A stretch of DNA of 64,000 bases from Paracoccaceae bacterium. GTDB taxonomy: Bacteria; Pseudomonadota; Alphaproteobacteria; Rhodobacterales; Rhodobacteraceae. How positions within the stretch are numbered: the stretch's first letter is position 1; each line of letters opens with the position of its first letter. Of this stretch, positions 1 through 64,000 are shown one piece after another. The notes below the pieces were generated by a model, which saw only the letters and a program-made list of their open reading frames with translations, made no database searches and had not been told where the DNA came from. A program made the translations under genes and the position numbers. Location of the stretch: NCBI GenBank assembly GCA_014872815.1, contig WKFK01000009.1, positions 1 through 64,000 of the forward strand. Direction: 5' to 3'.

Positions 1-129
1 CTCCGCGCCGGTCAGCTCGTTGAGATAATCAGACACACGCACAGGCGTGCGGCGAATATGCGGCCGAATACGATCATGCGCCGCCAACATGTCCTCATAG
101 GTTGGGATATACATATCGCTGTCAAACAT
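1..129 (-). CDS. bhcB: β-hydroxyaspartate dehydratase BhcB, N-terminal fragment
   Basis: Only the first 43 codons lie in the window; the gene runs off the left edge. The residues read MFDSDMYIPTYEDMLAAHDR, then a segment with HIRRTPVRVSDYLNELTG, the start expected of the PLP-dependent threonine/serine dehydratase fold. By family knowledge BhcB deaminates (2R,3S)-β-hydroxyaspartate to iminosuccinate in the β-hydroxyaspartate cycle. The start overlaps the bhcA stop by one base (TGATG), so the two are translationally coupled. Position behind bhcA and beside an IclR regulator supports BhcB over a generic threonine dehydratase, although the fragment alone cannot prove it. Confidence 0.8.
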   Translation of the reverse strand, partial: MFDSDMYIPTYEDMLAAHDRIRPHIRRTPVRVSDYLNELTGAE

Positions 130-1319
130 CAGGCCGCGTCCTTCTGTGCCGTGGCAGTGTTGCCGCGGTAGTAGTCCTGTGCGGCGGCCACGCCACTGCC
201 CAGTTTGATGTCCAGGCCAAGATCGACCATGCACATTTCAGCGGTTGCGATGCCCGACAGCGCCATCACGTCGGTCAAGCTGCCAAGGTGACCGATCCGG
301 AAGACTTTTCCGGCCACGTCGCCTAGGCCCACACCAAAGGCAACCCCGTATTTCTCCGCCGCATGGGTGACGATGTCGGTGGCGTTAAACCCTTCCGGCG
401 TTTTGATCGCACTCACGGTGTCAGAGTATACCGATGGGTTGGCAGCGCAGAGCTCCAGCCCCCAGGCGCCCACAGCGGCACGCACGCCTTCGGCAATGCG
501 GGTGTGGCGGGCAAAGACGTTGTCCAGACCTTCACTCAGCAGCATGGTGCAGGCTTCGTTCAGGCCATTCAGCAGCCCCACGGCAGGCGTGTACGGATAG
601 GCATTGGCAGCATAGCCTTTGGCCATATCGTGCACGTCAAAGAAGGTGCGCGGCAGTTTGGCGGTTTCCGTGGCGGCCATGGCTTTGGCGCTGAAACCCA
701 CGATGGCGAGGCCTGCGGTCAGCATGAAGCCTTTTTGCGAGCCGGTCACGGCGACATCCACGCCCCACTCGTCCATGCGGAAGTCCATCGAGGCAATCGA
801 GGACACGCCATCCACAAACAGCAGCGCCGGGTGGCCTGCGGCGTCCAAAGCGCGGCGCACGGCGGCGATGTCAGATTTCACACCAGTCGCGGTCTCGTTG
901 TGGGTGGCCAGCACGGCTTTGATGTTGTGGTTGGTGTCAGCCGTCAGGATTTCCTCATAGCGATCCGCGGGCAGACCTTCGCCCCAAGGGGTTTCCACAA
1001 CCTGTACATCGAGACCGTGGCGTTGGCACATGTCGATCCAGCGGTGGCTGAACATGCCGTTGCGCGCGGCGAGGATTTTGTCGCCGGCAGACAACGTGTT
1101 GGTCAGTGCGGTTTCCCAACCGCCGGTGCCGGTGGAGGGGAAGATAAAAATCTCCGCGCTTTCACTTTTGAGCACTTTGCGCACACCGTCGCGGGCGGGA
1201 TGCAGGATCTGGCCAAACAGCGGCGAGCGGTGGTCAATGGTTGGCATGTCACATGCCTTGCGCAGGCGCTCCGGGATGTTGGTGGGACCGGGAATAAAGA
1301 CAGGGTTTTGGAAGCTCAT
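129..1319 (-). CDS. bhcA: L-aspartate:glyoxylate aminotransferase BhcA
   Basis: A 396-residue class V aminotransferase of the alanine/serine-glyoxylate transaminase family, full length. The N-terminal NPVFIPGPTNIPERL is the family signature, Asp170 (FVDGVSS) is the likely pyridine-nitrogen contact, and Lys196 in TGSQKGFMLTAG is the PLP lysine. Annotation tools often call this serine-glyoxylate aminotransferase. Here it sits first in an operon with bhcB and is divergent from an IclR regulator, the arrangement known for the β-hydroxyaspartate cycle, in which BhcA makes glycine from glyoxylate with aspartate as donor. bhcC and bhcD would lie outside the window. Confidence 0.85.
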   Translation of the reverse strand: MSFQNPVFIPGPTNIPERLRKACDMPTIDHRSPLFGQILHPARDGVRKVLKSESAEIFIFPSTGTGGWETALTNTLSAGDKILAARNGMFSHRWIDMCQRHGLDVQVVETPWGEGLPADRYEEILTADTNHNIKAVLATHNETATGVKSDIAAVRRALDAAGHPALLFVDGVSSIASMDFRMDEWGVDVAVTGSQKGFMLTAGLAIVGFSAKAMAATETAKLPRTFFDVHDMAKGYAANAYPYTPAVGLLNGLNEACTMLLSEGLDNVFARHTRIAEGVRAAVGAWGLELCAANPSVYSDTVSAIKTPEGFNATDIVTHAAEKYGVAFGVGLGDVAGKVFRIGHLGSLTDVMALSGIATAEMCMVDLGLDIKLGSGVAAAQDYYRGNTATAQKDAA

Positions 1320-1392
1320 GGCAGGTCTCCTTCAAGCGTTAAGGTGACCATAGCGAGGCGAATTGCGGTAGGAAATTTTTTTGAAAAATGAT

Positions 1393-1457
1393 TTCACAAA
1401 ACGAAAATTCAGAAATTATATAATATTGTCATATGGTTGAATTTTTCATATTGTGAA
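1393..1457. promoter_or_regulatory. Divergent bhcA/bhcR promoter with two inverted operator copies
   Basis: The AT-rich gap between bhcA and bhcR holds two copies of one sequence in opposite orientation. TTCACAAAACGAAAATTC is at 1393-1410 on plus. The minus strand of 1439-1457 reads TTCACAATATGAAAAATTC. Each has a partial dyad of its own (TTC..GAA). A TATAAT-like stretch (1419-1424) lies between them. Position and symmetry suggest sites for the IclR regulator encoded next door; this is inferred. Confidence 0.6.
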
Positions 1458-1489
1458 TTTACTTTTCAATAATTTCGAAGGGGCTGTTT

Positions 1490-2332
1490 ATGGTTTCTCA
1501 AAGGAATAGCGAAAATGGCGGCCCCAAGACCCGGGGGCGGCCACGCGACTGGCATGACAAGACAGCGCAGAACACCATCAAATCGCTCGACCGCGCGATG
1601 GAGGTGTTTGAGTTTCTAAGCGAAGAACAGGGCAAAACCCTGTCGCAAATTGCCGATGAGATGGGACAATCCCCGGCCACGGTGTACCGCATTCTGGTGA
1701 CATTGGAGACACGCGGCTTGGTCGAATTCGAGGGCCGCGAGCAGCTTTGGCACATTGGGCCGCGCGCGTTTATCATCGGCGCAAAATTTCTGCGGCGCAC
1801 CAGCTTGGTGGATCGAGCTCGCCCGGTGATGCGCAGGCTGATGGAACAAACCGGAGAGACAGCCAACCTCGGTGTTGAACGCGGAGGACAGGTGCTTTTC
1901 CTCAGTCAGGTGGAGACACATGCCAGCATTCGGGCGTTTTTCCCGCCGGGGACACTGTCGCAAATGCACGCCTCGGGCATTGGCAAAGCACTGTTGGCAC
2001 ATATGGAAGCCGGGCGGCGCAATCGGTTGCTGGCGAGCGAAAAGCTCACAGAATTCACCGAACACACCATCATCGATGTGGATGCGCTTCTTGAAGACCT
2101 GCTTGCCATTCGAGAGCGTGGTTACTCGGTGGATGACGAAGAGCGCAACGTCGGCATGCGCTGTATCGCGGCGCCGGTGTTTGATTTTAACGGCGAAGCT
2201 GTGGCTGGGATTTCTGTGTCAGGACCCGCGAGCCGCGTGAGCCGCGAGGAAACCGAAGGTTTGGCACGCTCTGTGACCTCTGCGGCGCGCGAATTGACTT
2301 CGGCAATTGGCGGCGCGGCCACCGCACCTTGA
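1490..2332 (+). CDS. bhcR: IclR-family regulator of the β-hydroxyaspartate cycle
   Basis: A 280-residue IclR protein. A basic N-terminal tail (about 1-25) precedes a winged helix-turn-helix (about 28-90, with LSQIADEMGQSPATVYRIL as the recognition helix region). The C-terminal effector domain (about 105-270) includes the family's ASGIGKALLA segment and the MRCIAAPVFDFNGEAVAGIS segment. In known bhc loci BhcR is divergent from bhcABCD and senses glyoxylate; here it is divergent from bhcA across about 170 bases. The start at 1490 follows GAAGGGG with normal spacing. The next gene starts 47 bases after its stop and may be read from the same promoter. Confidence 0.85.
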   Translation: MVSQRNSENGGPKTRGRPRDWHDKTAQNTIKSLDRAMEVFEFLSEEQGKTLSQIADEMGQSPATVYRILVTLETRGLVEFEGREQLWHIGPRAFIIGAKFLRRTSLVDRARPVMRRLMEQTGETANLGVERGGQVLFLSQVETHASIRAFFPPGTLSQMHASGIGKALLAHMEAGRRNRLLASEKLTEFTEHTIIDVDALLEDLLAIRERGYSVDDEERNVGMRCIAAPVFDFNGEAVAGISVSGPASRVSREETEGLARSVTSAARELTSAIGGAATAP

Positions 2333-2379
2333 AAAATGTTTGCGCTACCAATTATGTAAAGACAGAGAGGGAGCGCAAC

Positions 2380-2934
2380 ATGACCAAGGACAGAGCCCCC
2401 CGGGCACTCATCGTTATGGGAGTCAGCGGCGTCGGCAAAACCACGGTGGCGCGGGCTTTGGCGGATCGGATTGGTGGACGCTATATCGAGGCCGACGCGT
2501 TTCATCCGCCAGAAAACATCGCCGCCATGGCAGCGGGGACACCATTAACGGACGCGATGCGCCAACCGTGGTTGGAAGCACTTTCAGATGCAATGCGACA
2601 GGCCCGGACATCTCAACCGAACACGCCCGTGGTGGTGGCCTGTTCTGCGCTGAAGCGCAGCTATCGAGATGCCCTACGCACCCAAAATCCCGACGCTTTG
2701 ATCGTGCACCTCTCCGCTAACCCCGAGGTTATTCGCGCACGTATCACGGCCAGAACCGATCATTTTATGCCTCCGAGCCTTCTGGACAGTCAGCTGTCTA
2801 CTCTGGAGCCACCGGCATCAGATGAGGCCTGTCTCACCGTTGACGCCAGCCGAACACCGGAGGAAATCGTGGCATCGGTTTGCCATAGTCTCGCTCACGG
2901 AGACGGCGCAGACGCATTGACTTCTGCCCGTTAG
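2380..2934 (+). CDS. gntK: Gluconokinase
   Basis: A 184-residue GntK-type kinase that phosphorylates D-gluconate to 6-phosphogluconate. Walker A is GVSGVGKTTVAR near the N-terminus, followed by the family signature ADAFHPPENIAAMAAGTPL and CSALKRSYRD. The ATG at 2380 is chosen because it follows a purine-rich GAGAGGGAG and begins where the family begins; an upstream in-frame start at 2329 would overlap bhcR and has no such site. The next gene encodes 6-phosphogluconate dehydrogenase, so the pair forms a gluconate-to-ribulose-5-phosphate unit. Confidence 0.9.
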   Translation: MTKDRAPRALIVMGVSGVGKTTVARALADRIGGRYIEADAFHPPENIAAMAAGTPLTDAMRQPWLEALSDAMRQARTSQPNTPVVVACSALKRSYRDALRTQNPDALIVHLSANPEVIRARITARTDHFMPPSLLDSQLSTLEPPASDEACLTVDASRTPEEIVASVCHSLAHGDGADALTSAR

Positions 2935-3015
2935 CGCATGACATAGGTGGAAGCGCACCGCAGTATCCAGCGGCACGGCCAGCCTAGTTTACCCCTTAAA
3001 ACAAGGAACATACCG

Positions 3016-4416
3016 ATGACGCTTGCACATTTTGGCCTCTACGGACTTGGCACAATGGGCACCGCATTGGCGCATAACATCGCCGAAAACGGCTTTGACC
3101 TGCATGTGGCGTCTTACCGGAAAGCTGATATGGACAGCTTTGTGGCCGAGGCGCCCGCTTTTGATGGCACATTCATTGGACACAACAGTCTGGCAGACAT
3201 GGTCCGTGACATGCCAACGCCCCGTGCGATCATTTTCCTGATACCAGCCGGGCAAGCGGTGGAGGATGCGATTTCGCAAGCACGCCCCCATATGCAGCCC
3301 GGTGACGTATTGATTGATGCAGGCAATTCGAGTTTTCAGGACACCCGCCGCCGTGCTGCTGACCTTGAAGCCAGCGGATTGGCCTATATGGGGATGGGCG
3401 TGTCCGGCGGTGAGTTTGGCGCGCGCACAGGCCCGTCGATGATGGTTGGCGGCACGGCCTCGGTCTGGGAAGCCATGCGCCCCATGCTGGAAGCGATCTC
3501 GGCCAAGTTCGACGGTGAAGCCTGCGTGGATCACGTTGGACCGGACGGCGCAGGGCATTTTGTGAAGACAGTGCACAACGGCATTGAATATGCCGACATG
3601 CAGCTTCTGGCAGAGAGCTACGGCCTGATGCGCCATGGCCTGGCGATGTCGCCAACCGAGATTGGCACTGAATTTGAGCGTTGGAACGATGGGCCAATGC
3701 GCAGCTACCTGGTCGAGATTTCCGGCGAAGTCTTGCAGACCGTTGATCCAAAGACGGACAAGCCACTTGTGGATGTGATTGTCGATACAGCGGGCCAGAA
3801 AGGCACCGGCCGCTGGACCGCGATTGAGGCGCAGAAGCTGGGCGTGGCAGCCAATACGGTTGAAGCCGCCGTGGGGGCACGGGTGTGGTCTGCCGGACGC
3901 GACGCACGTGCCGTTGGTGAAGAGATTTTTGCACCAGCGCGTGGCGCGGTTGCGCTGACCTCAACGCAGATGGAACAAGCGGCCTTGGCCACCCGCATCA
4001 TTGGCCACAGTCAGGGGTTTGACCTCTTAGCGAGCGCATCAGAGGAATTTGGCTGGGATTTAGACCTGTCACGCTGCGCTGAGATTTGGCGGGCGGGATG
4101 CATCATTCGGTCTGAACTGCTCAGCGGCATCGCAGATGCCTTCCGCAGCGCGCCACCGGCGGGAGTGCTGGCTTATGCGCCGGAGATGGCAGCGGCGCTC
4201 AAAGACACAATTCCCGCCTTGCGGGCTGTGGTGGGGGCCGCCATCGCCGCCGGGCATCCGGTGCCGGTGATGACAGCGGCGCTTGCGTGGTTTGACGGAA
4301 TGACGCAAGCGCGTGGCACAGCAGATCTGATCCAGGGGCAGCGCGATTTCTTTGGCCGCCATAGCTTTGCGCGGGTCGATGGTGGCAGCGGCCATCACGG
4401 GCCGTGGGCGGACTGA
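3016..4416 (+). CDS. gnd: 6-phosphogluconate dehydrogenase (decarboxylating)
   Basis: 466 residues, the usual length of the long-form dimeric enzyme. The N-terminal Rossmann motif is GLYGLGTMGTALAHN. The substrate-binding signature is GVSGGEFGARTGPSMMVGG, and the catalytic lysine region is FVKTVHNGIEYADMQL. It oxidatively decarboxylates 6-phosphogluconate to ribulose 5-phosphate. The ATG at 3016 follows AAGGA (3003-3007); 23 further in-frame codons upstream look untranslated. It lies 81 bases after gntK on the same strand. Coenzyme preference was not deduced. Confidence 0.92.
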   Translation: MTLAHFGLYGLGTMGTALAHNIAENGFDLHVASYRKADMDSFVAEAPAFDGTFIGHNSLADMVRDMPTPRAIIFLIPAGQAVEDAISQARPHMQPGDVLIDAGNSSFQDTRRRAADLEASGLAYMGMGVSGGEFGARTGPSMMVGGTASVWEAMRPMLEAISAKFDGEACVDHVGPDGAGHFVKTVHNGIEYADMQLLAESYGLMRHGLAMSPTEIGTEFERWNDGPMRSYLVEISGEVLQTVDPKTDKPLVDVIVDTAGQKGTGRWTAIEAQKLGVAANTVEAAVGARVWSAGRDARAVGEEIFAPARGAVALTSTQMEQAALATRIIGHSQGFDLLASASEEFGWDLDLSRCAEIWRAGCIIRSELLSGIADAFRSAPPAGVLAYAPEMAAALKDTIPALRAVVGAAIAAGHPVPVMTAALAWFDGMTQARGTADLIQGQRDFFGRHSFARVDGGSGHHGPWAD

Positions 4417-4424
4417 TCCCACGC

Positions 4425-4453
4425 AAAAAAAGGGCCGCCAAAGCGACCCTTTC
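4425..4453 (-). terminator. Intrinsic terminator after folD
   Basis: Read on minus, AAGGGTCGC pairs with GCGGCCCTT (one G-U) around a short loop and is followed by seven T. It lies between the convergent gnd and folD genes and may work weakly for gnd as well. Confidence 0.75.
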
Positions 4454-4475
4454 CAATTTCATCTGAACGATCGCT

Positions 4476-5378
4476 TTACGCCGTCAAACCTTCCGGCTCG
4501 GCCAGACCATTGGCACGGCAGCAGGCCGTCACGGTGTTGGCCAGCAAGCAGGCGATGGTCATCGGGCCAACGCCACCCGGCACCGGCGTGATCGCGCCGG
4601 CCACAGCGGCGGCGCTTTCAAAGTGCACATCGCCCACAAGACGGGTTTTGCCGTCGCCTTTTTCCGGTGCATCGATACGGTTTATGCCCACGTCGATCAC
4701 GGTTGCGCCGTCTTTGATCCAGTCGCCCGGCACCATTTCAGGGCGGCCAACGGCGGCCACCACGATATCAGCGCGCTTGACCACCTCTGGCAGATCTTTG
4801 GTGCGGCTGTGCGCGATGGTCACGGTACAGCTGTCGCCCAACAGAAGCTGCGCCATAGGCTTGCCCACGATATTGGAGCGACCAATCACCACCGCGTCCA
4901 TACCCGACAGCGAGCCGTGATGGTCGCGCAGCATCATCAGGCACCCCAGCGGCGTGCAGGGCACCATGGATTTCTGACCAGTGCCCAGAAGGCCCACGTT
5001 GGAAATATGGAAACCATCCACGTCTTTGGCCGGATCAATTGAGTTGATCACCAGATCTTCGTTCAAGTGGCCAGGCAGCGGCAGTTGCACCAGAATGCCG
5101 TGCACCTCTGGATCGTTGTTCAACTTGTCGATCAACGCCAGCAGGTCTGCCTCGGATGTGTCGACGTCAAGCTTGTGCTCATAGGAGTTCATACCGACTT
5201 CAACGGTCTGCTTGCCTTTGGAGCGCACATAAACTTGCGAGGCTGGGTCTTCGCCCACCAGCACCACGGCCAAACCTGGCGTGATGTCGTTTTCTTCTTT
5301 CAGACGTGCCACATGGCCCGCCACTTTCTCGCGAACTGTCGCCGCAAAGGCTTTGCCATCAATGATTTGTGCGCTCAT
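4476..5378 (-). CDS. folD: Methylenetetrahydrofolate dehydrogenase/cyclohydrolase FolD
   Basis: A 300-residue bifunctional enzyme interconverting 5,10-methylene- and 10-formyl-tetrahydrofolate with NADP. Seen are the catalytic lysine region [13 protein letters not shown], the QLPLPGHL motif, the dinucleotide motif [16 protein letters not shown] and the C-terminal [15 protein letters not shown]. The ATG at 5378 follows AAGGGGAG; a GTG codon directly before it is in frame but too near that site. It works with fhs on the same strand, the two being separated by a chorismate mutase gene. Confidence 0.95.
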
Positions 5379-5449
5379 CACACTCCCCTTTATGATCTGC
5401 CCGGGGGTGCGCCCCGGTGGGTGCTGTCAAACGCGCCGCTCCTTGCGCG

Positions 5450-5746
5450 TCAGTCTAAATCTATGGTTTTGGCTTCCCGGGCGATGGACCAGTCAATCAA
5501 CTGCCGCCACAAAATCTCTGCGATCTCGGTGTCCAGCCCTTCTTCTGCGGCGGTCTCTTTGACCTTGGACACAACGTCCTCGACGCGGGCAGGAATATTG
5601 GCCGGAAGCCCCACACCGCTTTTGATTTCAACGGCACGGTCAATGTAGGTGGTGCGCAGCGCCAGCAAGCGGACCAACTCGCGGTCTAACGTGTCGATCT
5701 GCGCACGTAGGGTTGGCATATCAGGACAATCGGCGGGGCTCAGCAT
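5450..5746 (-). CDS. Chorismate mutase, AroQ type
   Basis: A short all-helical protein of 98 residues of the type II chorismate mutase family, which converts chorismate to prephenate for phenylalanine and tyrosine. The N-terminal LRAQIDTLDRELVRLLALR carries the conserved D-x-x-D/L-x-x-L-L-x-x-R pattern, followed by a K in VEIKSG and the C-terminal WRQLIDWSIARE. The ATG at 5746 follows AGAGGA; a longer reading frame to 5794 lacks a ribosome site. It sits between fhs and folD, probably in one transcript. An isochorismate-pyruvate lyase of the same fold cannot be excluded. Confidence 0.8.
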   Translation of the reverse strand: MLSPADCPDMPTLRAQIDTLDRELVRLLALRTTYIDRAVEIKSGVGLPANIPARVEDVVSKVKETAAEEGLDTEIAEILWRQLIDWSIAREAKTIDLD

Positions 5747-5805
5747 GGCATCCTCTCGCAAGTGTTGCGCATGCCCTACCCCGCCTGCGTCCAAACCGCA
5801 ATGCG

Positions 5806-7482
5806 TCAGAACAGGCCTTCAACCAGTCCTTCGTCATTGATGCGGATATTCTCCGCCGCCGGGTGGCGTGGCAGGCCCGGCATGGTCATGATCGAACCAC
5901 AGATCACCACAATGAAGCCGGCACCCGCGCTCAGCCGTACTTCACGCACGGGCACGGAGTGACCTGTCGGCGCGCCGCGCAGATTTGGGTCAGTGGAGAA
6001 GCTGTATTGGGTCTTCGCCATACAAACCGGCAGGTGGCCATAGCCCGCGTCTTCCCAAGCCTTGAGTTGATCGCGGATTTTCTTGTCCGCCAGCACTTCG
6101 TCCGCACGGTAAATCGAAGTTGCGATGCGCTCAATTTTCTCAAACAGCGGCAGTTCGTCTTTGTAGAGCGGGGCAAACTGGCTCACACCGGCGTCGGCGA
6201 TTTCCGCAATGCGAGTCGCCAGTTCTTTGGTGCCTTCGGAGCCTTTTTCCCAGTGCTGACACAGGATCGCTTCAGAGCCCTGGCCTTCGACATAGTCTTT
6301 GACCGCCTGCACTTCCGCGTCGGTATCGGAGACAAAGTGGTTGATCGCAACAACGACCGGTACGCCGAACTGCTTCAGGTTGCCGATATGACGGCCCAGG
6401 TTGGCACAGCCTTCGTTCACAGCATCGACGTTTTCCGCGCCGAGGTCCGCTTTGGCGACGCCGCCGTTCATCTTCATCGCGCGGATGGTGGCAACCAGCA
6501 CGACCGCATCCGGCGCGAGGCCCGCTTTGCGGCATTTGATGTTCATGAACTTCTCAGCGCCCAGATCGGCGCCAAAGCCCGCTTCGGTCACCACATAATC
6601 CGCAACTTTCAGCGCAGTGGTCGTGGCGATCACGGAGTTACAGCCGTGCGCGATGTTGGCGAATGGGCCGCCGTGCACAAAGGCCGGGTTGTTTTCCAGC
6701 GTCTGTACCAGGTTCGGCTGCATCGCGTCTTTCAGCAGAACGGTCATCGCACCGTCGGCTTTAATGTCGCGCGCGTAGATCGGGCTGCGGTCACGGCGGT
6801 AGGCCACAATCATGTCGCCCAGACGTTTTTGCAGGTCATCCAGATTGTTGGCCAGACACAGGATCGCCATCACCTCAGAGGCCACTGTGATATCAAAGCC
6901 GGTCTGACGTGGGAAACCATTGGCAACCCCACCCAGCGAAGTCACGGTGTCCCGCAGCGCGCGGTCGTTCATGTCGAGCACACGACGCCAAGTCACACGG
7001 CGCTCGTCGATCTCCAGCTCGTTGCCCCAATAGATGTGGTTGTCGATCATCGCCGACAGCAGGTTGTGCGCGGAAGTGATCGCGTGGAAGTCGCCTGTGA
7101 AATGCAGGTTCATTTCTTCCATTGGCACGATCTGCGCGTAGCCACCGCCAGCCGCGCCGCCCTTCATACCGAAGTTTGGCCCCAGTGACGCCTCGCGGAT
7201 ACACACGGCGGCTTTCTTGCCAATCGCGTTCAGGCCGTCCCCCAGCCCCACGGTGGTGGTGGTTTTGCCTTCCCCCGCAGGTGTCGGGTTGATCGCGGTC
7301 ACAAGGATCAGCTTGCCATTTTCACGGTCCTGAACGGAGTTGATGAAATCTTGGCTGATCTTGGCTTTGTCGTGACCGTAAGGCAGCAGGTCATCACTTC
7401 CGATACCCAGCTTTGCGCCAATCTCCTGAATCGGTTGTTTCTTTGCCTCACGGGCGATTTCAATATCCGTTTTAAAGCTCAT
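5806..7482 (-). CDS. fhs: Formate-tetrahydrofolate ligase
   Basis: 558 residues, typical for the family. It condenses formate and tetrahydrofolate with ATP to 10-formyl-tetrahydrofolate. The nucleotide-binding loop is [18 protein letters not shown], followed by [20 protein letters not shown] and the [15 protein letters not shown] signature. The ATG at 7482 follows AGGGA at five bases and gives the usual N-terminus [10 protein letters not shown]; an alternative ATG lies at 7497. Together with folD it links formate to the one-carbon pool. Confidence 0.95.
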
Positions 7483-7665
7483 GGTGGTCCCTGTCATAAT
7501 AGTTGACGCTTTCTGATCTCATTTGTAGCGCCGAAAAAACGGCAAAGAGACGCGTTTCCGACATATCCGGCACTTCTAGCGTCGGTATACGTGGCAGCAG
7601 TTTCGTTTTGGGGACGCCACGTCAACATCCGCGACAGATCGCTCCAATTGTGGAGTGCCAGAGAC

Positions 7666-8265
7666 TCAGGATTTGCGGGCCCGCTCCAAGTGGCTCCAAA
7701 CCGGTTGGTCCGGCACAAACAACCGCATTTTGTCCCCCACAGACAAACGGCCCGCCCGCTCCACCCAAGCCGTCACACCGCGTTTCCCCGTGGCGGCGTT
7801 TTTGAACTTTGGTCCATGCCCAGGATGCGCGCCTTCAATCACGCGGCCAGGCAAGACGCAGGGGCGGTTTTCCATATCCACAGTGATGGTCACGCCATCC
7901 GGCCCTTGCAGACGGGAATTCGGTGGCACGTGCGTGAAATCGGGAATGCCTTTGAGGACAATCGACGCCCCAACCCAGGCCGGGTCCACGGCCTCAAGCC
8001 CCATGTCCGCTGCGATCATGTCGAGTTCTTCCTGAGACAAGACCGACAGCTGGCGCACATTCATGATCTCAGTGCCCCGCTCATAAAGCGCCTTGACCCG
8101 CACACACGAAGGTCGCGTGATACCGGAGTGTGTCTCACCCGCATCGCCCCCGAGCGCGAGATCCAGAGCAGACACCTCCACTGCACTCAGGTCCTCTTTG
8201 GAATTGGCCACCCGCCCGAGCCAGACAACTTCGGCCTCAAAGGTTGTGGGTTTCAATGCAGGCAT
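7666..8265 (-). CDS. MOSC-domain protein
   Basis: A 199-residue protein read as a stand-alone MOSC (molybdenum cofactor sulfurase C-terminal) domain. Visible family features are the early HSGITRPSCVR segment, which replaces the usual H-x-G, and the later region DVENR-like (VDMENRPCVLPG) with GKRGVTAWVERAGRLSVGD. MOSC proteins move sulfur on to molybdenum cofactor or reduce N-hydroxylated compounds; the substrate here is unknown. The ATG at 8265 follows GAGGGAGGA. No molybdenum enzyme lies nearby. Confidence 0.75.
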   Translation of the reverse strand: MPALKPTTFEAEVVWLGRVANSKEDLSAVEVSALDLALGGDAGETHSGITRPSCVRVKALYERGTEIMNVRQLSVLSQEELDMIAADMGLEAVDPAWVGASIVLKGIPDFTHVPPNSRLQGPDGVTITVDMENRPCVLPGRVIEGAHPGHGPKFKNAATGKRGVTAWVERAGRLSVGDKMRLFVPDQPVWSHLERARKS

Positions 8266-8364
8266 GTCGTCCTCCCTCATCAACTTGGTCTGGACCGTAG
8301 TGATTGACGGGAGGGCAGACAATCAAAGATAGGTGATGGACCTGTTCAACATCTGTGCGCCGCC

Positions 8365-8400
8365 AAAAAAGAAAACCCCGGAGCGCCTCACGCTCCGGGG
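8365..8400 (-). terminator. Intrinsic terminator after ftsH
   Basis: A perfect ten-base stem CCCCGGAGCG / CGCTCCGGGG (8376-8385 and 8391-8400) with loop CCTCA. On minus it is followed by a T-rich run. It closes the tol-pal to ftsH transcript. Confidence 0.9.
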
Positions 8401-8428
8401 TTATTTGGTCTTCGGCCTATCGCTCAGC

Positions 8429-10348
8429 TTAGGCCGTGGGTTCTGGTTCCAGTCCGCCGTCCCCACTTGGCTTATTGCGCGGCTTTGTTTTCGGGATCGC
8501 GGTCACGCTTGGGGCGTTGCCTTCGTCCGTGTCATCGCCGTTGGAATCGTCGGAATGCGGTGGTTCGCCATCCATCACCCGTTTGATTTCATCACCGGTC
8601 AGGGTTTCATACTCAAGCAGACCCTGCGCCAGACGTTCCCACTCTTCGTTGTGATCTGTCAGAAGTTTGTGCGCGGCCTCATAGCCCTCTTGGATGAGGC
8701 GTTTCACCTCTTCCTCGATCAGCTCTTTGGTATGGGCTGACACAGAGAACCCACCGGTATTGCCTTGGTAGCCTTCGTGGGCCTCGGCGTAATCGATGTT
8801 GCCCACTTTGTCGGACATGCCCCAGCGCATCACCATGGCCCGCGCCAACTGGCTGGCCTGCTGGATGTCGCCGGCTGGACCGTTGGAGACGTGGTCATCG
8901 CCGTATTTGATGATCTCAGCCGCTTTACCGGCCATGGTCATCGCCAGCTTCTGCTCACATTCGGACTTGTGCCAGTTCAGGCGATCCATTTCTGGCAGAG
9001 ACACAACCATACCCAATGCGCCACCGCGCGGGATGATTGTCGCCTTATAGACGGGATCACATTCCGGCAGTTTCAGCCCCACCAGCGCGTGGCCAGCTTC
9101 ATGATAGGCGGTTTTCTCTTTCTGATCTTGGGTCAGGACCATCGAGCGGCGCTCGGCCCCCATCATCACCTTGTCTTTGGCGGATTCAAAATCCTCCATG
9201 GTGACGAAGCGACGGCCCACACGCGCTGCCATCAGCGCAGCCTCGTTGACGAGGTTGGCCAGATCGGCACCGGAGAAGCCAGGTGTGCCGCGTGCAATGA
9301 TGCGCAGGTCTACGTCTGGACCCAGCGGCGTCTTGCGGGCGTGCACGCCGAGAATTTTTTCACGGCCTTTGATGTCCGGGTTGCCCACGGTCACGTTGCG
9401 GTCAAAACGGCCGGGACGCAGCAGCGCGGGGTCAAGCACGTCACGACGGTTGGTCGCCGCGAGAATGATCACACCCTCGTTGGCTTCAAAGCCATCCATC
9501 TCCACCAGCAATTGGTTGAGGGTCTGTTCGCGTTCGTCGTTACCCCCGCCATAGCCGGCACCACGGTGACGGCCCACGGCGTCAATTTCGTCGATGAACA
9601 CAATACAAGGCGCGTTTTTCTTGGCCTGCTCAAACATGTCACGGACACGGGAAGCACCCACCCCCACAAACATCTCGACAAAGTCAGAACCGGAGATGGT
9701 GAAGAACGGCACGCCTGCTTCGCCTGCAATTGCACGAGCGAGAAGCGTTTTACCCGTGCCGGGAGGGCCCACAAGCAGTGCACCTTTGGGGATCTTACCG
9801 CCAAGGCGGGAGAACTTCTGCGGGTTGCGCAGGAATTCTACGATCTCTTCCAGTTCTTCTTTGGCCTCATCGATGCCTGCCACATCGTCAAAGGTCACGC
9901 GGCCATGCTTTTCAGTCAGCATTTTCGCCTTGGACTTGCCAAAGCCCATCGCGCCACCTTTGCCGCCGCCCTGCATGCGGTTCATGAAGTAGATCCAGAC
10001 ACCAATCAGCAACAGGAATGGCAAAAGGCTGACGAGGAAGGCTTGCAGTCCAGACGTCTCCTGGCTCTCAGCGCGCACATCAATGCCCTTGTCTGTCAGA
10101 AGTTTGGTCACTTCTGCATCGGCTGGCAGAATGGTTGTGCTGGAGGACCCGTCCTGTGTCTGATAGCGCAGCTTTTCGCCGTCAATCACCACATTTTGGA
10201 CTTGGCCCGCTTCCACCGAAGCTACGAAATCCGAATAACTGCTTTCACGGCTTTGCAGCGAGCTGCTGTCTCCGCTGAACAAGTTGAACAAGGCCAGGAT
10301 CAGCAAAAACAGCACGACCCAGAAAGCTACATTTCTTGCATTGCCCAA
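8429..10348 (-). CDS. ftsH: ATP-dependent zinc metalloprotease FtsH
   Basis: A 639-residue membrane-bound AAA protease that degrades membrane and regulatory proteins. A first membrane helix (about 7-24) and a second (about 105-125) flank a small periplasmic domain. The AAA module has Walker [20 protein letters not shown] and Walker [13 protein letters not shown] with a following arginine-finger region. The zinc site is [11 protein letters not shown]. The start codon is TTG at 10348, preceded by GGGAG at seven bases; no better start exists. It follows tilS in the same direction after 100 bases and ends in a strong terminator. Confidence 0.96.
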
Positions 10349-10448
10349 GGCAAGTCTCCCTTTCAGAACGCCCGTGACCTATCACGAGGGCGTACAGAGT
10401 TAAATAGAGATCGCAGACACGTAATCAATGCGATTGTGCCCAATCGCT

Positions 10449-11675
10449 CTAACAAGTTGTGCCAAAAACCGGTGAATTTGGCACTGCGACTGCCTGCCAG
10501 CCATTTTCCAGCCCGGCCAATGGCGCCGCGATCAGTGTTTCGCCCCGCCAAACCGCAGGTGAAGACAGCACCGATTGACGGGGTCTGTCGACCAAACGCC
10601 AGTCTTCGACCTCCTGAATCCCCCGCTCTCCGAGAGCTCCAATGTGCAGCTCACTTGTCTCATACCCGTCCGGGGCCTCAACCCGCCACCGGCTATCCCA
10701 TAAGTCAGATACGCAACACCGTGTCTTTTGGATGGCCGCCCATTCCCGCGTGATCCGCAACTCTTGCCTTGAGGGCAGAAGCAAACACCCCTGCAACGAC
10801 GTTGGCTTTTTTGCGGCCACCGCGGACTGCAACGCACGAAACCTTGGCTTATAGGGAGCTCCAGACACCTCTTGCAGGGCTTCGGCCACAAGCCGCAGGA
10901 TCAACGCTTCGGGCAACCTGCTCAGCGCCGCTTGATCCAGAACCACGTCACCTGCGTCCAGTGTAGCACAGTTTTGCGCCGCTGTATGCAAAGCCCACGC
11001 GCTCACGGCGCGTTCGCGTCTCATATGATCTGCCGTTTGTGTCAACCGATCGGTCGTCAACCCCAAGGGCGCAAGTGTCTCAAACATCCGACGCGCTTTC
11101 ACGCGGTCAAAGCGCGGGTCTTCGTTGCTTGGGTCATCGGCCCAAGAGATCGCATTGTCGCGCAAATGCTGGCGCAGGTCGGTGCGCGTAACATCCAGCA
11201 ATGGCCGTAGCCAAGTCAGCCCATCCCTTTCGCGCACCAAAGACATACAGGCCAAGCCGTCTACGCCTGAGCCCCGCGCCAGCCGCATTAGAAACGTCTC
11301 GGCCTGATCGTCTTTGGTATGTCCCAGCGCGACATATCGCAGATTATTCGCCTTAGCCCAGTCAGCAATCGCCTCGCGCCGCCCATCACGTGCGGCGTTC
11401 TGCAAATTGCCAGTGCCATCCCATGCCCACGTTAATATGTCGTAGGAGATCCCGTGGCCGGCCGCGTAGTCCGCCACCAAGGCCAACTCTTCTGCGGCCT
11501 CGGCCCGCAAACCATGGTTCACACTGACCACGGCAAGCTCAGCCCTGCCCCATTGGCGCAGCAGGTCAAGGAGGGCCATGGAATCGCCACCACCACTGAC
11601 GGCGACACCGAGTTTGTCAGGAACTTCCGCGCCAAACGTCCGATCAAGGGCGTCTGAAAGCTGGGTCAGGAGCAC
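10449..11675 (-). CDS. tilS: tRNA(Ile)-lysidine synthetase TilS
   Basis: An N-type ATP pyrophosphatase that converts the C34 of tRNA-Ile(CAU) to lysidine. The PP-loop SGGGDSMALLDLL is near the N-terminus, followed by VSVNHGLRAEAAEE and ALGHTKDDQAETFLMRLARGSG, both typical. A start is not obvious. GTG at 11675 gives 408 residues, begins as the family does and overlaps the cpoB stop by ten bases, suggesting coupling; an in-frame extension to 11759 would run deep inside cpoB. Its place between cpoB and ftsH is usual for this family of bacteria. Confidence 0.88.
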   Translation of the reverse strand: MLLTQLSDALDRTFGAEVPDKLGVAVSGGGDSMALLDLLRQWGRAELAVVSVNHGLRAEAAEELALVADYAAGHGISYDILTWAWDGTGNLQNAARDGRREAIADWAKANNLRYVALGHTKDDQAETFLMRLARGSGVDGLACMSLVRERDGLTWLRPLLDVTRTDLRQHLRDNAISWADDPSNEDPRFDRVKARRMFETLAPLGLTTDRLTQTADHMRRERAVSAWALHTAAQNCATLDAGDVVLDQAALSRLPEALILRLVAEALQEVSGAPYKPRFRALQSAVAAKKPTSLQGCLLLPSRQELRITREWAAIQKTRCCVSDLWDSRWRVEAPDGYETSELHIGALGERGIQEVEDWRLVDRPRQSVLSSPAVWRGETLIAAPLAGLENGWQAVAVPNSPVFGTTC

Positions 11676-12505
11676 TGCAAGTTGACCATTTCCGCCTGCG
11701 CTTCGGTCACGAAGGCACCACCGGGATAGCGCACGCCAACCTCGTTGAGCGTCACACAAGCCTCATTGACCTGCCCCAACGCTCCGAGAGATTTGCCCAA
11801 GCGGAACAAAGCTTCCGGGGCTGTACCTGCCAGTGGCGCGCCGGAGTATGCCTCCAGAAACGCCCGCGCGGCCCCGGTCAGGTCGGCTTTGCCTTCTAAA
11901 GCCTGACCACGGCGCAGATGGGCCTCCGCCTCAAGCGGGCTTCCGGGGTAGGTTTGCACAAAGGACGCGAATTGGTCCGCTGCCGCACCAAACTCACCGG
12001 CGTCCAGGGCGCTAATCGCGCGATTGAAATCCGTCTCTTCTCCAACGGCCAGTTCGGTTGGCGCGCCGTCACCAGAGCCTGTGTCATCACCACCGGTGGA
12101 CGGCAGGGTTTCCACATCCCCGCCCAAAGTGGTGGTCTCGCCCAACTGGCTCAGATCACCGCCTTCAAGCTCCACCAGCCGGAATTCCAGATCACCAATC
12201 CGGTTGGTGCCGTCTTCCACGATACGTTCCACACGATATTGCAGCTGTTCGGTTTTACCGGTCAACACTTGCAGCTGACGCTCGATCACGTCGACACGCT
12301 CCAGCGTGGTTGTGCCGGTCACAATGGTGCCCGCAGAACCCGTTGTGGAGAGCTCCCGCTTCAGGTGCTGAAGCTCCACGTACAGTACGGAGAGTTGCTG
12401 ACGAATGTCCGCCAGCGTTTCTTCACGCGTTTGGGCGGCGCCCATCATCGGAGCCACAGCAAGCGCAAGCGCGCTCAGAGAAGCAAATACATGCGCTCGC
12501 ATCAT
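11666..12505 (-). CDS. cpoB: Cell-division coordinator CpoB (YbgF)
   Basis: A 279-residue periplasmic protein. A signal peptide (about 1-24, ending AAQ) precedes a coiled-coil segment (about 28-100, with ELQHLKRELS and ERQLQVLTGKTEQLQ). A TetraTricoPeptide domain (about 155-275) includes the FNRAISALDAGEFGAA and FRLGKSLGALGQ repeats. In other bacteria CpoB binds TolA and links peptidoglycan synthesis with outer-membrane constriction. It lies three bases after pal, consistent with one operon. Confidence 0.9.
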   Translation of the reverse strand: MMRAHVFASLSALALAVAPMMGAAQTREETLADIRQQLSVLYVELQHLKRELSTTGSAGTIVTGTTTLERVDVIERQLQVLTGKTEQLQYRVERIVEDGTNRIGDLEFRLVELEGGDLSQLGETTTLGGDVETLPSTGGDDTGSGDGAPTELAVGEETDFNRAISALDAGEFGAAADQFASFVQTYPGSPLEAEAHLRRGQALEGKADLTGAARAFLEAYSGAPLAGTAPEALFRLGKSLGALGQVNEACVTLNEVGVRYPGGAFVTEAQAEMVNLQCS

Positions 12506-12508
12506 GTC

Positions 12509-13018
12509 TTACCCCGACAGGTTGGCGGTCAGCACGGTCACCGCACGGCGGTTTTGTGCATAACAGCTTTCTTCCGAACAAATCTCAATCGGGCGTTCCT
12601 TGCCGTAGCTCACAGTGCGGATGCGGTTGGACGCCACGCCTTGGGACACCAGCAGTTCCTGCACAGCACTTGCGCGGCGTGCGCCGAGCGCGAGGTTGTA
12701 TTCCCGCGTGCCTTGTTCATCGGCGTGACCTTCGATCACCGCCACATAATCCGCGTTCTCCATGAGCCAATTGGCCTGCGCCAATACGGTCAAACGGCCC
12801 TGCTCACTGAGCGTGGACTGATCAACAAGGAACAACACGCGATCGCCGACAGCCTCCTGGAAATAGGCAATTGATCCGGGGTCCGCGCTGCTGCCCAACC
12901 CGTTGTCCGCGCCAGTACCGGTGCCAAAATTATCGCCAGCTCCGAAACTGCCCGGATCGGTACATGCCGCCAAAGATAGCGCAGCCACTGTCAGCACTGC
13001 TTTTGTCCATGTTTTCAT
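12509..13018 (-). CDS. pal: Peptidoglycan-associated lipoprotein Pal
   Basis: A 169-residue outer-membrane lipoprotein. The signal peptide ends in the lipobox LAAC, with lipidated Cys19. A glycine/aspartate-rich linker follows, then an OmpA-like peptidoglycan-binding domain (about 60-169) with VIEGHADEQGTREYNLALG and the RAVTVL end. It anchors the outer membrane to peptidoglycan and partners TolB, encoded 109 bases upstream. Confidence 0.95.
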   Translation of the reverse strand: MKTWTKAVLTVAALSLAACTDPGSFGAGDNFGTGTGADNGLGSSADPGSIAYFQEAVGDRVLFLVDQSTLSEQGRLTVLAQANWLMENADYVAVIEGHADEQGTREYNLALGARRASAVQELLVSQGVASNRIRTVSYGKERPIEICSEESCYAQNRRAVTVLTANLSG

Positions 13019-13127
13019 GAGTATTGCCTCGCCTCTATACCCGTCGCCTCAAATGCATTTTGTGCTCTTCTTATGACGCTGTCTTATCACAAGCTGGTGT
13101 GCAAGCAAAACGCGGGGGTTTCTTACC

Positions 13128-14453
13128 TTATTGCAGGGGGGACCACGCCGGGTCTGAGCCGCCGCCGTTGATCTTCACCGGTTTCAAATTACGTCCTGAC
13201 ACATCCACCGAATAAAGAGACGACGTACCGCCAGCACCTCGGGTTTCGCGGGTGAACATGATCACACGTCCGTTTGGCGACCAGGTTGGCCCCTCATCCA
13301 AAAAGGACGCCGTCAGAAGACGCTCTTCGCTGCCATCGGTGCGCATCACACCGATGTGGAAACGTCCTTTGTTTTGCTTGGTGAACGCAATCAAATCTCC
13401 ACGCGGCGACCAGACCGGCGTGCCGTAGCGGCCTTTGCCAAAGCTGATCCGCTTGGCTTCGCCACCGTTCGCCGCCATGATGTACAACTGCGGCGTGCCA
13501 GACCGGTCGCTTTCAAACACAATCTTGCTGCCATCCGGACTGTAGCTCGGCGCGGTCTCAATCGACGGCGTGGACGTCAGGCGCTGACGTTTGCCCGACG
13601 CGATGTCCATTTTGTAAAGGTCGGTGTTGCCACCTTCGGTCACTGACATCACCACGCTTTTGCCATCGGGGCTGAACCGCGGGGCAAAGCTCATGGTGCC
13701 GCTTTCATTGGACAGAACCTTGCGGCGCACGGAGCCAACGTCGAGCACAAAGACCTGCGGAAAGCCGGTTTCGTAGCTGGTGTAAAGCACACGGTCGCCA
13801 GTTGGCGAGAAGCGTGGCGCCAGCACAATCGAGCTGCTATCGGTCAGATATTGCAGATTGGCTCCGTCATAATCCATCACGGCCAGACGTTTCTTTCGAT
13901 CATTTTTGGGACCGGTCTCAGCGACGTAAACCACGCGGCTGTCAAAATAGCCGCCTTCGCCAGTGATCCGCGAATAGACCGCGTCCGCAACTTTGTGAGC
14001 CATGCGGCGCCAGCCATCGGTGGTGCCTTTGAAACGCAAGCCGTTGCCAAGCTCTGTTCCGGCAAAAACATCATAGACGCGGAACTTCACCTCAAGTTGG
14101 TTGCCATTGACCGATACGCCGCCGGTAATAAGCGCTTGGGCGTTCACCGCCTTCCAGTCGGCAAATTGCACCGGGCTGCCAAAGTTGGTGATTGAGGAGA
14201 TGTGCGCCTTGGTCGGGATTTCCCGGAACAGCCCTGTGCCGTTGAGATCCGCCGCAATCACGCGGCTGATGTCTTTGGAAACCTGGTTGGACCCTGGGCT
14301 CTCCGCCACAAAATCCGGCACCGCATAGGGCATCGGTTCAATCACACCATCGGTGATTTCAATTCGCAACGGGCCGTTTTGGGCCATCACCGGATGGGCA
14401 AACTGGCCCATCGTCAGGATCCCGATCACTAGGGTCGCAAAAAGTCTCATCAT
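13128..14453 (-). CDS. tolB: Tol-Pal system β-propeller protein TolB
   Basis: A 441-residue periplasmic protein with a cleavable signal peptide (about 1-24, ending VMAQ). An N-terminal domain (about 27-165) is followed by a six-bladed β-propeller (about 190-430) with repeated FSPDG / YSPDGSKI / WSPNGR turns. It transfers force from TolA to Pal. The start ATG overlaps the tolA stop by four bases (ATGA). Confidence 0.95.
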
Positions 14454-15532
14454 CTGGACCTCATTTTCTCCGGGTTAAATGTAATCTCAACATCCCGCCA
14501 ATGGTCATATTTTTCGGCAGGTAAGTCGTAGCCATTCTTTTGGCAGCGCAATACTGCGCGACGGGCCGCCGCAAAGGCGGTTTTGGCGGCAGCGTCATCA
14601 CCACCTTCATAGCTCAACATGCGCACGTCGCCCTGCACCTTGCCGTGCTGATCCAGACTAAGCCCCACTACCACGGTCACATCTGCGGCGCGGGAGCCGA
14701 CATCGACCACCCAGCACTGCTGCACCGCAACGCGCAGGCCGTCCTTTTCACCTCGGGTGAGTGGCGGGCCGGAAGGCGCAGACGATGTGGACTCGGTCGG
14801 GGCAGTTGCTTCCGCCAAGGCTGCGGCAATGGCATCTTCGGCTGGCGTGGGCTGAGGCTCGCGCACAGTAGGACGCAGGCGGGGCCGCAACGATCGTGTG
14901 GGCGCTGCACTGGCCACCTCTTCCTGTTTCGGCTCAGTGGCAATTTCGGTAGAGGCAGCCTCGGGCGCGGTGTCTTCTTTAACCTCTTCCGCCGCTTCGC
15001 CCGCCTCATCCGGCTTGGTGGCCTCTTGCAAGGCGTCCGCAATGGTGGTGTCCGGCTCTGGTTGCGCTACAGGCTCTGGGGCCACACGCTCAACCGGAGC
15101 GGGCACGGGTTCCACCGGCGCATCCGGAATGACCACAGCGGTGTCTGTTTCGGGCGTAGGCAGTTGCGGTGTAGGTTCCGGGGCCACTTCCGGCTCCGGC
15201 GGTGTGGGATCGACAATCTCTGCCACATCCGGCGCGACCTCAGGCTCCGCTTCAATCGGCTCAATCGGTTCCGGCTGCGGCACGGCGGCATCTTCCGGCG
15301 CGACCACCTCTGGCGCACGCTCTGTTTCCTCAGGCGGCTGTGGCAGGGCAATCTCTGTGGAGGTCTCCGGCGCAATCTGGCTCTGGGTTAAGGCCTCAAA
15401 TTCGGCAGAGGAAATCATCGCGATGTCCACCACCTCCATAGGTGGCGGATCGGAGTCAAACACCCCACCCAACAACACCCAGCCAATCAGGCCGGTGTGG
15501 GCAATGCCCGAGATATAATGGCCGATATGCAC
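14450..15532 (-). CDS. tolA: TolA-like energy-transducing protein
   Basis: 360 residues. A single N-terminal membrane helix (about 8-24) is followed by a long low-complexity middle rich in Pro, Glu, Ala and Val (about 45-225). A small C-terminal globular domain (about 255-355) has [13 protein letters not shown] and ends in [10 protein letters not shown]. TolA uses the proton motive force captured by TolQR to contact TolB and Pal. The start is GTG at 15532, ten bases after the tolR stop. Position in tolQRAB makes the assignment firm despite the variable sequence. Confidence 0.9.
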
Positions 15533-15541
15533 GCGCGCGCC

Positions 15542-16033
15542 CTAGTTGTCCGTCCCGCCAGCATCCGTGCCGTCCAGCGCCGGGCCGCCCACATCGGTCA
15601 CCAGACCCACATCGCTAAAGCCACCGGCGTTGAGCGCGCCCATGACCTGCACCACCGCCTCATAAGGAATGGCGCCATCCGCGCGCAGATACACACGGTC
15701 AGACTCGCGCTCTGCCGCCACGGCGCGCAGTTTCGGGATCAGGTCTTCGGCCGCCACCTGCGTCGTCATGATGGTAATACCCAGATTGGCATCAATCGTG
15801 ATGGTCAATGGCTGTTCTTGTTCACCTGGAAGTGGGTTCGCGGCGGTTTTTGGCAACTCAACGGGCACGCCAACGGACAACATTGGCGCTGCGACCATGA
15901 AGATAATCAACAAAACCAGCATCACATCCACAAAAGGTGTGACGTTGATCTCGCTCATAGGCTGGCTACTGCGGCGATTGCGGCGGCGACGTTTGCCGCC
16001 TCCTCCGCCCGATTTCATAACACCCGCGCCCAT
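15542..16033 (-). CDS. tolR: Tol-Pal system protein TolR
   Basis: A 163-residue ExbD/TolR protein. A basic N-terminus with a glycine/arginine stretch precedes the family motif EINVTPFVDVMLVLLIIFMV, one membrane helix whose Asp forms part of the proton path. A periplasmic domain follows (about 60-150). It forms the motor with TolQ, encoded three bases upstream. Confidence 0.95.
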   Translation of the reverse strand: MGAGVMKSGGGGGKRRRRNRRSSQPMSEINVTPFVDVMLVLLIIFMVAAPMLSVGVPVELPKTAANPLPGEQEQPLTITIDANLGITIMTTQVAAEDLIPKLRAVAAERESDRVYLRADGAIPYEAVVQVMGALNAGGFSDVGLVTDVGGPALDGTDAGGTDN

Positions 16034-16036
16034 GGT

Positions 16037-16714
16037 TCAGGCGTCCAGCTGGCGGCTGAGGATGGTGGCGAATTCGTCAGCAAAGGCTTCGTAGCCTGAC
16101 ACGATGCGGTCGCTGTCCGCGCTCAGTTTGTTGTAGAAAATCACGGCAGGGATCGCTGCCAAGAGGCCAAGACCAGTCGCCAGGAGCGCTTCGGCAATCC
16201 CCGGCGCCACAACTGCAAGGTTGGTGTTTTGCTGTGCGGCAATCTCGATAAAGGCATTCATGATGCCCCAAACGGTGCCGAAAAGACCCACAAACGGCGC
16301 GGTTGAGCCAACGGTGGCGAGGATCGGCAGACCGTGTTGCAGCTCATCGGCCTCTTTGGCAATGGCAACATCCATCGACCGATCAATCCGGCTGGTGGCA
16401 TTGGCGATCAACCCGCCATCTTGCCGATGGCTGCGCTGCCACTCCACCATACCGGCGGCAAAGACACGCTCCGAACGACCCTTAGGCTCTGGCCCCAGCT
16501 CCTCAAACAGCTGGTCCAATGGCTCGCCGGACCAGAAAGCGCGGTCAAACCGGGCCGCCTCGCGCCGTGCGTTGCGATACATGATGTGCTTTTGGATGAT
16601 CACCGCCCAAGACCAGAAGGATGCCACGATCAGCATCACCATCACCAGTTTTACGGTTAGAGTGGCGCGCGCAAAAAGCGCCCACATCGAGAATTCGACT
16701 GCTGCGTGTTCCAT
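16037..16714 (-). CDS. tolQ: Tol-Pal system protein TolQ
   Basis: A 225-residue MotA/TolQ/ExbB proton-channel protein with three membrane helices. The first is at about 12-38, and the other two lie in the GLFGTVWGIMNAF and ALLATGLGLLAAIPAVIFYN regions. The ATG at 16714 is chosen because it begins as the family does (MEHAAVEFSMWALF); 56 further in-frame codons upstream run into the ybgC coding region. It is the first motor gene after ybgC. Confidence 0.95.
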   Translation of the reverse strand: MEHAAVEFSMWALFARATLTVKLVMVMLIVASFWSWAVIIQKHIMYRNARREAARFDRAFWSGEPLDQLFEELGPEPKGRSERVFAAGMVEWQRSHRQDGGLIANATSRIDRSMDVAIAKEADELQHGLPILATVGSTAPFVGLFGTVWGIMNAFIEIAAQQNTNLAVVAPGIAEALLATGLGLLAAIPAVIFYNKLSADSDRIVSGYEAFADEFATILSRQLDA

Positions 16715-16826
16715 ATAGCCTGCTCTGCTCTGTGGCCCTCTGTCGGAGCCTTGTTTGAAAGCAAACGTAACGGGTTTCCACGGGGAAAGCCAATAAATTG
16801 GCGTCGCTCGCGGGAATTTGCCCGCT

Positions 16827-17213
16827 TTAATGCACCATTTGGCGGATATTTGCCGGTAAACGCACCGGTTGCCCCGCCTCATTCATACACACAACCGTGA
16901 CCATGGCGTGAAACAGCACTTCCTCGCCGCGTTTCACCCGCTGCTCCATCACCAAACGCGCAGCGGTGACATTGGCCACTTCGGTTTCCACCGTCAGAAG
17001 ATCATCCAGCACAGCGCTGCCCAAATAGTCGCATTCCACTCGACGCACAGCAAAGACAATGCCCTCAGCCTTCATGTCATGCTGATCCATACCAATCTCG
17101 CGCACCCACTCGCTGCGGCCGCGCTCGATGAACTTGAGGTAGTTGGCATAGTAGACAATGCCCGCCATGTCGGTGTCTTCGTAGTAGACGCGGATCGGCA
17201 AGGTGTAAGGCAT
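16827..17213 (-). CDS. ybgC: Acyl-CoA thioesterase YbgC
   Basis: A 128-residue hot-dog thioesterase. The start MPYTLPIRVYYEDTDMAGIV holds the family's YYEDTD catalytic Asp motif, followed by YYANYLKFIERGRSEW. The ATG at 17213 follows GGAGA; a frame up to 17279 lacks a ribosome site. YbgC genes head the tol-pal operon in many Proteobacteria and hydrolyse short or medium acyl-CoAs, with a suggested link to phospholipid synthesis. Confidence 0.92.
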   Translation of the reverse strand: MPYTLPIRVYYEDTDMAGIVYYANYLKFIERGRSEWVREIGMDQHDMKAEGIVFAVRRVECDYLGSAVLDDLLTVETEVANVTAARLVMEQRVKRGEEVLFHAMVTVVCMNEAGQPVRLPANIRQMVH

Positions 17214-17280
17214 TGGCAGGTCTCCACAATAAGATGACCTATGGGTAGGCAAGCCGCCGACGCAATGCAAGCATGTCAAA

Positions 17281-17309
17281 GGCGGCCCCGCGTCAAACGC
17301 GGAGCCGCC
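17281..17309 (-). terminator. Hairpin after the CDGSH/glutamate-synthase gene
   Basis: GGCGGC-C-CCGCGT and ACGCGG-A-GCCGCC form a strong stem with a three-base loop nine bases past the stop codon. On minus only TTT follows, so termination may be partial. Confidence 0.65.
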
Positions 17310-17317
17310 AGAGAAGT

Positions 17318-18850
17318 TTAGCCGCCAACACCCGCAAAGCGCACGCCGCTCAGGTCGGCCATTTCGCGTTTCCAGGTGGTGATGTCATCGGCGTTCAGAT
17401 CCGACAGGCTGCTGTGTCCGCAGGCCCGCGCCAGCACCTGCATCAGCTCAACACTGGCGCCAAAGTAGCGGGCGAGCTTCTCGGCCCCAATTTGCACATC
17501 AAGCTTTTTGCGCAATTCAGGCTTCTGTGTGGCTATGCCAACAGGGCAGTTGTTGGAGTTGCACATGCGCGCCGCGATGCACCCAACCGCCTGCATGGCC
17601 GAATTGGACACCGCAACCGCATCCGCGCCGAGCGCCATGGCTTTCACGAAGTCTTCGGCCACCCGCAGACCGCCGGTGATCACCAGAGAGACCTCGCCAC
17701 CGGTTTTTGCATCCAGATGCCGCCGCGCCCGTGCCAAGGCCGGAATGGTGGGCACCGAAATGTGATCGCGGAAGATCAGCGGCGCGGCCCCCGTGCCCCC
17801 GCCACGGCCATCGAGGATGATGTAATCCGCGCCTGCTTCCAGCGCGAAGTCGATGTCCGCCTCGATGTGGTTGGCCGAGAGCTTGAAACCAATCGGAATG
17901 CCACCGGAGCGCTCGCGCACCTCATCGGCAATCCGCGCAAAGTCCTGCGGTGTGTGCAGTTCCGGGAAGGTGGATGGCGACACCGCGCTTTGGCCAGGCT
18001 CCAAACCCCGCACTTCGGCAATTTTTCCTTGCACTTTCTCCCCAGGCAAATGCCCACCAGTGCCCGTTTTGGCACCTTGCCCGCCTTTGAAGTGGAAGGC
18101 CTGCACCCGTTCCACCAGTTCCGGCTTCCAGCCAAACTGGGCCGAGGCCAGCTCATAAAAATACCGCGAGTTCTCCGCTTGCTCTTCGGGCAGCATGCCG
18201 CCTTCGCCGGAGCAAATCCCGGTGCCGGCCAGCTCCGCACCGCGAGCCAGCGCGGTTTTGGCTTCCTCAGACAGCGCGCCGTAACTCATGTCAGAAACAA
18301 ACAGCGGAATGTCCAACTGCAACGGTTTGGTCGCGCGCGGGCCAATCACCACCGATGTATCCAACGGCGCATCATCCAACAGCGGCTTGCGCGCCACCTG
18401 AGCAGGCAGAATTTGAATGTCATCCCACTGCGGCAGGTCTTTGCGCGGCACGCCCATGGAGCCCATCTCGCCATGATGGCCCAGTTTGCTCAGGCCATCG
18501 CGCGCCAACTCATGAATGCGCGCCACGGTGGGTTCTTCCGGGGTCGCCACGGCCTGCGGCACATCCGATTGCGGTTTAGGCGCGGGGTCACCCGCCTTGG
18601 CCTCCCCCATACGAGCATGGGTCCCATCGCAAAACGGCGCGTTGGCGCTGGCTTTGCATTGGCACAGAAACGCATCTCCGCCCTTCTCAGCGGTGAATTT
18701 CTGCGGTTTCATCTCCGTTCCCGCATGGCTGCCGTCACAAAACGGCTGATTTTTGGATTTCCCGCAACTGCACCAGAAATAGGTTTTGCCTTCTTCCAAC
18801 TCCACTTTGACGGGTCGGGTCGCCGCTATGATGGGCACATCACCTGCCAT
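17318..18850 (-). CDS. CDGSH iron-sulfur domains fused to an FMN-binding glutamate-synthase domain
   Basis: 510 residues. The N-terminus carries two CDGSH-type [2Fe-2S] sites, with ligands C27, C29, C38, H42 (PFCDGSH) and C63, C65, C74, H78 (PFCDGTH). After a proline-rich linker (about 85-105), residues about 130-490 match the FMN/Fe-S synthase domain of glutamate synthase, with SDMSYGALSEEAK, GTGICSGEGGMLPEE and NSNNCPVGIATQKPELRK, the last carrying cluster cysteines. No glutaminase domain is present. The protein may be a glutamate-synthase-like oxidoreductase with an attached electron-transfer module; its substrate is unknown. AAGGAG precedes the start. Confidence 0.8.
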   Translation of the reverse strand: MAGDVPIIAATRPVKVELEEGKTYFWCSCGKSKNQPFCDGSHAGTEMKPQKFTAEKGGDAFLCQCKASANAPFCDGTHARMGEAKAGDPAPKPQSDVPQAVATPEEPTVARIHELARDGLSKLGHHGEMGSMGVPRKDLPQWDDIQILPAQVARKPLLDDAPLDTSVVIGPRATKPLQLDIPLFVSDMSYGALSEEAKTALARGAELAGTGICSGEGGMLPEEQAENSRYFYELASAQFGWKPELVERVQAFHFKGGQGAKTGTGGHLPGEKVQGKIAEVRGLEPGQSAVSPSTFPELHTPQDFARIADEVRERSGGIPIGFKLSANHIEADIDFALEAGADYIILDGRGGGTGAAPLIFRDHISVPTIPALARARRHLDAKTGGEVSLVITGGLRVAEDFVKAMALGADAVAVSNSAMQAVGCIAARMCNSNNCPVGIATQKPELRKKLDVQIGAEKLARYFGASVELMQVLARACGHSSLSDLNADDITTWKREMADLSGVRFAGVGG

Positions 18851-18993
18851 GTCACACTCCTTGTTCGCGTTTGGCTACACAAACAGAGTGCCTCAAATAG
18901 CCAGGCCACAAAACAGGTGCCACTGCACAGCTAGCACAGCACAGGCGCACATGAGGGCAAAATTCACCAAGTTGTGGTGCGAAATTGCGAGAG

Positions 18994-19620
18994 TTAATCG
19001 AGTCGCAGCCGGGCAAACAGCCGCAACGCGTGGCTCGCATCTTCGGCCGCCACCGGCATCATCCGGTCATATGCAGCGGCAATCACAGCGGCGATTTCAG
19101 GCCGCAGAACGGTTGCGCCACTGTCCGGCACAACGGCCAAGGGGGATTGCTCAGCAAAGGCTTTTGGGCCCCACGCAACGATGGTTTGCACCGCTTCGCC
19201 CAGCGCCAAAGCTTCGGCGGGGATTTTGGCCATGGCATCATTCATGCGCAGGAAGACAAACGCCGCCTGAATGCCGCCGTCATTGTCAAAGCGGAAGGCG
19301 CGGTATTGCGTGGCGTCGGCCTCTTGCAAACGACCGACCAGCGCTTTCAGGTCCGGGATCAACCGTTCCAGATCCGGCACTGCCAAGAGCTCCTCCCACT
19401 CCCGGAAGAAAAACATCATCAGGTTGCTGCCAAACTCCGGATCGGTCTCCGCCATTTGGTGGCCTACCAAAGTGACCACCGCCTCCAGTGCGCCTTTCAC
19501 AGTTTGCAGCGTGGCGTCTTCCACCCCAAAAACCACCGGCGCAATCGGGCGGCCCCAGCGAGCAAAACCATAGCTGCCGTCGTGGCGGGTAAAAAGGGCT
19601 TCAACGTCCTGCGGTGTCAT
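18994..19620 (-). CDS. Conserved hypothetical protein, 208 residues
   Basis: I do not recognise this family. The protein is soluble, without signal peptide or membrane segment, and of mixed helical character. Notable stretches are GRPIAPVVFGVED, a MMFFFREWEELLAVPDLERL helix and FRFDNDGGIQAAFVFLRMND. It begins 58 bases after the PfkB kinase gene on the same strand, so it may be the last gene of that transcript. Codon use and GC match its neighbours. Confidence 0.7.
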   Translation of the reverse strand: MTPQDVEALFTRHDGSYGFARWGRPIAPVVFGVEDATLQTVKGALEAVVTLVGHQMAETDPEFGSNLMMFFFREWEELLAVPDLERLIPDLKALVGRLQEADATQYRAFRFDNDGGIQAAFVFLRMNDAMAKIPAEALALGEAVQTIVAWGPKAFAEQSPLAVVPDSGATVLRPEIAAVIAAAYDRMMPVAAEDASHALRLFARLRLD

Positions 19621-19678
19621 GTGCGGCTCCTGTCAGATCGCCCGCTATGTGCCGCCCCGACGCCTGTAACGCAAGCCC

Positions 19679-20608
19679 TTAGGTCAATTCGCTGGCCCAA
19701 GGCGGATTAGCGCCAGCCCGCGCCACGGTCACGCCCGCCACCTTCGCGCCAAAGGCCAACGCCAATGCCGCGTCCTCCAGAGACAGGTTGCGCACCTTGG
19801 CTTTGGTCAGCACGCCAAGCTCCGCCAGCTTGGCCAAAACGCCCGCGTTGAACGTGTCGCCTGCACCAACGGTGTCCACCACCTCGGCTTTTTCCGCTGC
19901 TACAGACAGTTTGTGGCCGCTGCTCACATAGGCATCCGCGCCTTCACCGCCACGCGTGACCAAAACCAGTGCAGGCCCCTGATCGATGATCTTCATGGCG
20001 CGTTCGTCCATCGTGTCGTCGCCCGGAACAATCCACTGCAAATCTTCGTCCGATACTTTCACAATATCAGCCTTGGCAAACATCTTTGCCAGTCGCGCGC
20101 GATACGCCTTTTCATCGGCGATGAAGCCGGGACGGATGTTCGGATCCACCATCACCGCACGGCCTGCGCCCTCTCGTTCAAGCAACTCCGCATAGGTGTC
20201 CGCACAGGGTTCCACTGCCAAGCTGATGCCGCCAAAGAACAGCGCTTTCACTTTTGGTTCCACCGACACAAGATCGGACGGCTGGATCATGCGGCCAGCG
20301 GTGTTTTCATCGTAAAACGAATAGGTTGCGTGTCCGCTGCTGAGATGTACAAAGGCCATTGTGGACGGGCGTTTGGCGCGAATGAGAGCCGTGGTGCTGA
20401 CATTGCTCGCCACCAGTTCCGTCATCAGAATATCACCAAAACTGTCGGTGGAGATGCCACTGACCAGACCTACGCGCGCGCCCAAACGGCCCAGCGCAAC
20501 GGCGGTGTTGAACACCGCGCCGCCGGCGTGAGGCACAAATCCTGTGCCACCATCGACAGTCTCGCGGGGGATCATATCAATCAGCGCTTCGCCGCAACAC
20601 AGGATCAT
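19679..20608 (-). CDS. PfkB-family carbohydrate kinase, fructokinase-like
   Basis: 309 residues of the ribokinase/PfkB fold. The N-terminus ILCCGEALIDMIPRE and the GGAVFNTAVALGRLGA sugar-binding segment are typical of fructokinases. The second signature, DTVGAGDTFNAGVLAKL, holds the catalytic Asp. It lies ten bases after a D-lyxose/mannose isomerase-family gene, so an isomerised sugar, likely fructose or a related ketose, would be phosphorylated. Exact substrate cannot be read from sequence. Confidence 0.85.
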   Translation of the reverse strand: MILCCGEALIDMIPRETVDGGTGFVPHAGGAVFNTAVALGRLGARVGLVSGISTDSFGDILMTELVASNVSTTALIRAKRPSTMAFVHLSSGHATYSFYDENTAGRMIQPSDLVSVEPKVKALFFGGISLAVEPCADTYAELLEREGAGRAVMVDPNIRPGFIADEKAYRARLAKMFAKADIVKVSDEDLQWIVPGDDTMDERAMKIIDQGPALVLVTRGGEGADAYVSSGHKLSVAAEKAEVVDTVGAGDTFNAGVLAKLAELGVLTKAKVRNLSLEDAALALAFGAKVAGVTVARAGANPPWASELT

Positions 20609-20618
20609 TTTTGCCTCC

Positions 20619-21305
20619 TCAGGCCAGCCATTTGGCGTAGTCGCTCACCAACAGGTGGGTGGGCGCGACATCTTCCTCGATCTCTGCAAACCGGCCAATC
20701 GGCTCGCGGAAGATGTTGTCGGTTTCATCATCGTTGACGGTGGAGACCTCGCCAATCAGCACATCGCCGCCCTCGCCCCAGAAGGCGTGCCAATCCCCCG
20801 GCATCAGGGTCAGGCTTTCACCAGGCGCGAACTTGAGCTTCTCTCCCGGCGCAAAGGCGCGCGGAATGCCGTCACACATCACCATACCACCGCGGTCCTC
20901 AGCAAAGTTACCATCGTCATCAGAGCCGAACAGCTCCACCACCATAGTGGCCCCACCACGGTTAATAATGTCTTCCGCTTTGATCACATGCGTATGCATT
21001 GGCGACAGCTGATCCTGACGCGAGATCAGCAGCTTTTCTGCATAGCACATGCCACCACCGCGCTGCAGATCAGCCAGGCGGCCATTGCGCAAAGTGAACA
21101 AAAACAGGCCCATCTCGTCAAAACGGCCCGCACCGTAATCGGTAATGTCCCACCCGCAGCGCGCCTGAATGAGTGCCTCAGCCTCCTTGACCCGCGCCTT
21201 GAACTCCCCTGGCGTCCAATAGGCAAAAGGCGGCAGTTGGAACCCGTAAGACCGGATCATGTCATCCGCAGACCCCATGATGTCATTGATGGTAGAGCGT
21301 TTCAT
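20619..21305 (-). CDS. D-lyxose isomerase family protein
   Basis: 228 residues, close to known D-lyxose ketol-isomerases, which are cupin enzymes using a divalent metal to interconvert D-lyxose/D-xylulose or D-mannose/D-fructose. The N-terminus has the family's GFQLPPFAYWTPGEF. A cupin metal site is suggested by MHTHVIKAEDI with following Glu, and by GDWHAFWGEGG. The ATG at 21305 follows GGAGG; 11 in-frame codons further upstream are not used. With the kinase behind it, it could feed mannose or lyxose into central metabolism. Confidence 0.8.
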   Translation of the reverse strand: MKRSTINDIMGSADDMIRSYGFQLPPFAYWTPGEFKARVKEAEALIQARCGWDITDYGAGRFDEMGLFLFTLRNGRLADLQRGGGMCYAEKLLISRQDQLSPMHTHVIKAEDIINRGGATMVVELFGSDDDGNFAEDRGGMVMCDGIPRAFAPGEKLKFAPGESLTLMPGDWHAFWGEGGDVLIGEVSTVNDDETDNIFREPIGRFAEIEEDVAPTHLLVSDYAKWLA

Positions 21306-21341
21306 GTCATCCTCCGAATGCTGCCAGAGTTCCCACAAACT

Positions 21342-21351
21342 TTAGCGCTAA
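21342..21351. promoter_or_regulatory. LacI-type operator upstream of the lyxose-isomerase/kinase operon
   Basis: A perfect ten-base palindrome TTAGCGCTAA with the CpG-centred form typical of LacI-family operators, 37 bases before the isomerase start. The flanking CGCTAACATGCA is repeated at 23591-23602 before the glycerate kinase gene, suggesting one shared regulator encoded elsewhere. Confidence 0.55.
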
Positions 21352-21448
21352 CATGCATGTGCCTTCCCTAAGCCACTCAATGGCTTTTCGGCAACAAAAA
21401 ACTCTAATGAACAAAGAAATATATGCGTCTGACGCACAGTGTGCGAAA

Positions 21449-21473
21449 GGCCCTCGCAAACCAGACGAGGGCC
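21449..21473 (-). terminator. Hairpin after the SDR gene
   Basis: GGCCCTCG and CGAGGGCC (21449-21456, 21466-21473) form an eight-base stem just past the stop of the short-chain dehydrogenase. On minus it is followed by TTTCG. Confidence 0.6.
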
Positions 21474-21481
21474 TATCTGGT

Positions 21482-22198
21482 TTAGAACGTACGAACGTCT
21501 GTGATGGTTTCCGCGCCAAAGCGGTCACTCAGGATATGACCACAAATCTTCGCGGCTGTGTCTTCCGCCTTGGCCAAACCGCCTTCGGCTTTCATGGATT
21601 TGAACTGATCAAGCAGCGCAAAGTCTTCTTCTGGCGCAGAGCGGATCGTCGCCTGCATGCCAGTGTCGATCACGCCTGGCGCAATGCTTTCGGCTTTCAA
21701 CCCGGCCACCGCATCCTCAACCATGGCCCGCGCATGCATGTCCATCGCCGCCTTGGTGGAACAGTACACGCTCCATCCAGTGTAGGCGTTGCGCCCTGCT
21801 CCGCTGGAGATGTGCACTACCCGACGGTCTGCACCTTCAGTGGCCGCCACAAAGGCGTCGCTGAGGATCAAGGCGGCTGTCACGTTCACCGCCAACGACT
21901 GCGCAATCTTGCCTGCGTCCTGCCGCCCAATCGGCGCAATGGGCTCGACAATACCGGCGTTGTTGATCAACACGGCTTCGGTCGCACCATTCAGGAAGCT
22001 GGCAAACTCCGCGCCTGTTGCAAAGGCACTCACCGCCGCGGTGTCCCCCAGATCAAGAGCGACTTCGGTCAAGCCGGAAATCTCCGATCCGATACCAGAG
22101 CGGGACAGCCCCAACACTTCATAGCCAGCCTCGATCATGCAGGTCACCATACCTGCGCCAAGCCCTTTAGAGTGGCCTGTGATAATCGCCTTTTTCAT
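21482..22198 (-). CDS. Short-chain dehydrogenase/reductase
   Basis: A 238-residue SDR. The coenzyme motif is ITGHSKGLGAGM (T-G-x3-G-x-G), NNAG follows in VLINNAGIVEPI, and the catalytic Ser/Tyr/Lys appear in ISSGAGRNAYTGWSVYCSTKAA (Y-C-S-T-K). Substrate unknown. Two ATG codons in tandem (22201 and 22198) follow GGGAG; the second has the better spacing. It is read alone, with a hairpin at its end and an independent gap before the isomerase operon. Confidence 0.82.
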   Translation of the reverse strand: MKKAIITGHSKGLGAGMVTCMIEAGYEVLGLSRSGIGSEISGLTEVALDLGDTAAVSAFATGAEFASFLNGATEAVLINNAGIVEPIAPIGRQDAGKIAQSLAVNVTAALILSDAFVAATEGADRRVVHISSGAGRNAYTGWSVYCSTKAAMDMHARAMVEDAVAGLKAESIAPGVIDTGMQATIRSAPEEDFALLDQFKSMKAEGGLAKAEDTAAKICGHILSDRFGAETITDVRTF

Positions 22199-22260
22199 CA
22201 TCTTGCTCCCACAAGTTAATTTGTGAATCACCTCTACGCGGCTTTGACCGCAAGGTGCAA

Positions 22261-23505
22261 TTACTTGGTGATCAAAATAGCGCGGAAATCATTCACGTTT
22301 GTCAGCGTCGGCCCCGGCACCACCTGCGCGTCGATCTTTTCAAAGAAACTATGCGCATCGTTTTGGGCCAATGCCAATGCCGCGTCCACGCCAGTGGCCT
22401 GGGCCGTTTTCAACGTGTCCGGGCCAATCACGGCGCCGGCCACGTCGGCGGCACCATCCACACCATCGGTGTCACAAGCAATCGCATGAATACCTTCCGC
22501 ACCGTCCAGTGCCAACGCCAAGGCCAGCGCGAACTCGGCATTTGGCCCACCGACGCCGTTCCCACGACGCGTTACGGTCAATTCTCCGCCCGACAAGAGC
22601 ACACGTGGGCCACGCCCCACTTTGGTTTTTGCCAAGTCTGCCTGCGCTTTCGCCACATCCCGCGCCTCGCCTTCCAGCGCATCGCCAAGAATTTCCACGC
22701 GCAGCCCAGCCGCTTCTGCCACCTCCTGCGCTGCTTTGAGCGATTGCAGCGGTGAGGCAAACAATATGTTCTCCGTGGTGGACAGGCGCTCGTCACTCGG
22801 CATCACCACACCGGCATGGGCCCGTGCCGCCGCCTCGACATGTGCGGGCAAAGCCACGCCAAACGGTGCCAAAGCCGCCAGTGCGCTGTCCAAGCTCTCT
22901 GGTTCTGCCACTGTCGGACCTGAGCCAATCATACCCGGATCATCGCCCGGCACGTCTGAAATCAGATAGCTCACAACCTTGGCCGGATAGGCCGCTGCCG
23001 CCAGTTGCCCACCTTTGGCCTGACACAGATGTTTGCGCAGCGCATTCATCGCAGAAATAGGTGCACCAGAGGCCAGCAAATCGGCATTCACCTGTTTCAA
23101 TTCGTCCAGCGTCACCCCTGGCACCGGTGCCGTCAGCAAAGACGACGCCCCGCCTGAAATCAGACACACAACCGTGTCGTCTGCAGTTAAACCACGCATC
23201 AGCTCCAACATGTCCAGCGTCGCCGCCGCGCCGGCTGCGTCCGGCACTGGGTGGGCTGCGGATGTGATGGTGATGCCCTCACACGGCCGCTCATAGCCGT
23301 ACCGCGTGATCACCAGCCCTTCACATGGCCCCCAGGCGCTTTCCAACGCTTCCGCCATACGCGCGCTCGCCTTGCCTGCGCCGACCACAACCAACCGGCC
23401 AGCGGGTTTCTCGCCCAAAACCCCCGGCAAAGCCGCCATTGGATCCGCCACAGACACCGCCCGATCAAACAACTCCCGTAAAAAAATTTCTGGATTGATG
23501 TCCAT
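22261..23505 (-). CDS. Glycerate 2-kinase, MOFRL/TtuD family
   Basis: 414 residues. The N-terminal Rossmann-like half (about 40-230) carries VVGAGKASARMAEALE and LISGGASSLLTAP. The C-terminal MOFRL domain (about 300-405) carries VLLSGGELTVTRRGNGVGGPNAEFALALA and ACDTDGVDGAADVAGAV. Proteins of this family phosphorylate D-glycerate, although many are labelled hydroxypyruvate reductase. The ATG at 23505 is seven bases after GGGGGAG; an ATG two codons earlier is too close. It is divergent from a LysR gene and could take up glycerate made by nearby aldolase pathways. Confidence 0.88.
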   Translation of the reverse strand: MDINPEIFLRELFDRAVSVADPMAALPGVLGEKPAGRLVVVGAGKASARMAEALESAWGPCEGLVITRYGYERPCEGITITSAAHPVPDAAGAAATLDMLELMRGLTADDTVVCLISGGASSLLTAPVPGVTLDELKQVNADLLASGAPISAMNALRKHLCQAKGGQLAAAAYPAKVVSYLISDVPGDDPGMIGSGPTVAEPESLDSALAALAPFGVALPAHVEAAARAHAGVVMPSDERLSTTENILFASPLQSLKAAQEVAEAAGLRVEILGDALEGEARDVAKAQADLAKTKVGRGPRVLLSGGELTVTRRGNGVGGPNAEFALALALALDGAEGIHAIACDTDGVDGAADVAGAVIGPDTLKTAQATGVDAALALAQNDAHSFFEKIDAQVVPGPTLTNVNDFRAILITK

Positions 23506-23584
23506 ACTCATACTCCCCCACTGCGCATGTGCACTTTTCCCTTTGGCGCCCGATCACATGCGCATCGCCACCCACGCCAAAGAT

Positions 23585-23600
23585 ATGTTTCCGCTAACAT
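23585..23600. promoter_or_regulatory. Second LacI-type operator-like site
   Basis: ATGTTTCCGCTAACAT is an imperfect dyad (arms ATGTT/AACAT) that shares CGCTAACATGCA with the site at 21342. It lies 80 bases before the glycerate kinase start and about 114 bases before the LysR gene. Confidence 0.45.
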
Positions 23601-23713
23601 GCACAGAATTTTCATGGGAGCAAGGTTACGCACCAGCGTCCTCCCGATGCGCGCCTTTCCAACCTGAACAACCTGCCCTAATGTGCCGCGACTTTCTTAG
23701 CCTGCGAGCGCCC

Positions 23714-24613
23714 ATGGCCCAGATCAGCCTGAAACAGCTTCAAGCCTTTGTGGCGGTTGCCGACCTGCAAAGTTTCCGACGTGCGGCAGACCGGCTGAAC
23801 ACCACCCAGCCCAATATTTCCACCCGTATCGCGGCTCTTGAGGGGCAGATTGGTCACTCCCTGATGACGCGGGACGCGGGTTCAGTTCGGCTGACGCCCA
23901 TGGGGGACAAACTGCTGCAGGAAGCACGCAATGTGCTTTTGGCAATGGACCGTTTCCTACTGACGGCGGCGGACGACAGCCTGTTTGATGGCACCCTGCG
24001 CATTGGTGTGACGGAGATGATCGTCCACACATGGTTGGGGGAGTTCTTCTCCGCGTTGAAGGAACGCTTCCCAAATATCGACATGGATTTGACGGTTGAT
24101 CTGTCGGTGAACCTGTCCCGCGCCCTGACGGAACGCCGCATTGATCTGGCTTTGCAAAGCGCACCGTTTGAGCGCCAAAGCAGCGGCTGTGCAGATTTAG
24201 GCCCCTTGCCCATGCTCTGGGTCGGCAGCCCGCAATTGGGTCTGTCTGACAAAGTGTTGAGCCTGCATGAACTGGCCAAACACCCGATCCTGACCCACGC
24301 GCGCGGCACGATCCCCTACAACCAGATGCAAGATCACTTCGCCGCCTTTTCCGATATTTCTGTGCGGCATGTCTCCTCCTCCAATCTGGCAGCATGCCAC
24401 CAAATGACCCGTGACGGATTGGGGGTTGCCTGCCTGCCCGAAGCCATGGTGCGTGACGATCTAAAGAGCGGTGCGCTGACCCCGCTGCGTTATCTCTGGG
24501 TGCCGGACGCCTTGCAGTTTTACGCACGCTACGACGCCGACACCTGCCCCAGCTTTGTCAGCGCGGCGGCAGAACTGGCGCAGCAGGTGGCACAAGCCCA
24601 CGCCGCTGGATAA
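23714..24613 (+). CDS. LysR-family transcriptional regulator
   Basis: 299 residues. A winged helix-turn-helix (about 3-62) has LKQLQAFVAVADLQSFRRAA and LNTTQPNISTRIAALE. An effector-binding domain follows (about 90-290). The ATG at 23714 matches the usual LysR start, though its ribosome site is weak and an in-frame ATG at 23683 exists. It is divergent from glycerate kinase and lies upstream of the hyuA operon in the same orientation, so either could be its target. Confidence 0.88.
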   Translation: MAQISLKQLQAFVAVADLQSFRRAADRLNTTQPNISTRIAALEGQIGHSLMTRDAGSVRLTPMGDKLLQEARNVLLAMDRFLLTAADDSLFDGTLRIGVTEMIVHTWLGEFFSALKERFPNIDMDLTVDLSVNLSRALTERRIDLALQSAPFERQSSGCADLGPLPMLWVGSPQLGLSDKVLSLHELAKHPILTHARGTIPYNQMQDHFAAFSDISVRHVSSSNLAACHQMTRDGLGVACLPEAMVRDDLKSGALTPLRYLWVPDALQFYARYDADTCPSFVSAAAELAQQVAQAHAAG

Positions 24614-24621
24614 ATTTCCCT

Positions 24622-24660
24622 AATCCAATTCATGGAATCTAATAATTGGATTTCATGAAA
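24622..24660. promoter_or_regulatory. Inverted repeat before the hyuA operon
   Basis: AATCCAATT and AATTGGATT (24622-24630, 24644-24652) are perfect inverted arms 13 bases apart, with ATTC-ATG-GAAT inside. TTTCATGAAA (24651-24660) is a second, overlapping ten-base palindrome. It lies 46-84 bases before the hyuA start. It is a candidate operator, possibly for the LysR protein; the AT-rich stem makes a terminator unlikely. Confidence 0.45.
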
Positions 24661-24705
24661 CGCCCTCTCTACCTTGCTCCCCAAGACAGAAGGAGGCGTA
24701 TTCAG

Positions 24706-26793
24706 ATGCCATCACCCAGAACCCGTTTGGGCGTCGATATTGGCGGAACCTTCACCGATGTGGTGTTGGAAGTCGACAAAAAGCGCTTTTCCACTAAAGT
24801 GTTGACGACATACGCCGCACCCGAAAACGCAATTGTTGATGGCATGCATCAAGTCTGCGCCAAGGCTGGCGTGACGCCTTCCGCCATTGACCAGATCATC
24901 CACGGCACCACATTGGCGACAAACGCGCTGATTGAGCGGCGCGGCGCCAAAACCGCGCTGATCACCACCGAAGGCTTCCGCGATGTCATCGAAATGCGCA
25001 CCGAAAGCCGGTTTGAACAGTATGACCTGAACCTCACGCTGCCGGAGCCGCTTCTGGCCCGCAATCGCCGCTACGTGCTGCGGGAGCGGATGGACGCCAC
25101 CGGCACCGCACTGATCCCGCTGGAACGCGCAGACATCGAAGCGTTGGCGGATGAACTGGCCGAAGCCAACTACGAAAGCATCGCCGTCGGCCTGTTGCAT
25201 TCTTATGTGAATGACGCCCACGAGCGCCTGATCGCCGAGGTTCTGGCGGAAAAGCTGCCGCATGTGATGGTGTCACTCTCCTGCGAAGTGTCTCCACAGA
25301 TGCGCGAGTATGAGCGGTTCAACACCACCATTGCCAACGCCTATATCAAGCCGCTGATCAAATCCTATCTGGGCCGCCTGAAAGATCGGCTGGCCGAGGA
25401 AGGCGCCGCGTGCCCCGTGTTCCTGATGCATTCGGGCGGCGGGATCATGTCGCTCGAAAGCGCGGCAGACTTCCCAGTGCGTCTGGTCGAAAGCGGCCCG
25501 GCAGGTGGTGCCATTTTTGCCGCCGACATTGCCGCCAAACACGGGCTCACCAAAGTGCTCAGCTTTGACATGGGCGGCACAACTGCCAAAATCTGCCTGA
25601 TCAAAGACCAGACGCCCAAAACCGCCCGTGTGTTTGAGGTTGCCCGCACCTACCGCTTCAAAAAAGGCTCCGGCATGCCGATCTCGATCCCGGTGATCGA
25701 CATGGTCGAAATTGGCGCAGGCGGCGGCTCCTTGGCCCATGTGGACGCGATGAAGCAAATTCGGGTTGGTCCGGAAAGCGCCGGGTCCGAACCCGGCCCG
25801 GCCTGCTATGGCCGTGGTGGTGAAAACCCCGCCGTCACAGATGCCGACCTGATCCTTGGCAAGCTCGATCCGAACAACTTCGCGGGCGGCTCCATTCCGC
25901 TGCACCCAGAAAGCTCCGCAAAAGCATTGGACGCAACCATTGGTCAAACCTTGGACATGGACGCCTTAGAGGCCGCCTTTGGCCTCGCCGAAGTGGTGGA
26001 TGAAAACATGGCCAATGCCGCCCGCGTGCACGCCGTGGAAAACGGCGAGGACCTTTCCGAGTACACGATGATTGCCTTTGGCGGCGCAGCCCCGCTGCAC
26101 GCCGCCCGGCTGTGCGAGAAACTCGGTGTCTCCCGCTGCCTCGTACCCCAAGGTGCCGGCGTCGGCTCCGCCATCGGCTTCCTACGCGCGCCATTTAGCT
26201 TTGAGGCCAACCGGTCGGTCTTCATGCGCCTTGGCGATTTTGATCCCGAGAAGGTGAAAGCCCTGTTTGCGGATATGTCCGACGAGGCCACCCGCTTTGT
26301 GCGGTCCTGCGATGCGGAGGCCGAGATCCTGCGCGACCATAAAATCTACATGCGTTACGCTGGACAGGGCTGGGAAATCCCCATCGCCTTGACCGCTGAG
26401 CAAGCCGCAGCACCAGATGCCGACACGTTCCTGCGCCTATTTGAAACCGACTACAAAGCGCTCTTTGGCCGTGCCGTTGAAGGTATGGATGTCGAAATCA
26501 CCGTGTGGAGCGTGAACGCCTATACCGCACAGTCCGCCACCGCCCCGCTTGAAGGCACCGGCACGCTGACGTGGCTGAAACCAACCGCGACCCGCCCGCT
26601 GTTTGATCCGGCCTTGGCCAAAACCGTGGACGCCGCCGTGATTGCCCGCACCGACTTGCCAACCGGCAAGATCGCCCAAGGCCCTGCGGTTGTGACCGAA
26701 GACGAAACCACCGTCGTCGTCCCCGCAAGCCGCGAGGTACTGACCCACGCAGACGGCACGCTCGACGTGCGCACAAAGGAGACAGCCCAATGA
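24706..26793 (+). CDS. hyuA: Hydantoinase/oxoprolinase subunit A
   Basis: 695 residues of the HyuA family. The ATP-binding N-terminus has RLGVDIGGTFTDVVLE, then IHGTTLATNALIERRG, VESGPAGGAIFAA and SFDMGGTTAKICLI. With HyuB this family forms ATP-dependent N-methylhydantoinases, 5-oxoprolinases and acetone-carboxylase-like enzymes that open or carboxylate amide or ketone substrates; the substrate here is open. AGGAGG is nine bases before the ATG at 24706. It is the first gene of a five-gene coupled operon. Confidence 0.88.
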   Translation: MPSPRTRLGVDIGGTFTDVVLEVDKKRFSTKVLTTYAAPENAIVDGMHQVCAKAGVTPSAIDQIIHGTTLATNALIERRGAKTALITTEGFRDVIEMRTESRFEQYDLNLTLPEPLLARNRRYVLRERMDATGTALIPLERADIEALADELAEANYESIAVGLLHSYVNDAHERLIAEVLAEKLPHVMVSLSCEVSPQMREYERFNTTIANAYIKPLIKSYLGRLKDRLAEEGAACPVFLMHSGGGIMSLESAADFPVRLVESGPAGGAIFAADIAAKHGLTKVLSFDMGGTTAKICLIKDQTPKTARVFEVARTYRFKKGSGMPISIPVIDMVEIGAGGGSLAHVDAMKQIRVGPESAGSEPGPACYGRGGENPAVTDADLILGKLDPNNFAGGSIPLHPESSAKALDATIGQTLDMDALEAAFGLAEVVDENMANAARVHAVENGEDLSEYTMIAFGGAAPLHAARLCEKLGVSRCLVPQGAGVGSAIGFLRAPFSFEANRSVFMRLGDFDPEKVKALFADMSDEATRFVRSCDAEAEILRDHKIYMRYAGQGWEIPIALTAEQAAAPDADTFLRLFETDYKALFGRAVEGMDVEITVWSVNAYTAQSATAPLEGTGTLTWLKPTATRPLFDPALAKTVDAAVIARTDLPTGKIAQGPAVVTEDETTVVVPASREVLTHADGTLDVRTKETAQ

Positions 26794-28496
26794 CCGAGCA
26801 CAGCAAAGTTGCCTATCAAGTCATGTGGAACCGCATGATCTCCGTGGTAGAAGAACAGGCACAAGCGCTTGTTCGTACGGCCTTTTCCACCTCTGTTCGT
26901 GAGGCAGGCGACCTGTCGGCAGGCGTCTACAACGACGCTGGAGAAATGCTTGCGCAAGCGGTGACCGGCACGCCGGGTCACGTGAACGCCATGGCAGATG
27001 CCGTGGGTCATTTCATCCGTCGCATTGGTCGCGACAACATGTTTGAAGGCGACGTGTACCTCACCAACGATCCTTGGGAAGGCACCGGCCACAAGCACGA
27101 CATCACCGTGGTCACGCCGTCATTTCACAACGGCCAGTTGATTGGCTTCTTCGCCTGTACAGCCCATGTCACCGATATTGGCGGGCGCGGCTTTGGCGCG
27201 GACGCCAACGACGTGCACGAAGAAGGCCTCTACCTGCCGATCATGAAGTTTGCCGAGCGCGGCACCGCGGACCAAACCCTGCTGTCCCTGATCCGCGGCA
27301 ACGTGCGCGAACCGGACCAGCTTGTCGGGGATATCTACGCGCTGGCAAACAGCAACGAGATTGGTCACAACCGTCTGATCGACATGGTGGAAGAGTTTGG
27401 TCTGTCCGACCTGTCCGGCATCTCCGATTTCATCCTGACCAACTCCCGCGAGGCCACATTGGCGCGTATCAACGCGCTCACACCCGGCGAAGCCGAGGGA
27501 CATCTGCGCATCGACGGCTACGACAGCCCCATCGACCTGCACGTCACATTGACCATCGAGAAAGACCGCATTCTGAGCGATTGGGACGGCACATCTGGCT
27601 TGGACAAAAAAGGCATCAACGTGCCGCTGGTCTACACCAAGGCCTATGCCTGCTACGCGCTGAAATGCGCCATCGCGCCGGAGATCCCCAACAACGCCGC
27701 CTCGCTGGCCCCGTTTGAAATCACCGCTCCGGAAAACAGCATCGTCAACGCCAAGTTCCCGGCGCCTGTCGCGCTGCGCCACGTGATTGGCCATATGGTG
27801 CCGGACACGGTCTACAACGCGCTCGACAAACTGCTGCCCAACACGGTGCCTGCCGAGGGCGCAGGCTGTCTCTGCAACTTCCAAGTCTCCCTGCGTCCGC
27901 GCATGGATGGTGACGCACCAGAAGACGGCGTGCGCGCTGAGGTGCTGACGTTCAACTCCGGCGGCTCCGGCGCACGGCCGACACTGGACGGCATGAACGC
28001 AACCGCCTTCCCCTCCGGCGTGATGACCATGCCGGTGGAGGCCACCGAACAGGTGGGCCCCGTGCTGATTTGGCGCAAAGAGCTGCGCCCAGACAGCGGC
28101 GGCGCGGGCGAATTCCGCGGCGGCCTCGGGCAATACATGGATGTGGGCGCGCGCGACGGCTACGAGTTTGACATCTCGCTCATGCTGGATCGCGTCGATC
28201 ATCCGGCTCTGGGTCGGCGTGAGGGCGGTGCCGGTGGAGCCACCCGTCTGGCGCGCTCTGATGGCGCGGCTATCCGTGGCAAAGGCAAACAATTCATCCC
28301 GCACGGCACTGTGGTGCAAATGGGCTTCCCCGGCGGCGCTGGCTACGGTAACCCGAAACGCCGCGATCCGGAACGTGTCAAACGCGATGTTGCACTTGGC
28401 TACATCACCCCGGAGCACGCGGCAGAGCATTACAGCATTTCGGCAGATGACATTGCCGAGGCCCTGAACCGGGCTCAACGGGGGGAGAGTGTCTAA
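26790..28496 (+). CDS. hyuB: Hydantoinase/oxoprolinase subunit B
   Basis: 568 residues of the HyuB family, normal length. Features include SVREAGDLSAGVYNDAGEML, the metal-binding-type NDPWEGTGHKHDITVV, FGADANDVHEEGLYLPIMK and the glycine-rich end IPHGTVVQMGFPGGAGYGNP. It overlaps hyuA by four bases (ATGA), as expected for subunits made in equal amount. Confidence 0.88.
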   Translation: MTEHSKVAYQVMWNRMISVVEEQAQALVRTAFSTSVREAGDLSAGVYNDAGEMLAQAVTGTPGHVNAMADAVGHFIRRIGRDNMFEGDVYLTNDPWEGTGHKHDITVVTPSFHNGQLIGFFACTAHVTDIGGRGFGADANDVHEEGLYLPIMKFAERGTADQTLLSLIRGNVREPDQLVGDIYALANSNEIGHNRLIDMVEEFGLSDLSGISDFILTNSREATLARINALTPGEAEGHLRIDGYDSPIDLHVTLTIEKDRILSDWDGTSGLDKKGINVPLVYTKAYACYALKCAIAPEIPNNAASLAPFEITAPENSIVNAKFPAPVALRHVIGHMVPDTVYNALDKLLPNTVPAEGAGCLCNFQVSLRPRMDGDAPEDGVRAEVLTFNSGGSGARPTLDGMNATAFPSGVMTMPVEATEQVGPVLIWRKELRPDSGGAGEFRGGLGQYMDVGARDGYEFDISLMLDRVDHPALGRREGGAGGATRLARSDGAAIRGKGKQFIPHGTVVQMGFPGGAGYGNPKRRDPERVKRDVALGYITPEHAAEHYSISADDIAEALNRAQRGESV

Positions 28497-29713
28497 TGGC
28501 AGCAGGCGCAATGGCGACCAAGCCAACCAAAACATCATACGACGTGGTCATCATCGGTGGGGCGATCATGGGATCCTCCACCGCGTGGTTTTTGTCCAAC
28601 AACCCGGATTTCACCGGCTCGGTTCTGGTGGTCGAGAAGGACCCGACTTACGAGTTCAGCTCTACCGCGCACACCAATTCCTGCATTCGCCAACAGTTTT
28701 CGCACACGCTGAATGTGCAGATCTCACAATTCACGGCGGACTTTGTGAAGAACCTACGCGCGCGCATGGGCGATGACGAGCGCGTGCCCAACGTGGATAT
28801 CCAGAACTACGGCTATCTCTATTTGGCCGACAACGAAGGCTTTGCCCAAACCTTGCGGGACAACCAAAAGGTGCAGCTCGCAGCCGGTGCCGAAACCGAA
28901 CTACTGACCGCTGAAGAGATCGCAACACGCTACCCGTTCTACAATGTGGACGACATCCTGCTGGGGTCGATCAACACCAAAGACGAAGGCTATTGGGACG
29001 GCGGCGTGGTGTTTGACTGGTTCCGCCGGTCCGCCCGCGAACGCGGGGTGGAATACGTGCAAGGCGAAGTGGTCGCCATGGCGCGGGATGGCGGAAAGGT
29101 CACCTCGGTCACGCTGGCCTCCGGCGACGTGGTGTCTTGCGGCCATGTGGTCAACGCTTCCGGCCCCCGCGCGGCCCGCACCTCGGAAATGGCTGGCATC
29201 CAAATGCCGGTAGAGGCCCGCAAGCGCTTCACCTGGATTTTCTCCGCAGAACAGCCCTTGCCGATGGAGTTGCCCCTGACGATTGATCCCTCCGGCGTGC
29301 ACTTCCGCCAAGACGGCCCCACGTCCTATCTGGCCGGCGCAACCCCTGATCCCGATCCCGCTGTGGCCTTTGATGATTTCCACATGGATCACTCTATGTG
29401 GCAGGATCACGTCTGGCCGATCATCGCCACCCGTATTCCGCAATTTGAAACCATCAAAGTGGTCACGGAATGGGCCGGACACTACGCCTATAACACTCTG
29501 GATCAAAACGCTATTCTGGGACCTCACCCCGAAATCACCAACTTCATCTTCCAGAACGGCTTCTCCGGCCACGGCTTGCAACAAAGCCCGGCCATGGGCC
29601 GTGCGGTGGCCGAGCTTTTGACCTACGGGGAATTCCGCACCCTAGACATGGCGCCCTTTACGTTTGAACGTGTGCTCAACAATGATCCCATAGTTGAGAA
29701 GGCCGTGATCTGA
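28496..29713 (+). CDS. FAD-dependent oxidoreductase, DAO family
   Basis: 405 residues. The dinucleotide-binding N-terminus is YDVVIIGGAIMGSSTAWFL, followed by VVEKDPTYEFSSTAHTNSCI. The C-terminal FAD segment is FIFQNGFSGHGLQQSPAMGR. Relatives oxidise amino acids, sarcosine-like amines or 2-hydroxy acids. Its ATG shares one base with the hyuB stop (TAATG). In this operon it may oxidise the product of HyuAB; that is inference. Confidence 0.85.
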   Translation: MAAGAMATKPTKTSYDVVIIGGAIMGSSTAWFLSNNPDFTGSVLVVEKDPTYEFSSTAHTNSCIRQQFSHTLNVQISQFTADFVKNLRARMGDDERVPNVDIQNYGYLYLADNEGFAQTLRDNQKVQLAAGAETELLTAEEIATRYPFYNVDDILLGSINTKDEGYWDGGVVFDWFRRSARERGVEYVQGEVVAMARDGGKVTSVTLASGDVVSCGHVVNASGPRAARTSEMAGIQMPVEARKRFTWIFSAEQPLPMELPLTIDPSGVHFRQDGPTSYLAGATPDPDPAVAFDDFHMDHSMWQDHVWPIIATRIPQFETIKVVTEWAGHYAYNTLDQNAILGPHPEITNFIFQNGFSGHGLQQSPAMGRAVAELLTYGEFRTLDMAPFTFERVLNNDPIVEKAVI

Positions 29714-30477
29714 TGGTGCAATCCAACCCGTTCCTGACTGCAATCCGCGAAGGCAAACCGCAAATTGGCCTCTGGGTGTCGCTTGGCGATGCCCTGACCA
29801 CCGAGGTGGTCGCCGGCGCGGGCTATGACTGGCTTTTGCTGGATATGGAGCATGGTGCGGGGGAACTGCCTGATGTGCAGGCACAACTGCAGGTCATCAA
29901 AGGCCATGACAGCACGGCGATTGTCCGTCCGGATTGGAACGATCCGGTGAAGGTCAAGCGGCTGATGGACCTCGGCGCGCCGGGTCTGCTGTTTCCGATG
30001 GTGCAAAACGCCGAGGAAGCCGCCGCCGCGGTGGCCGCCACGCGCTACCCGCCCAAAGGCATCCGAGGCTTTGGCGGCACCACACGGGCCACTGGCTTTG
30101 GCCGCGACAAAGACTACACCACCACTGTGGAGGCCAACACCGCCGTCTTGGTGCAGGTCGAATCCCTACAAGCTCTGGAACATGTCGACGCCATTGCCGC
30201 CGTGGACGGCGTGGACGGCGTCTTTTTTGGTCCTGCCGACATTGCCGCAGACATGGGCTACCTCGGTCAGGCCATGCATGATGTTGTCTGGGCCAAGATT
30301 CTGCCCGCAGCCATGCGCCTGATTTCCCAAAATATCCCCGTCGGCACTCTGGTGCGTGACGTGGCTTTTGCCCGCCGTCTCTTGGGCGCGGGCTTTACCT
30401 TTGTTGCCTGTGGTTCGGACGCCGGTCTTCTGGCCCGCGCCGCAGACACGTTACTAGAAGAAGTGAAAGCTCCCTAA
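29713..30477 (+). CDS. HpcH/HpaI-family aldolase
   Basis: 254 residues, class II pyruvate aldolase fold. Seen are LLLDMEHGAGELPDVQAQL, the glycine/arginine segment KGIRGFGGTTRATGFGR, metal ligand Glu in VLVQVESLQAL and metal ligand Asp in VFFGPADIAADMG. The family cleaves 2-keto-3-deoxy sugar acids or 4-hydroxy-2-oxo acids to pyruvate plus an aldehyde. It is coupled to the previous gene (TGATG) and followed by a uronate-dehydrogenase-like gene, which favours a sugar-acid substrate. Confidence 0.87.
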   Translation: MVQSNPFLTAIREGKPQIGLWVSLGDALTTEVVAGAGYDWLLLDMEHGAGELPDVQAQLQVIKGHDSTAIVRPDWNDPVKVKRLMDLGAPGLLFPMVQNAEEAAAAVAATRYPPKGIRGFGGTTRATGFGRDKDYTTTVEANTAVLVQVESLQALEHVDAIAAVDGVDGVFFGPADIAADMGYLGQAMHDVVWAKILPAAMRLISQNIPVGTLVRDVAFARRLLGAGFTFVACGSDAGLLARAADTLLEEVKAP

Positions 30478-30479
30478 CT

Positions 30480-31316
30480 ATGAAAAAACTTGTCCTCACC
30501 GGCGCCGCTGGCCGCCTCGGCTCTTACCTACGTGAGCCGCTGACAAAACTGGCAGACGAACTGGTCTCCACCGACATCGCTGAGGACATCGGCACGCTTT
30601 ACCCGGGCGAAAGCTACGTACAGGCCGATTTGGCCGATTTAGACGCCATGATCGACGTGCTCAAAGACGCCGATATGGTGGTACACTTTGGCGCCATTGG
30701 CGACGAAGCCCCGTTTGAGCAGATCCTTGGCCCCAATATCATTGGTGCGCACAACGTCTGGGAGGCCGCCTACCGCAATGGTGTGAAACGGGTGGTTTAC
30801 GCCAGCTCCGTTCACGCCGTGGGCATGCACAAGATCGCTGACAACATCGGCATCGACGCACCACACCGCCCGGACACGTTCTATGGCCTCGCCAAGTGTT
30901 TTGCCGAAGATCTGGGCCGTTTGTATTGGGACAAACGTGGCGTGGAAAGCGTGCACATGCGCATTTTCTCCTGCGCACAAGTTGTAGCCCCGCGCTCGCT
31001 CTCCACTTGGCTAAGCTATGACGACCTGATCCGCATGGTCACCGCGGCGATCACCGCGCAAACCGTTGGTTTCTCGATTGTCTATGGCATCTCCAACAAC
31101 GACCGCGCCCCGGTACACAACACCGGCGCAGGCCACATCGGCTACAAGCCACAGGACAACGCGGAACAGTTTGCGGAGGCCATCCTTGCCGATGCACCAC
31201 CAGCCGACCCAACCGATCTGGCACAGATGACCATAGGCGGCCCTTTCGCGACCATTCCTTTGGGGGAAAGCGGAGTGGCAAAAATGACCATCGTGGACGA
31301 CGCCAAAAAGACGTAG
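30480..31316 (+). CDS. NAD-dependent epimerase/dehydratase, uronate dehydrogenase-like
   Basis: 278 residues of the extended SDR fold. The coenzyme motif is LTGAAGRLGSYLREPL, the central segment VVYASSVHAVGMH holds the catalytic Ser, and FYGLAKCFAEDLGRLYW holds Tyr-x3-Lys. These match uronate dehydrogenases, which oxidise galacturonate or glucuronate to the aldarolactone. It ends three bases from the convergent nnrS gene and closes the hyuA operon. Confidence 0.78.
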   Translation: MKKLVLTGAAGRLGSYLREPLTKLADELVSTDIAEDIGTLYPGESYVQADLADLDAMIDVLKDADMVVHFGAIGDEAPFEQILGPNIIGAHNVWEAAYRNGVKRVVYASSVHAVGMHKIADNIGIDAPHRPDTFYGLAKCFAEDLGRLYWDKRGVESVHMRIFSCAQVVAPRSLSTWLSYDDLIRMVTAAITAQTVGFSIVYGISNNDRAPVHNTGAGHIGYKPQDNAEQFAEAILADAPPADPTDLAQMTIGGPFATIPLGESGVAKMTIVDDAKKT

Positions 31317-31319
31317 GCG

Positions 31320-32498
31320 CTATCTGCCATCCACGCGGGGGGCAATCACCATCGGGTATGTCGCGATCAGGAACAAAACCATCGCCGCCACCCAGAGCCC
31401 CCCGGACATCATCAACGTGACATCATAGACCGCCAACAAAATACTCTGCCCAACCCAACGGACCAACGCGGCACAGGCCATCACCGCATAGGCCCAGACC
31501 ATGGGCGCAGGTGCTATCAAGGCACGACCTGTGTGGCCGAGCACCGCCCGGCTCATCACCGCCAGGGTCATGCCTCCTACGCAACCAATGCCCAACACGT
31601 GGATCGCCGCGAGGTCTTGTCCAACGCCAAATCCGGCCAGCCCCCACAAGATCAACCCCAGCGCCAAGAACGCCATACTTATGTGCAATGACCACAGAAT
31701 AGGCTGACCCACGGTCCAGAGGCTCCGCCAGCCACTCAAGCGGACCAATTGAACACTGCCCGCAATCAGCGCCAAAGCCGCCAAGCCCAGATCGCTACCG
31801 CTCATCGCGGCCCAAGGCAGCGCTAGTGAGGTCACAATCGCCGCTTTGTTGACAGCATTTGGCGTCTTCGGCCAGTCCGCCTCAAGCACCTCAACACGCT
31901 TCATCGCATTTCGGGTAAACGCCGGGGTCACGCGCCCACCTAAGACACCAACCAAACCCACCAGCGTCATAAGCCCGCCAAATATCCCTTGCCGGGCCGT
32001 GTCATCGGTCAGACCGGTCCACTCCAGGTGCACCAAAAGGTTGCTCCCCCACAACGCCACCAGCATCGACAACAAAACCATGTTCTGTGGCTTCGGCCGT
32101 CTCAGCAGCTGACTGAGAATCTTCCATGCCAACACCGGAATGAAAAGCAGGTCCACCACCATCGTGGTCATTGGCGGAACCAGCCCCAAGGGCCAAAGCG
32201 CAACCCGCCCCATAAGCCAAAGCGCAAACACGCCTGCGATATAGCCCACACGCGCCCCTTTGGTGCCGGTCCAGTTCGGCACCGCAGTCAAGAAAAATCC
32301 GCCAATGGCCGCCGCACCGTAGCCAAAAATCATCTCATGCGCGTGCCATTGGCTTGGCGCCATATGCAGCGCATCCATACCCGCCCCGTCCGCCATCAGA
32401 GACAGCGTCCAAAGTATGCCGATGCCGGCACCAAAAACACCGGCCGCAAGAAAGAAAATCCGAAACCCTTCTGAAAACAAACGCAGAATCGCGGGCAT
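31320..32498 (-). CDS. nnrS: NnrS-family membrane protein
   Basis: 392 residues with about 12 predicted membrane helices. Family features include PSQWHAHEMIFGYGAAAIGGFFLTAVPNWTG with its His pair and the later HVLGIGCVGGMTLAVMSRAVLGHTGR. NnrS is a haem- and copper-containing membrane protein regulated with denitrification and protective against nitric oxide. It lies within 5 kb of nos remnants, which suggests a former denitrification context. An FNR-like site lies upstream. Confidence 0.9.
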   Translation of the reverse strand: MPAILRLFSEGFRIFFLAAGVFGAGIGILWTLSLMADGAGMDALHMAPSQWHAHEMIFGYGAAAIGGFFLTAVPNWTGTKGARVGYIAGVFALWLMGRVALWPLGLVPPMTTMVVDLLFIPVLAWKILSQLLRRPKPQNMVLLSMLVALWGSNLLVHLEWTGLTDDTARQGIFGGLMTLVGLVGVLGGRVTPAFTRNAMKRVEVLEADWPKTPNAVNKAAIVTSLALPWAAMSGSDLGLAALALIAGSVQLVRLSGWRSLWTVGQPILWSLHISMAFLALGLILWGLAGFGVGQDLAAIHVLGIGCVGGMTLAVMSRAVLGHTGRALIAPAPMVWAYAVMACAALVRWVGQSILLAVYDVTLMMSGGLWVAAMVLFLIATYPMVIAPRVDGR

Positions 32499-32557
32499 AA
32501 ATCACCTGTCCTTTGTCCTGTTCAGGAGCAGTCTACGCCGGTGCAACCATACGCGAC

Positions 32558-32571
32558 TTGACCAAATCCAA
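32558..32571. promoter_or_regulatory. FNR/NnrR-type box before nnrS
   Basis: TTGACCAAATCCAA keeps the outer TTG-N8-CAA of the FNR/NnrR consensus, with one mismatch to TTGAC-N4-GTCAA in the inner arm. It is centred about 66 bases before the nnrS start, a fitting distance for an activator. Confidence 0.5.
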
Positions 32572-32642
32572 GTCACGCGCGCTCTCTTCAAAACCCTGAT
32601 GCGCCCTCAACATCCAATTCACATTGAAATGAAATTGGTTTG

Positions 32643-32657
32643 TTAACCATTTGTTAA
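32643..32657 (+). promoter_or_regulatory. CtrA-type binding site
   Basis: TTAACCATTTGTTAA is a perfect TTAA-N7-TTAA, and the first half extends to TTAACCAT as in known CtrA sites. It is 175 bases before the RTX start. Confidence 0.6.
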
Positions 32658-32725
32658 GTTTTGAGATGCGCCCCCGACAAAAAACACCGACAAAGGCGCC
32701 ACGCAGGCCAAAACGGCCGATGCGA

Positions 32726-32753
32726 GGTGTCAGAGCCTTCGAGGCTCGGCACC
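32726..32753 (+). ncRNA. Leader hairpin or small RNA body before the RTX gene
   Basis: GGTGTC plus GAGCC pairs with GGCTC plus GGCACC (11 pairs, one G-U, one bulged A) around loop TTCGA. With the terminator at 32777-32797 it would form a short two-hairpin RNA. Whether this is an independent RNA or an attenuated leader is not known. Confidence 0.4.
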
Positions 32754-32776
32754 GACTATTCTTCACCCGTATCTTT

Positions 32777-32797
32777 CGGCCTTCGGCCGTTTTTTTT
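32777..32797 (+). terminator. Intrinsic terminator inside the RTX leader
   Basis: CGGCC-TTC-GGCCG followed directly by eight T, 34 bases before the RTX start codon and on the same strand, so it would end transcripts before the gene. Confidence 0.75.
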
Positions 32798-32831
32798 GGC
32801 CCCGACGCCTAAAATTTTAGGAGTATTTGGA

Positions 32832-35009
32832 ATGAATGCGCGCTTTGTCATGACCGAGACAGCTGTCCAGTTTAAAGGTCTCGCCCCCATTGGCGCAGGC
32901 GCACGCAACGTCATTCAATCGGTGGACCAGATGGGTGAGACCTTTGTCAGCCTGCACGTCACCGGCTCCGGTGCAAACAAGCGCGCCGTGATCAGCCTCT
33001 ATGAAAATGCCCCTGCAGACGGCTCCCAAGACACCGCGGATCGCGTGACCAAAACCGCGATGGCTGATATCGGGCACCAGGGCCTGAGCTTTGAAAGAAC
33101 CATCTACCGGATGAACGACATCACCGGAGAGGAAGAAGCCGTGCACGTCTTTTGGTCTTCAAAGATGGGCGACGCAGACAGCGTGCTTCGATTTGAGCTT
33201 TCCGCAGACCCTAACGACCCAACTGGCCTGCTTGTTGGCAATGTCCAAGAGCTGCAAGTCTGGCCTGAAACAGGCAAATCCGGCTCTGCCTCTCCGACGA
33301 TTTCCGCAGACGGCCAGTATCTTATCGTTGAATCCAACAACACCCACGACATGCTGCGTGTGTTCCGCATGAGCGACCTTATGGACGGAACCGGCACGCT
33401 GACAAACGCGCAACCGGTTTACGCGTTCGACGCTCCAGCGGAATTGGGCACAAGCTACAAAGGCCAGGCAAATCCACTGCAGGCATTGGCAAGCGACGGT
33501 ACCTTTATCTACGCCATCACCGGATATGACGAACCCGACGCGGTCAAAAAATTTGTGCAAATGACGATGGACGGCACCGTGGTGTTCTCCTCTGACTTTG
33601 AAATCAAACATCCTTCCATTGATCCAAACGGTTTCATGGAGCCGGAGGGCCTGTTCTTCACCGATGACGGTCAACTGGCCGTGTCCGTTGCCACCGGCAA
33701 CCCTGGCCAACGCACAAACACCGTTTTCCTGATCGGCGAAACCCAAGGCGCCGCAGACTCCGATTTTATGTATGGCGACGACAGCGCCAACCACCTTTAC
33801 AGCCGCGACGGTGATGACCTCTTGCACGGCGGCGCAGGTGAAGACCGCCTCTATGGTGGCCATGGTGATGACACGATGATCGGCGGCGATGGTGACGATT
33901 ATCTGCGCGACAGCTCTGGCCGTGATGTGTTTATCGGCGGCGCGGGCACAGACACCCTGTCCTATTGGGGCCACAAAGCAGGCATGTATGTGAATCTCGC
34001 CACCGGTCGCAATTCTGGCGGGGACCGCTACGAAAGCATTGAGAACATTCTTGGCAGCAACATCGCCAACGACCGCCTCTGGGGCGACGCTGGCCACAAT
34101 GTGCTCAACGGCGCTGGAGGCGATGACCGCTTGTATGGCCGCGCAGGCAACGACACGCTGCTGGGCGGTGCGGGCAACGATTATCTGCGCGACGATGACG
34201 GCAAGGACGTGATCAACGGCGGCGCGGGCATCGACACAGCCTCTTATTGGGGCGCCACTTCCGGCGTAGTCGTCAACCTGTCCACCGGCACCGGCGCCGG
34301 GGGCGATCAACTGATCAATATCGAAAACCTACTGGGATCTGACATTGCCAACGACCAACTCACCGGCGATGATCAGGGCAATTTCATCCGCGGCGCAGGC
34401 GGCAACGACACGCTTTATGGCCTGGACGGCAACGACACACTGCATGGAGGTCACGGTCGCGATCATCTGATCGGTGGCGCGGGCGATGATGTCCTGTGGG
34501 ACAGCTCTGGGCGTGATTTTTTTGATGGAGGTGAAGGCACGGACACCCTGTCCTATTGGGGGCACCGCATCGGCATGACCGTGAACCTTGAGACCGGCAA
34601 AAACTCTGGCGGCGACACCTATGTCAGCATCGAGAACATTCTGGGATCCAACTACGCCAACGACTCCCTGACCGGCAGTGCGGGCGCCAACCACCTCAAT
34701 GGTGCGGGTGGGAACGACACGCTCAATGGTGGTGCAGGCAATGACACGCTGGAAGGCGGCCTAGGAGCGGACAGCTTTGTATTCACGGAAGATTTTGGTC
34801 AGGATCGCATCACCGACTTTGACACCGCCCAAAATGGCGACGTCATCGACCTGCGTGCAATTGCCGAAATCGAAAGCTTTGACGATCTGCTTTCAAACCA
34901 CCTGTCCGCGACAGACGCCGGAGCCTTGGTCTCCGACGGACAAGGCAACGATATCCTGCTGGAAAACGTTGCCCTCGCGGATCTGTCGGTGGATCACTTC
35001 GTCTTCTAA
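32832..35009 (+). CDS. RTX-type calcium-binding secreted protein with β-propeller-like N-terminus
   Basis: 725 residues, no classical signal peptide, acidic. Residues about 1-305 form a propeller-like region, with PEGLFFTDDGQLAVSVATGN near its end; I cannot name its family. Residues about 311-640 hold glycine/aspartate nonapeptides (GGAGNDTLxG type) in three larger repeats, each with SYWG, a VNLxTG strand, GGD and SIENxLGSxxAND (around 33.95, 34.24 and 34.55 kb). The last 80 residues (ITDFDTAQNGDVIDLRAIAE to DHFVF) resemble a type I secretion signal. No type I exporter is encoded in the window. The ATG at 32832 follows TAGGAG, which lies in a palindrome. Confidence 0.85.
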   Translation: MNARFVMTETAVQFKGLAPIGAGARNVIQSVDQMGETFVSLHVTGSGANKRAVISLYENAPADGSQDTADRVTKTAMADIGHQGLSFERTIYRMNDITGEEEAVHVFWSSKMGDADSVLRFELSADPNDPTGLLVGNVQELQVWPETGKSGSASPTISADGQYLIVESNNTHDMLRVFRMSDLMDGTGTLTNAQPVYAFDAPAELGTSYKGQANPLQALASDGTFIYAITGYDEPDAVKKFVQMTMDGTVVFSSDFEIKHPSIDPNGFMEPEGLFFTDDGQLAVSVATGNPGQRTNTVFLIGETQGAADSDFMYGDDSANHLYSRDGDDLLHGGAGEDRLYGGHGDDTMIGGDGDDYLRDSSGRDVFIGGAGTDTLSYWGHKAGMYVNLATGRNSGGDRYESIENILGSNIANDRLWGDAGHNVLNGAGGDDRLYGRAGNDTLLGGAGNDYLRDDDGKDVINGGAGIDTASYWGATSGVVVNLSTGTGAGGDQLINIENLLGSDIANDQLTGDDQGNFIRGAGGNDTLYGLDGNDTLHGGHGRDHLIGGAGDDVLWDSSGRDFFDGGEGTDTLSYWGHRIGMTVNLETGKNSGGDTYVSIENILGSNYANDSLTGSAGANHLNGAGGNDTLNGGAGNDTLEGGLGADSFVFTEDFGQDRITDFDTAQNGDVIDLRAIAEIESFDDLLSNHLSATDAGALVSDGQGNDILLENVALADLSVDHFVF

Positions 35010-35038
35010 ACCACGGAGCCTGATCAGGCTGATCACCT

Positions 35039-36502
35039 TTAGGCTGCGTCTTGGATATCCGAAGTGTCGGCAGGTTCCTGACACACTTCGCTTTCAGTCA
35101 AAGAAAACTCGCTGACAAGCTCCGTCATCGACGTGGTGTCTTTCTGCATGGAGCCGACCGCAGCGGCGGTTTGCTCCACCATGGCCGCATTTTGTTGGGT
35201 TACACTGTCCAGTTGCGACAGGCTGCTGGAAATCTGGCTCAACCCTTCGGACTGTTCTTTGGATGAATTGGCCACTCTTGAAGTCAAGCTCGTGACCGCC
35301 TCTACCTTATTGACGATATCTCCAAGCACACGCCCGGCCTGATCGACCATTTCAACACCGGTCTCAACCAACTCCGTTGATGCCTGAATCAACTCACTGA
35401 TCTCTGCTGCCGAGGACGCCGCGCGTTGCGCTAGGCCCCGCACCTCTGACGCCACAACCGAAAAGCCACGCCCGGCATCACCGGCACGTGCTGCCTCGAC
35501 TCCCGCGTTCAGCGCCAGCAAGTTGGTCTGGAAGGCAATCTCATCAATCACGCCAGTAATTTGAGAAATCTGGGCGGACGATGCTGCTATCTCGCGCATC
35601 TTAGCCTCCGTATCGCGCATCACATCTTGGCCGGTCTGTGCCTGTTGATGGGTTTTGGACATCATGGCATCCGTTTCCTGTGTTGCACTAGAAGACGACT
35701 GCACGCTTTTGGTGATCTCCTCCACAGAATGCGTGGTTTGCTCCAGCGTTGCAGCCTGTGTTTCGGTGCGACGGGCCAGATCATCAGCCCCAGAATTCAC
35801 TTCTGCGGCGGTGAGATCAAGATCCTCAGTGGCTGTTTTGATGGTGCGCATCACCTCCCCCATGTCGCTCTGCAGCTGGTTGAAGCTTCGACGCATGTCA
35901 TCATAGCGCGCAGGGAAATCACTAACGTCTGGTCCCGGTATCTCCTCTGACAAATCCTTTTGTGCCATGCGATGCATACCGTCCTGCAAGTACCGGAAAG
36001 CCCTTGCTTGTTCAGCCTGTTGCGCATGGAAATACGCCTCAATCACGAGATTCATGTCCAACGTGAAAACGCGGTCGAGCACGGAGAGCTGTCGCGCCAA
36101 ACGCGCTTTGCCAACAGGCCCGATTATTTTACCGCTGCGTTCAACCAAAAGCCTCTGGATGAAGGATGTCGCCCGGGCATAGCCCGCCAAATAGAGCTCA
36201 AAGGGCAATTCAATGCGAAAATGCACTTCGCCAATGGTCTTGGCAGCCTCGGCAAACTCTTCGTCAAACTCGCCATTGAGAAGCTTGGCCCAATGTATCT
36301 TTTGCTGGCTGCGCGCATGCGCCAACATCTCGTCTGATTTAAAGAAACTGGCAGCCTGCTCCTGCGCTGTTGCATAATCGTAAAAGTGGTCAAGCACTTC
36401 ATCCAACCACTCAGTCACTCTGGCCCCAGCCTGCCGCAGCGTTACGCCGTCTTTTCCGTCCAATCCGAATTGCGACACGGTCGCAGCCAAAGTCGTAGTC
36501 AT
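35039..36502 (-). CDS. Globin-coupled methyl-accepting chemotaxis protein
   Basis: 487 residues, soluble. Residues about 10-165 fit the sensor globin fold, with proximal His94 in [12 protein letters not shown] and the following YLAGYARA. Residues about 230-460 are a chemoreceptor signalling domain, whose hairpin tip includes [23 protein letters not shown]. There is no membrane segment, as in HemAT-type oxygen sensors; a role in sensing O2 or NO fits a neighbourhood with nnrS and nos remnants, but this is inference. The stop is 30 bases from the RTX stop, convergent. Confidence 0.88.
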
Positions 36503-36812
36503 CGTTAATAGTACCTTTGTTCCCTGGTATCAAAATTCGGGACCAATCTAGAAATACGGTCCTTAACAGACCCCTTACAAAGCCAAATTCTCTCCCGCAT
36601 TGCGGGTAGAGTGGTAAATTTTACCCTTTTATTTTATGTATTTAGAAGTGACCTTTACCTAATCTATGCTCTTAATAGCGCTCACCAAACCAAACAGACC
36701 AATAACGCGCGAGGCATGAAAACTTGGGAGCAAAACAACCCTGAGACAACAAAAAACCTCCCGCACTCCTGTGCGAGAGGTTCCAATTTTTTGGGGCAGT
36801 TCGCTTGTTCTC
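36503..36812. other. Intergenic region between the globin receptor and nosX
   Basis: No gene is supported. The upstream region of the receptor is AT-rich with single TTAA half-sites, and GGTAAATTTTACC (36613-36625) is a palindrome of unknown meaning. The right end holds the nosX terminator. Confidence 0.6.
36749..36782 (-). terminator. Intrinsic terminator after nosX
   Basis: AACCTC-CGCA and TGCG-GAGGTT form an interrupted stem just after the nosX stop; on minus a run of six T follows. Confidence 0.8.
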
Positions 36813-37706
36813 TTAGGCGAGCGCCTCGATGCGCGCTTCGGCAAACTGCTCTACCATCGCGCGACCTGCGGCCTCATCCATCAGGCACAGCGCGGTTGAC
36901 AGTGCGTCCGCCACAGCGGCCTTAGGTGCGGACACAGAGGCCAGCGCCTGAACGCTTGCGGCGCCGTTTGGCAGGAAGATGTGGCCTTCGGTGCCGGACA
37001 GAACGGTTGCCGATGGCGCGGAAGTTGCCAGCGCCCGGTCGGTTAGGGTCACGCGGGCCACAATGTCACCCTCAGGGGTGGACACACCCGCTTTCCAGCC
37101 AGCGCCATCCGCTTTGGTGCCCAGCGCGGCGACTTCGCCCATATCCATCAGCACATTGGTCAGGCCTGCGTCTTGCATCAGCGCCACAACGCGGTCGGTC
37201 ACGTAGCCCTGCGCGATGCCGTTCAAGGTCAGTGCCATGCCGTCGGTGTCAAACTTCACCGCTGTGGTGTCGAACTGGACGTTCTGCCAACCTACGAGGC
37301 CCTGAGCGCTGGACACGTCGCCCTTGCCACCCTTAGCCAGCCACAGCGGCTGAACGGATGGGTCAAACGCGCCACCGCTGGCTTTGTGGATGGCGTCGCT
37401 CAGGCTCAGCACTTCCAGCAGCTCTGGCGCAGGGGCGGCCAGAACACCGTCACGATTCAGCGTGGTCAGCGCGCTCTCACGATACAGGGAGAAGATCCCT
37501 TCCAGACGGGACAGCTCAGCTTCCACCGCGGCAAAGATCGGCGCCGCCTCAGAGGCACTCATACCTGCGATTTTCATCTGCGCCGGTGCGCCCAGCGCGA
37601 TGCCGGACCAGGTGGCGGTTTCAGTTGCGGCCATGGCCATACCCGCAGGCACAGCGGCGCTGGCGGCGGCGATGGTCAGAAAACGGCGGCGGTTCAAACG
37701 GGTCAT
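36813..37706 (-). CDS. nosX: ApbE-family FAD:protein FMN transferase NosX
   Basis: 297 residues, intact. The N-terminus RLNRRRFLTIAAASAA is a Tat-type signal. The ApbE fold follows, with GIFSLYRESALTTLN, GGAFDPSVQPLW, GIAQGYVTDR and the C-terminal ALATSAPSA segment. NosX attaches FMN to NosR, which feeds electrons to nitrous oxide reductase. It sits directly after nosL, nosF and nosZ remnants in the order usual for nosZDFYLX. The frame is complete, the ribosome site GGAGA is good and a terminator follows, so the gene seems kept while its partners decayed. It may now flavinylate another protein. Confidence 0.85.
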   Translation of the reverse strand: MTRLNRRRFLTIAAASAAVPAGMAMAATETATWSGIALGAPAQMKIAGMSASEAAPIFAAVEAELSRLEGIFSLYRESALTTLNRDGVLAAPAPELLEVLSLSDAIHKASGGAFDPSVQPLWLAKGGKGDVSSAQGLVGWQNVQFDTTAVKFDTDGMALTLNGIAQGYVTDRVVALMQDAGLTNVLMDMGEVAALGTKADGAGWKAGVSTPEGDIVARVTLTDRALATSAPSATVLSGTEGHIFLPNGAASVQALASVSAPKAAVADALSTALCLMDEAAGRAMVEQFAEARIEALA

Positions 37707-37734
37707 GACGGGGTCTCCAGCGTCTGATCTAAAT

Positions 37735-37984
37735 CTATCGGTCCAAGGACTGCTTCGGTGGAGATAGCATCCAATGACATAATTTGCCCACCCCATTGGG
37801 CCGCAAAAATTGCCGCTTTGTGCACTTCTTTGACCGCAACCACCTCCTAAGCGCCCATTCCCCGGCCACTTTGGCCCCAATAACGAAAAGTGCGCCCTCT
37901 GCGAGCACCCAATTTTCGATTCCCGGCTGCGCCCAACTTTGCGCCGCGCCCATGTCACTCACGTAGACACCGATGATTTTGGCG
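37735..37984 (-). pseudogene. nosL: nosL remnant
   Basis: The frame reads VYVSDMGAAQSWAQPGIENW and then LFVIGAKVAGEWA, clear NosL (copper chaperone) C-terminal sequence, followed by a shifted segment and an end in LDR. The N-terminal half with the lipobox and Cys-Met copper site is missing. Its left junction on minus joins nosF sequence directly at about 37,985, so nosY and part of nosL were lost. Confidence 0.75.
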
Positions 37985-38178
37985 AGAATTTGGATCCAAG
38001 GCGCTGGTCGGCTCATCCAACGAGGCCGGCTTCAGCTTGCCCAACAGCACTTGCGCCAGACCCGGCCTGTGTCGCATTCCTTTGGAATAACTGTCCATGC
38101 GCCGGTCCAGCGCGTCCGCGACACCAACACGTGGCAGCAATCCGGCAATATCGGCCTTCTGCCCAGCCCGCTGCTTCG
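37985..38178 (-). pseudogene. nosF: nosF remnant (ABC ATPase)
   Basis: About 65 codons of an ABC ATPase remain: ADIAGLLPRVGVADALDR, then SYSKGMRHRPGLAQVLLG and LDEPTSALDPNSRQ. The signature SYSKGM and the Walker B plus D-loop mark it as NosF-like. The Walker A half is missing, and the fragment is fused at both ends to other nos remnants. Confidence 0.75.
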
Positions 38179-38870
38179 AGGTTCCACGTCACAACCTGAC
38201 TGTCGAGAAACAGCGCGGTGAAGCAGGTGCCTTTGCCGACTGGCGCGGTCTTGATGCCTTGTGGCCATTTTGGACTAGACACGTAGCGGGTGTCGGTCTT
38301 GTTGCCCCCTCGCGGCCATCCACGACGTTCACACCGTTGAGTTCCTGATCATCGCCCATCTCGATCGCTTTCTCGATTTCCGCGATGTTGAACACCACCA
38401 CATGGTCCAGTGCGTTCTCGGTCATCTCCACAAGGTGCATACCCTTCTCTGAGGTATAAGAAGTCGCCTACGCGTGTTTGCCCCGATAGTCACACTCAGT
38501 GGTGTCGAGGTTGCCGGAGACACTCACCAGCCACGCCACTTCCAAGATGTCGCCATCGATAGCAGAGAAGATGTTCACGTATTTCTCTGGCTCGTTCAGG
38601 ATAGACCTGTCGTTCACCAGCGGCGCTTCGTGCTCACCGTCCGCAAAAGCAAAGCCAGTGCGTGAGTATTTCTGTGCTCGCAGGCCGAGGACACGCAACT
38701 CGCCGGGCTCCCCCTTCTCAGGCCGTTTCGCGGCGCGCCCGTCGTCCATCTCGGCAAAGGCTTTGTTCCCCTAGCCCACATCCAGCGCCACCCGCTTCAC
38801 ACTGGTCAGCACCGCATCTGCGTCAATCTTGATAGCCGGCTCTCTCAATCCGCAACTTGATTGTCATCAG
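38178..38870 (-). pseudogene. nosZ: nosZ remnant (nitrous oxide reductase)
   Basis: Sequence on minus reads [87 protein letters not shown] and [14 protein letters not shown], all recognisable NosZ propeller segments. In-frame TAG codons stand at 38771-38773 and 38468-38470. A frameshift follows VVDGRE near 38.33 kb. A deletion lies between TAP and the FLDSQVV segment, and the C-terminal cupredoxin (CuA) domain is gone. At about 38,178 it joins nosF sequence, so nosD is missing too. Confidence 0.85.
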
Positions 38871-39091
38871 GCCTCTATAGGCTTCCCCGGCAAAGCATCT
38901 TCTCAACCACAACACATCCCCTAGCCCCTGCCTAGGATCAACCAATCATTTACCCTAACCCACTGAATTTAATAAATACACCAATCAAATCGGACAAAGA
39001 TTTCACACAATAGAGACACTCCAGAAATTCTGAATTTAGGATCCAATTAACACCCCCATCGTACCACCTTAAGCACTAAGGAGTGGGTACT
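38871..39091. other. AT-rich spacer between nosZ remnant and Hint-RTX gene
   Basis: About 220 bases of markedly lower GC without a gene. Here one would expect nosR on minus; none is seen. The promoter of the next gene must lie here; no clear motif was found apart from the AAGGAG ribosome site (39078-39083). Confidence 0.5.
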
Positions 39092-41020
39092 ATGACAACT
39101 TTTACGGGTTACTTGGTTAGTCTGGATGTCGGATCAGACGGTCTGGGTACGAGTGACGAAATCAACACGAGCTTTAGTGGCTCGCATATTTTTTCCGAAA
39201 CAGACAAAGCACTTGGCACAGGATCGGCGACATTTTCTGGATACGGTTCTGTCACAGGCACGTTTTACGAACAAGGCGGACAAGCCTACTTTGTACCGGA
39301 CAACATCTACTTCAACCCTGCAGGCGCCTTAGGCATTGTAGACAGCTTCACGGACGCCATCACTGGCAGCAGCAGCGATGACAACATCGTAGGCACAAAC
39401 ACGGGTGACGATGTCATTTACGACACCGATGGCGATGTGAACGCCCACACAGGCAACGATACAATCACCGCAGGAGATGGCAACGACAGCGTCGTTTTTG
39501 GCGATGGCAACGACAGTATCGATGGAGGAACCGGTGACGACCAAATCGGTTTGGCAAACACAGGCAGTGGCGACAACGTCCTTTATGGGGGATCTGGCTA
39601 TGACACGATCTACGGCGGGAGCGGCAATGACAGCATTGATGGCGGAACCGGCGACGATCTGATCTACGGCGGTGACGGGGACGACACCATCTCTGGCGGG
39701 TCTGGCGATGATGAGCTGTATGGCGGAGACGGCAATGATGTCTTCAACGTCCACGCGGTCCCGAACAGCCCCTACATAGACGACGAAGTAGACATTGACG
39801 GCGGATCCGGATGGGACACGCTCTCGTTTGACCAGGGCGGATACAGCACTGGCGTCACCGTACAATACACATATGACGCAGAAGATGGCGACGGCGATTG
39901 GGAATTCGTCTTTGGGTCCATTGACGGGGATTTCACAAGCATAGAAGCCGTCCGTACGACGGACAACGCCGACTATGTTGACGCCTCACTCGCCAACACC
40001 GGCATGCTCTGGGTCACAGGCGATGGCAAAGACACGATTTTGGGTTCACAAGGGGACGATGAAATCTGGTCAGGCAGTGATGACGATCTGATCACGGCCG
40101 GTGCAGGGGATGACACGATCGGCAGCGGCGCCGGGGACGACACGCTGACCGGCGGCGCCGGCGACGATGTTTTTGCCATTGAAGACAATGACGGTGCCGA
40201 CATCATCACTGACTTCACCATGGATGGCAGCCAATGGGACCAACTTGACGTCAGTGAACTGACCAACGCAGATGGCGACCCGGTGACCGTGCGCGATGTC
40301 CATGTTGTTGCCGACAAAGTTGGCGACACCATTTTGATGTTCCCCAATGGGGAAGTCGTAAACCTTCAGGGCATCCCTGCGAGTTCAGTAGACTCAAAAA
40401 AGCTCGTCCAAATGGGTATTCCCTGTTTAACAACGGGCGCAATGATCACCACCCCTAACGGTGCTGTTCCGATTGAACGGCTACGCACCGGCGACTTGGT
40501 GCAAACCTTGGATCATGGGCCGCAACCGATTGCCTGGATTGGCAAACGCCATCTTACACAAGCGGACTTACTCGCCTTTCCAAAGCTGCGGCCTGTACAC
40601 ATCCGCGCGGGCGCGCTTGGCAACACGTGTGACATGCTGGTCTCCCCGCAACACGGCATGATGACCACACAAGACTGCAACACACCGCAGTTAGCGCGCG
40701 CCATTCACTTGGCCCGCAACGGCGGTCCCGGTTTTCGGGTGGCTTATGGTGTGCGCGACGTGACCTATTATCACCTGATGTTTGAGCGACACGAAATCAT
40801 CATCGCCGATGGAACCCCATCAGAAAGCTTCTATCCCGGCCCGATGGCCATGGGAGCACTGAACAATGACGCGCAAAGAGAGATTGCCCTTCTGTTTCCA
40901 GCGCTGCTGACACGATCGGCGATGGCTGCCTATGGTCCCACCGCGCGTCGGTTTGTCAAACGCCGCGCGCTGTCGCGAGACACCGCCGCTCTATTTGAAC
41001 CCAAGCGCGCCTTTGCCTGA
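39092..41020 (+). CDS. RTX protein with C-terminal Hint (hedgehog/intein-like) domain
   Basis: 642 residues. After a short N-terminal region, residues about 90-225 hold glycine/aspartate RTX nonapeptides (GGSGNDSIDGGTGDD type). A non-repeat insert (about 225-310) and a second repeat block (about 310-370) follow. The Hint domain starts at Cys445 (PCLTTGAMITTPNGAVPIERL) and includes DLVQTLDHGPQPIAWIGKR and VSPQHGMM. Such proteins are common in Rhodobacteraceae and thought to leave by type I secretion; Hint may self-process. No signal peptide. The repeat part has lower GC than neighbours, suggesting separate ancestry. AAGGAG is eight bases before the ATG. Confidence 0.85.
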   Translation: MTTFTGYLVSLDVGSDGLGTSDEINTSFSGSHIFSETDKALGTGSATFSGYGSVTGTFYEQGGQAYFVPDNIYFNPAGALGIVDSFTDAITGSSSDDNIVGTNTGDDVIYDTDGDVNAHTGNDTITAGDGNDSVVFGDGNDSIDGGTGDDQIGLANTGSGDNVLYGGSGYDTIYGGSGNDSIDGGTGDDLIYGGDGDDTISGGSGDDELYGGDGNDVFNVHAVPNSPYIDDEVDIDGGSGWDTLSFDQGGYSTGVTVQYTYDAEDGDGDWEFVFGSIDGDFTSIEAVRTTDNADYVDASLANTGMLWVTGDGKDTILGSQGDDEIWSGSDDDLITAGAGDDTIGSGAGDDTLTGGAGDDVFAIEDNDGADIITDFTMDGSQWDQLDVSELTNADGDPVTVRDVHVVADKVGDTILMFPNGEVVNLQGIPASSVDSKKLVQMGIPCLTTGAMITTPNGAVPIERLRTGDLVQTLDHGPQPIAWIGKRHLTQADLLAFPKLRPVHIRAGALGNTCDMLVSPQHGMMTTQDCNTPQLARAIHLARNGGPGFRVAYGVRDVTYYHLMFERHEIIIADGTPSESFYPGPMAMGALNNDAQREIALLFPALLTRSAMAAYGPTARRFVKRRALSRDTAALFEPKRAFA

Positions 41021-41029
41021 GACAGAACC

Positions 41030-41062
41030 AAGGCCCACAGCGCTCCCCGGCTGCGGGCCTTG
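41030..41062 (+). terminator. Hairpin after the Hint-RTX gene
   Basis: AAGGCCC-A-CAGC pairs with GCTG-C-GGGCCTT around an eight-base loop, ten bases past the stop. No T run follows, so strength is uncertain. Confidence 0.5.
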
Positions 41063-41087
41063 GTAAGACAAGTGTTAACAGAATAAC

Positions 41088-41130
41088 ACACCTCCGCGAT
41101 ACAGACGTAATACCGACACGATACCGACGT
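41088..41130 (-). repeat. Three tandem 11-base repeats, copy A
   Basis: On minus the units ACGTCGGTATC, GTGTCGGTATT and ACGTCTGTATC run in series and are followed by GCGGAGGTGTG. The same array occurs at 48,860 (copy B). It lies in the gap between two convergent genes. Confidence 0.6.
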
Positions 41131-41153
41131 GCCAAATCGCCAAAGGTTACCCA

Positions 41154-42215
41154 TTAACCCTCAAGCCGCAGACCGTTTGTGTCAAAGAAATGTGTGCGGT
41201 CCTCAGGAAAGGCCAAACCCACAGCATCACCTTCGGTGAAAACCCCTTGATCCCCGTCCACACGCACCACTACCTTGTCGTCCTGACCGACATCGACGAT
41301 CAGAAAGGTATCCGCGCCAAGGTACTCAATAACCTCAATTTTTCCGTCACATTGCCCTGCGCCAACCGCGCAAGTCCGGATGTGTTCCGGCCGCACACCT
41401 ACCTTGCTCGCAACGCCATCGAGGCCAAAGGTTCCGCGGCCCCCAACGCTTAATTGATACAGCGCATCTCCCGCCTCAGCCGCACAATCCAGGATGTTCA
41501 TCTTAGGGCTGCCAATGAACTGCGCCACGAATAAATTCGCTGGTTTTTCATAGAGTTGCCGTGGGGTGCCGACTTGGGCAATAGTGCCAAACTCCAGCAC
41601 CACAATCCGGTCTGCCAGCGTCATCGCCTCGACCTGATCATGCGTCACATAAATCATCGTGCGCTTCAAATCCTGATGCAACTTGGCGATCTCATAGCGT
41701 GTTTCCACCCGCAACGCGGCATCGAGATTGGACAGCGGTTCATCAAACAAAAACGCCGTCGGATCTCGCACAATCGAGCGCCCAATCGCCACCCGCTGCC
41801 GCTGTCCCCCGGACAGATCCTTCGGTCGACGATCCAGATACTCAGAGAGCTTCAATACCTCCGCCGCCTGCGCCACCTGCCGGTCGATCTCGTCTTTCTT
41901 AACCCCAGCTACTTTCAGGGAAAACCCCATGTTCTCCGCCACCGTCAGATGCGGATACAGCGCGTAGGATTGGAACACCATCGTCAGCCCGCGCTTGCTT
42001 GGCGGGTGGTCGGTGACGTCGTTTCCGTCAATCTCAATTGCGCCGCGAGAAATGTCTTCCAGGCCGCCAATCATACGCAGCAGAGTCGACTTGCCACAGC
42101 CCGACGGCCCGACAAAGACAACAAACTCGCCGTCCTGAATTTCAAGATCCACCCCTTTGATGACCTGCGCATTGCCAAACCACTTCTCAACCGCTTTGAG
42201 TGAAATCGCCCCCAT
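41154..42215 (-). CDS. ABC transporter ATP-binding protein, MalK/UgpC type
   Basis: 353 residues. Walker A is [20 protein letters not shown], the signature is [20 protein letters not shown], and Walker B is [11 protein letters not shown], followed by the H-loop [19 protein letters not shown]-terminal regulatory OB-fold (about 240-350) includes [11 protein letters not shown]. It powers the sugar importer encoded upstream. The ATG at 42215 shares a base with the hydrolase stop (TGATG) and follows GGGAGGA. Confidence 0.92.
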
Positions 42216-43459
42216 CAGTTTCCTCCCGCCCAAGCCAGCCACACAGCGGCGGTCCAGGTGAAGGTCCCCCCGCCTGCCGCGCTGCCGGTAAATGGATCAA
42301 AATATTCAGCAAATCCGTGTTCCGCGATCAAATCGCCAGTCTTCTTTGCCAGTATTCTGGCCTCATCAACGTGGCCCATATTCGCGAGTCCCATGCCAAT
42401 CAGCATGTTCACAATCGCCCATGTCGGACCACGCCAATAGCGCCGCGCATCAAAGGTGTCTGCCTCAGGATCATTGCTGGGGACTGGGTATTTCACCCGG
42501 TCCATCACATCCCGCAAGCGCGCCAACATGTCCTTGTTTTCAATACCCGCAAACCAACACAGGTAGGACGCATTGGACACACATCCGGCCCATTCGCCAC
42601 TCAACACATCACGGCTGTCATAGCTGCCCAGAGCCGGGTTCCACAGCGTCGCCGCCCCCGCTTCAAGCCGCTTGATGTCCGCCTCAAGTGTTGCGGTATC
42701 TTCGCCCAATGCCTGCCCCACCGCGCGCAGATCACGGGCTGCACGCAACGTCGTGAAAGTCATGGTAGGATCAGCAACACGGAAAGGACTTTCGGCCAGC
42801 ATCGCAGCCTGATCCCATTTCAAGCGGCGGCCAATCTGCACCAGTTTGATGTAGCGGTCGTAATCAAATTTTGTTGGACGGTCTGCACTGTCCACATGTT
42901 GTGTGTCACGGCGGGTGTATTCGCCAACATCGGAGGCGTCCATACGCTGCATGGTGTTGTCCCAATCCGGCGCGTTATCCCGCCCCGTTTCCCACGGGTG
43001 CGTGGTACACACCGCGCCTCGATGCAAGCGCCATCGCATGATCCAGCTGTGCCATTTCAGCATCCTGGGATAGAGCGCCGCGATGCGCGTGCGACCGGCC
43101 TCTTCATCCTGCGCCCAAATCAGTCGCGCCATCGTGGCGGCAATCGGCGGCTGGATGATTCCGGACGACGGAATTGGCCCTTCGCAGCCCCAAACCTCGG
43201 GCCCAGGGAAATACCCCGGGTCACTCTTGTGAAAGAGAATGTGCGGCACCATGCCATCATCCCATTGGCCCTGGAACAAGGTCTCGATCTCCACCCACGC
43301 GCGCTCCACATCAAACTGCGCAAAGCCAAGCGCGGCCACAGCGCTGTCCCAGTTCCACTGATATGGGTAGAGACCGGCTGTTGGGACGGTGTAGCCACCC
43401 CGATCATTGGTGATCAGGACCTCTTTGGCCTCTGCGCTAATATCCTGAGAAGATGTCAT
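42215..43459 (-). CDS. GH63-type hydrolase, glucosylglycerate/mannosylglycerate hydrolase-like
   Basis: 414 residues with an (α/α)6-barrel pattern and no signal peptide, so cytosolic. Family segments are [19 protein letters not shown] (catalytic-side Asp), [37 protein letters not shown] and the C-terminal [20 protein letters not shown] and [12 protein letters not shown]. These resemble MGH1-type enzymes that split glucosylglycerate or mannosylglycerate to sugar and glycerate. Being inside a CUT1-type importer operon supports intracellular use of an imported glycoside. The exact substrate is inferred. Confidence 0.75.
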
Positions 43460-43463
43460 TTTC

Positions 43464-44666
43464 TTATCCTTTGACGGAGCCTGCTGTCAGGCCTTTGGTC
43501 ATGAAACGTTCAAGTCCAAGGAACAGCACCATGATCGGTACAGTCGCGATCACCGCGCCTGCCATCAGGTGTTGCCTTGGAATTTCGGAAGAGTTGAGCA
43601 TCGCCACCCCACGGGTGAGCGTGAACTTGGAAGGGTCATCGAGCAACATGAATGCCAGCAGGAATTCGTTCCAGGCGATCATGAAGACGTAGAGCGACAC
43701 AGAGGCCAACGCTGGGAGGCTGAGTGGCAAGGTGATTTTCCAGATCACCGCCAGCCGCGAGAGCCCATCCATAAGCCCGGCTTCCTCGACTTCGGTTGGC
43801 AACCCTCGGAAGTAGCCCTGCAACATGTAGAGCGCCACCGGGATGGTCGTGACCGGATAGATCAGCACGATACCAAGGATCGAGTTGCGCAGACCGGTCA
43901 TCGAAAACGCAATGTAGATCGGCAGCGCCAAGACGATCATCGGCACCATATAAATCAACAGGATAGAACGCGAGAACGCCTTCTGGCCCTTGAACCGGAA
44001 CCGCGCGACGGCATAGGCCCCGGGAACGCTGAAAGCCAAGGTGATGAACACCGTCAGCACGGAAACGTAAAACGATGTCCACATATAGGTGCCGAAGTTG
44101 AAGTCGCGGAACAGCTCCACATAGCTGCGGAACAGGCCAAAGCCCTTGCTGACCTCAATCGAGAAATCGAGCGGATTTTGCAGCAAAGCCTGTTGCGATT
44201 TCAGGCTGGTCATCACCATGACATAGAATGGGATCACCACAATCGCGGTGAAGAAGATGTAGCCGAAACCGGTGAGGAACCGAATGATCGCCTCTTCGTA
44301 TTCATGCCGGGTTAGAGCGCCAAAGTGCAGCTCTTTCAGGATCTTGGCCAAACCAAAGTGCACTCCAGACGCAAGCAGGAGCATCGCGACCGCTTGAGCC
44401 GAGCCTGATACGCCCTCGCCAATCCGCACTACACCAACCGGAAAGAGGCACAGCACCGCGACCACTGCTGCCACACCGACTTGCGAACCAAACTTTGGCA
44501 AACGCACATAGGCAACACCTGCGACCGCCCCCCACATCAAACACCAAAGAATTTGTGGTCTGAAGGCAGAACCGGTGGCGAAACTCATGGCCACGGCAAC
44601 CGTCGTCGCCATGACAATCATCCACAGCGCGCCCAAAACTGGGCCAATGACAAAACCATTGCGCAT
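43464..44666 (-). CDS. Sugar ABC transporter permease, MalG type
   Basis: 400 residues, longer than the usual 280. The extra N-terminal part (about 1-130) has three to four predicted membrane helices not found in standard MalG proteins. The C-terminal core has the permease EAA loop (EVEEAGLMDGLSRLAVIWKI) and six helices. The ATG at 44666 overlaps the stop of the other permease (TGATG). Confidence 0.88.
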   Translation of the reverse strand: MRNGFVIGPVLGALWMIVMATTVAVAMSFATGSAFRPQILWCLMWGAVAGVAYVRLPKFGSQVGVAAVVAVLCLFPVGVVRIGEGVSGSAQAVAMLLLASGVHFGLAKILKELHFGALTRHEYEEAIIRFLTGFGYIFFTAIVVIPFYVMVMTSLKSQQALLQNPLDFSIEVSKGFGLFRSYVELFRDFNFGTYMWTSFYVSVLTVFITLAFSVPGAYAVARFRFKGQKAFSRSILLIYMVPMIVLALPIYIAFSMTGLRNSILGIVLIYPVTTIPVALYMLQGYFRGLPTEVEEAGLMDGLSRLAVIWKITLPLSLPALASVSLYVFMIAWNEFLLAFMLLDDPSKFTLTRGVAMLNSSEIPRQHLMAGAVIATVPIMVLFLGLERFMTKGLTAGSVKG

Positions 44667-45901
44667 CAAAGGCCCTCCTCGCGGCTGATGTATTTGAAGA
44701 AGACAAAGGAGAAAGACAGCAGGCACAGTAGGATCACCACGGCAACTGCCGCCCCTGCCCCGATGTTGGAAATGGCAAAGGCCTGTTCATAGACGTTCAC
44801 AGTCAAGGTCCGCGTACCTGCGTTACCCCCAGTCAGCAGGAAGATGTCGTCAAACTTATTAAACGTCCAAATGAAGCGTAGCAGGAAGAGGACAGAAAGG
44901 ATGCCCAAGAGCTGTGGCAGACTGAGCAGCCAGAATTTCTGAAACGGTGACGCGCCATCCATGTCCGCGGCTTCATACATCGAACTGTCAATCGACTGCA
45001 TGCGCGCCAGGATGAAAAGGAACGACAGTGGGAAATAGCGCCAGATCTCAAAAACTGTGACCATAATGAGCGCCAAAGGCCGCTCGCCGAAGAAATTGAT
45101 GGCCTCGCTGGTCACCCCCATTTGTAGGAGCAGCGCATTAGCGGATCCGGAAAACGGATCGAATAGCGTCACCCATGTGAAGGCGACCGCAATGACCGGG
45201 GCGACATAAGGGAAAAGGTATAGTCCGCGAATGAAGCCCTGCCCTCGAAAGGATTTGTTGAGCAACAGCGCCGCAAACAACCCCATCAGCAGCGCGCCAA
45301 TTGTGCCAAACACCGTGTAGAACAGCGTCACCCAAAGAACCGTCCAAAACTCCCCGCCGTCAAACAGCTGCGCGTAGTTCTTCAAGCTCAGACCACCACT
45401 GGTCAGGACAGACTTGCCACCACCCGTCACGTCTGGCTCGCTGTCTTCCACTGCGGCCTCGACCGTATCGGGATCGCCCGAAATGCCCACGGGCAAGCGC
45501 AACCGCTCCCGCGCGCCACCGTCCATGTCACCAAAATCGCAAAACAACTCGCGACCCGACAGCTTACAAGGCGCCGGAACAGCTTCGCGCAAAGTAACCG
45601 TGTCGGGAATGCGATCTGCAAGGGTGACCCCACTGATCACCTCATCCTGAGAGGAGTTCCGAATGCGGTATTCGATGCGCAAATCGTCCCCTGATCCTCG
45701 CAGGCTTTCGCGTACAATGGGTGCCGGAGGGCGCATGTCCGACAAGGTGAACGGTTTGAAACTGATCCAGATGACCGCCAGCAAAGGCAGAACCACGACC
45801 AGCGCGACACTGATCACGGTCGGCGCAAGGAGCCCCCAAGCCAAACGCGCCTCGCGTTTGGCCAGAGCTCCCGTGCCGGTCGGCGGGTGAGCCGTAGACA
45901 T
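44666..45901 (-). CDS. Sugar ABC transporter permease, MalF type, with a periplasmic insert
   Basis: 411 residues. A first membrane helix (about 22-48) is followed by a periplasmic insert of about 90 residues (about 62-150; 45,452-45,718). The insert reads LADRIPDTVTLREAVPAPCK and FCDFGDMDGGARERLRLPV, the pattern of a DUF11-like β-sandwich. The permease core then resumes with five helices and the EAA loop (YEAADMDGASPFQKFWLLSL). It forms the channel with the MalG-type partner. Confidence 0.88.
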   Translation of the reverse strand: MSTAHPPTGTGALAKREARLAWGLLAPTVISVALVVVLPLLAVIWISFKPFTLSDMRPPAPIVRESLRGSGDDLRIEYRIRNSSQDEVISGVTLADRIPDTVTLREAVPAPCKLSGRELFCDFGDMDGGARERLRLPVGISGDPDTVEAAVEDSEPDVTGGGKSVLTSGGLSLKNYAQLFDGGEFWTVLWVTLFYTVFGTIGALLMGLFAALLLNKSFRGQGFIRGLYLFPYVAPVIAVAFTWVTLFDPFSGSANALLLQMGVTSEAINFFGERPLALIMVTVFEIWRYFPLSFLFILARMQSIDSSMYEAADMDGASPFQKFWLLSLPQLLGILSVLFLLRFIWTFNKFDDIFLLTGGNAGTRTLTVNVYEQAFAISNIGAGAAVAVVILLCLLSFSFVFFKYISREEGL

Positions 45902-45972
45902 GAGAAACCTCTAAGTCGTGTAGTGCATTGCGGCCCACCCATCGAAAGATGGGCCGCGATAATCAACCTAAG

Positions 45973-47322
45973 TCACTGAATTTTAGACAGTTCGTCGTTC
46001 ATCGCCGCAACGGCAGCAGCCGCGTCAATTTCGTCATCGATGTATTGACGCACCACGCGGTTGATGGCTTGGCTGTTGATCATCTTCGATGCCAGAGACA
46101 GCTGCCCTTCGGTCACGCCCCAGCGTTTTGCAACGTCCAGACCACCGACAATTTCATCAATCATCGCTTGCTCATAAAGGTCGCCCAGAGGCGCTTTGCG
46201 ATCGACGCCAACCGGTAGTTTGGACCAGGCATCCGAGAAGGCCGAGGCGTTTTCTAAGGTACCACGACGGACAGGGAACTTGCCCTCTGGCGCAATGGAC
46301 AGTGTCTGGGTGTAGCCGTCATCCATCGCGAACTTCACAAAATCCATGGCCGCATCGGTGTCCGCATCAGAGGTGATGCCGAAGTAGCGCACGTCGCCCC
46401 AAGCTGCGCCATCTGGATTGGACGGGCCGGAGAAGTTGGTCACGATACCCGTCAAAGACGCCAATTCGCCAGAGGTTGGATCGTCGTTGATGGTGGGCGG
46501 AGCGCTGTCGCGGAGGCCAGCCAACTCGTCTAGGATGAAAGGCGACCAAATGATCATTGCCGCTTGGCCTGCAAAATAAAGCTCGCGCGACTGTTTCCAA
46601 TACAGTTCGCCGGGAGGCGAAGCTTTGGAGATGGCCTTGTAGAAGTTGAGCACTTCGGTGGTGGCTGCCTCGTCCAATGGCTGGAAACCATCTGGACCTA
46701 CTGGGCTTACGCCGTTCGCCAAGAAAACGTGCTCAAGCACCTGGCTCATGAAGTTTTCATCCACCTTAGTGGCAGCAACAAAGCCGTACATCTCCGGCGG
46801 GTTGTGCAGTATTTCCAAAGCGGCCAACACGTTGTCAAAGCTGTTGGGGGCATCCAAGCCATTGGCCTCAAACAGATCTTTTCGATAAACCACCATCTGT
46901 GTCCAGCCATCAACCGGAACGGACGCGGTTTCGCCGTTGAAATCGGCCATAGCCACAGCACCCGGTGCAAAGGTCTTCTCACCGAGTTCCTGAACAATCT
47001 CTGTTGCCGCTTCTGTGTCCAGAATGCCCGCTTCTGCCCAAGGCAGCGCGTATTGCAGCGTGTGGTAGATCACGTCTGGCAGATCACCGGCTGCAAAAGC
47101 CGCGGTGGCGCGGGTGCCGAGGTCGCTTTCGCTGACCGGGATCACTTCGACAGTAATGCCGTTGGACGATTTGAACTGCTCCGCCATTTCTTGTTGTTTT
47201 GCAAGGCGTTCCGGCTGTTCTTCGGTCGTCCAGAAACGGATGGTGTCCGCCTGTGCTGCTGCCGCTAGGCAAACAGTGAGTGCGGTGCTCATCAGTAGTT
47301 TCGTTGAGATGTGACGTGACAT
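45973..47322 (-). CDS. Sugar ABC transporter substrate-binding protein
   Basis: 449 residues, CUT1-type family 1 binding protein. A signal peptide (about 1-25, ending AAAAQA) is followed by TIRFWTTEEQPERLAKQQEM. The family's central segment is YFAGQAAMIIWSPFILDEL and the C-terminal FKFAMDDG-like part follows. GGGGAGGA precedes the ATG. It lies 12 bases after the LacI gene and 71 before the permease, so it belongs to the same transcript. Ligand is inferred from the GH63-type enzyme. Confidence 0.92.
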   Translation of the reverse strand: MSRHISTKLLMSTALTVCLAAAAQADTIRFWTTEEQPERLAKQQEMAEQFKSSNGITVEVIPVSESDLGTRATAAFAAGDLPDVIYHTLQYALPWAEAGILDTEAATEIVQELGEKTFAPGAVAMADFNGETASVPVDGWTQMVVYRKDLFEANGLDAPNSFDNVLAALEILHNPPEMYGFVAATKVDENFMSQVLEHVFLANGVSPVGPDGFQPLDEAATTEVLNFYKAISKASPPGELYWKQSRELYFAGQAAMIIWSPFILDELAGLRDSAPPTINDDPTSGELASLTGIVTNFSGPSNPDGAAWGDVRYFGITSDADTDAAMDFVKFAMDDGYTQTLSIAPEGKFPVRRGTLENASAFSDAWSKLPVGVDRKAPLGDLYEQAMIDEIVGGLDVAKRWGVTEGQLSLASKMINSQAINRVVRQYIDDEIDAAAAVAAMNDELSKIQ

Positions 47323-47334
47323 GATAGTCCTCCC

Positions 47335-48474
47335 CTATATCGGATCACGGTTTTTGATTTTGAGCGCGAGCTGCGCAGAGGTCTGCGCCGGGGGGCCATC
47401 GGACTGGCGTTCGATGAGTTTGGCTTCCGAAACTTCGCGCAAAGTTTCGGCGGCCTCCCCCCGTATTTGTCGAATTAGCAATTCCGCGAGGCGACCACCG
47501 GCGCGTTGGGTGTCAACCCAGTAGGTGGTCAGGCCGGGACGGGCATATTCGGCCTCTGGGACCCCATCATAACCAATGATGGAGACGTCGCTCCCCACCT
47601 CTAGGCCCAAGTCAGCCACCGCGCTGTAAGCGCCCAGAGCAGCCATGTCGGTGGCAAAGACAATACCCGTGGGCGGCTCAGGATGCAGCAGGAGCTGCCG
47701 CGCCTGTGCGGCGCCTTCTTCGCGGGTGCGGGCGCCGGATTTGATCAGGTCATGGTCATGTTCCAAGCCAGCTGCGGCGAGACCCGCTTTGAATCCGTCG
47801 CGGCGTAAGTGACTGTAATTAAAGTTAGATGTGCTACCAACATAAGCGATACGTTCGTGGCCGAGGCCAGCCAATCGGGTGACGGCGCTGCACATGGCGG
47901 CTTCCCCAAGAATATCGACCCAGGAGCCTTCTTGCTGTGCTGGCGGCACGCCGTGACTGGTGCGGCCGTACATGATGTAAGGCACTGATTTAGAACGCAA
48001 TAGGTCAACCCGCGCGTCCTGCACTTCGGTGCGCGGCAAGATAAACCCGTCCGCCTTATGCTCGTCGATCAAACGGTCCAGCACCGTCAGCGTGTCGGCA
48101 TCCGACGTTGCCGTGGCAATGGTCACGGTCCAGCCGTGGGCGCTGGCGGTTTCGCAGGCGCCCATGAGGAAGTCCTGCAAGAACGGGTTGTGACGATCCG
48201 GCTCGTCGGTTTGTAGCACCAAGGCCAGAGCGCGTACCCGTCCGGTGCGGATCGCTTGCGCGTGGCTCAGCGGCTGATAGCCGATCTTCTTTGCCATACT
48301 GGACACACGCAGGCGGGTGGCCTCAGATATGTCCGGATAGCCGTTGAGCGCGCGCGAAACTGTGCTCTTGGACATGCCAAGGCGCTCTGCAAGGTCATTG
48401 ATGGTGACCCTGCCCCGACGCGGGGATGTCCCGGTGTTGCCGGAGTGTTTCGTGAGGTTGCGAATCGCGTTCAT
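47335..48474 (-). CDS. LacI-family regulator of the sugar-uptake operon
   Basis: 379 residues. The helix-turn-helix is VTINDLAERLGMSKSTVSRALNGYPDIS, with the hinge helix region near GYQPLSHAQAIRTG. A periplasmic-binding-protein-like effector domain follows (about 85-350). It is the first gene of the transporter operon and lies just downstream of a perfect palindrome, which suggests autoregulation together with the operon. Confidence 0.92.
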   Translation of the reverse strand: MNAIRNLTKHSGNTGTSPRRGRVTINDLAERLGMSKSTVSRALNGYPDISEATRLRVSSMAKKIGYQPLSHAQAIRTGRVRALALVLQTDEPDRHNPFLQDFLMGACETASAHGWTVTIATATSDADTLTVLDRLIDEHKADGFILPRTEVQDARVDLLRSKSVPYIMYGRTSHGVPPAQQEGSWVDILGEAAMCSAVTRLAGLGHERIAYVGSTSNFNYSHLRRDGFKAGLAAAGLEHDHDLIKSGARTREEGAAQARQLLLHPEPPTGIVFATDMAALGAYSAVADLGLEVGSDVSIIGYDGVPEAEYARPGLTTYWVDTQRAGGRLAELLIRQIRGEAAETLREVSEAKLIERQSDGPPAQTSAQLALKIKNRDPI

Positions 48475-48490
48475 GCATTCACGATTTGCT

Positions 48491-48506
48491 CCGAAACCGG
48501 TTTCGG
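48491..48506. promoter_or_regulatory. LacI operator of the sugar-uptake operon
   Basis: CCGAAACCGGTTTCGG is a perfect 16-base palindrome with the central CG of LacI-family operators, ending 17 bases before the LacI start codon. Binding here would block the lacI-led operon. Confidence 0.75.
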
Positions 48507-48858
48507 CAAATGTTTTCTAATCTGTGCTGACTTGGGCAGCGATTGTTTTGGGTGTCTGCTTAATTTTCTGGCGTGATAGGTTTTGGAGACGTCGGTGTAC
48601 AAAAAGAGTACGGCAAACCGTGAATAAAGCGTCATACTGCAAAAGACGCAAAAGGACCGCGCGTAGACTGTTGCGCGAAGACACGCTTTATGCACCCCCT
48701 TTAAAATTTTCTAAAATAAAATCAGATACTTAAACACCTTTTCATCTAATGACGGCACCGTCATGAAGACCGTCTTTTGCTGTTGCACTTTCAGGCCGAA
48801 ACCCATGGCAACAGCGTCGTGACGGTGGGGTAAAACCTCTCAATCTCCGGTGCCAAAC

Positions 48859-48904
48859 AACGTCGGTATTACGTCGGTATCGCGACTGTTTCACGGAGGT
48901 GCGG
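48859..48904 (+). repeat. Three tandem 11-base repeats, copy B
   Basis: ACGTCGGTATT, ACGTCGGTATC and GCGACTGTTTC, followed by ACGGAGGTGCG. It matches copy A at 41,088-41,130 in unit length, unit sequence and trailing CGGAGGTG, and a TTAAC follows in both. Head-to-tail 11-base spacing is that of OmpR/PhoB-type sites. Confidence 0.6.
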
Positions 48905-48997
48905 ATTTTCTTAACGCCTAACATTTTTGCACATGCCCCCCCCGCAACAGGGGCTGCCTTGCGATATTCTGAGCAGCTCTGGAAACAAGAATGGAGC

Positions 48998-49486
48998 TCA
49001 TTCGCTTTCGAATTTTTCGCGACATGCTTGGATACTGCGCAGGCCTTTCATGCTTCCGGTGAGGTCGATTTCCTCAGATCTGCCTGCACCACCTTGCACC
49101 AGCACTTTGGTGCGTTTGCCAAACTCCTTGGCGAATTCCGGGTTGTCAAAAAACGCGTATCCACCCGGCACGCCGTTCAGAAACGCGCCTTTGGCTGTGC
49201 CCTGAAAACGGCTGTCGCCAAAGTCGAAGAGCACAGTGCCCTCTGCCCCCTCCGCCACACCGTCAAAGGCAGCATTGTAGGCCGCAAAGAAAGCGCCGTT
49301 TTCATCAGGTACCACGCCAATTTGCACCAGCGTGCCGCTGTCGAAAGTCTTCTCCATATAACAGCCGTTCCCATTGGTGGGGTTGGTGCGCACGGTCCAG
49401 TCGCCGACCTTGGCAAACTCCGGATGAGTTTGCGCCAAAGGCGCAGTCGGCAGCAGCAGGGAGAGGCAAAGCCAAAGACGTTTCAT
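48998..49486 (-). CDS. Small secreted protein of unknown function
   Basis: 162 residues. A signal peptide (about 1-19, ending PLAQ) is followed by VGDWTVRTNPTNGNGCYMEK, a pattern loosely like invasion-associated locus B proteins, then FAAYNAAFDG and a C-terminal GLRSIQACREKF. The two cysteines (C42 near GNGCYME and the one near the end) could form a disulfide. The start is three bases after the asmA stop with GGAG upstream, so both are cotranscribed. I do not assign a function. Confidence 0.78.
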   Translation of the reverse strand: MKRLWLCLSLLLPTAPLAQTHPEFAKVGDWTVRTNPTNGNGCYMEKTFDSGTLVQIGVVPDENGAFFAAYNAAFDGVAEGAEGTVLFDFGDSRFQGTAKGAFLNGVPGGYAFFDNPEFAKEFGKRTKVLVQGGAGRSEEIDLTGSMKGLRSIQACREKFESE

Positions 49487-49489
49487 GGA

Positions 49490-52195
49490 TCACTCCGACG
49501 CTTGTTCAAGTTGATAAATGTCTGGCGTGCAGGGTTTGCGGTTCGCGGGCATTTGGTCGGCCCCATCCGCGCGACGGCTGCGGGAGCCGCCAACTTGCAG
49601 TTTAAATTGCGGATCAGACAGTTTGCCAGTGACCTCAAACGGCCAAGCGCTGCGGGCCAGGGGCTGGCCGACGCGGCGCGGTTCGGCGCGGATGGCGATG
49701 GCATCTTTCACCCAATCCACCATGCCGCGCACCACCATTTGCACGCTCCTGGTTTCCGCCACCACCCGCGTGAAGGCGACGTTGCCTGCGTTGATCTTCA
49801 CCGGGGCTTTCACGCAGACAATCTCAGTTTGGCCCTCTGCAAACTCCTGAGAAAAAAGCCAAGGGAAGATACCGAGGCCGGCCAACTCCAACAGGCTGGT
49901 GGCAATAGCCCCGTCGTGCATATCAAGCGACGCAGTACCGACCATTGAATTCATGAAGGCTTTGCCGGAGGTGATGTTGCCGGTCACATCGACATTGGCT
50001 GATAATTTTCCTCGCGCGGGGATGTTGACCTCAAGGGCTTTAAGGATTTCGCCAAAGTCCCAGCCGCTGGTCCTGCCCTGAATGCGTGCCCGGTCGGGGT
50101 TTTCAATGGCGTCCATGGAGGCGGTGACCTTGAAGAAGCCGGGACCGTAGTAGAGCTCGATGGGGCCTGCCTGAATTTGGCCCTCTTTGGCGATCAGTTC
50201 GCTGCTCATCGAGGAGGTACCGGCGTCACCAACAAACTCCGCCAGCTCCAAGGTGATCGCCAGGTCCGTTTCGGTGAGGATGCGTTTGAGGCTGAAAACC
50301 TTGCTTTTCTTCTCAAGCACCAAGGGCTGGATCGGTGGGCGGCCATCGTCCTCTTCTTTGGCATTTGCGGCCTTGGCCGCCTGGGCGCGTTTGTTGAGTT
50401 GGACGAGGACCTTGCCGCCTTCACGCAGGTCCCGCAAACGCATCCGCTGGCTCAAAATGCTGCCGCGGATCACGTTGATCTCCTGACTCAGATCAAAGGT
50501 GATATCGGAGGTCAGATCGGTGCCATCTGCTCGAAAGTCAAAGCCGATCTGCGCCTCTTTGGCCGCACCTTTCAGGGAGACCTTGGTGCTTAGCGATGAC
50601 ACGCCGACGGGTTTGAGCCCTAAGGCCGAGAGGAATGGGGCGGTGTCCGCAACGTCAAATTCGACGCCCAGGTCCATGCCGGCCAAGTCTTCCAGGCTGG
50701 CCACCACCAATCCAGCATTCAGGGACCACAGATCGGTGTCGACGGTGCGAGCCTCCAGTTGGCGCAGGCTGAGCGCGCCGTCCTTGTCCTCGACGATAAA
50801 CTTGGCTTCAACACGCCCAAACTTTGCCACCTCTTCCGGCGGTAGATTTTTGAGAAGCAGGTCTGCCGAGGCTTTGAGCGCACCGGTCAAATCGACAAGA
50901 CCGAGATTAAACACATCGCCGATATCACCTTTGGCGGTGATATAGGGCGCGTCCTCTGGCCCCGCCTGCAAAGCGATATCGCGTAGTCCAAGTGTTTTCT
51001 GTTCCGAACGATAAATTTGACCAATCGAAATCGGCCCGACGCGATCCAAGCCTTGATCAAAGGCATTGGTCTGAATGAGCAGCTCTTCAAATGTCAGTTT
51101 TTCGCCGGTGTTAAGCACGTGGGCGTGGATTTCGGTCAGCTTGATATCCTTGAGACTTGTGGCATCCGCAGGTGGTTGTCCGTCTGGATGAAGACGGGCG
51201 TCCATGCGGATGTCAAAATCCGCACGTGTAAAAAGGTTGCCAACCTCACCGGTCACGGTCACGTTTTGACCTTTGTTGAGGTCCAAGGTGGTTTGCAGGT
51301 TCTCCAAGGTCAGCACCTGCGGCGCGCTGGTGATGTCCACGGATAAGGCGCCAGTGCCTTCTAAACTGCGCGCGAGACCGAGAACCTCAAACACATCGCC
51401 AATCTGGCCGGTGGTCAACTCCAGGCGCGCTGTGTAGCCCCGCGCGCCTTCAGGTAGCGGAGCACCATTGTAGCTCAGGGAAATATCGCCGAATTCCAAC
51501 TGATTGGTGAACGGGGCGCTGTCGGGAAATTTGCCGTCCCAGGTGAACTCTTCGCCGTTGAGAGTGCCTGCTCCGGTGACGGAGGCCAGCTGGCCGTTTT
51601 CTTGCTGTTCCAGCAGGATTTTTTCGAGCGCAAAGATGAACTCAAAGCCGCTCTGTTCATCAATTTTGGCCAGCCCGATGTTGGTAAAGGACACGGTGCG
51701 GTCTGCGAGGAATGAGAGGATGGAGGGACCATCGGGGTCTGCGGCGGCGGGTTGATCTTCTTGCGCGGATGGGGCGGCTTCGGAGGCCTGTGGCGTGTTA
51801 GTTTTGGTCCAGCTTGTGGTGCCACCCGCCTTGGTGATCAAGTTCACCTGCAACCCGTCAATGGTGAGGTTGTCGATATCAATGCGCCGGTCCAGCAGAG
51901 CGGGCAGATCCAACTCCCATTCCAAAAGGTCAAGCCGGGCCAAGTTTGTGTCGGCGATGTTTTCGCTTGGGATGCTGGCACCAGAGACATGCACTTTGGT
52001 GGTGCCTGCCAGAACCACGCGCACATCGCCGTCGATCAAAAAGGGTTGGCCGATTTGCTCTGTCAGAATGTCAGCGACAATATCCTTGCGCCAATTGCTA
52101 AAGAGCGGTGTGGCCAATACCGCCCAGATCAGCACGCCCAGCACCAAAGTGAGCACAATCAAACCGGTCAGCAGTCTCAAAATCCAGCGTCGCAA
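49490..52195 (-). CDS. AsmA-family protein
   Basis: 901 residues. One N-terminal membrane helix (about 5-28) is followed by LFSNWRKDIVADILTEQIGQ, the usual AsmA start, then long β-rich repeats. The C-terminal AsmA domain (about 740-860) includes RARIQGRTSGWDFGEILKAL. AsmA-like proteins are thought to form hydrophobic grooves that carry phospholipids between the membranes. No gene-specific role can be read here. Confidence 0.88.
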   Translation of the reverse strand: MRRWILRLLTGLIVLTLVLGVLIWAVLATPLFSNWRKDIVADILTEQIGQPFLIDGDVRVVLAGTTKVHVSGASIPSENIADTNLARLDLLEWELDLPALLDRRIDIDNLTIDGLQVNLITKAGGTTSWTKTNTPQASEAAPSAQEDQPAAADPDGPSILSFLADRTVSFTNIGLAKIDEQSGFEFIFALEKILLEQQENGQLASVTGAGTLNGEEFTWDGKFPDSAPFTNQLEFGDISLSYNGAPLPEGARGYTARLELTTGQIGDVFEVLGLARSLEGTGALSVDITSAPQVLTLENLQTTLDLNKGQNVTVTGEVGNLFTRADFDIRMDARLHPDGQPPADATSLKDIKLTEIHAHVLNTGEKLTFEELLIQTNAFDQGLDRVGPISIGQIYRSEQKTLGLRDIALQAGPEDAPYITAKGDIGDVFNLGLVDLTGALKASADLLLKNLPPEEVAKFGRVEAKFIVEDKDGALSLRQLEARTVDTDLWSLNAGLVVASLEDLAGMDLGVEFDVADTAPFLSALGLKPVGVSSLSTKVSLKGAAKEAQIGFDFRADGTDLTSDITFDLSQEINVIRGSILSQRMRLRDLREGGKVLVQLNKRAQAAKAANAKEEDDGRPPIQPLVLEKKSKVFSLKRILTETDLAITLELAEFVGDAGTSSMSSELIAKEGQIQAGPIELYYGPGFFKVTASMDAIENPDRARIQGRTSGWDFGEILKALEVNIPARGKLSANVDVTGNITSGKAFMNSMVGTASLDMHDGAIATSLLELAGLGIFPWLFSQEFAEGQTEIVCVKAPVKINAGNVAFTRVVAETRSVQMVVRGMVDWVKDAIAIRAEPRRVGQPLARSAWPFEVTGKLSDPQFKLQVGGSRSRRADGADQMPANRKPCTPDIYQLEQASE

Positions 52196-52660
52196 AACAG
52201 GTCCTTTCGCAAGGCTTCAATAACGTCGTCGAAATTCCTGCTTCTACCTTTGCACAGGTCTGGGGGCTTTGAGAACAGGCGAGCTGCGCGGCGGCGGTTC
52301 GCGCCACGACGGTGGGCTGGGGCAACGATTGTCCGGGTTTGGGGGCGGTTTTTTACGATTTGTTAAAGTGTCACGGAGCGAGCGAGACACGCTTAATCCG
52401 AAGCAAGACCAGAACAACACACTGTCTATAAACACTATTTTTCCAATTTAGGTGGCATCAAGACGGAGACACAGTGCAAATGATGGCGGGACAATTGTCA
52501 TCCGCTTCGCCATTTATTCGCGTCAAACCTGAACGGAGTGCCACAGCGCTTGCGCAGTGCTGCCACGATTGGAACACATTTCCTCCACAGCTTGGTCGTG
52601 AAGGTGAGAACTTGCTGCCGCATTTCCTCCTGGTCGCATGATAGAGAGGAAGCTGCGTAG
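52196..52660. other. Divergent region between asmA and the kinase operon
   Basis: The 465-base gap contains an AT-rich stretch (about 52,340-52,450, with TTTTTTACGATTTGTTAAAG and TATAAAC) that may hold the kinase-operon promoter, and a possible 55-codon reading frame (52474-52641). No other feature was seen. Confidence 0.5.
52474..52641 (+). CDS. Possible small leader ORF before the kinase gene
   Basis: A 55-codon frame starting at GTG with GGAG five bases before it, or at an ATG two codons later. The product starts VQMMAGQLSSASPFIRVKPE and contains LAQCCHDWNTFPPQLGREGE. It ends 19 bases before the kinase ATG. No homologue is recognised; it could be a real small protein, a leader peptide or chance. 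Confidence 0.3.
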   Translation: MQMMAGQLSSASPFIRVKPERSATALAQCCHDWNTFPPQLGREGENLLPHFLLVA

Positions 52661-53977
52661 ATGAATTGCGCTGAGGAAAACGTGACTGTGCTGCCTGAGG
52701 GCACCGAGCTTTTGCGCGGACAGTACCGGATTGCGCGCAGTTTGGGCCAAGGGGGATTTGGCCTGACGTATCTTGCCAGCGACAGCCTCAACCGCGTGGT
52801 GGTTATCAAAGAGTGTTTTCCGGAACAGATTTGCCGACGCGTGGGCAAAGAGGTTGTGCCTGCAGGCCCTGAGAGCGCGCCGTTTTTTGCCTCGGTGCTT
52901 GAGCAGTTTCAGGCGGAGGCGCATCAACTGGCTGGGTTGGATCATCCCCGTATCGTTGGCGTGCATCAGACATTTGCAGAGAATGGCACAGCCTATACGG
53001 CGATGGATTTTGTCGAGGGGGTGGATCTGCATGAATTGGTGGATCACGCGCCGGGGCGGTTGACGCCCAGATTGGTGGACAAGGTCCTGCGCCAGGTGCT
53101 GGACGCGCTCAGCTATCTGCATGACCGCGGTGTGCTGCACCGGGATGTGGCACCGGACAACCTGATCCTTGGGGCCAATGGTGATGTGACGCTGATTGAT
53201 TTTGGCGCGGCCTATTCTTCAGGTGATGCGGAAGGCGGACAAAGCCAACGCATGCTGGCTGTGAAGGATGGCTACTCGCCGCCTGAGTTCTATTGTGCAG
53301 AGGGGCTGCAGGGGGCGTTCAGCGATGTGTATTCTCTGGGAGCGCTATGCCATCTGATCTTCACAGGGGAAGCGCCGCCGGATGCGCAAACCCGACTGGA
53401 AATGGTCGATGCGGGGCGCATGGACCCCTATGTGCCGCTTGAATCCACAGATTTTGACATCGACATCCGCCTGAAACTGGCCACAGACCGTGCGCTGGCG
53501 TTGGAACCCAAAGACCGGCTGCGCTGTGCCGATGACTGGTTTGCGGTGATGGATGGCCCCATCCCCAAACCGCTGGCGGTTTTTGACCCGGCGGTGATCG
53601 GCGTAATTGAAGAGCTGGTACACAAAACCAACAAGGTGCTCACGCCGGGGCTTCCGAAGGCGTTGCAACCGAAAACCGCGTCGGAAGACACACGCAAGGC
53701 CCCTCCGCCCCCAAAGCAATATGTCGATATTTTTGGGGATCCGATCGACGATGTAGAGGCCTACCTCAGAGAGCAGGATGGCCTGATCAAAGCGCGCGCC
53801 AAGACGCCCACACGCCTGTTGCAACAGGGGGACTTCCTGCGCCGACCAAGCACTGAGGGTGTGGATCACGCCAAAGCCGCCTCGCCAAAGCCCGATGCTC
53901 CTACCCTATTTCACAAAGTTCGTGACCGCCTGAAAGGCGACAGGTCCACGCCGAACTCCCGACTATTCCTAATCTGA
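52661..53977 (+). CDS. Cytosolic Ser/Thr protein kinase
   Basis: 438 residues of the bacterial eukaryotic-like kinase family. The glycine loop is LGQGGFGLTY (about 28-37), catalytic Lys50 is in VVIKECF and the helix C Glu is near 86. The catalytic loop is HRDVAPDN (160-167), the metal motif DFG is at 180-182, and the activation segment ends in SPPEFY. All catalytic residues are present. The C-terminal tail (about 300-438) is proline- and charge-rich without a membrane segment or sensor domain. It is the first gene of an operon with FHA and PP2C partners, its likely binding partner and antagonist. Confidence 0.9.
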   Translation: MNCAEENVTVLPEGTELLRGQYRIARSLGQGGFGLTYLASDSLNRVVVIKECFPEQICRRVGKEVVPAGPESAPFFASVLEQFQAEAHQLAGLDHPRIVGVHQTFAENGTAYTAMDFVEGVDLHELVDHAPGRLTPRLVDKVLRQVLDALSYLHDRGVLHRDVAPDNLILGANGDVTLIDFGAAYSSGDAEGGQSQRMLAVKDGYSPPEFYCAEGLQGAFSDVYSLGALCHLIFTGEAPPDAQTRLEMVDAGRMDPYVPLESTDFDIDIRLKLATDRALALEPKDRLRCADDWFAVMDGPIPKPLAVFDPAVIGVIEELVHKTNKVLTPGLPKALQPKTASEDTRKAPPPPKQYVDIFGDPIDDVEAYLREQDGLIKARAKTPTRLLQQGDFLRRPSTEGVDHAKAASPKPDAPTLFHKVRDRLKGDRSTPNSRLFLI

Positions 53978-53988
53978 AGGGACATCTC

Positions 53989-55077
53989 ATGCGCTTCATT
54001 CGCGATATCATTGCCGAGAAAACACAGGCTGCCAGTCAAGATGAGACGCAGGCGCTCCGCTATCCTTTACAGCTCCGGGAGCAGGATCGCGCAGACGTCG
54101 CGCCGCGCCAAACGCCTTCTGTGAATATCGAAGCTCAGGAGCCTCCAACCCCCGAGGACCCAGCCGCTCAGTTTACCGCGCCTCAGCCCGCAGCGGCCCC
54201 AGAGGATGCACCTGCGGTAGACATGTCAGCGATCTCGGCAGCGCTGCGGAGCGAGCCGACGCCCGAACGCCTTGCCGCTGATGTGCCTGATGAGGCCGCA
54301 GCACTTGAACCATCCAAGGCAGTAGATCCCTTTGCGACGCTGTTTGCAGAGGCGGAAGACGAACCGGAGATGATGTCGTCTTCGTCAGATGCGGCCCACG
54401 AGGATGTCCTGCCGCCTGCCGAGCAGGAAGAACCGGAGCTTTCCCCCGCGGCACAACCTGAGGCTTCGGCCCCGCGCCCTGCTCCGCAAGAGCCCATGTT
54501 TGTGCCGTCTCCTGAGACTGCACCGGCGGCAGAGGTGCCGGAGGTAGATTTGGCAGCGTTGCAGGCCAACATGCCCGCGCCGCAACCAACAGGGGTACGG
54601 GGATCAAAAGGCCGCGTGAAAACCCGGCTATTGGGGTTCAGCGCGCCTGCGTCGCAAGCCCAGGACCCAATGTCTCAGGCCCGGGAAGCACCGGCCTCCG
54701 CCCAGGCGCAGTTTCCGGTCGGTTGGCTGGTCGTGGTGGATGGCCCCGGGCTTGGCACCTCCTTTTCCCTGTTTGACGGGTTGACGCAAATTGGGCGCGG
54801 CGAGGGGCAGACCGTGCGTCTGGATTTCGGCGACACCACCATTTCCCGGGAAAATCATGCGGCCATCGCCTTTGACGGCGAACAACGTCAATTCTTCTTT
54901 GGCCACGGAGGCAAGGCAAATCTGGTGCGGCTCAACGGCCGCCCGGTTCTCAGCACGGAACCTTTAGACAGCAACAGCCTCATTCGGATTGGCGAAACAA
55001 CGCTGCGTTTTGTTGCGCTATGCGGGGCGGACTTTGTCTGGGGTGACGCTGGAGCGGGACATGACAACCTTGGGTGA
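53989..55077 (+). CDS. FHA-domain protein with long disordered N-terminus
   Basis: 362 residues. Residues about 30-235 are rich in Pro, Ala, Glu and Ser and likely disordered, a suitable kinase target. Residues about 245-345 are an FHA phosphothreonine-binding domain, with GLTQIGRGEGQTVRLDF (Gly-Arg at 269-270) and DTTISRENHAAIAFD (Ser, Asn-His). It begins 11 bases after the kinase gene and overlaps the PP2C gene by 17 bases. It could join the kinase to the GTPases. Confidence 0.9.
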   Translation: MRFIRDIIAEKTQAASQDETQALRYPLQLREQDRADVAPRQTPSVNIEAQEPPTPEDPAAQFTAPQPAAAPEDAPAVDMSAISAALRSEPTPERLAADVPDEAAALEPSKAVDPFATLFAEAEDEPEMMSSSSDAAHEDVLPPAEQEEPELSPAAQPEASAPRPAPQEPMFVPSPETAPAAEVPEVDLAALQANMPAPQPTGVRGSKGRVKTRLLGFSAPASQAQDPMSQAREAPASAQAQFPVGWLVVVDGPGLGTSFSLFDGLTQIGRGEGQTVRLDFGDTTISRENHAAIAFDGEQRQFFFGHGGKANLVRLNGRPVLSTEPLDSNSLIRIGETTLRFVALCGADFVWGDAGAGHDNLG

Positions 55078-56002
55078 GTTCTGCTTCGATGTGGCGACGG
55101 GACTGAGCCTTGGCGCCCGGGAGCGCCAAGAGGACGCGGTTGTGGCCGATTTTCCCCGCGGTGCGCCGATGGGTTTCGCCGTGTTGTCAGACGGCATGGG
55201 CGGCCACGCCAGTGGCGATGTTGCAAGCGGTATTGTGGCCACGGAACTGTTCAGCGAATTGAAGCTGTTGTCTTCGGCACCGGCCCAAATGGAGCAGGTG
55301 ATTGGCGCGGCCTTGCAAGAGGCTGTGACAGAAGCCAATCGATGCATTGCCCTTTATGAAGGGCAGCACCCAAGTGCGCAGGGCATGGGGGCCACTTTGG
55401 TGGCGCCGGTGCTGTTTGAAAACCGGCTGTATTGGGTCTCCGTCGGAGACTCTCCGCTCTACCTGTTTCGGCAAGGCAAGTTGTTTCGCTTGAACGAAGA
55501 TCATTCCTACGCGGCGCAGATTGACCGTTTGCACGCGCAGGGCATCATTCCTTTGGAAGAAGCCCGCAACCATCCCGATCGCAGCGCCTTGGTCTCTGTT
55601 CTGGCTGGTGGGGAGATCGCGAAAATCGATTGCCGAGCCGAGGCGATGTCCCTGAGGCATGGAGACATCGTGCTGGCGGCCAGTGACGGGTTGCACAGCC
55701 TGACAGATGACGCGGTGGCGGAGGTGCTGCAAGACCAGCAGCAGAACAGCGGTGGGCAGATTTGTGACGCGCTTTTGCAAGCGGTGGCGGCTCAGAAGTG
55801 TCCAGAACAGGACAACCTGTCGCTTTGTGTGATCAAGGTCGATCCCATGGGGGCCGATCAAAACGCCTCAAAGCCAGACCCCGTTGTCAGCAAAACCGAC
55901 ACACCTGTGTTGGAGACCGGACAGGTCGTTCACATAGACCGCAACTCGCACCAAGGTGTCGTGCGCACTGTGGTGAGCCTGACCCGGAAGGCGCGAAAAT
56001 GA
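55061..56002 (+). CDS. PP2C-type protein phosphatase
   Basis: 313 residues. Metal-binding motifs are RQEDAVVADF (Asp25), AVLSDGMGGHASGDVAS (Asp44, Gly45) and, near the end, EQDNLSLCVI. The GATLVAPVLFENRLYWVSVGDS and DGLHSLTDD motifs are also present. All Mg/Mn ligands look intact. The last 60 residues extend past the catalytic domain. It would reverse the kinase. The ATG at 55061 lies inside the FHA gene end; a frame from 54989 is a shadow of FHA coding sequence. Confidence 0.9.
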   Translation: MTTLGEFCFDVATGLSLGARERQEDAVVADFPRGAPMGFAVLSDGMGGHASGDVASGIVATELFSELKLLSSAPAQMEQVIGAALQEAVTEANRCIALYEGQHPSAQGMGATLVAPVLFENRLYWVSVGDSPLYLFRQGKLFRLNEDHSYAAQIDRLHAQGIIPLEEARNHPDRSALVSVLAGGEIAKIDCRAEAMSLRHGDIVLAASDGLHSLTDDAVAEVLQDQQQNSGGQICDALLQAVAAQKCPEQDNLSLCVIKVDPMGADQNASKPDPVVSKTDTPVLETGQVVHIDRNSHQGVVRTVVSLTRKARK

Positions 56003-57192
56003 TGCACACACAACCAGATCAGATCATTGGAGAATTGCAGTCAGCCGTACAAAAGGGGTTGCTGCCCACGCGGCACCGCGCCCACGGCACTGCGGTGCTG
56101 GCGCATTTGACAGCCCCGGTGCGCGTCGCCGTTTTGGGCCGCCCCAACAGTGGGAAAACCTGCGTGGTGAATATGTTGCTGGGCGGGGATTATATCCGTC
56201 TGCCCCAAGGGCTGGAGTACATTCAGGTGATCCACGGTCCGGCGGCGCAAGTGACGTTGAGCTGGCCGGATGGCAAGGCGCAGCGTTATGAAATGGCGGC
56301 GGCAAAGCCTGACGGCGCGCAACACGCGACGATCGAGCTGCCACTAGAGGCGCTAAAAACAACGGCCTATTGTGAAGTGTCTCTGCCTGCCGAGCCCATG
56401 CGACAACAGGATATTTTGCAAAACCTGAGCGCCTTTGGGCAGGTGTTTCTTTGGTGCAGTGAAGCCTTTGACACCGAGGAGCAGGCGCTGTGGCAGAATG
56501 TTTCTGATGAGATCAAAGACCACAGTTTCTTGGTCATGACCAAAGCGGATCGCCAAATCATGAAGGGCGATCTGGCCGAACGGCGCGCGACGCTGGAGCT
56601 GGCTGCGGCGGATGCCTTTCTGGGGCTGCACCCCGTGGCAACATTGCACGCGTTGAAGGCGCAGGCAGATGCCGATCAAAGCGCCTTGTGGGACGCCTCC
56701 GGTGGGCGCGGGCTCGCGGAGGCCGTGCAAGCGCAGGTGCGCCGGGGGCGGGCTGCGGATCTGGATCAGGCGGAGGTTCTGTTGGCGCAGTTGGGCAAAG
56801 GTGTTCAAGCCGGTGGCCGCGCGACCGAGGCACCTGCTTTGGCTGGGCAACCCGCCGTCACACCAAACACCGATGAGACCACTCTGATAGGGCGTTTGCA
56901 GGATCAATTGCAAACCGCCGCGCAAGAGATGTTGGCGGATTTGGACGCCGGGAAAATTCCGGATGCGGGCGGCTTGCTGTCCCGATGTTCCTCCACATTG
57001 CGCGCCTTGACCCAGACACTGACGCAGGAAGCGGCCCAAGACTCCGAGGCGGCCGAGATGTTGGCGGACGCGCAGGACGGCGAGGAAACGCTGATGCTGT
57101 TGCAGGTCGAGCAGAGCCCGACGGCGGCAGAGGATGCTGTGGTGGTGCTGTTGCAATTGAAGAAAGAAATGGGCGCGAGGGCAACGGCATGA
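55999..57192 (+). CDS. Dynamin-like GTPase-related protein 1, divergent
   Basis: 397 residues. The P-loop is VLGRPNSGKTCVVNMLLGG (47-54) and the base-specificity motif TKAD is at 181-184. Where the DxPG motif is expected, the sequence reads CEVSLPAEPM, so the switch II glycine site is degenerate and hydrolysis may be impaired. The C-terminal part (about 290-397) is helical. No membrane segment. The ATG overlaps the PP2C stop by four bases, and the next GTPase gene overlaps its end by four. Confidence 0.8.
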   Translation: MMHTQPDQIIGELQSAVQKGLLPTRHRAHGTAVLAHLTAPVRVAVLGRPNSGKTCVVNMLLGGDYIRLPQGLEYIQVIHGPAAQVTLSWPDGKAQRYEMAAAKPDGAQHATIELPLEALKTTAYCEVSLPAEPMRQQDILQNLSAFGQVFLWCSEAFDTEEQALWQNVSDEIKDHSFLVMTKADRQIMKGDLAERRATLELAAADAFLGLHPVATLHALKAQADADQSALWDASGGRGLAEAVQAQVRRGRAADLDQAEVLLAQLGKGVQAGGRATEAPALAGQPAVTPNTDETTLIGRLQDQLQTAAQEMLADLDAGKIPDAGGLLSRCSSTLRALTQTLTQEAAQDSEAAEMLADAQDGEETLMLLQVEQSPTAAEDAVVVLLQLKKEMGARATA

Positions 57193-59270
57193 ACATGCAG
57201 GTCAGACAAGAGACCAAGCCGGATGTGCGCACGTCCCGGCGGATTTCCAATCTGCGCACGGGGCTAGAGGGGCTTGGGCAACTCGGGAAAGATCTTGATG
57301 CTCTGGAACGTCTGCTGGTGCAGCTGGCGCAGGTGACGGGCAAGCACACCGCCAAGACTGTGGAGCGGCTGCGCAAGGATGTGGCTGGGTTTGAGCCGAC
57401 AATCACGGTTTTGGGACAGGTCAAATCTGGGAAAACCACGTTGGTGAACGCCATGGCGGGGTGGTCCGACCTGTTGCCGTCGGATGTGAACCCATGGACC
57501 TCTGTGGTCACATCCCTGCATCTGAAACCGGCGTCGCGCCCAGCCGAAACCGGAGCGAGTTTCCAGTTCATGACCGAGGACAATTGGGACCGGTTGCTGA
57601 ACCAAGGGGGGCGGATCGGCGAGATGGCCAGCCGCGCGGGCGCGGAAAGTGAACTGGCCAAAATTGGTGAGCAGATCGAGAAGGTCCGCGCCAAGGCACA
57701 GAAGCGGCTGGGCAAGAAATTTGATCTGCTGCTCGGGGAAACCCATAACTACGGCTATTTCGACAAGAACCTGCTAGAACGCTACATCGTCCTAGGGGAT
57801 GATTTTGGAGAGGCGGACAGCGAGCAGGGTCGGTTTGCCGATATCCTCTCCTCGGCTGATTTAACGCTGAATTGCGACACAGTGCCCGTGCCGCTATGCC
57901 TGCGCGACACGCCGGGGGTGAACGACACCTTCATGATGCGCGAGCAGGTGACGATTCAGGCGTTGCGTAGCAGTAAGATTTGCGTGGTGGTGTTGTCTGC
58001 CGGTCAGGCGCTGACCTCGGTGGATATGGGGCTGATCCGGCTGATCTCCAACCTGAAGTCGCGCAATGTGCTGATCTTTGTGAACCGGATCGACGAGCTA
58101 CCGGATCCAGCCAATCAGGTGCCTGAGATTGAAGCGAGCATCCGCCAGACATTGCACAACAAACAGGGGCCAGAAGACGCAGAAATCCTGTTCGGGAGCG
58201 CCTATTGGGCCAACAAAGCCCTCAGCGGCAACATCGAAGGCATGCCCAAGGTTGCCAGCAAAGCCTTGTTTGAATGGGCGGAAGTGGCGCTGGAGCCGCA
58301 CCAGGGGACACTTGGACCACAGGAAATGGTCTGGGAGCTGTCCGGCATGGGGCACCTTTACCGGGCGCTGTCAGAGCGGGTGATTGAAGAACAGGGGCAA
58401 CAGCTCTTGCAGAAAACGGCCAACGCCGCCCTGACCGTTGCGACCAGTGAATTGGCCGCGGGAGCTGTGCAGATCGGTGCCAAACAGGCCAATGGCGCGC
58501 CGCTGTCCACTTATGATGCTTTGAAGGCCTTCCAAGACATTGCCGACTTTCATCAGAAAGCCTTTGCCGAAGAGCTTGATGCAGCCGTGAGCGAGTACCA
58601 CACGCGCGCGGATCGCTCCCATGCGAAGTTCATTGATCGCGCGTTGCGCTCTTTGCTTTCGCATCTGGAGAACTACGGCAAAGACATCGTGTGGGACTAC
58701 GACCCCGTGGGTTTGCGCATGTTACTGCGCACCGCCTACTCCGCGTTTGCGGCCAAGGTGCGTGGGCTGTCCCAAGCGCGTTATGAGGCGGCCATGACAG
58801 ATGTGGCCATGCTATACGCCAACACATTTGGGTCGGCGGTGGAAGGTATCCAGATGGCGCCGCCAAGTCTGCCGGACCTCCCTGCCCCCATCGCGTTGGG
58901 GCAAACCATTGCGTTGGATTTCAATGACGGATGGTGGATTTCCTGGTGGAACCGCATTCGAGGCTTCAATGCGTTTTCCAAACGGTTCCAGAACCTGATT
59001 GCGCGGGAAACCGAAGACTTCATGACGCAATCCAAGGACATTCAATCCGCTTTGGTACGGGATGTGGCGCAGACCAGTCTGCGGGAGTTCTTTGAGCAGC
59101 ATAGCGACATCCTGCAAGACATCAGCGCCGCGCCCCAAAGCCAGGAAATCGAAAGCCTGTTCCGTACAGGCGAAGAAGGCCAGAAACGAACGCAGCTTGA
59201 ACAGCTGACCACAGAGCTTGAGGCGCTGCTGGCCGCCACAACCGCCCAATCCGGAGGAACCACCATATGA
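57189..59270 (+). CDS. Dynamin-like GTPase 2, large
   Basis: 693 residues, the size of bacterial dynamin-like proteins. The P-loop is VLGQVKSGKTTLVNAMAG (76-83), a switch I threonine lies in NPWTSVVTSL, DTPGVNDTF is near 239 and NRID near 299. A long helical stalk region (about 400-693) holds a tryptophan-rich hydrophobic patch, NDGWWISWWNRIRGFN (about 579-594), a plausible membrane-contact paddle. The helical C-terminus follows. It overlaps its neighbours by four bases on both sides. Confidence 0.85.
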   Translation: MNMQVRQETKPDVRTSRRISNLRTGLEGLGQLGKDLDALERLLVQLAQVTGKHTAKTVERLRKDVAGFEPTITVLGQVKSGKTTLVNAMAGWSDLLPSDVNPWTSVVTSLHLKPASRPAETGASFQFMTEDNWDRLLNQGGRIGEMASRAGAESELAKIGEQIEKVRAKAQKRLGKKFDLLLGETHNYGYFDKNLLERYIVLGDDFGEADSEQGRFADILSSADLTLNCDTVPVPLCLRDTPGVNDTFMMREQVTIQALRSSKICVVVLSAGQALTSVDMGLIRLISNLKSRNVLIFVNRIDELPDPANQVPEIEASIRQTLHNKQGPEDAEILFGSAYWANKALSGNIEGMPKVASKALFEWAEVALEPHQGTLGPQEMVWELSGMGHLYRALSERVIEEQGQQLLQKTANAALTVATSELAAGAVQIGAKQANGAPLSTYDALKAFQDIADFHQKAFAEELDAAVSEYHTRADRSHAKFIDRALRSLLSHLENYGKDIVWDYDPVGLRMLLRTAYSAFAAKVRGLSQARYEAAMTDVAMLYANTFGSAVEGIQMAPPSLPDLPAPIALGQTIALDFNDGWWISWWNRIRGFNAFSKRFQNLIARETEDFMTQSKDIQSALVRDVAQTSLREFFEQHSDILQDISAAPQSQEIESLFRTGEEGQKRTQLEQLTTELEALLAATTAQSGGTTI

Positions 59271-60208
59271 CCACACAGCATGGTGAGACACTGCCAACCG
59301 CACAGAGCCGCAAACCGCGCATTGCCTTGATGGGGGAGTTCAGCGCCGGGAAAAGCACATTGATGAACCTGCTTTTGGGCTGTGACCCCATGCCAGTCCG
59401 CATCACTGCAACGCGCGTGCCACCGGTTTGGGTGACCCATGGGACGCACGGGGCGACGCTGGTGCATCATGACGGTTCGGAAGCTGAGTTCAGCGGGGCC
59501 GACATCAGTGAGGCGCCGATTGAGGACACTGCTTTTGTGCGGTTTTGCATGGACTCAGATATTCTCAACCTCTGCGATTTGATCGACATTCCAGGGATTT
59601 CGGACCCCAATCTCAACCACGAAAGCTGGATGGCCTTGCTGGATGAAGTGGACTGCGTGATCTGGTGTACCCACGCCACGCAGGCCTGGCGGCAATCCGA
59701 AGCGGCGCTTTGGGCGCAAATCGGTGAGGCGATAAAAGGCCCTAATCATCTGGCTGTGACGCAATTTGACAAGCTGCGTAGCGAGCGGGATCGCGGTCGG
59801 GTGTTGGCGCGACTGGAAGCTGAGGCGGGAGAGGTTTTTGACAGCATCACGCCGATTGCCACTTTGGATGCCATCAACGCCGGGATGGATGAGAGCGCCT
59901 GGCAAGAAAGCGGCGGGGCTGCGCTGATTGAACGGATGGTCGGCATGTTGGTGCAACAGGCAGAGACACCCGCGCCCGGACAAGGCAAAATTAACTCCGG
60001 CGCTTTAGAAGCACAGGGGGCTTCCGAGGACCTGAGCCCTCTTGAAACATCCACTTCGGTCGCGCACGACGAGCCGGTCTCACACGATGCGCCAGAAAAG
60101 AAAGTTGTGCCGCGCCGCGTGCGCCCCAAATCACCTAACCCGACACGGCCTTCCAGCGACGATTTGCAATCCATGTCTCTTCAAACTGTTGGTGGTGGCC
60201 AAAAATAA
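59267..60208 (+). CDS. Dynamin-like GTPase 3, short
   Basis: 313 residues, G domain only. The P-loop is LMGEFSAGKSTLMNLLLG (23-30), with a threonine-containing switch I (VRITATRVPP), DIPGISDPN near 106-114 and TQFDKLRSE near 164. A flexible Ser/Pro/Arg-rich tail (about 235-313) has no stalk, so it would need a partner, probably the large GTPase encoded just before it. Confidence 0.85.
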   Translation: MTTQHGETLPTAQSRKPRIALMGEFSAGKSTLMNLLLGCDPMPVRITATRVPPVWVTHGTHGATLVHHDGSEAEFSGADISEAPIEDTAFVRFCMDSDILNLCDLIDIPGISDPNLNHESWMALLDEVDCVIWCTHATQAWRQSEAALWAQIGEAIKGPNHLAVTQFDKLRSERDRGRVLARLEAEAGEVFDSITPIATLDAINAGMDESAWQESGGAALIERMVGMLVQQAETPAPGQGKINSGALEAQGASEDLSPLETSTSVAHDEPVSHDAPEKKVVPRRVRPKSPNPTRPSSDDLQSMSLQTVGGGQK

Positions 60209-60229
60209 AACTGGAAAGGACAGCGTTCT

Positions 60230-60592
60230 GTGACACTTGCGGATCGGCTTGAGATGTTGAGGTCATCGCTCTCCAACTGCCAATTGGTGGCTTTTGGGGA
60301 CGCGGAGGCACGTTTGATCCTCAAGGCCGCCCATGCGACCTCCATGCCGCGCGAAACGCTTGATCACCTTTGCGAGGAAGCCACCACCTGCTTTGCAACG
60401 GCTGATATGATGGGGGCTCAGGGCGCGAGCGCCAATGAAGCTCTTGTGCTGACGGAACGAGAGAGCCGGGTTTATCTGCGTGCCAACAATCGAACGGATT
60501 TCCTGTGTGTCGTCAGCGCGCTTAGCGAGGATCCGGATGCCGTGACGGAACAGGGTTTGCGGGCCTTGCATGAAATAGCGGGGGCGGCATGA
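60230..60592 (+). CDS. Roadblock/LC7-like small protein (tentative)
   Basis: 120 residues starting at GTG with AAAGGA at nine bases. The order of a short helix, β-hairpin, helix and an EALVLTERESRVYLRANNRT hairpin followed by DFLCVVSALS resembles Roadblock/LC7 proteins, which often partner small GTPases. The match is by pattern only. It starts 21 bases after GTPase 3 and overlaps the next gene by four bases. Confidence 0.6.
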   Translation: MTLADRLEMLRSSLSNCQLVAFGDAEARLILKAAHATSMPRETLDHLCEEATTCFATADMMGAQGASANEALVLTERESRVYLRANNRTDFLCVVSALSEDPDAVTEQGLRALHEIAGAA

Positions 60593-61353
60593 TTGCCCCG
60601 CGCCCCAAAAAGCCACAGGACGCGCCAGTGACAGCTGACGGCACAGAGTTGGCAGCGCTGCGCAAGCTGGCCGCAGAGAGCCGTGGCGCGTATGGCACGT
60701 GGCGCCCCGTTGCCTCTGACGCAGAGGCTTTGGACGCGATTGTCACTGAAGTTGGCGAGGTTTTATTGGCACGCCGCATTCGGGTCACGGCGCAAGACAC
60801 TGGCATTGCCGTGGAAATGACCGTCAGCAACCGCCACCTTGTCACGCTCGCGGGCCCTCAAGGTCAGGTGCAGGTGCAAGATGCCGGGGATGTTGTGCGC
60901 ACCCTGCGAGAGGGTTTCACAGGGGCTGGGGCCTTGAAATTTGAGATCACAGAGCGCGCGCCGATGATGAGTCAAACCGCGCGGTCTTGGCCGCATGACG
61001 CACTGCGACAGGCCATGCAGGCGCCAGACAGCGCGCGCGATGGCGCGCAAGCCACGTTGATCAGAGAGTTGCAAGCGATGGCAGACGCGTGGCTGGACCT
61101 GCAGACACAGCAGAGCAGCGGCGCGGCAGAGAGAGTGTCCCTGCTTACCAAACACGCGAATGCTTTGGCGGAACACCGCACTGACGCGACGCCTCTGCAG
61201 CGCGTGCACCCGCGGCTGTCACTTGTGCCAATCAGTGAGGCTTTTCTCCTGGTGGACGTCTGTCTGGGCCAGCAGCGACTGCTACTGTCCGGCGATCCCC
61301 AAAGTCGCGCAGACTATATTGCGCAATGGAGGGGGTATTGCAGCGCGCCGTAG
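60589..61353 (+). CDS. Unknown protein, last gene of the kinase/GTPase operon
   Basis: 254 residues, not recognised. No signal peptide or membrane segment. An N-terminal half (about 20-115) with ARRIRVTAQDTGIAVEMTV looks α/β and may resemble the preceding Roadblock-like fold. A helical middle and a β-rich end (LSLVPISEAFLLVDVCLGQQ) follow. Its four-base overlap with the previous gene suggests a joint function. Confidence 0.75.
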   Translation: MIAPRPKKPQDAPVTADGTELAALRKLAAESRGAYGTWRPVASDAEALDAIVTEVGEVLLARRIRVTAQDTGIAVEMTVSNRHLVTLAGPQGQVQVQDAGDVVRTLREGFTGAGALKFEITERAPMMSQTARSWPHDALRQAMQAPDSARDGAQATLIRELQAMADAWLDLQTQQSSGAAERVSLLTKHANALAEHRTDATPLQRVHPRLSLVPISEAFLLVDVCLGQQRLLLSGDPQSRADYIAQWRGYCSAP

Positions 61354-61371
61354 GTGCGCCCGACCTAAGCG

Positions 61372-63360
61372 TCACTGGGATTGAGCGGCGCGGTGATGTT
61401 TTTGCTGCAGCCGGCGTGTCGCCGCCGCTGTGATCGGATCAAAGGCACGCATCGCTGCAGGGCCCAGCCTTTGCAATTGTCTGGCCGCTTCTCCGCGATC
61501 CCCGTAGGTCCATGTCGACTTACCCAAACTCACTGGAGGATAACGGCGCCCCTGATCGATCCCCAAACAGCGGACGATTGTCGCGGCGATCGGGTCTAAA
61601 ACCTCGTCCCTACCGGCCAGTCGGCGTTCCAAGACTTCCTGCAAAACATCCACCGCTGCGCTCAAATGCGTTGACCCACCCAAAGCGATATAGGTGCCGA
61701 CGTCTTCGTTTTGCAGCACTGTGGCCACTTCGATTTCTTCCTGTTTGGATTCCGGGTGGCGCACGTATACGCGCAGCACGTTGGAGGCCGCGACAAGCTC
61801 CCGATCATTGTCGGGGTCGCCGTCATTGACGCCAAAAGGAAGCGCCCCAAACACTTGAATTTCGTAGTGGCCCGGCTCCGCAAAGGCAAACCCGCCGGAG
61901 CCGAAGTTGATCTGAATGTTGTCTTCGACAAATCCGCCATGCGGCACAGCATCAAAGGCACCGGGGTCGACGTCAAAGCAACGCTCCACAATGGGATGAA
62001 AATGCGAGAGGTCGCCCGTGCCGCTACGCCCGTTTTTGAGTTTTCGGACCGAAATCTGCAGAAAATTGCCCTTTGGGTCGAGCGATCGCTTGTTCATTTG
62101 GAGAGGTTGACCGCTGGTATTGGTCATGCGCACCGCCAAAAACACCGGTTGTCCGAACTCAAACACCCCTCCCCCGGCATCAGGCGGCGATATTTGCAAG
62201 GAGACGATGTCCAGATCCCCTTCGGGAAGATACGGCATATACCCGCCGCTCCCATCCGCCCAATAGGTCGCAGAATGGAAGGCGGCACCGCCCGGGATGA
62301 TCTTTTGGCGTGGCGCATGGCGGAGGAATTCCAGCTCATCCGGATCGAAAGTGAAGTTGAATTTCTCCCAGAATTCGCGCTTGCGGTTGCCACCTCGGTA
62401 GCGCCAGTCGTAGTTCATAAAAGACGTCGAATTGGCCCGCCCCACCTCGCGCTCAAAACGATGGGCCAGATTGAGGCTGTGGCCCAGCTCATGCACCGCA
62501 GTCTGGATCACCTTGCGGTCGGTTTCCTCCCGCACGCGCGCGCGAATTTCAGCTTCAAATACGGCTGTGCCTTGACGCGGCAATCGCGCGGTTGTGTCAA
62601 ACATCACGCCCAAAAGCCCGGCGCGTGTCGGCTTCCCAAGCCAAAGCAATTGCTGGTTCCACGCCGCGGTTGTTAAATCCGCATTTGCCATTTGCGCCAT
62701 AAGGGCATGGAGCTGGGTGCTGCCCCATTTGGCCTCGTTTTTGGGGATTTTTGACTGCCCACCCTGATCCAGGATCTCAAATCCCGCATTGGCAAAGGCG
62801 GTGTGAATGGTCACCGGTTGATTTTGGAACAGGTAACTTGGAGGCGGCCGCGTGCCGGTCTCGCTTTCCAACTCCACGGAGAGCTGACGCAGCATGGGGG
62901 ATTGCCACTTTGCGGACAGATCAAACCACTGGCGGGACGGCAAGCCCGGCAATTGCGCGTCCACTTTCAGGCTGAGCAACAAAACGTCTTCGGCATCCCC
63001 CTCTGCGACGGTCAACGTGCCATTGGCCACGGTGCCTTCGCGCGTTTCCAGCACAACGGTCCATGGCTGGGGCGTGTCTGCCGCGATCTGGGTGCCAGGC
63101 GCGGTGCGAAACGACGTCAGATAGTCCCGGCGGCCAAAATCTGTGCCGAAGAGATCGCCCGAGATCACCCCGCACATCTCAAAATCGACGCGCAGGTCCA
63201 AGGACAGGCGATGGTTGCCTCCCAAATAGCTGCCATCGAGGGTGGCGGTCGTCTCAAGCGTACTTGACCCGACTTCCACCTGCGGCCCATGCGCCGAAAA
63301 GTCCGATTGGGCAAGGCTGTCAGACGGGTTTCCGGTGTTATCCGGAGGGTGGCCGCTCAT
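61372..63360 (-). CDS. Metzincin-like zinc protease
   Basis: 662 residues. The zinc motif HELGHSLNLAH (290-300) is HExxHxxxxxH, and SFMNYDW follows as a Met-turn, so the catalytic core is metzincin-like. The N-terminal 200 residues are β-rich and the C-terminal half (from about 400) has Ig-like strands. No signal peptide was found, so location is unclear. The gene is convergent with the kinase/GTPase operon, 18 bases between stops. The start at 63360 has a weak ribosome site. Confidence 0.78.
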   Translation of the reverse strand: MSGHPPDNTGNPSDSLAQSDFSAHGPQVEVGSSTLETTATLDGSYLGGNHRLSLDLRVDFEMCGVISGDLFGTDFGRRDYLTSFRTAPGTQIAADTPQPWTVVLETREGTVANGTLTVAEGDAEDVLLLSLKVDAQLPGLPSRQWFDLSAKWQSPMLRQLSVELESETGTRPPPSYLFQNQPVTIHTAFANAGFEILDQGGQSKIPKNEAKWGSTQLHALMAQMANADLTTAAWNQQLLWLGKPTRAGLLGVMFDTTARLPRQGTAVFEAEIRARVREETDRKVIQTAVHELGHSLNLAHRFEREVGRANSTSFMNYDWRYRGGNRKREFWEKFNFTFDPDELEFLRHAPRQKIIPGGAAFHSATYWADGSGGYMPYLPEGDLDIVSLQISPPDAGGGVFEFGQPVFLAVRMTNTSGQPLQMNKRSLDPKGNFLQISVRKLKNGRSGTGDLSHFHPIVERCFDVDPGAFDAVPHGGFVEDNIQINFGSGGFAFAEPGHYEIQVFGALPFGVNDGDPDNDRELVAASNVLRVYVRHPESKQEEIEVATVLQNEDVGTYIALGGSTHLSAAVDVLQEVLERRLAGRDEVLDPIAATIVRCLGIDQGRRYPPVSLGKSTWTYGDRGEAARQLQRLGPAAMRAFDPITAAATRRLQQKHHRAAQSQ

Positions 63361-63939
63361 GCCCGCACCGTAGAGTCAGACGCAAACTTTGGGAGGAAAG
63401 CAGCCTGTATCCAGCTCGCGTTTGAGCCGATGGAAACGGCCTCGGGTCGCGCGACACTGACTTCACTCAGAAAAAACATGGGACGCATGTCTCAAAACAC
63501 ATCAAAAAAAATATGAGATCATGCTGGGAGTGACCTGCGCGCGAGTCAATACAGAACTGAAGGCGCGCAGACCGGCCCAAACGTTGGCGCGCGGCCGCTG
63601 TTGTGCACCAAACAGACCATGAAGCTCATTCCAAGGCGAGGTTCAGTTGCTTCGGCGGAAGCGCGAAAAAAGTGCTGTCTGCCGCGTGAGGCAACGTGCT
63701 CCGCCTTCGGACTGGGCGTCGCGGTGGCAAACCTCCGCCATCCGTGGCCAATTTCCGCTCACACCAGTGCCCAATCAGCACGATAAACTGGGCACTTTGT
63801 CCTGTATGGCAACCAGATCATCACCAGATCGCCATCGCCCCTTTCTTCCGCTTGATCTTTGTCTAAGTTATCACAATCAAGATTGAGTGGGTGCTGGTGG
63901 TCCGGCGTGGACTGCCCATCCTGTCGCAAAGGAATAGTT
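63361..63939. other. Gene-free region before the last CDS
   Basis: About 580 bases with no supported gene. Frames of 60-80 codons here have no ribosome site and a random composition. An inverted repeat lies at 63766-63796. Confidence 0.5.
63766..63796. repeat. Inverted repeat AGTGCCCA/TGGGCACT
   Basis: Eight-base perfect arms with a 15-base loop, followed on plus by TTGT. It could be a weak terminator of an unseen short RNA or an operator before the last gene. Confidence 0.35.
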
Positions 63940-64000
63940 ATGCGCTTATTTTCACGTGTTCTGGCATGTGTGTTGACGCTAGTGCCTAGCGTCGCCCTAG
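63940..64000 (+). CDS. Secreted protein, N-terminal fragment
   Basis: Twenty codons (MRLFSRVLACVLTLVPSVAL) with AAAGGA six bases before the ATG. A basic start and hydrophobic core mark a signal peptide, and the Cys may be a lipobox candidate. The gene continues past the right edge; function unknown. Confidence 0.65.
   Translation, partial: MRLFSRVLACVLTLVPSVAL

Follow-up and report, generated by a model that had tools for sequence, protein, structure and literature searches.

The locus lies at positions 52,661–61,353 of the window, the 64,000-nucleotide stretch of contig WKFK01000009.1 from a Paracoccaceae bacterium that was analysed as a whole. Eight genes (K, F, P, G1, G2, G3, R and U) follow an intergenic region:

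52196–52660, no strand: intergenic region separating K from a divergent AsmA-like gene and presumed to carry the operon's promoter
52661–53977, plus strand: K, soluble Ser/Thr protein kinase, 438 aa
53989–55077, plus strand: F, FHA protein, 362 aa
55061–56002, plus strand: P, PP2C-type Ser/Thr phosphatase, 313 aa
55999–57192, plus strand: G1, stalkless GTPase-domain protein, paralogue of G3, 397 aa
57189–59270, plus strand: G2, full-length dynamin-like GTPase, Cj-DLP1-like, 693 aa
59267–60208, plus strand: G3, active-type GTPase domain without a stalk, Cj-DLP2-like, 313 aa
60230–60592, plus strand: R, predicted Roadblock/LC7-fold protein, putative GTG start, 120 aa
60589–61353, plus strand: U, protein of no known family, 254 aa
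U residues 145–254: C-terminal half, candidate Roadblock/Rag-C-terminal-domain-like region; the N-terminal half is a separate alpha/beta domain

All eight reading frames are open and occur in the order named by a preliminary description of this DNA. K and F are separated by 11 bases, F and P overlap by 17, the junctions P/G1, G1/G2 and G2/G3 each overlap by 4, G3 and R are 21 bases apart, and R and U overlap by 4; these coordinates confirm that the eight plus-strand genes are coupled as described there. A scan for sigma-70-type consensus promoters found 0 sites in positions 52196–52660, and a combined consensus promoter and terminator scan performed no better than on shuffled sequences. Hydrophobic segments of transmembrane strength were found in 0 of the 8 window proteins, and thus a cytoplasmic, peripheral machine fits.

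To ask how far this arrangement extends, loci were collected by G2 only, a procedure that operons without G2 would escape. The named relatives are the best 80 of 542 loci, and on that account a separate draw from the family was added, with at most three candidates scored per genome. A six-frame profile search, run on the plus strand of each locus with consecutive pieces of one gene merged, recovered the exact order K-F-P-G1-G2-G3-R-U in 69 of 81 loci, comprising the window and 68 of the 80 named relatives. Occurrence beyond this genome, fixed beforehand as the point on which the preliminary proposal could fail, was thus borne out. Nine of the 12 loci without the full order are interrupted by a contig end; among the others, L133 is ambiguous at an end, no R could be detected in L115, and G1, R and U are all missing from L128. 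Upstream neighbours fell into 46 clusters over 73 loci and downstream neighbours into 40 clusters over 71 loci, and the conserved order is therefore not a by-product of general synteny. No same-strand gene ended within 100 bases before K in any of the 73 named loci that have K and an upstream neighbour. In the family draw, G2 is followed by G3 for 102 of 106 G2 genes. Pairwise distance matrices of the eight proteins correlated with r of 0.78–0.92 over 56 loci, values to which shared species history contributes and which are as expected for one co-inherited unit. Taken together, the eight genes are a coupled unit of fixed order that is common to many marine Rhodobacteraceae.

Presence is patchy: within the genus it is seen in 8 of 23 further genomes, and within the family 76 of 294 further genomes carry a G2 relative. 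Leisingera has G2 relatives on 12 plasmid records; the one record examined has the full order, and RefSeq labels its G1, R and U as hypothetical. No relative was found in the viral contigs scanned. In search of a clean empty site, ~8 kb was compared in four genomes of the genus that have no G2 match and retain the AsmA-like neighbour; none of the four showed the genes tested for the downstream flank, and hence no insertion site could be read. Variants of the arrangement are informative in two ways. At L144, L158, L196 and L201 the kinase–FHA–PP2C trio adjoins G2–G3 in another order or place, indicating that the link between trio and GTPases is independent of one frozen order. At L193 and L195 an otherwise typical operon has no kinase ahead of F, and in many other arrangements of G2–G3 across the family, kinase, FHA and PP2C are all absent from the stretch examined; K is therefore not essential to the dynamin core. 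Some of these other arrangements include PAS proteins or ferredoxin–flavin reductase–globin fusions.

The rows in which residue conservation of K, F, P and G1–G3 was counted come from the window, the 80 named relatives and 40 loci of the family draw, with some genomes represented twice. K matched Pfam Pkinase (E 6e-31) and has the hallmarks of a Hanks-type Ser/Thr kinase, namely the catalytic Lys (108/109), the HRD Asp (110/110) and the DFG motif (111/111); it has a partly conserved C-terminal motif and no transmembrane segment (maximum KD19 1.14). F had no Pfam match, and the NCBIfam FHA models FhaB (E 5e-8) and OdhI (E 2e-4) both scored below their cut-offs. The phosphothreonine-binding residues that characterize FHA domains are nevertheless in place, with Arg, Ser and His each in 114/114 rows and Asn in 112/114. 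F consists of a helix-like N-terminal stretch (MRFIRDII), a long linker, Thr212 within GRVKTRLLGF, and the C-terminal FHA domain; Thr212 is found in 113/113 rows ungapped at that position (114 rows in total). P matched Pfam PP2C_2 (E 2e-10), the Stp1 model (E 4e-41, below its cut-off) and the PstP structure 2cm1 (E 3e-22), and the metal-binding Asp columns of PP2C phosphatases are conserved in 115–116 of 116 rows. Family matches and near-invariant active or binding residues together support the earlier identification of K, F and P as a phospho-signalling trio.

The preliminary description had counted three dynamin-like GTPases, which holds for G2 and G3, both above the Pfam cut-off for Dynamin_N (E 3e-13 and 6e-10, respectively), but not for G1, which gave only P-loop matches below cut-off. 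G1 keeps the P-loop Lys in 98/105 rows and a G4-type Asp in 98/110, whereas, of the 101 rows with a WC motif (113 rows in total), just 6 have DxxG ahead of it. Its profile matched that of G3 at 99.7% over 205 columns. Judged by sequence, G1 is a degenerate paralogue of G3 that has kept the P-loop and lost DxxG (the G3 motif), and not a canonical dynamin-like GTPase. G2 is long enough for a stalk, its nearest solved structures are 5owv_A and 2j68, and the key residues of the G1, G3 and G4 motifs are present in 121/121 rows. A WWxxWW motif at residues 582–587, whose W columns are conserved in 120, 121, 116 and 121 of 121 rows, is a candidate membrane tip. For G3, the best solved structure is 5owv_C (E 1e-7 over residues 15–220), and the P-loop Lys (116/116), DxPG (117–118/118), G4 Thr (114/118) and G4 Asp (118/118) are retained; with a median length of 311 aa over 118 rows (type I loci), it comprises a GTPase domain plus a tail. 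These matches establish G2 and G3 as sequence homologues of the Cj-DLP1/Cj-DLP2 tethering pair.

R and U matched no curated family above cut-off. Among 39 members of R there was no Roadblock match in Pfam; each of the 11 families listed matched a single member. The predicted model of R has an alpha-beta-beta-alpha-beta-beta-beta-alpha fold, which is that of the Roadblock/LC7 superfamily and resembles MglB and the Ragulator subunits at fold level. The predicted fold identifies R as a Roadblock/LC7 protein, and the earlier Roadblock-like call, made from the sequence alone, is correct at this level. Profile comparison of U with R gave no match. The 118-aa protein “rb” of other arrangements, which we presume to resemble Roadblock, gained no support from Pfam, NCBIfam or solved structures, had no profile match to R, and was left without a name. 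MglB and Ragulator dock on Ras-like GTPases.

Based on these findings, we propose that the operon encodes a membrane-remodelling machine controlled by phosphorylation, namely a phosphothreonine-gated heterotypic dynamin system at the cytoplasmic membrane, with a probability of about 0.5. The proposal starts from the gene order, the coupling, the conservation, the residues, the R fold of the predicted model and the fact that G2 and G3 are homologous to the Cj-DLP pair; every contact, the way in which each effect runs, the involvement of the membrane and the output are what we infer. G2 would be the full-length, membrane-facing dynamin-like protein (DLP1-like). G3, stalkless, hydrolysis-competent and DLP2-like, would activate or cap G2, dimerising via its GTPase domain, and G1, as a degenerate copy of G3, should bind nucleotide but hydrolyse it poorly, and may thereby occupy that contact as a brake or placeholder. 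A platform of the Roadblock type, made of R and probably U, would dock on the GTPase domains, comparable to MglB and Ragulator. Phosphorylation by the soluble K would fall on at least one threonine, for which the invariant Thr212 of F is the strongest candidate. Phosphothreonine would be read by the FHA domain of F, which would thereby change the GTPase or regulator that F holds, and P would reset the switch. As its output, the system would build up or take apart the G2 machine on the cytoplasmic membrane's inner face.

In favor of this mechanism, the active and binding residues of K, F and P are near-invariant, Thr212, outside the FHA domain, is invariant, and G2 and G3 match the two partners of one solved heterotypic pair (5owv_A and 5owv_C). 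Against it stand the kinase-less typical operons L193 and L195, the G2–G3 arrangements without the trio, the missing stalk of type I G3, and the fact that not every bacterial dynamin-like protein acts on membranes, as E. coli RdcA illustrates (PMC6510439). Nor is any Roadblock protein known to us for which an action on a dynamin has been demonstrated. FHA as a bridge, stress protection and membrane action, all part of the preliminary model, are either not supported or conjectural. A more specific and tentative version, which we consider less likely than not, would impose a Rag/Ragulator- or Mgl-type control layer on dynamins: R and a two-domain, Roadblock/longin-like U would be the platform for G3 (active) and G1 (inactive), and FHA-read Ser/Thr phosphorylation would decide whether G3 or G1 engages the membrane dynamin G2. 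If true, this would to our knowledge be the first case in which a Roadblock platform and a kinase/phosphatase pair run a dynamin machine. Other roseobacters would then employ the same dynamin core with the kinase trio replaced by redox, PAS or AAA modules.

The operon could instead be a signalling device rather than a membrane remodeller, in which the dynamin-like proteins, depending on GTP, allosterically switch an enzyme that is soluble or in the membrane and the kinase trio is a second input; we consider this rather unlikely. According to PMC6510439, the dynamin-like GTPase RdcA (YjdA) of E. coli is soluble and both binds and activates the diguanylate cyclase DgcE, and RdcA/RdcB acting on DgcE would be a precedent. 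The lack of transmembrane segments in the eight window proteins, the absence of a stalk from the GTPase domains G1 and G3, and the sensory and redox parts (PAS proteins and reductase–globin fusions) of other arrangements also accord with such a device. G2, however, resembles the membrane-acting Cj-DLP1 and BDLP1 and keeps its tryptophan-rich motif. The scan of flanking genes covered 141 of the 419 that lie within three genes of the 80 loci, taking one per cluster, nearest first, at 80–1000 aa and up to ~48,000 residues, with no control set and no rate claimed. Among these 141 proteins no single enzyme family recurs: Pfam matches were mainly to regulators, transporters and metabolism, and no family matched more than 5 proteins among the first 25 of 195 families.

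The same flanks bear on an anti-phage or stress-triggered membrane defence, with the kinase as a sensor of infection or damage and the dynamins as proteins that seal the membrane or breach it, a reading we regard as improbable. A PADLOC scan at E 1e-5 listed 25 families, with matches to mad3 (4 proteins), mad8 (4), AriA (3), AbiLi (2) and two HEC-02A models (2 each), and single matches to ZorC, TIR effectors, TniQ, subtilase, PD-T4-6 and others. These scattered matches, the patchy presence, the G2 relatives on Leisingera plasmid records and the similarity of K to PD-T4-6 defence kinases would suit a defence role. Yet ZorC and TIR each match 1 of 141 flank proteins with no control set as a yardstick, similarity to PD-T4-6 may be common to any bacterial kinase of this class, the LeoA and LeoBC matches of the GTPases are weak, and the viral-contig scan found no relative. 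Even less credible, and indeed highly improbable, is the view that the trio is the threonine phosphorylation pathway of type VI secretion (T6SS) with the GTPases as unrelated passengers; PpkA, Fha and PppA are reported to act in T6SS, but trio and GTPases occur together in 68 of 80 loci. TssC (PF05943) has no match in the window's genome and is found in 15 of 50 other operon-bearing genomes, with 12.0 expected (Fisher p 0.28). A type VI secretion switch was rejected for this genome on the missing TssC match and the non-significant co-occurrence. No clear enrichment beside defence or secretion genes, for which the preliminary description had suggested looking, emerged from these data.

The operon genetically ties a dynamin-like pair to a complete phosphorylation switch and a Roadblock protein, and because this tie recurs across Rhodobacteraceae, how a bacterial dynamin is controlled can be tested directly through eight genes of marine bacteria that grow in culture. 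Roadblock platforms are known for Ras-like GTPases, and the operon suggests that they may be linked to dynamins as well.

A literature search of titles and abstract openings found no described system with exactly this gene order, in agreement with the preliminary description. Whether the GTPases belong to a well-described system is answered in part: G2 and G3 are homologous to Cj-DLP1/2, but nothing known to us ties that pair to a kinase, an FHA protein, a PP2C or a Roadblock protein. In GarA/OdhI-type switches, a kinase-phosphorylated Thr is bound by the protein's own FHA domain. F is similar in having a single FHA domain after an invariant Thr, a candidate intramolecular ligand, and differs in its longer linker and extra N-terminal helix; its motif presumably also differs from that of GarA. 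MglA–MglB and Ragulator/Rag likewise combine a Roadblock-fold protein with GTPases, whereas the GTPases here are dynamin-like rather than Ras-like and no Roadblock Pfam model reaches R. The PpkA–Fha–PppA pathway resembles the trio in that kinase, FHA protein and PP2C act together; it differs in that the window's genome has no TssC and K has no transmembrane segment. In E. coli signalling, RdcA/RdcB (YjdA/YjcZ) combine a soluble dynamin-like GTPase with the product of a partner gene, but the excerpt of PMC6510439 describes a single dynamin, the target DgcE and no kinase trio. LeoABC of enterotoxigenic E. coli has three dynamin-related genes in a row, and LeoC and LeoB together correspond to a single split dynamin according to PMC4159319, whose excerpt mentions neither a phospho-trio nor a Roadblock protein. 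G2 and G3 matched the LeoA and LeoBC models weakly (E 1e-8 and 4e-7), and membership of LeoABC was rejected on these scores and on domain layout, G1 and G3 being two paralogous GTPase-domain copies and not a split dynamin. Like Campylobacter jejuni Cj-DLP1/Cj-DLP2 (PDB 5owv), which tether liposomes in vitro (PMC6104087), G2 and G3 are different dynamin-like proteins encoded by adjacent genes with intact G1, G3 and G4 motifs, and they best match chains A and C, respectively. A helical stalk or trunk is not found in both partners, as G3 has a median of 311 aa compared with 614 for 5owv_C; without a stalk in type I G3, the Cj-DLP tetramer cannot be carried over unchanged. To such a pair, the operon adds a degenerate third GTPase, a kinase, an FHA protein, a PP2C phosphatase, a Roadblock protein and U.

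The eight plus-strand genes claimed in the preliminary description, together with their pattern of gaps and overlaps, were borne out: the junctions are, in order, a gap of 11 bases, an overlap of 17, three overlaps of 4, a gap of 21 and an overlap of 4. The operon and the other loci noted in the window are as follows.

52661-61353, plus strand: eight-gene operon K-F-P-G1-G2-G3-R-U
61372-63360, minus strand: convergent gene 18 bases after U, encoding 662 aa
32661-35009, plus strand: GGxGxD-type repeat protein, RTX-like (translation, by eye)
39083-41020, plus strand: GGxGxD-type repeat protein, RTX-like (translation, by eye)
41154-48474, minus strand: sugar-uptake locus with ABC ATPase, glycosidase-like protein, two permeases, solute-binding protein and LacI-type regulator (by eye)

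Family models identified K as a Ser/Thr kinase and P as a PP2C phosphatase, and G2 and G3 passed the Pfam Dynamin_N cut-off, so that these parts of the earlier assignment stand. The FHA protein F matched NCBIfam FHA models below their cut-offs and zero Pfam models, and the first of the three proposed GTPases, G1, gave P-loop matches only, all below cut-off. No curated family matched R or U above cut-off; a structural model predicts a Roadblock/LC7 fold for R.

A scan of 84,980 species genomes yielded 542 stretches encoding a G2 relative, of which the 80 best were retrieved with up to 10 kb of flank at either end, and their gene order was read with profiles of the eight proteins. The exact order K-F-P-G1-G2-G3-R-U was found in 69/81 loci (these 80 plus the window), which disposes of the possibility that it occurs in one genome alone; the operon is more than a single-genome accident. 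Nine of the remaining 12 loci are truncated at a contig end, and in the others the profiles gave an ambiguous order (L133), no detectable R (L115) or the order K-F-P-G2-G3 (L128). The closest named relatives of the window's G2 are from Shimia. Around the same loci the flanks vary, with 73 upstream genes in 46 clusters and 71 downstream genes in 40; none of the 73 is a same-strand gene running into K within 100 bases, and 10/71 lie within 100 bases after U. By eye, the product of the window's convergent gene bears a zinc peptidase motif of the HExxH type, and it gives a weak Matrixin match. Its cluster holds only three members (the window, L039 and L066, the latter two being copies of one relative's contig), and we therefore place it outside the operon. 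Across loci, overlaps are frequent at P-G1, G2-G3 and R-U; G1-G2 and G3-R, by contrast, mostly have a gap (median 101.5 and 60), which makes the window's tight G1-G2 overlap atypical. The eight proteins diverge in parallel (r 0.78-0.92 in 56 loci with all eight called), in part through their common species history; conservation is lowest in U (mean identity 0.24).

Because the 80 loci had been picked by likeness to G2, an even draw of the family Rhodobacteraceae was added. At E 1e-10, G2 matched in 77/295 genomes, the window's own included, and 88 stretches covering all 76 others were fetched and their genes labelled. The full operon was present in 36 of the 76 and a partial one in 14 more (together 50/76); among the partial ones, some are truncated at the edge of a contig, in others R, U or P went undetected, and in L193 and L195 F is not preceded by a kinase. 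Another arrangement occurred in 32 genomes, 6 of which also carry the operon. G3 follows G2 in 102/106 G2 genes of all labelled stretches, and in the other arrangements the pair is accompanied by R and U, a 118-aa protein ('rb'), PAS proteins, an AAA/ABC-type ATPase or a ferredoxin-flavin reductase-globin fusion. The kinase-FHA-PP2C trio adjoins G2-G3 in another order or place at L144, L158, L196 and L201. The phospho-module is duplicated at L196 (G291), with the trio directly 3' of U plus F-P before G1, and at L178 (G165), with an additional opposite-strand F before K. Four loci read rb-G2-G3-G2-G3 (L148, L150, L152, L205); at L151, L153, L200 and L211, R, the ATPase and G2-G3 have the reductase-globin nearby and often GFA proteins too. 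Pairs of related dynamins, commonly two pairs in tandem, occur in other Rhodobacteraceae with differing partners, as though a single dynamin core were combined with interchangeable sensors.

G2 was found in 8/39 relatives searched, the window's own apart; all 8 belong to the 23 congeneric ones. Outside the family, matches are rare: a class draw (385 genomes) gave only the window's own and one family member, and a phylum draw (398 genomes) gave nine, eight within the family and one outside (G1018) with a G2-G3 pair without the remaining operon genes. G2 relatives occur on 18 plasmid records, 12 of them Leisingera plasmids of ~33-179 kb; on one with the window's arrangement, RefSeq names the genes kinase, FHA, PP2C, hypothetical, dynamin, dynamin, hypothetical, hypothetical. 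An Acinetobacter plasmid (NZ_CP033119.1, L242, 47-1924) encodes an 'rb'-like protein one gene from an annotated roadblock/LC7 protein.

In 111-116 rows, same-genome duplicates included, the kinase lysine, HRD and DFG of K, the metal-binding aspartates of P and the FHA Arg, Ser and His of F are near-invariant. K in the window has no transmembrane segment, and few relatives have one (KD 1.8 reached by 4/76). F comprises an N-terminal helix-like MKFIRDII, a poorly conserved linker, GRVKTRLLGF and the FHA domain; the motif's threonine is kept in 113/113 ungapped rows. GarA/OdhI, whose FHA domain binds the protein's own phosphothreonine, have a similar layout; the threonine of F is a candidate for such a phosphothreonine. 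Among the GTPases, G1 matches the G3 domain profile at 99.7%, keeping the P-loop lysine in 98/105 and DxxG in only 6/101. The WWxxWW motif of G2 is almost invariant and, from its sequence, a reasonable candidate for a tip that touches the membrane.

We propose that the operon most likely encodes a switch, gated by phosphothreonine, that controls the assembly of a heterotypic dynamin at the cytoplasmic membrane. The phosphorylation state would be set by K and P and read by F, R and U would bind the GTPase domains, and G2 would be driven by G3 and held back by G1. Gene order, coupling, conserved residues and the homology of G2 and G3 are observed, and the R fold comes from a model; the contacts among the proteins, the directions of effect, the membrane action and the purpose we infer. 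The chief alternative is that the operon serves signalling alone, like RdcA/RdcB (PMC6510439). A defence role is possible but less likely, the points in its favour being the operon's patchy presence, the plasmid-borne G2 relatives and scattered matches to defence models among flank genes. A T6SS switch is excluded in this genome, where TssC has no match; a T6SS link is not supported by co-occurrence either, TssC being present in 15/50 operon genomes (12.0 expected, p 0.28) and in 24 of all 76 G2-positive genomes (18.3 expected, p 0.09).

The literature covered, with preprints and most subscription papers outside it, holds no description of such a dynamin operon with FHA, PP2C, Roadblock or Roseobacter. 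The nearest three-gene dynamin set, LeoABC (PMC4159319), differs in layout. The first solved-structure matches of the G2 profile were Campylobacter jejuni Cj-DLP1 (5owv_A, E 2e-10) and Nostoc BDLP (2j68, E 2e-8), and that of G3 was Cj-DLP2 (5owv_C, E 1e-7); since the best matches are the two partners of one structure, G2-G3 is related to the Cj-DLP1/Cj-DLP2 pair, which is reported to tether liposomes (PMC6104087). The operon differs from that pair in G3, a GTPase domain plus tail (median 311 aa), and in G1, a second copy of the G3-type GTPase domain. We file it as a variant of the heterotypic bacterial dynamins, one defining feature of which is a stalk in both partners, whereas G3 is stalkless.
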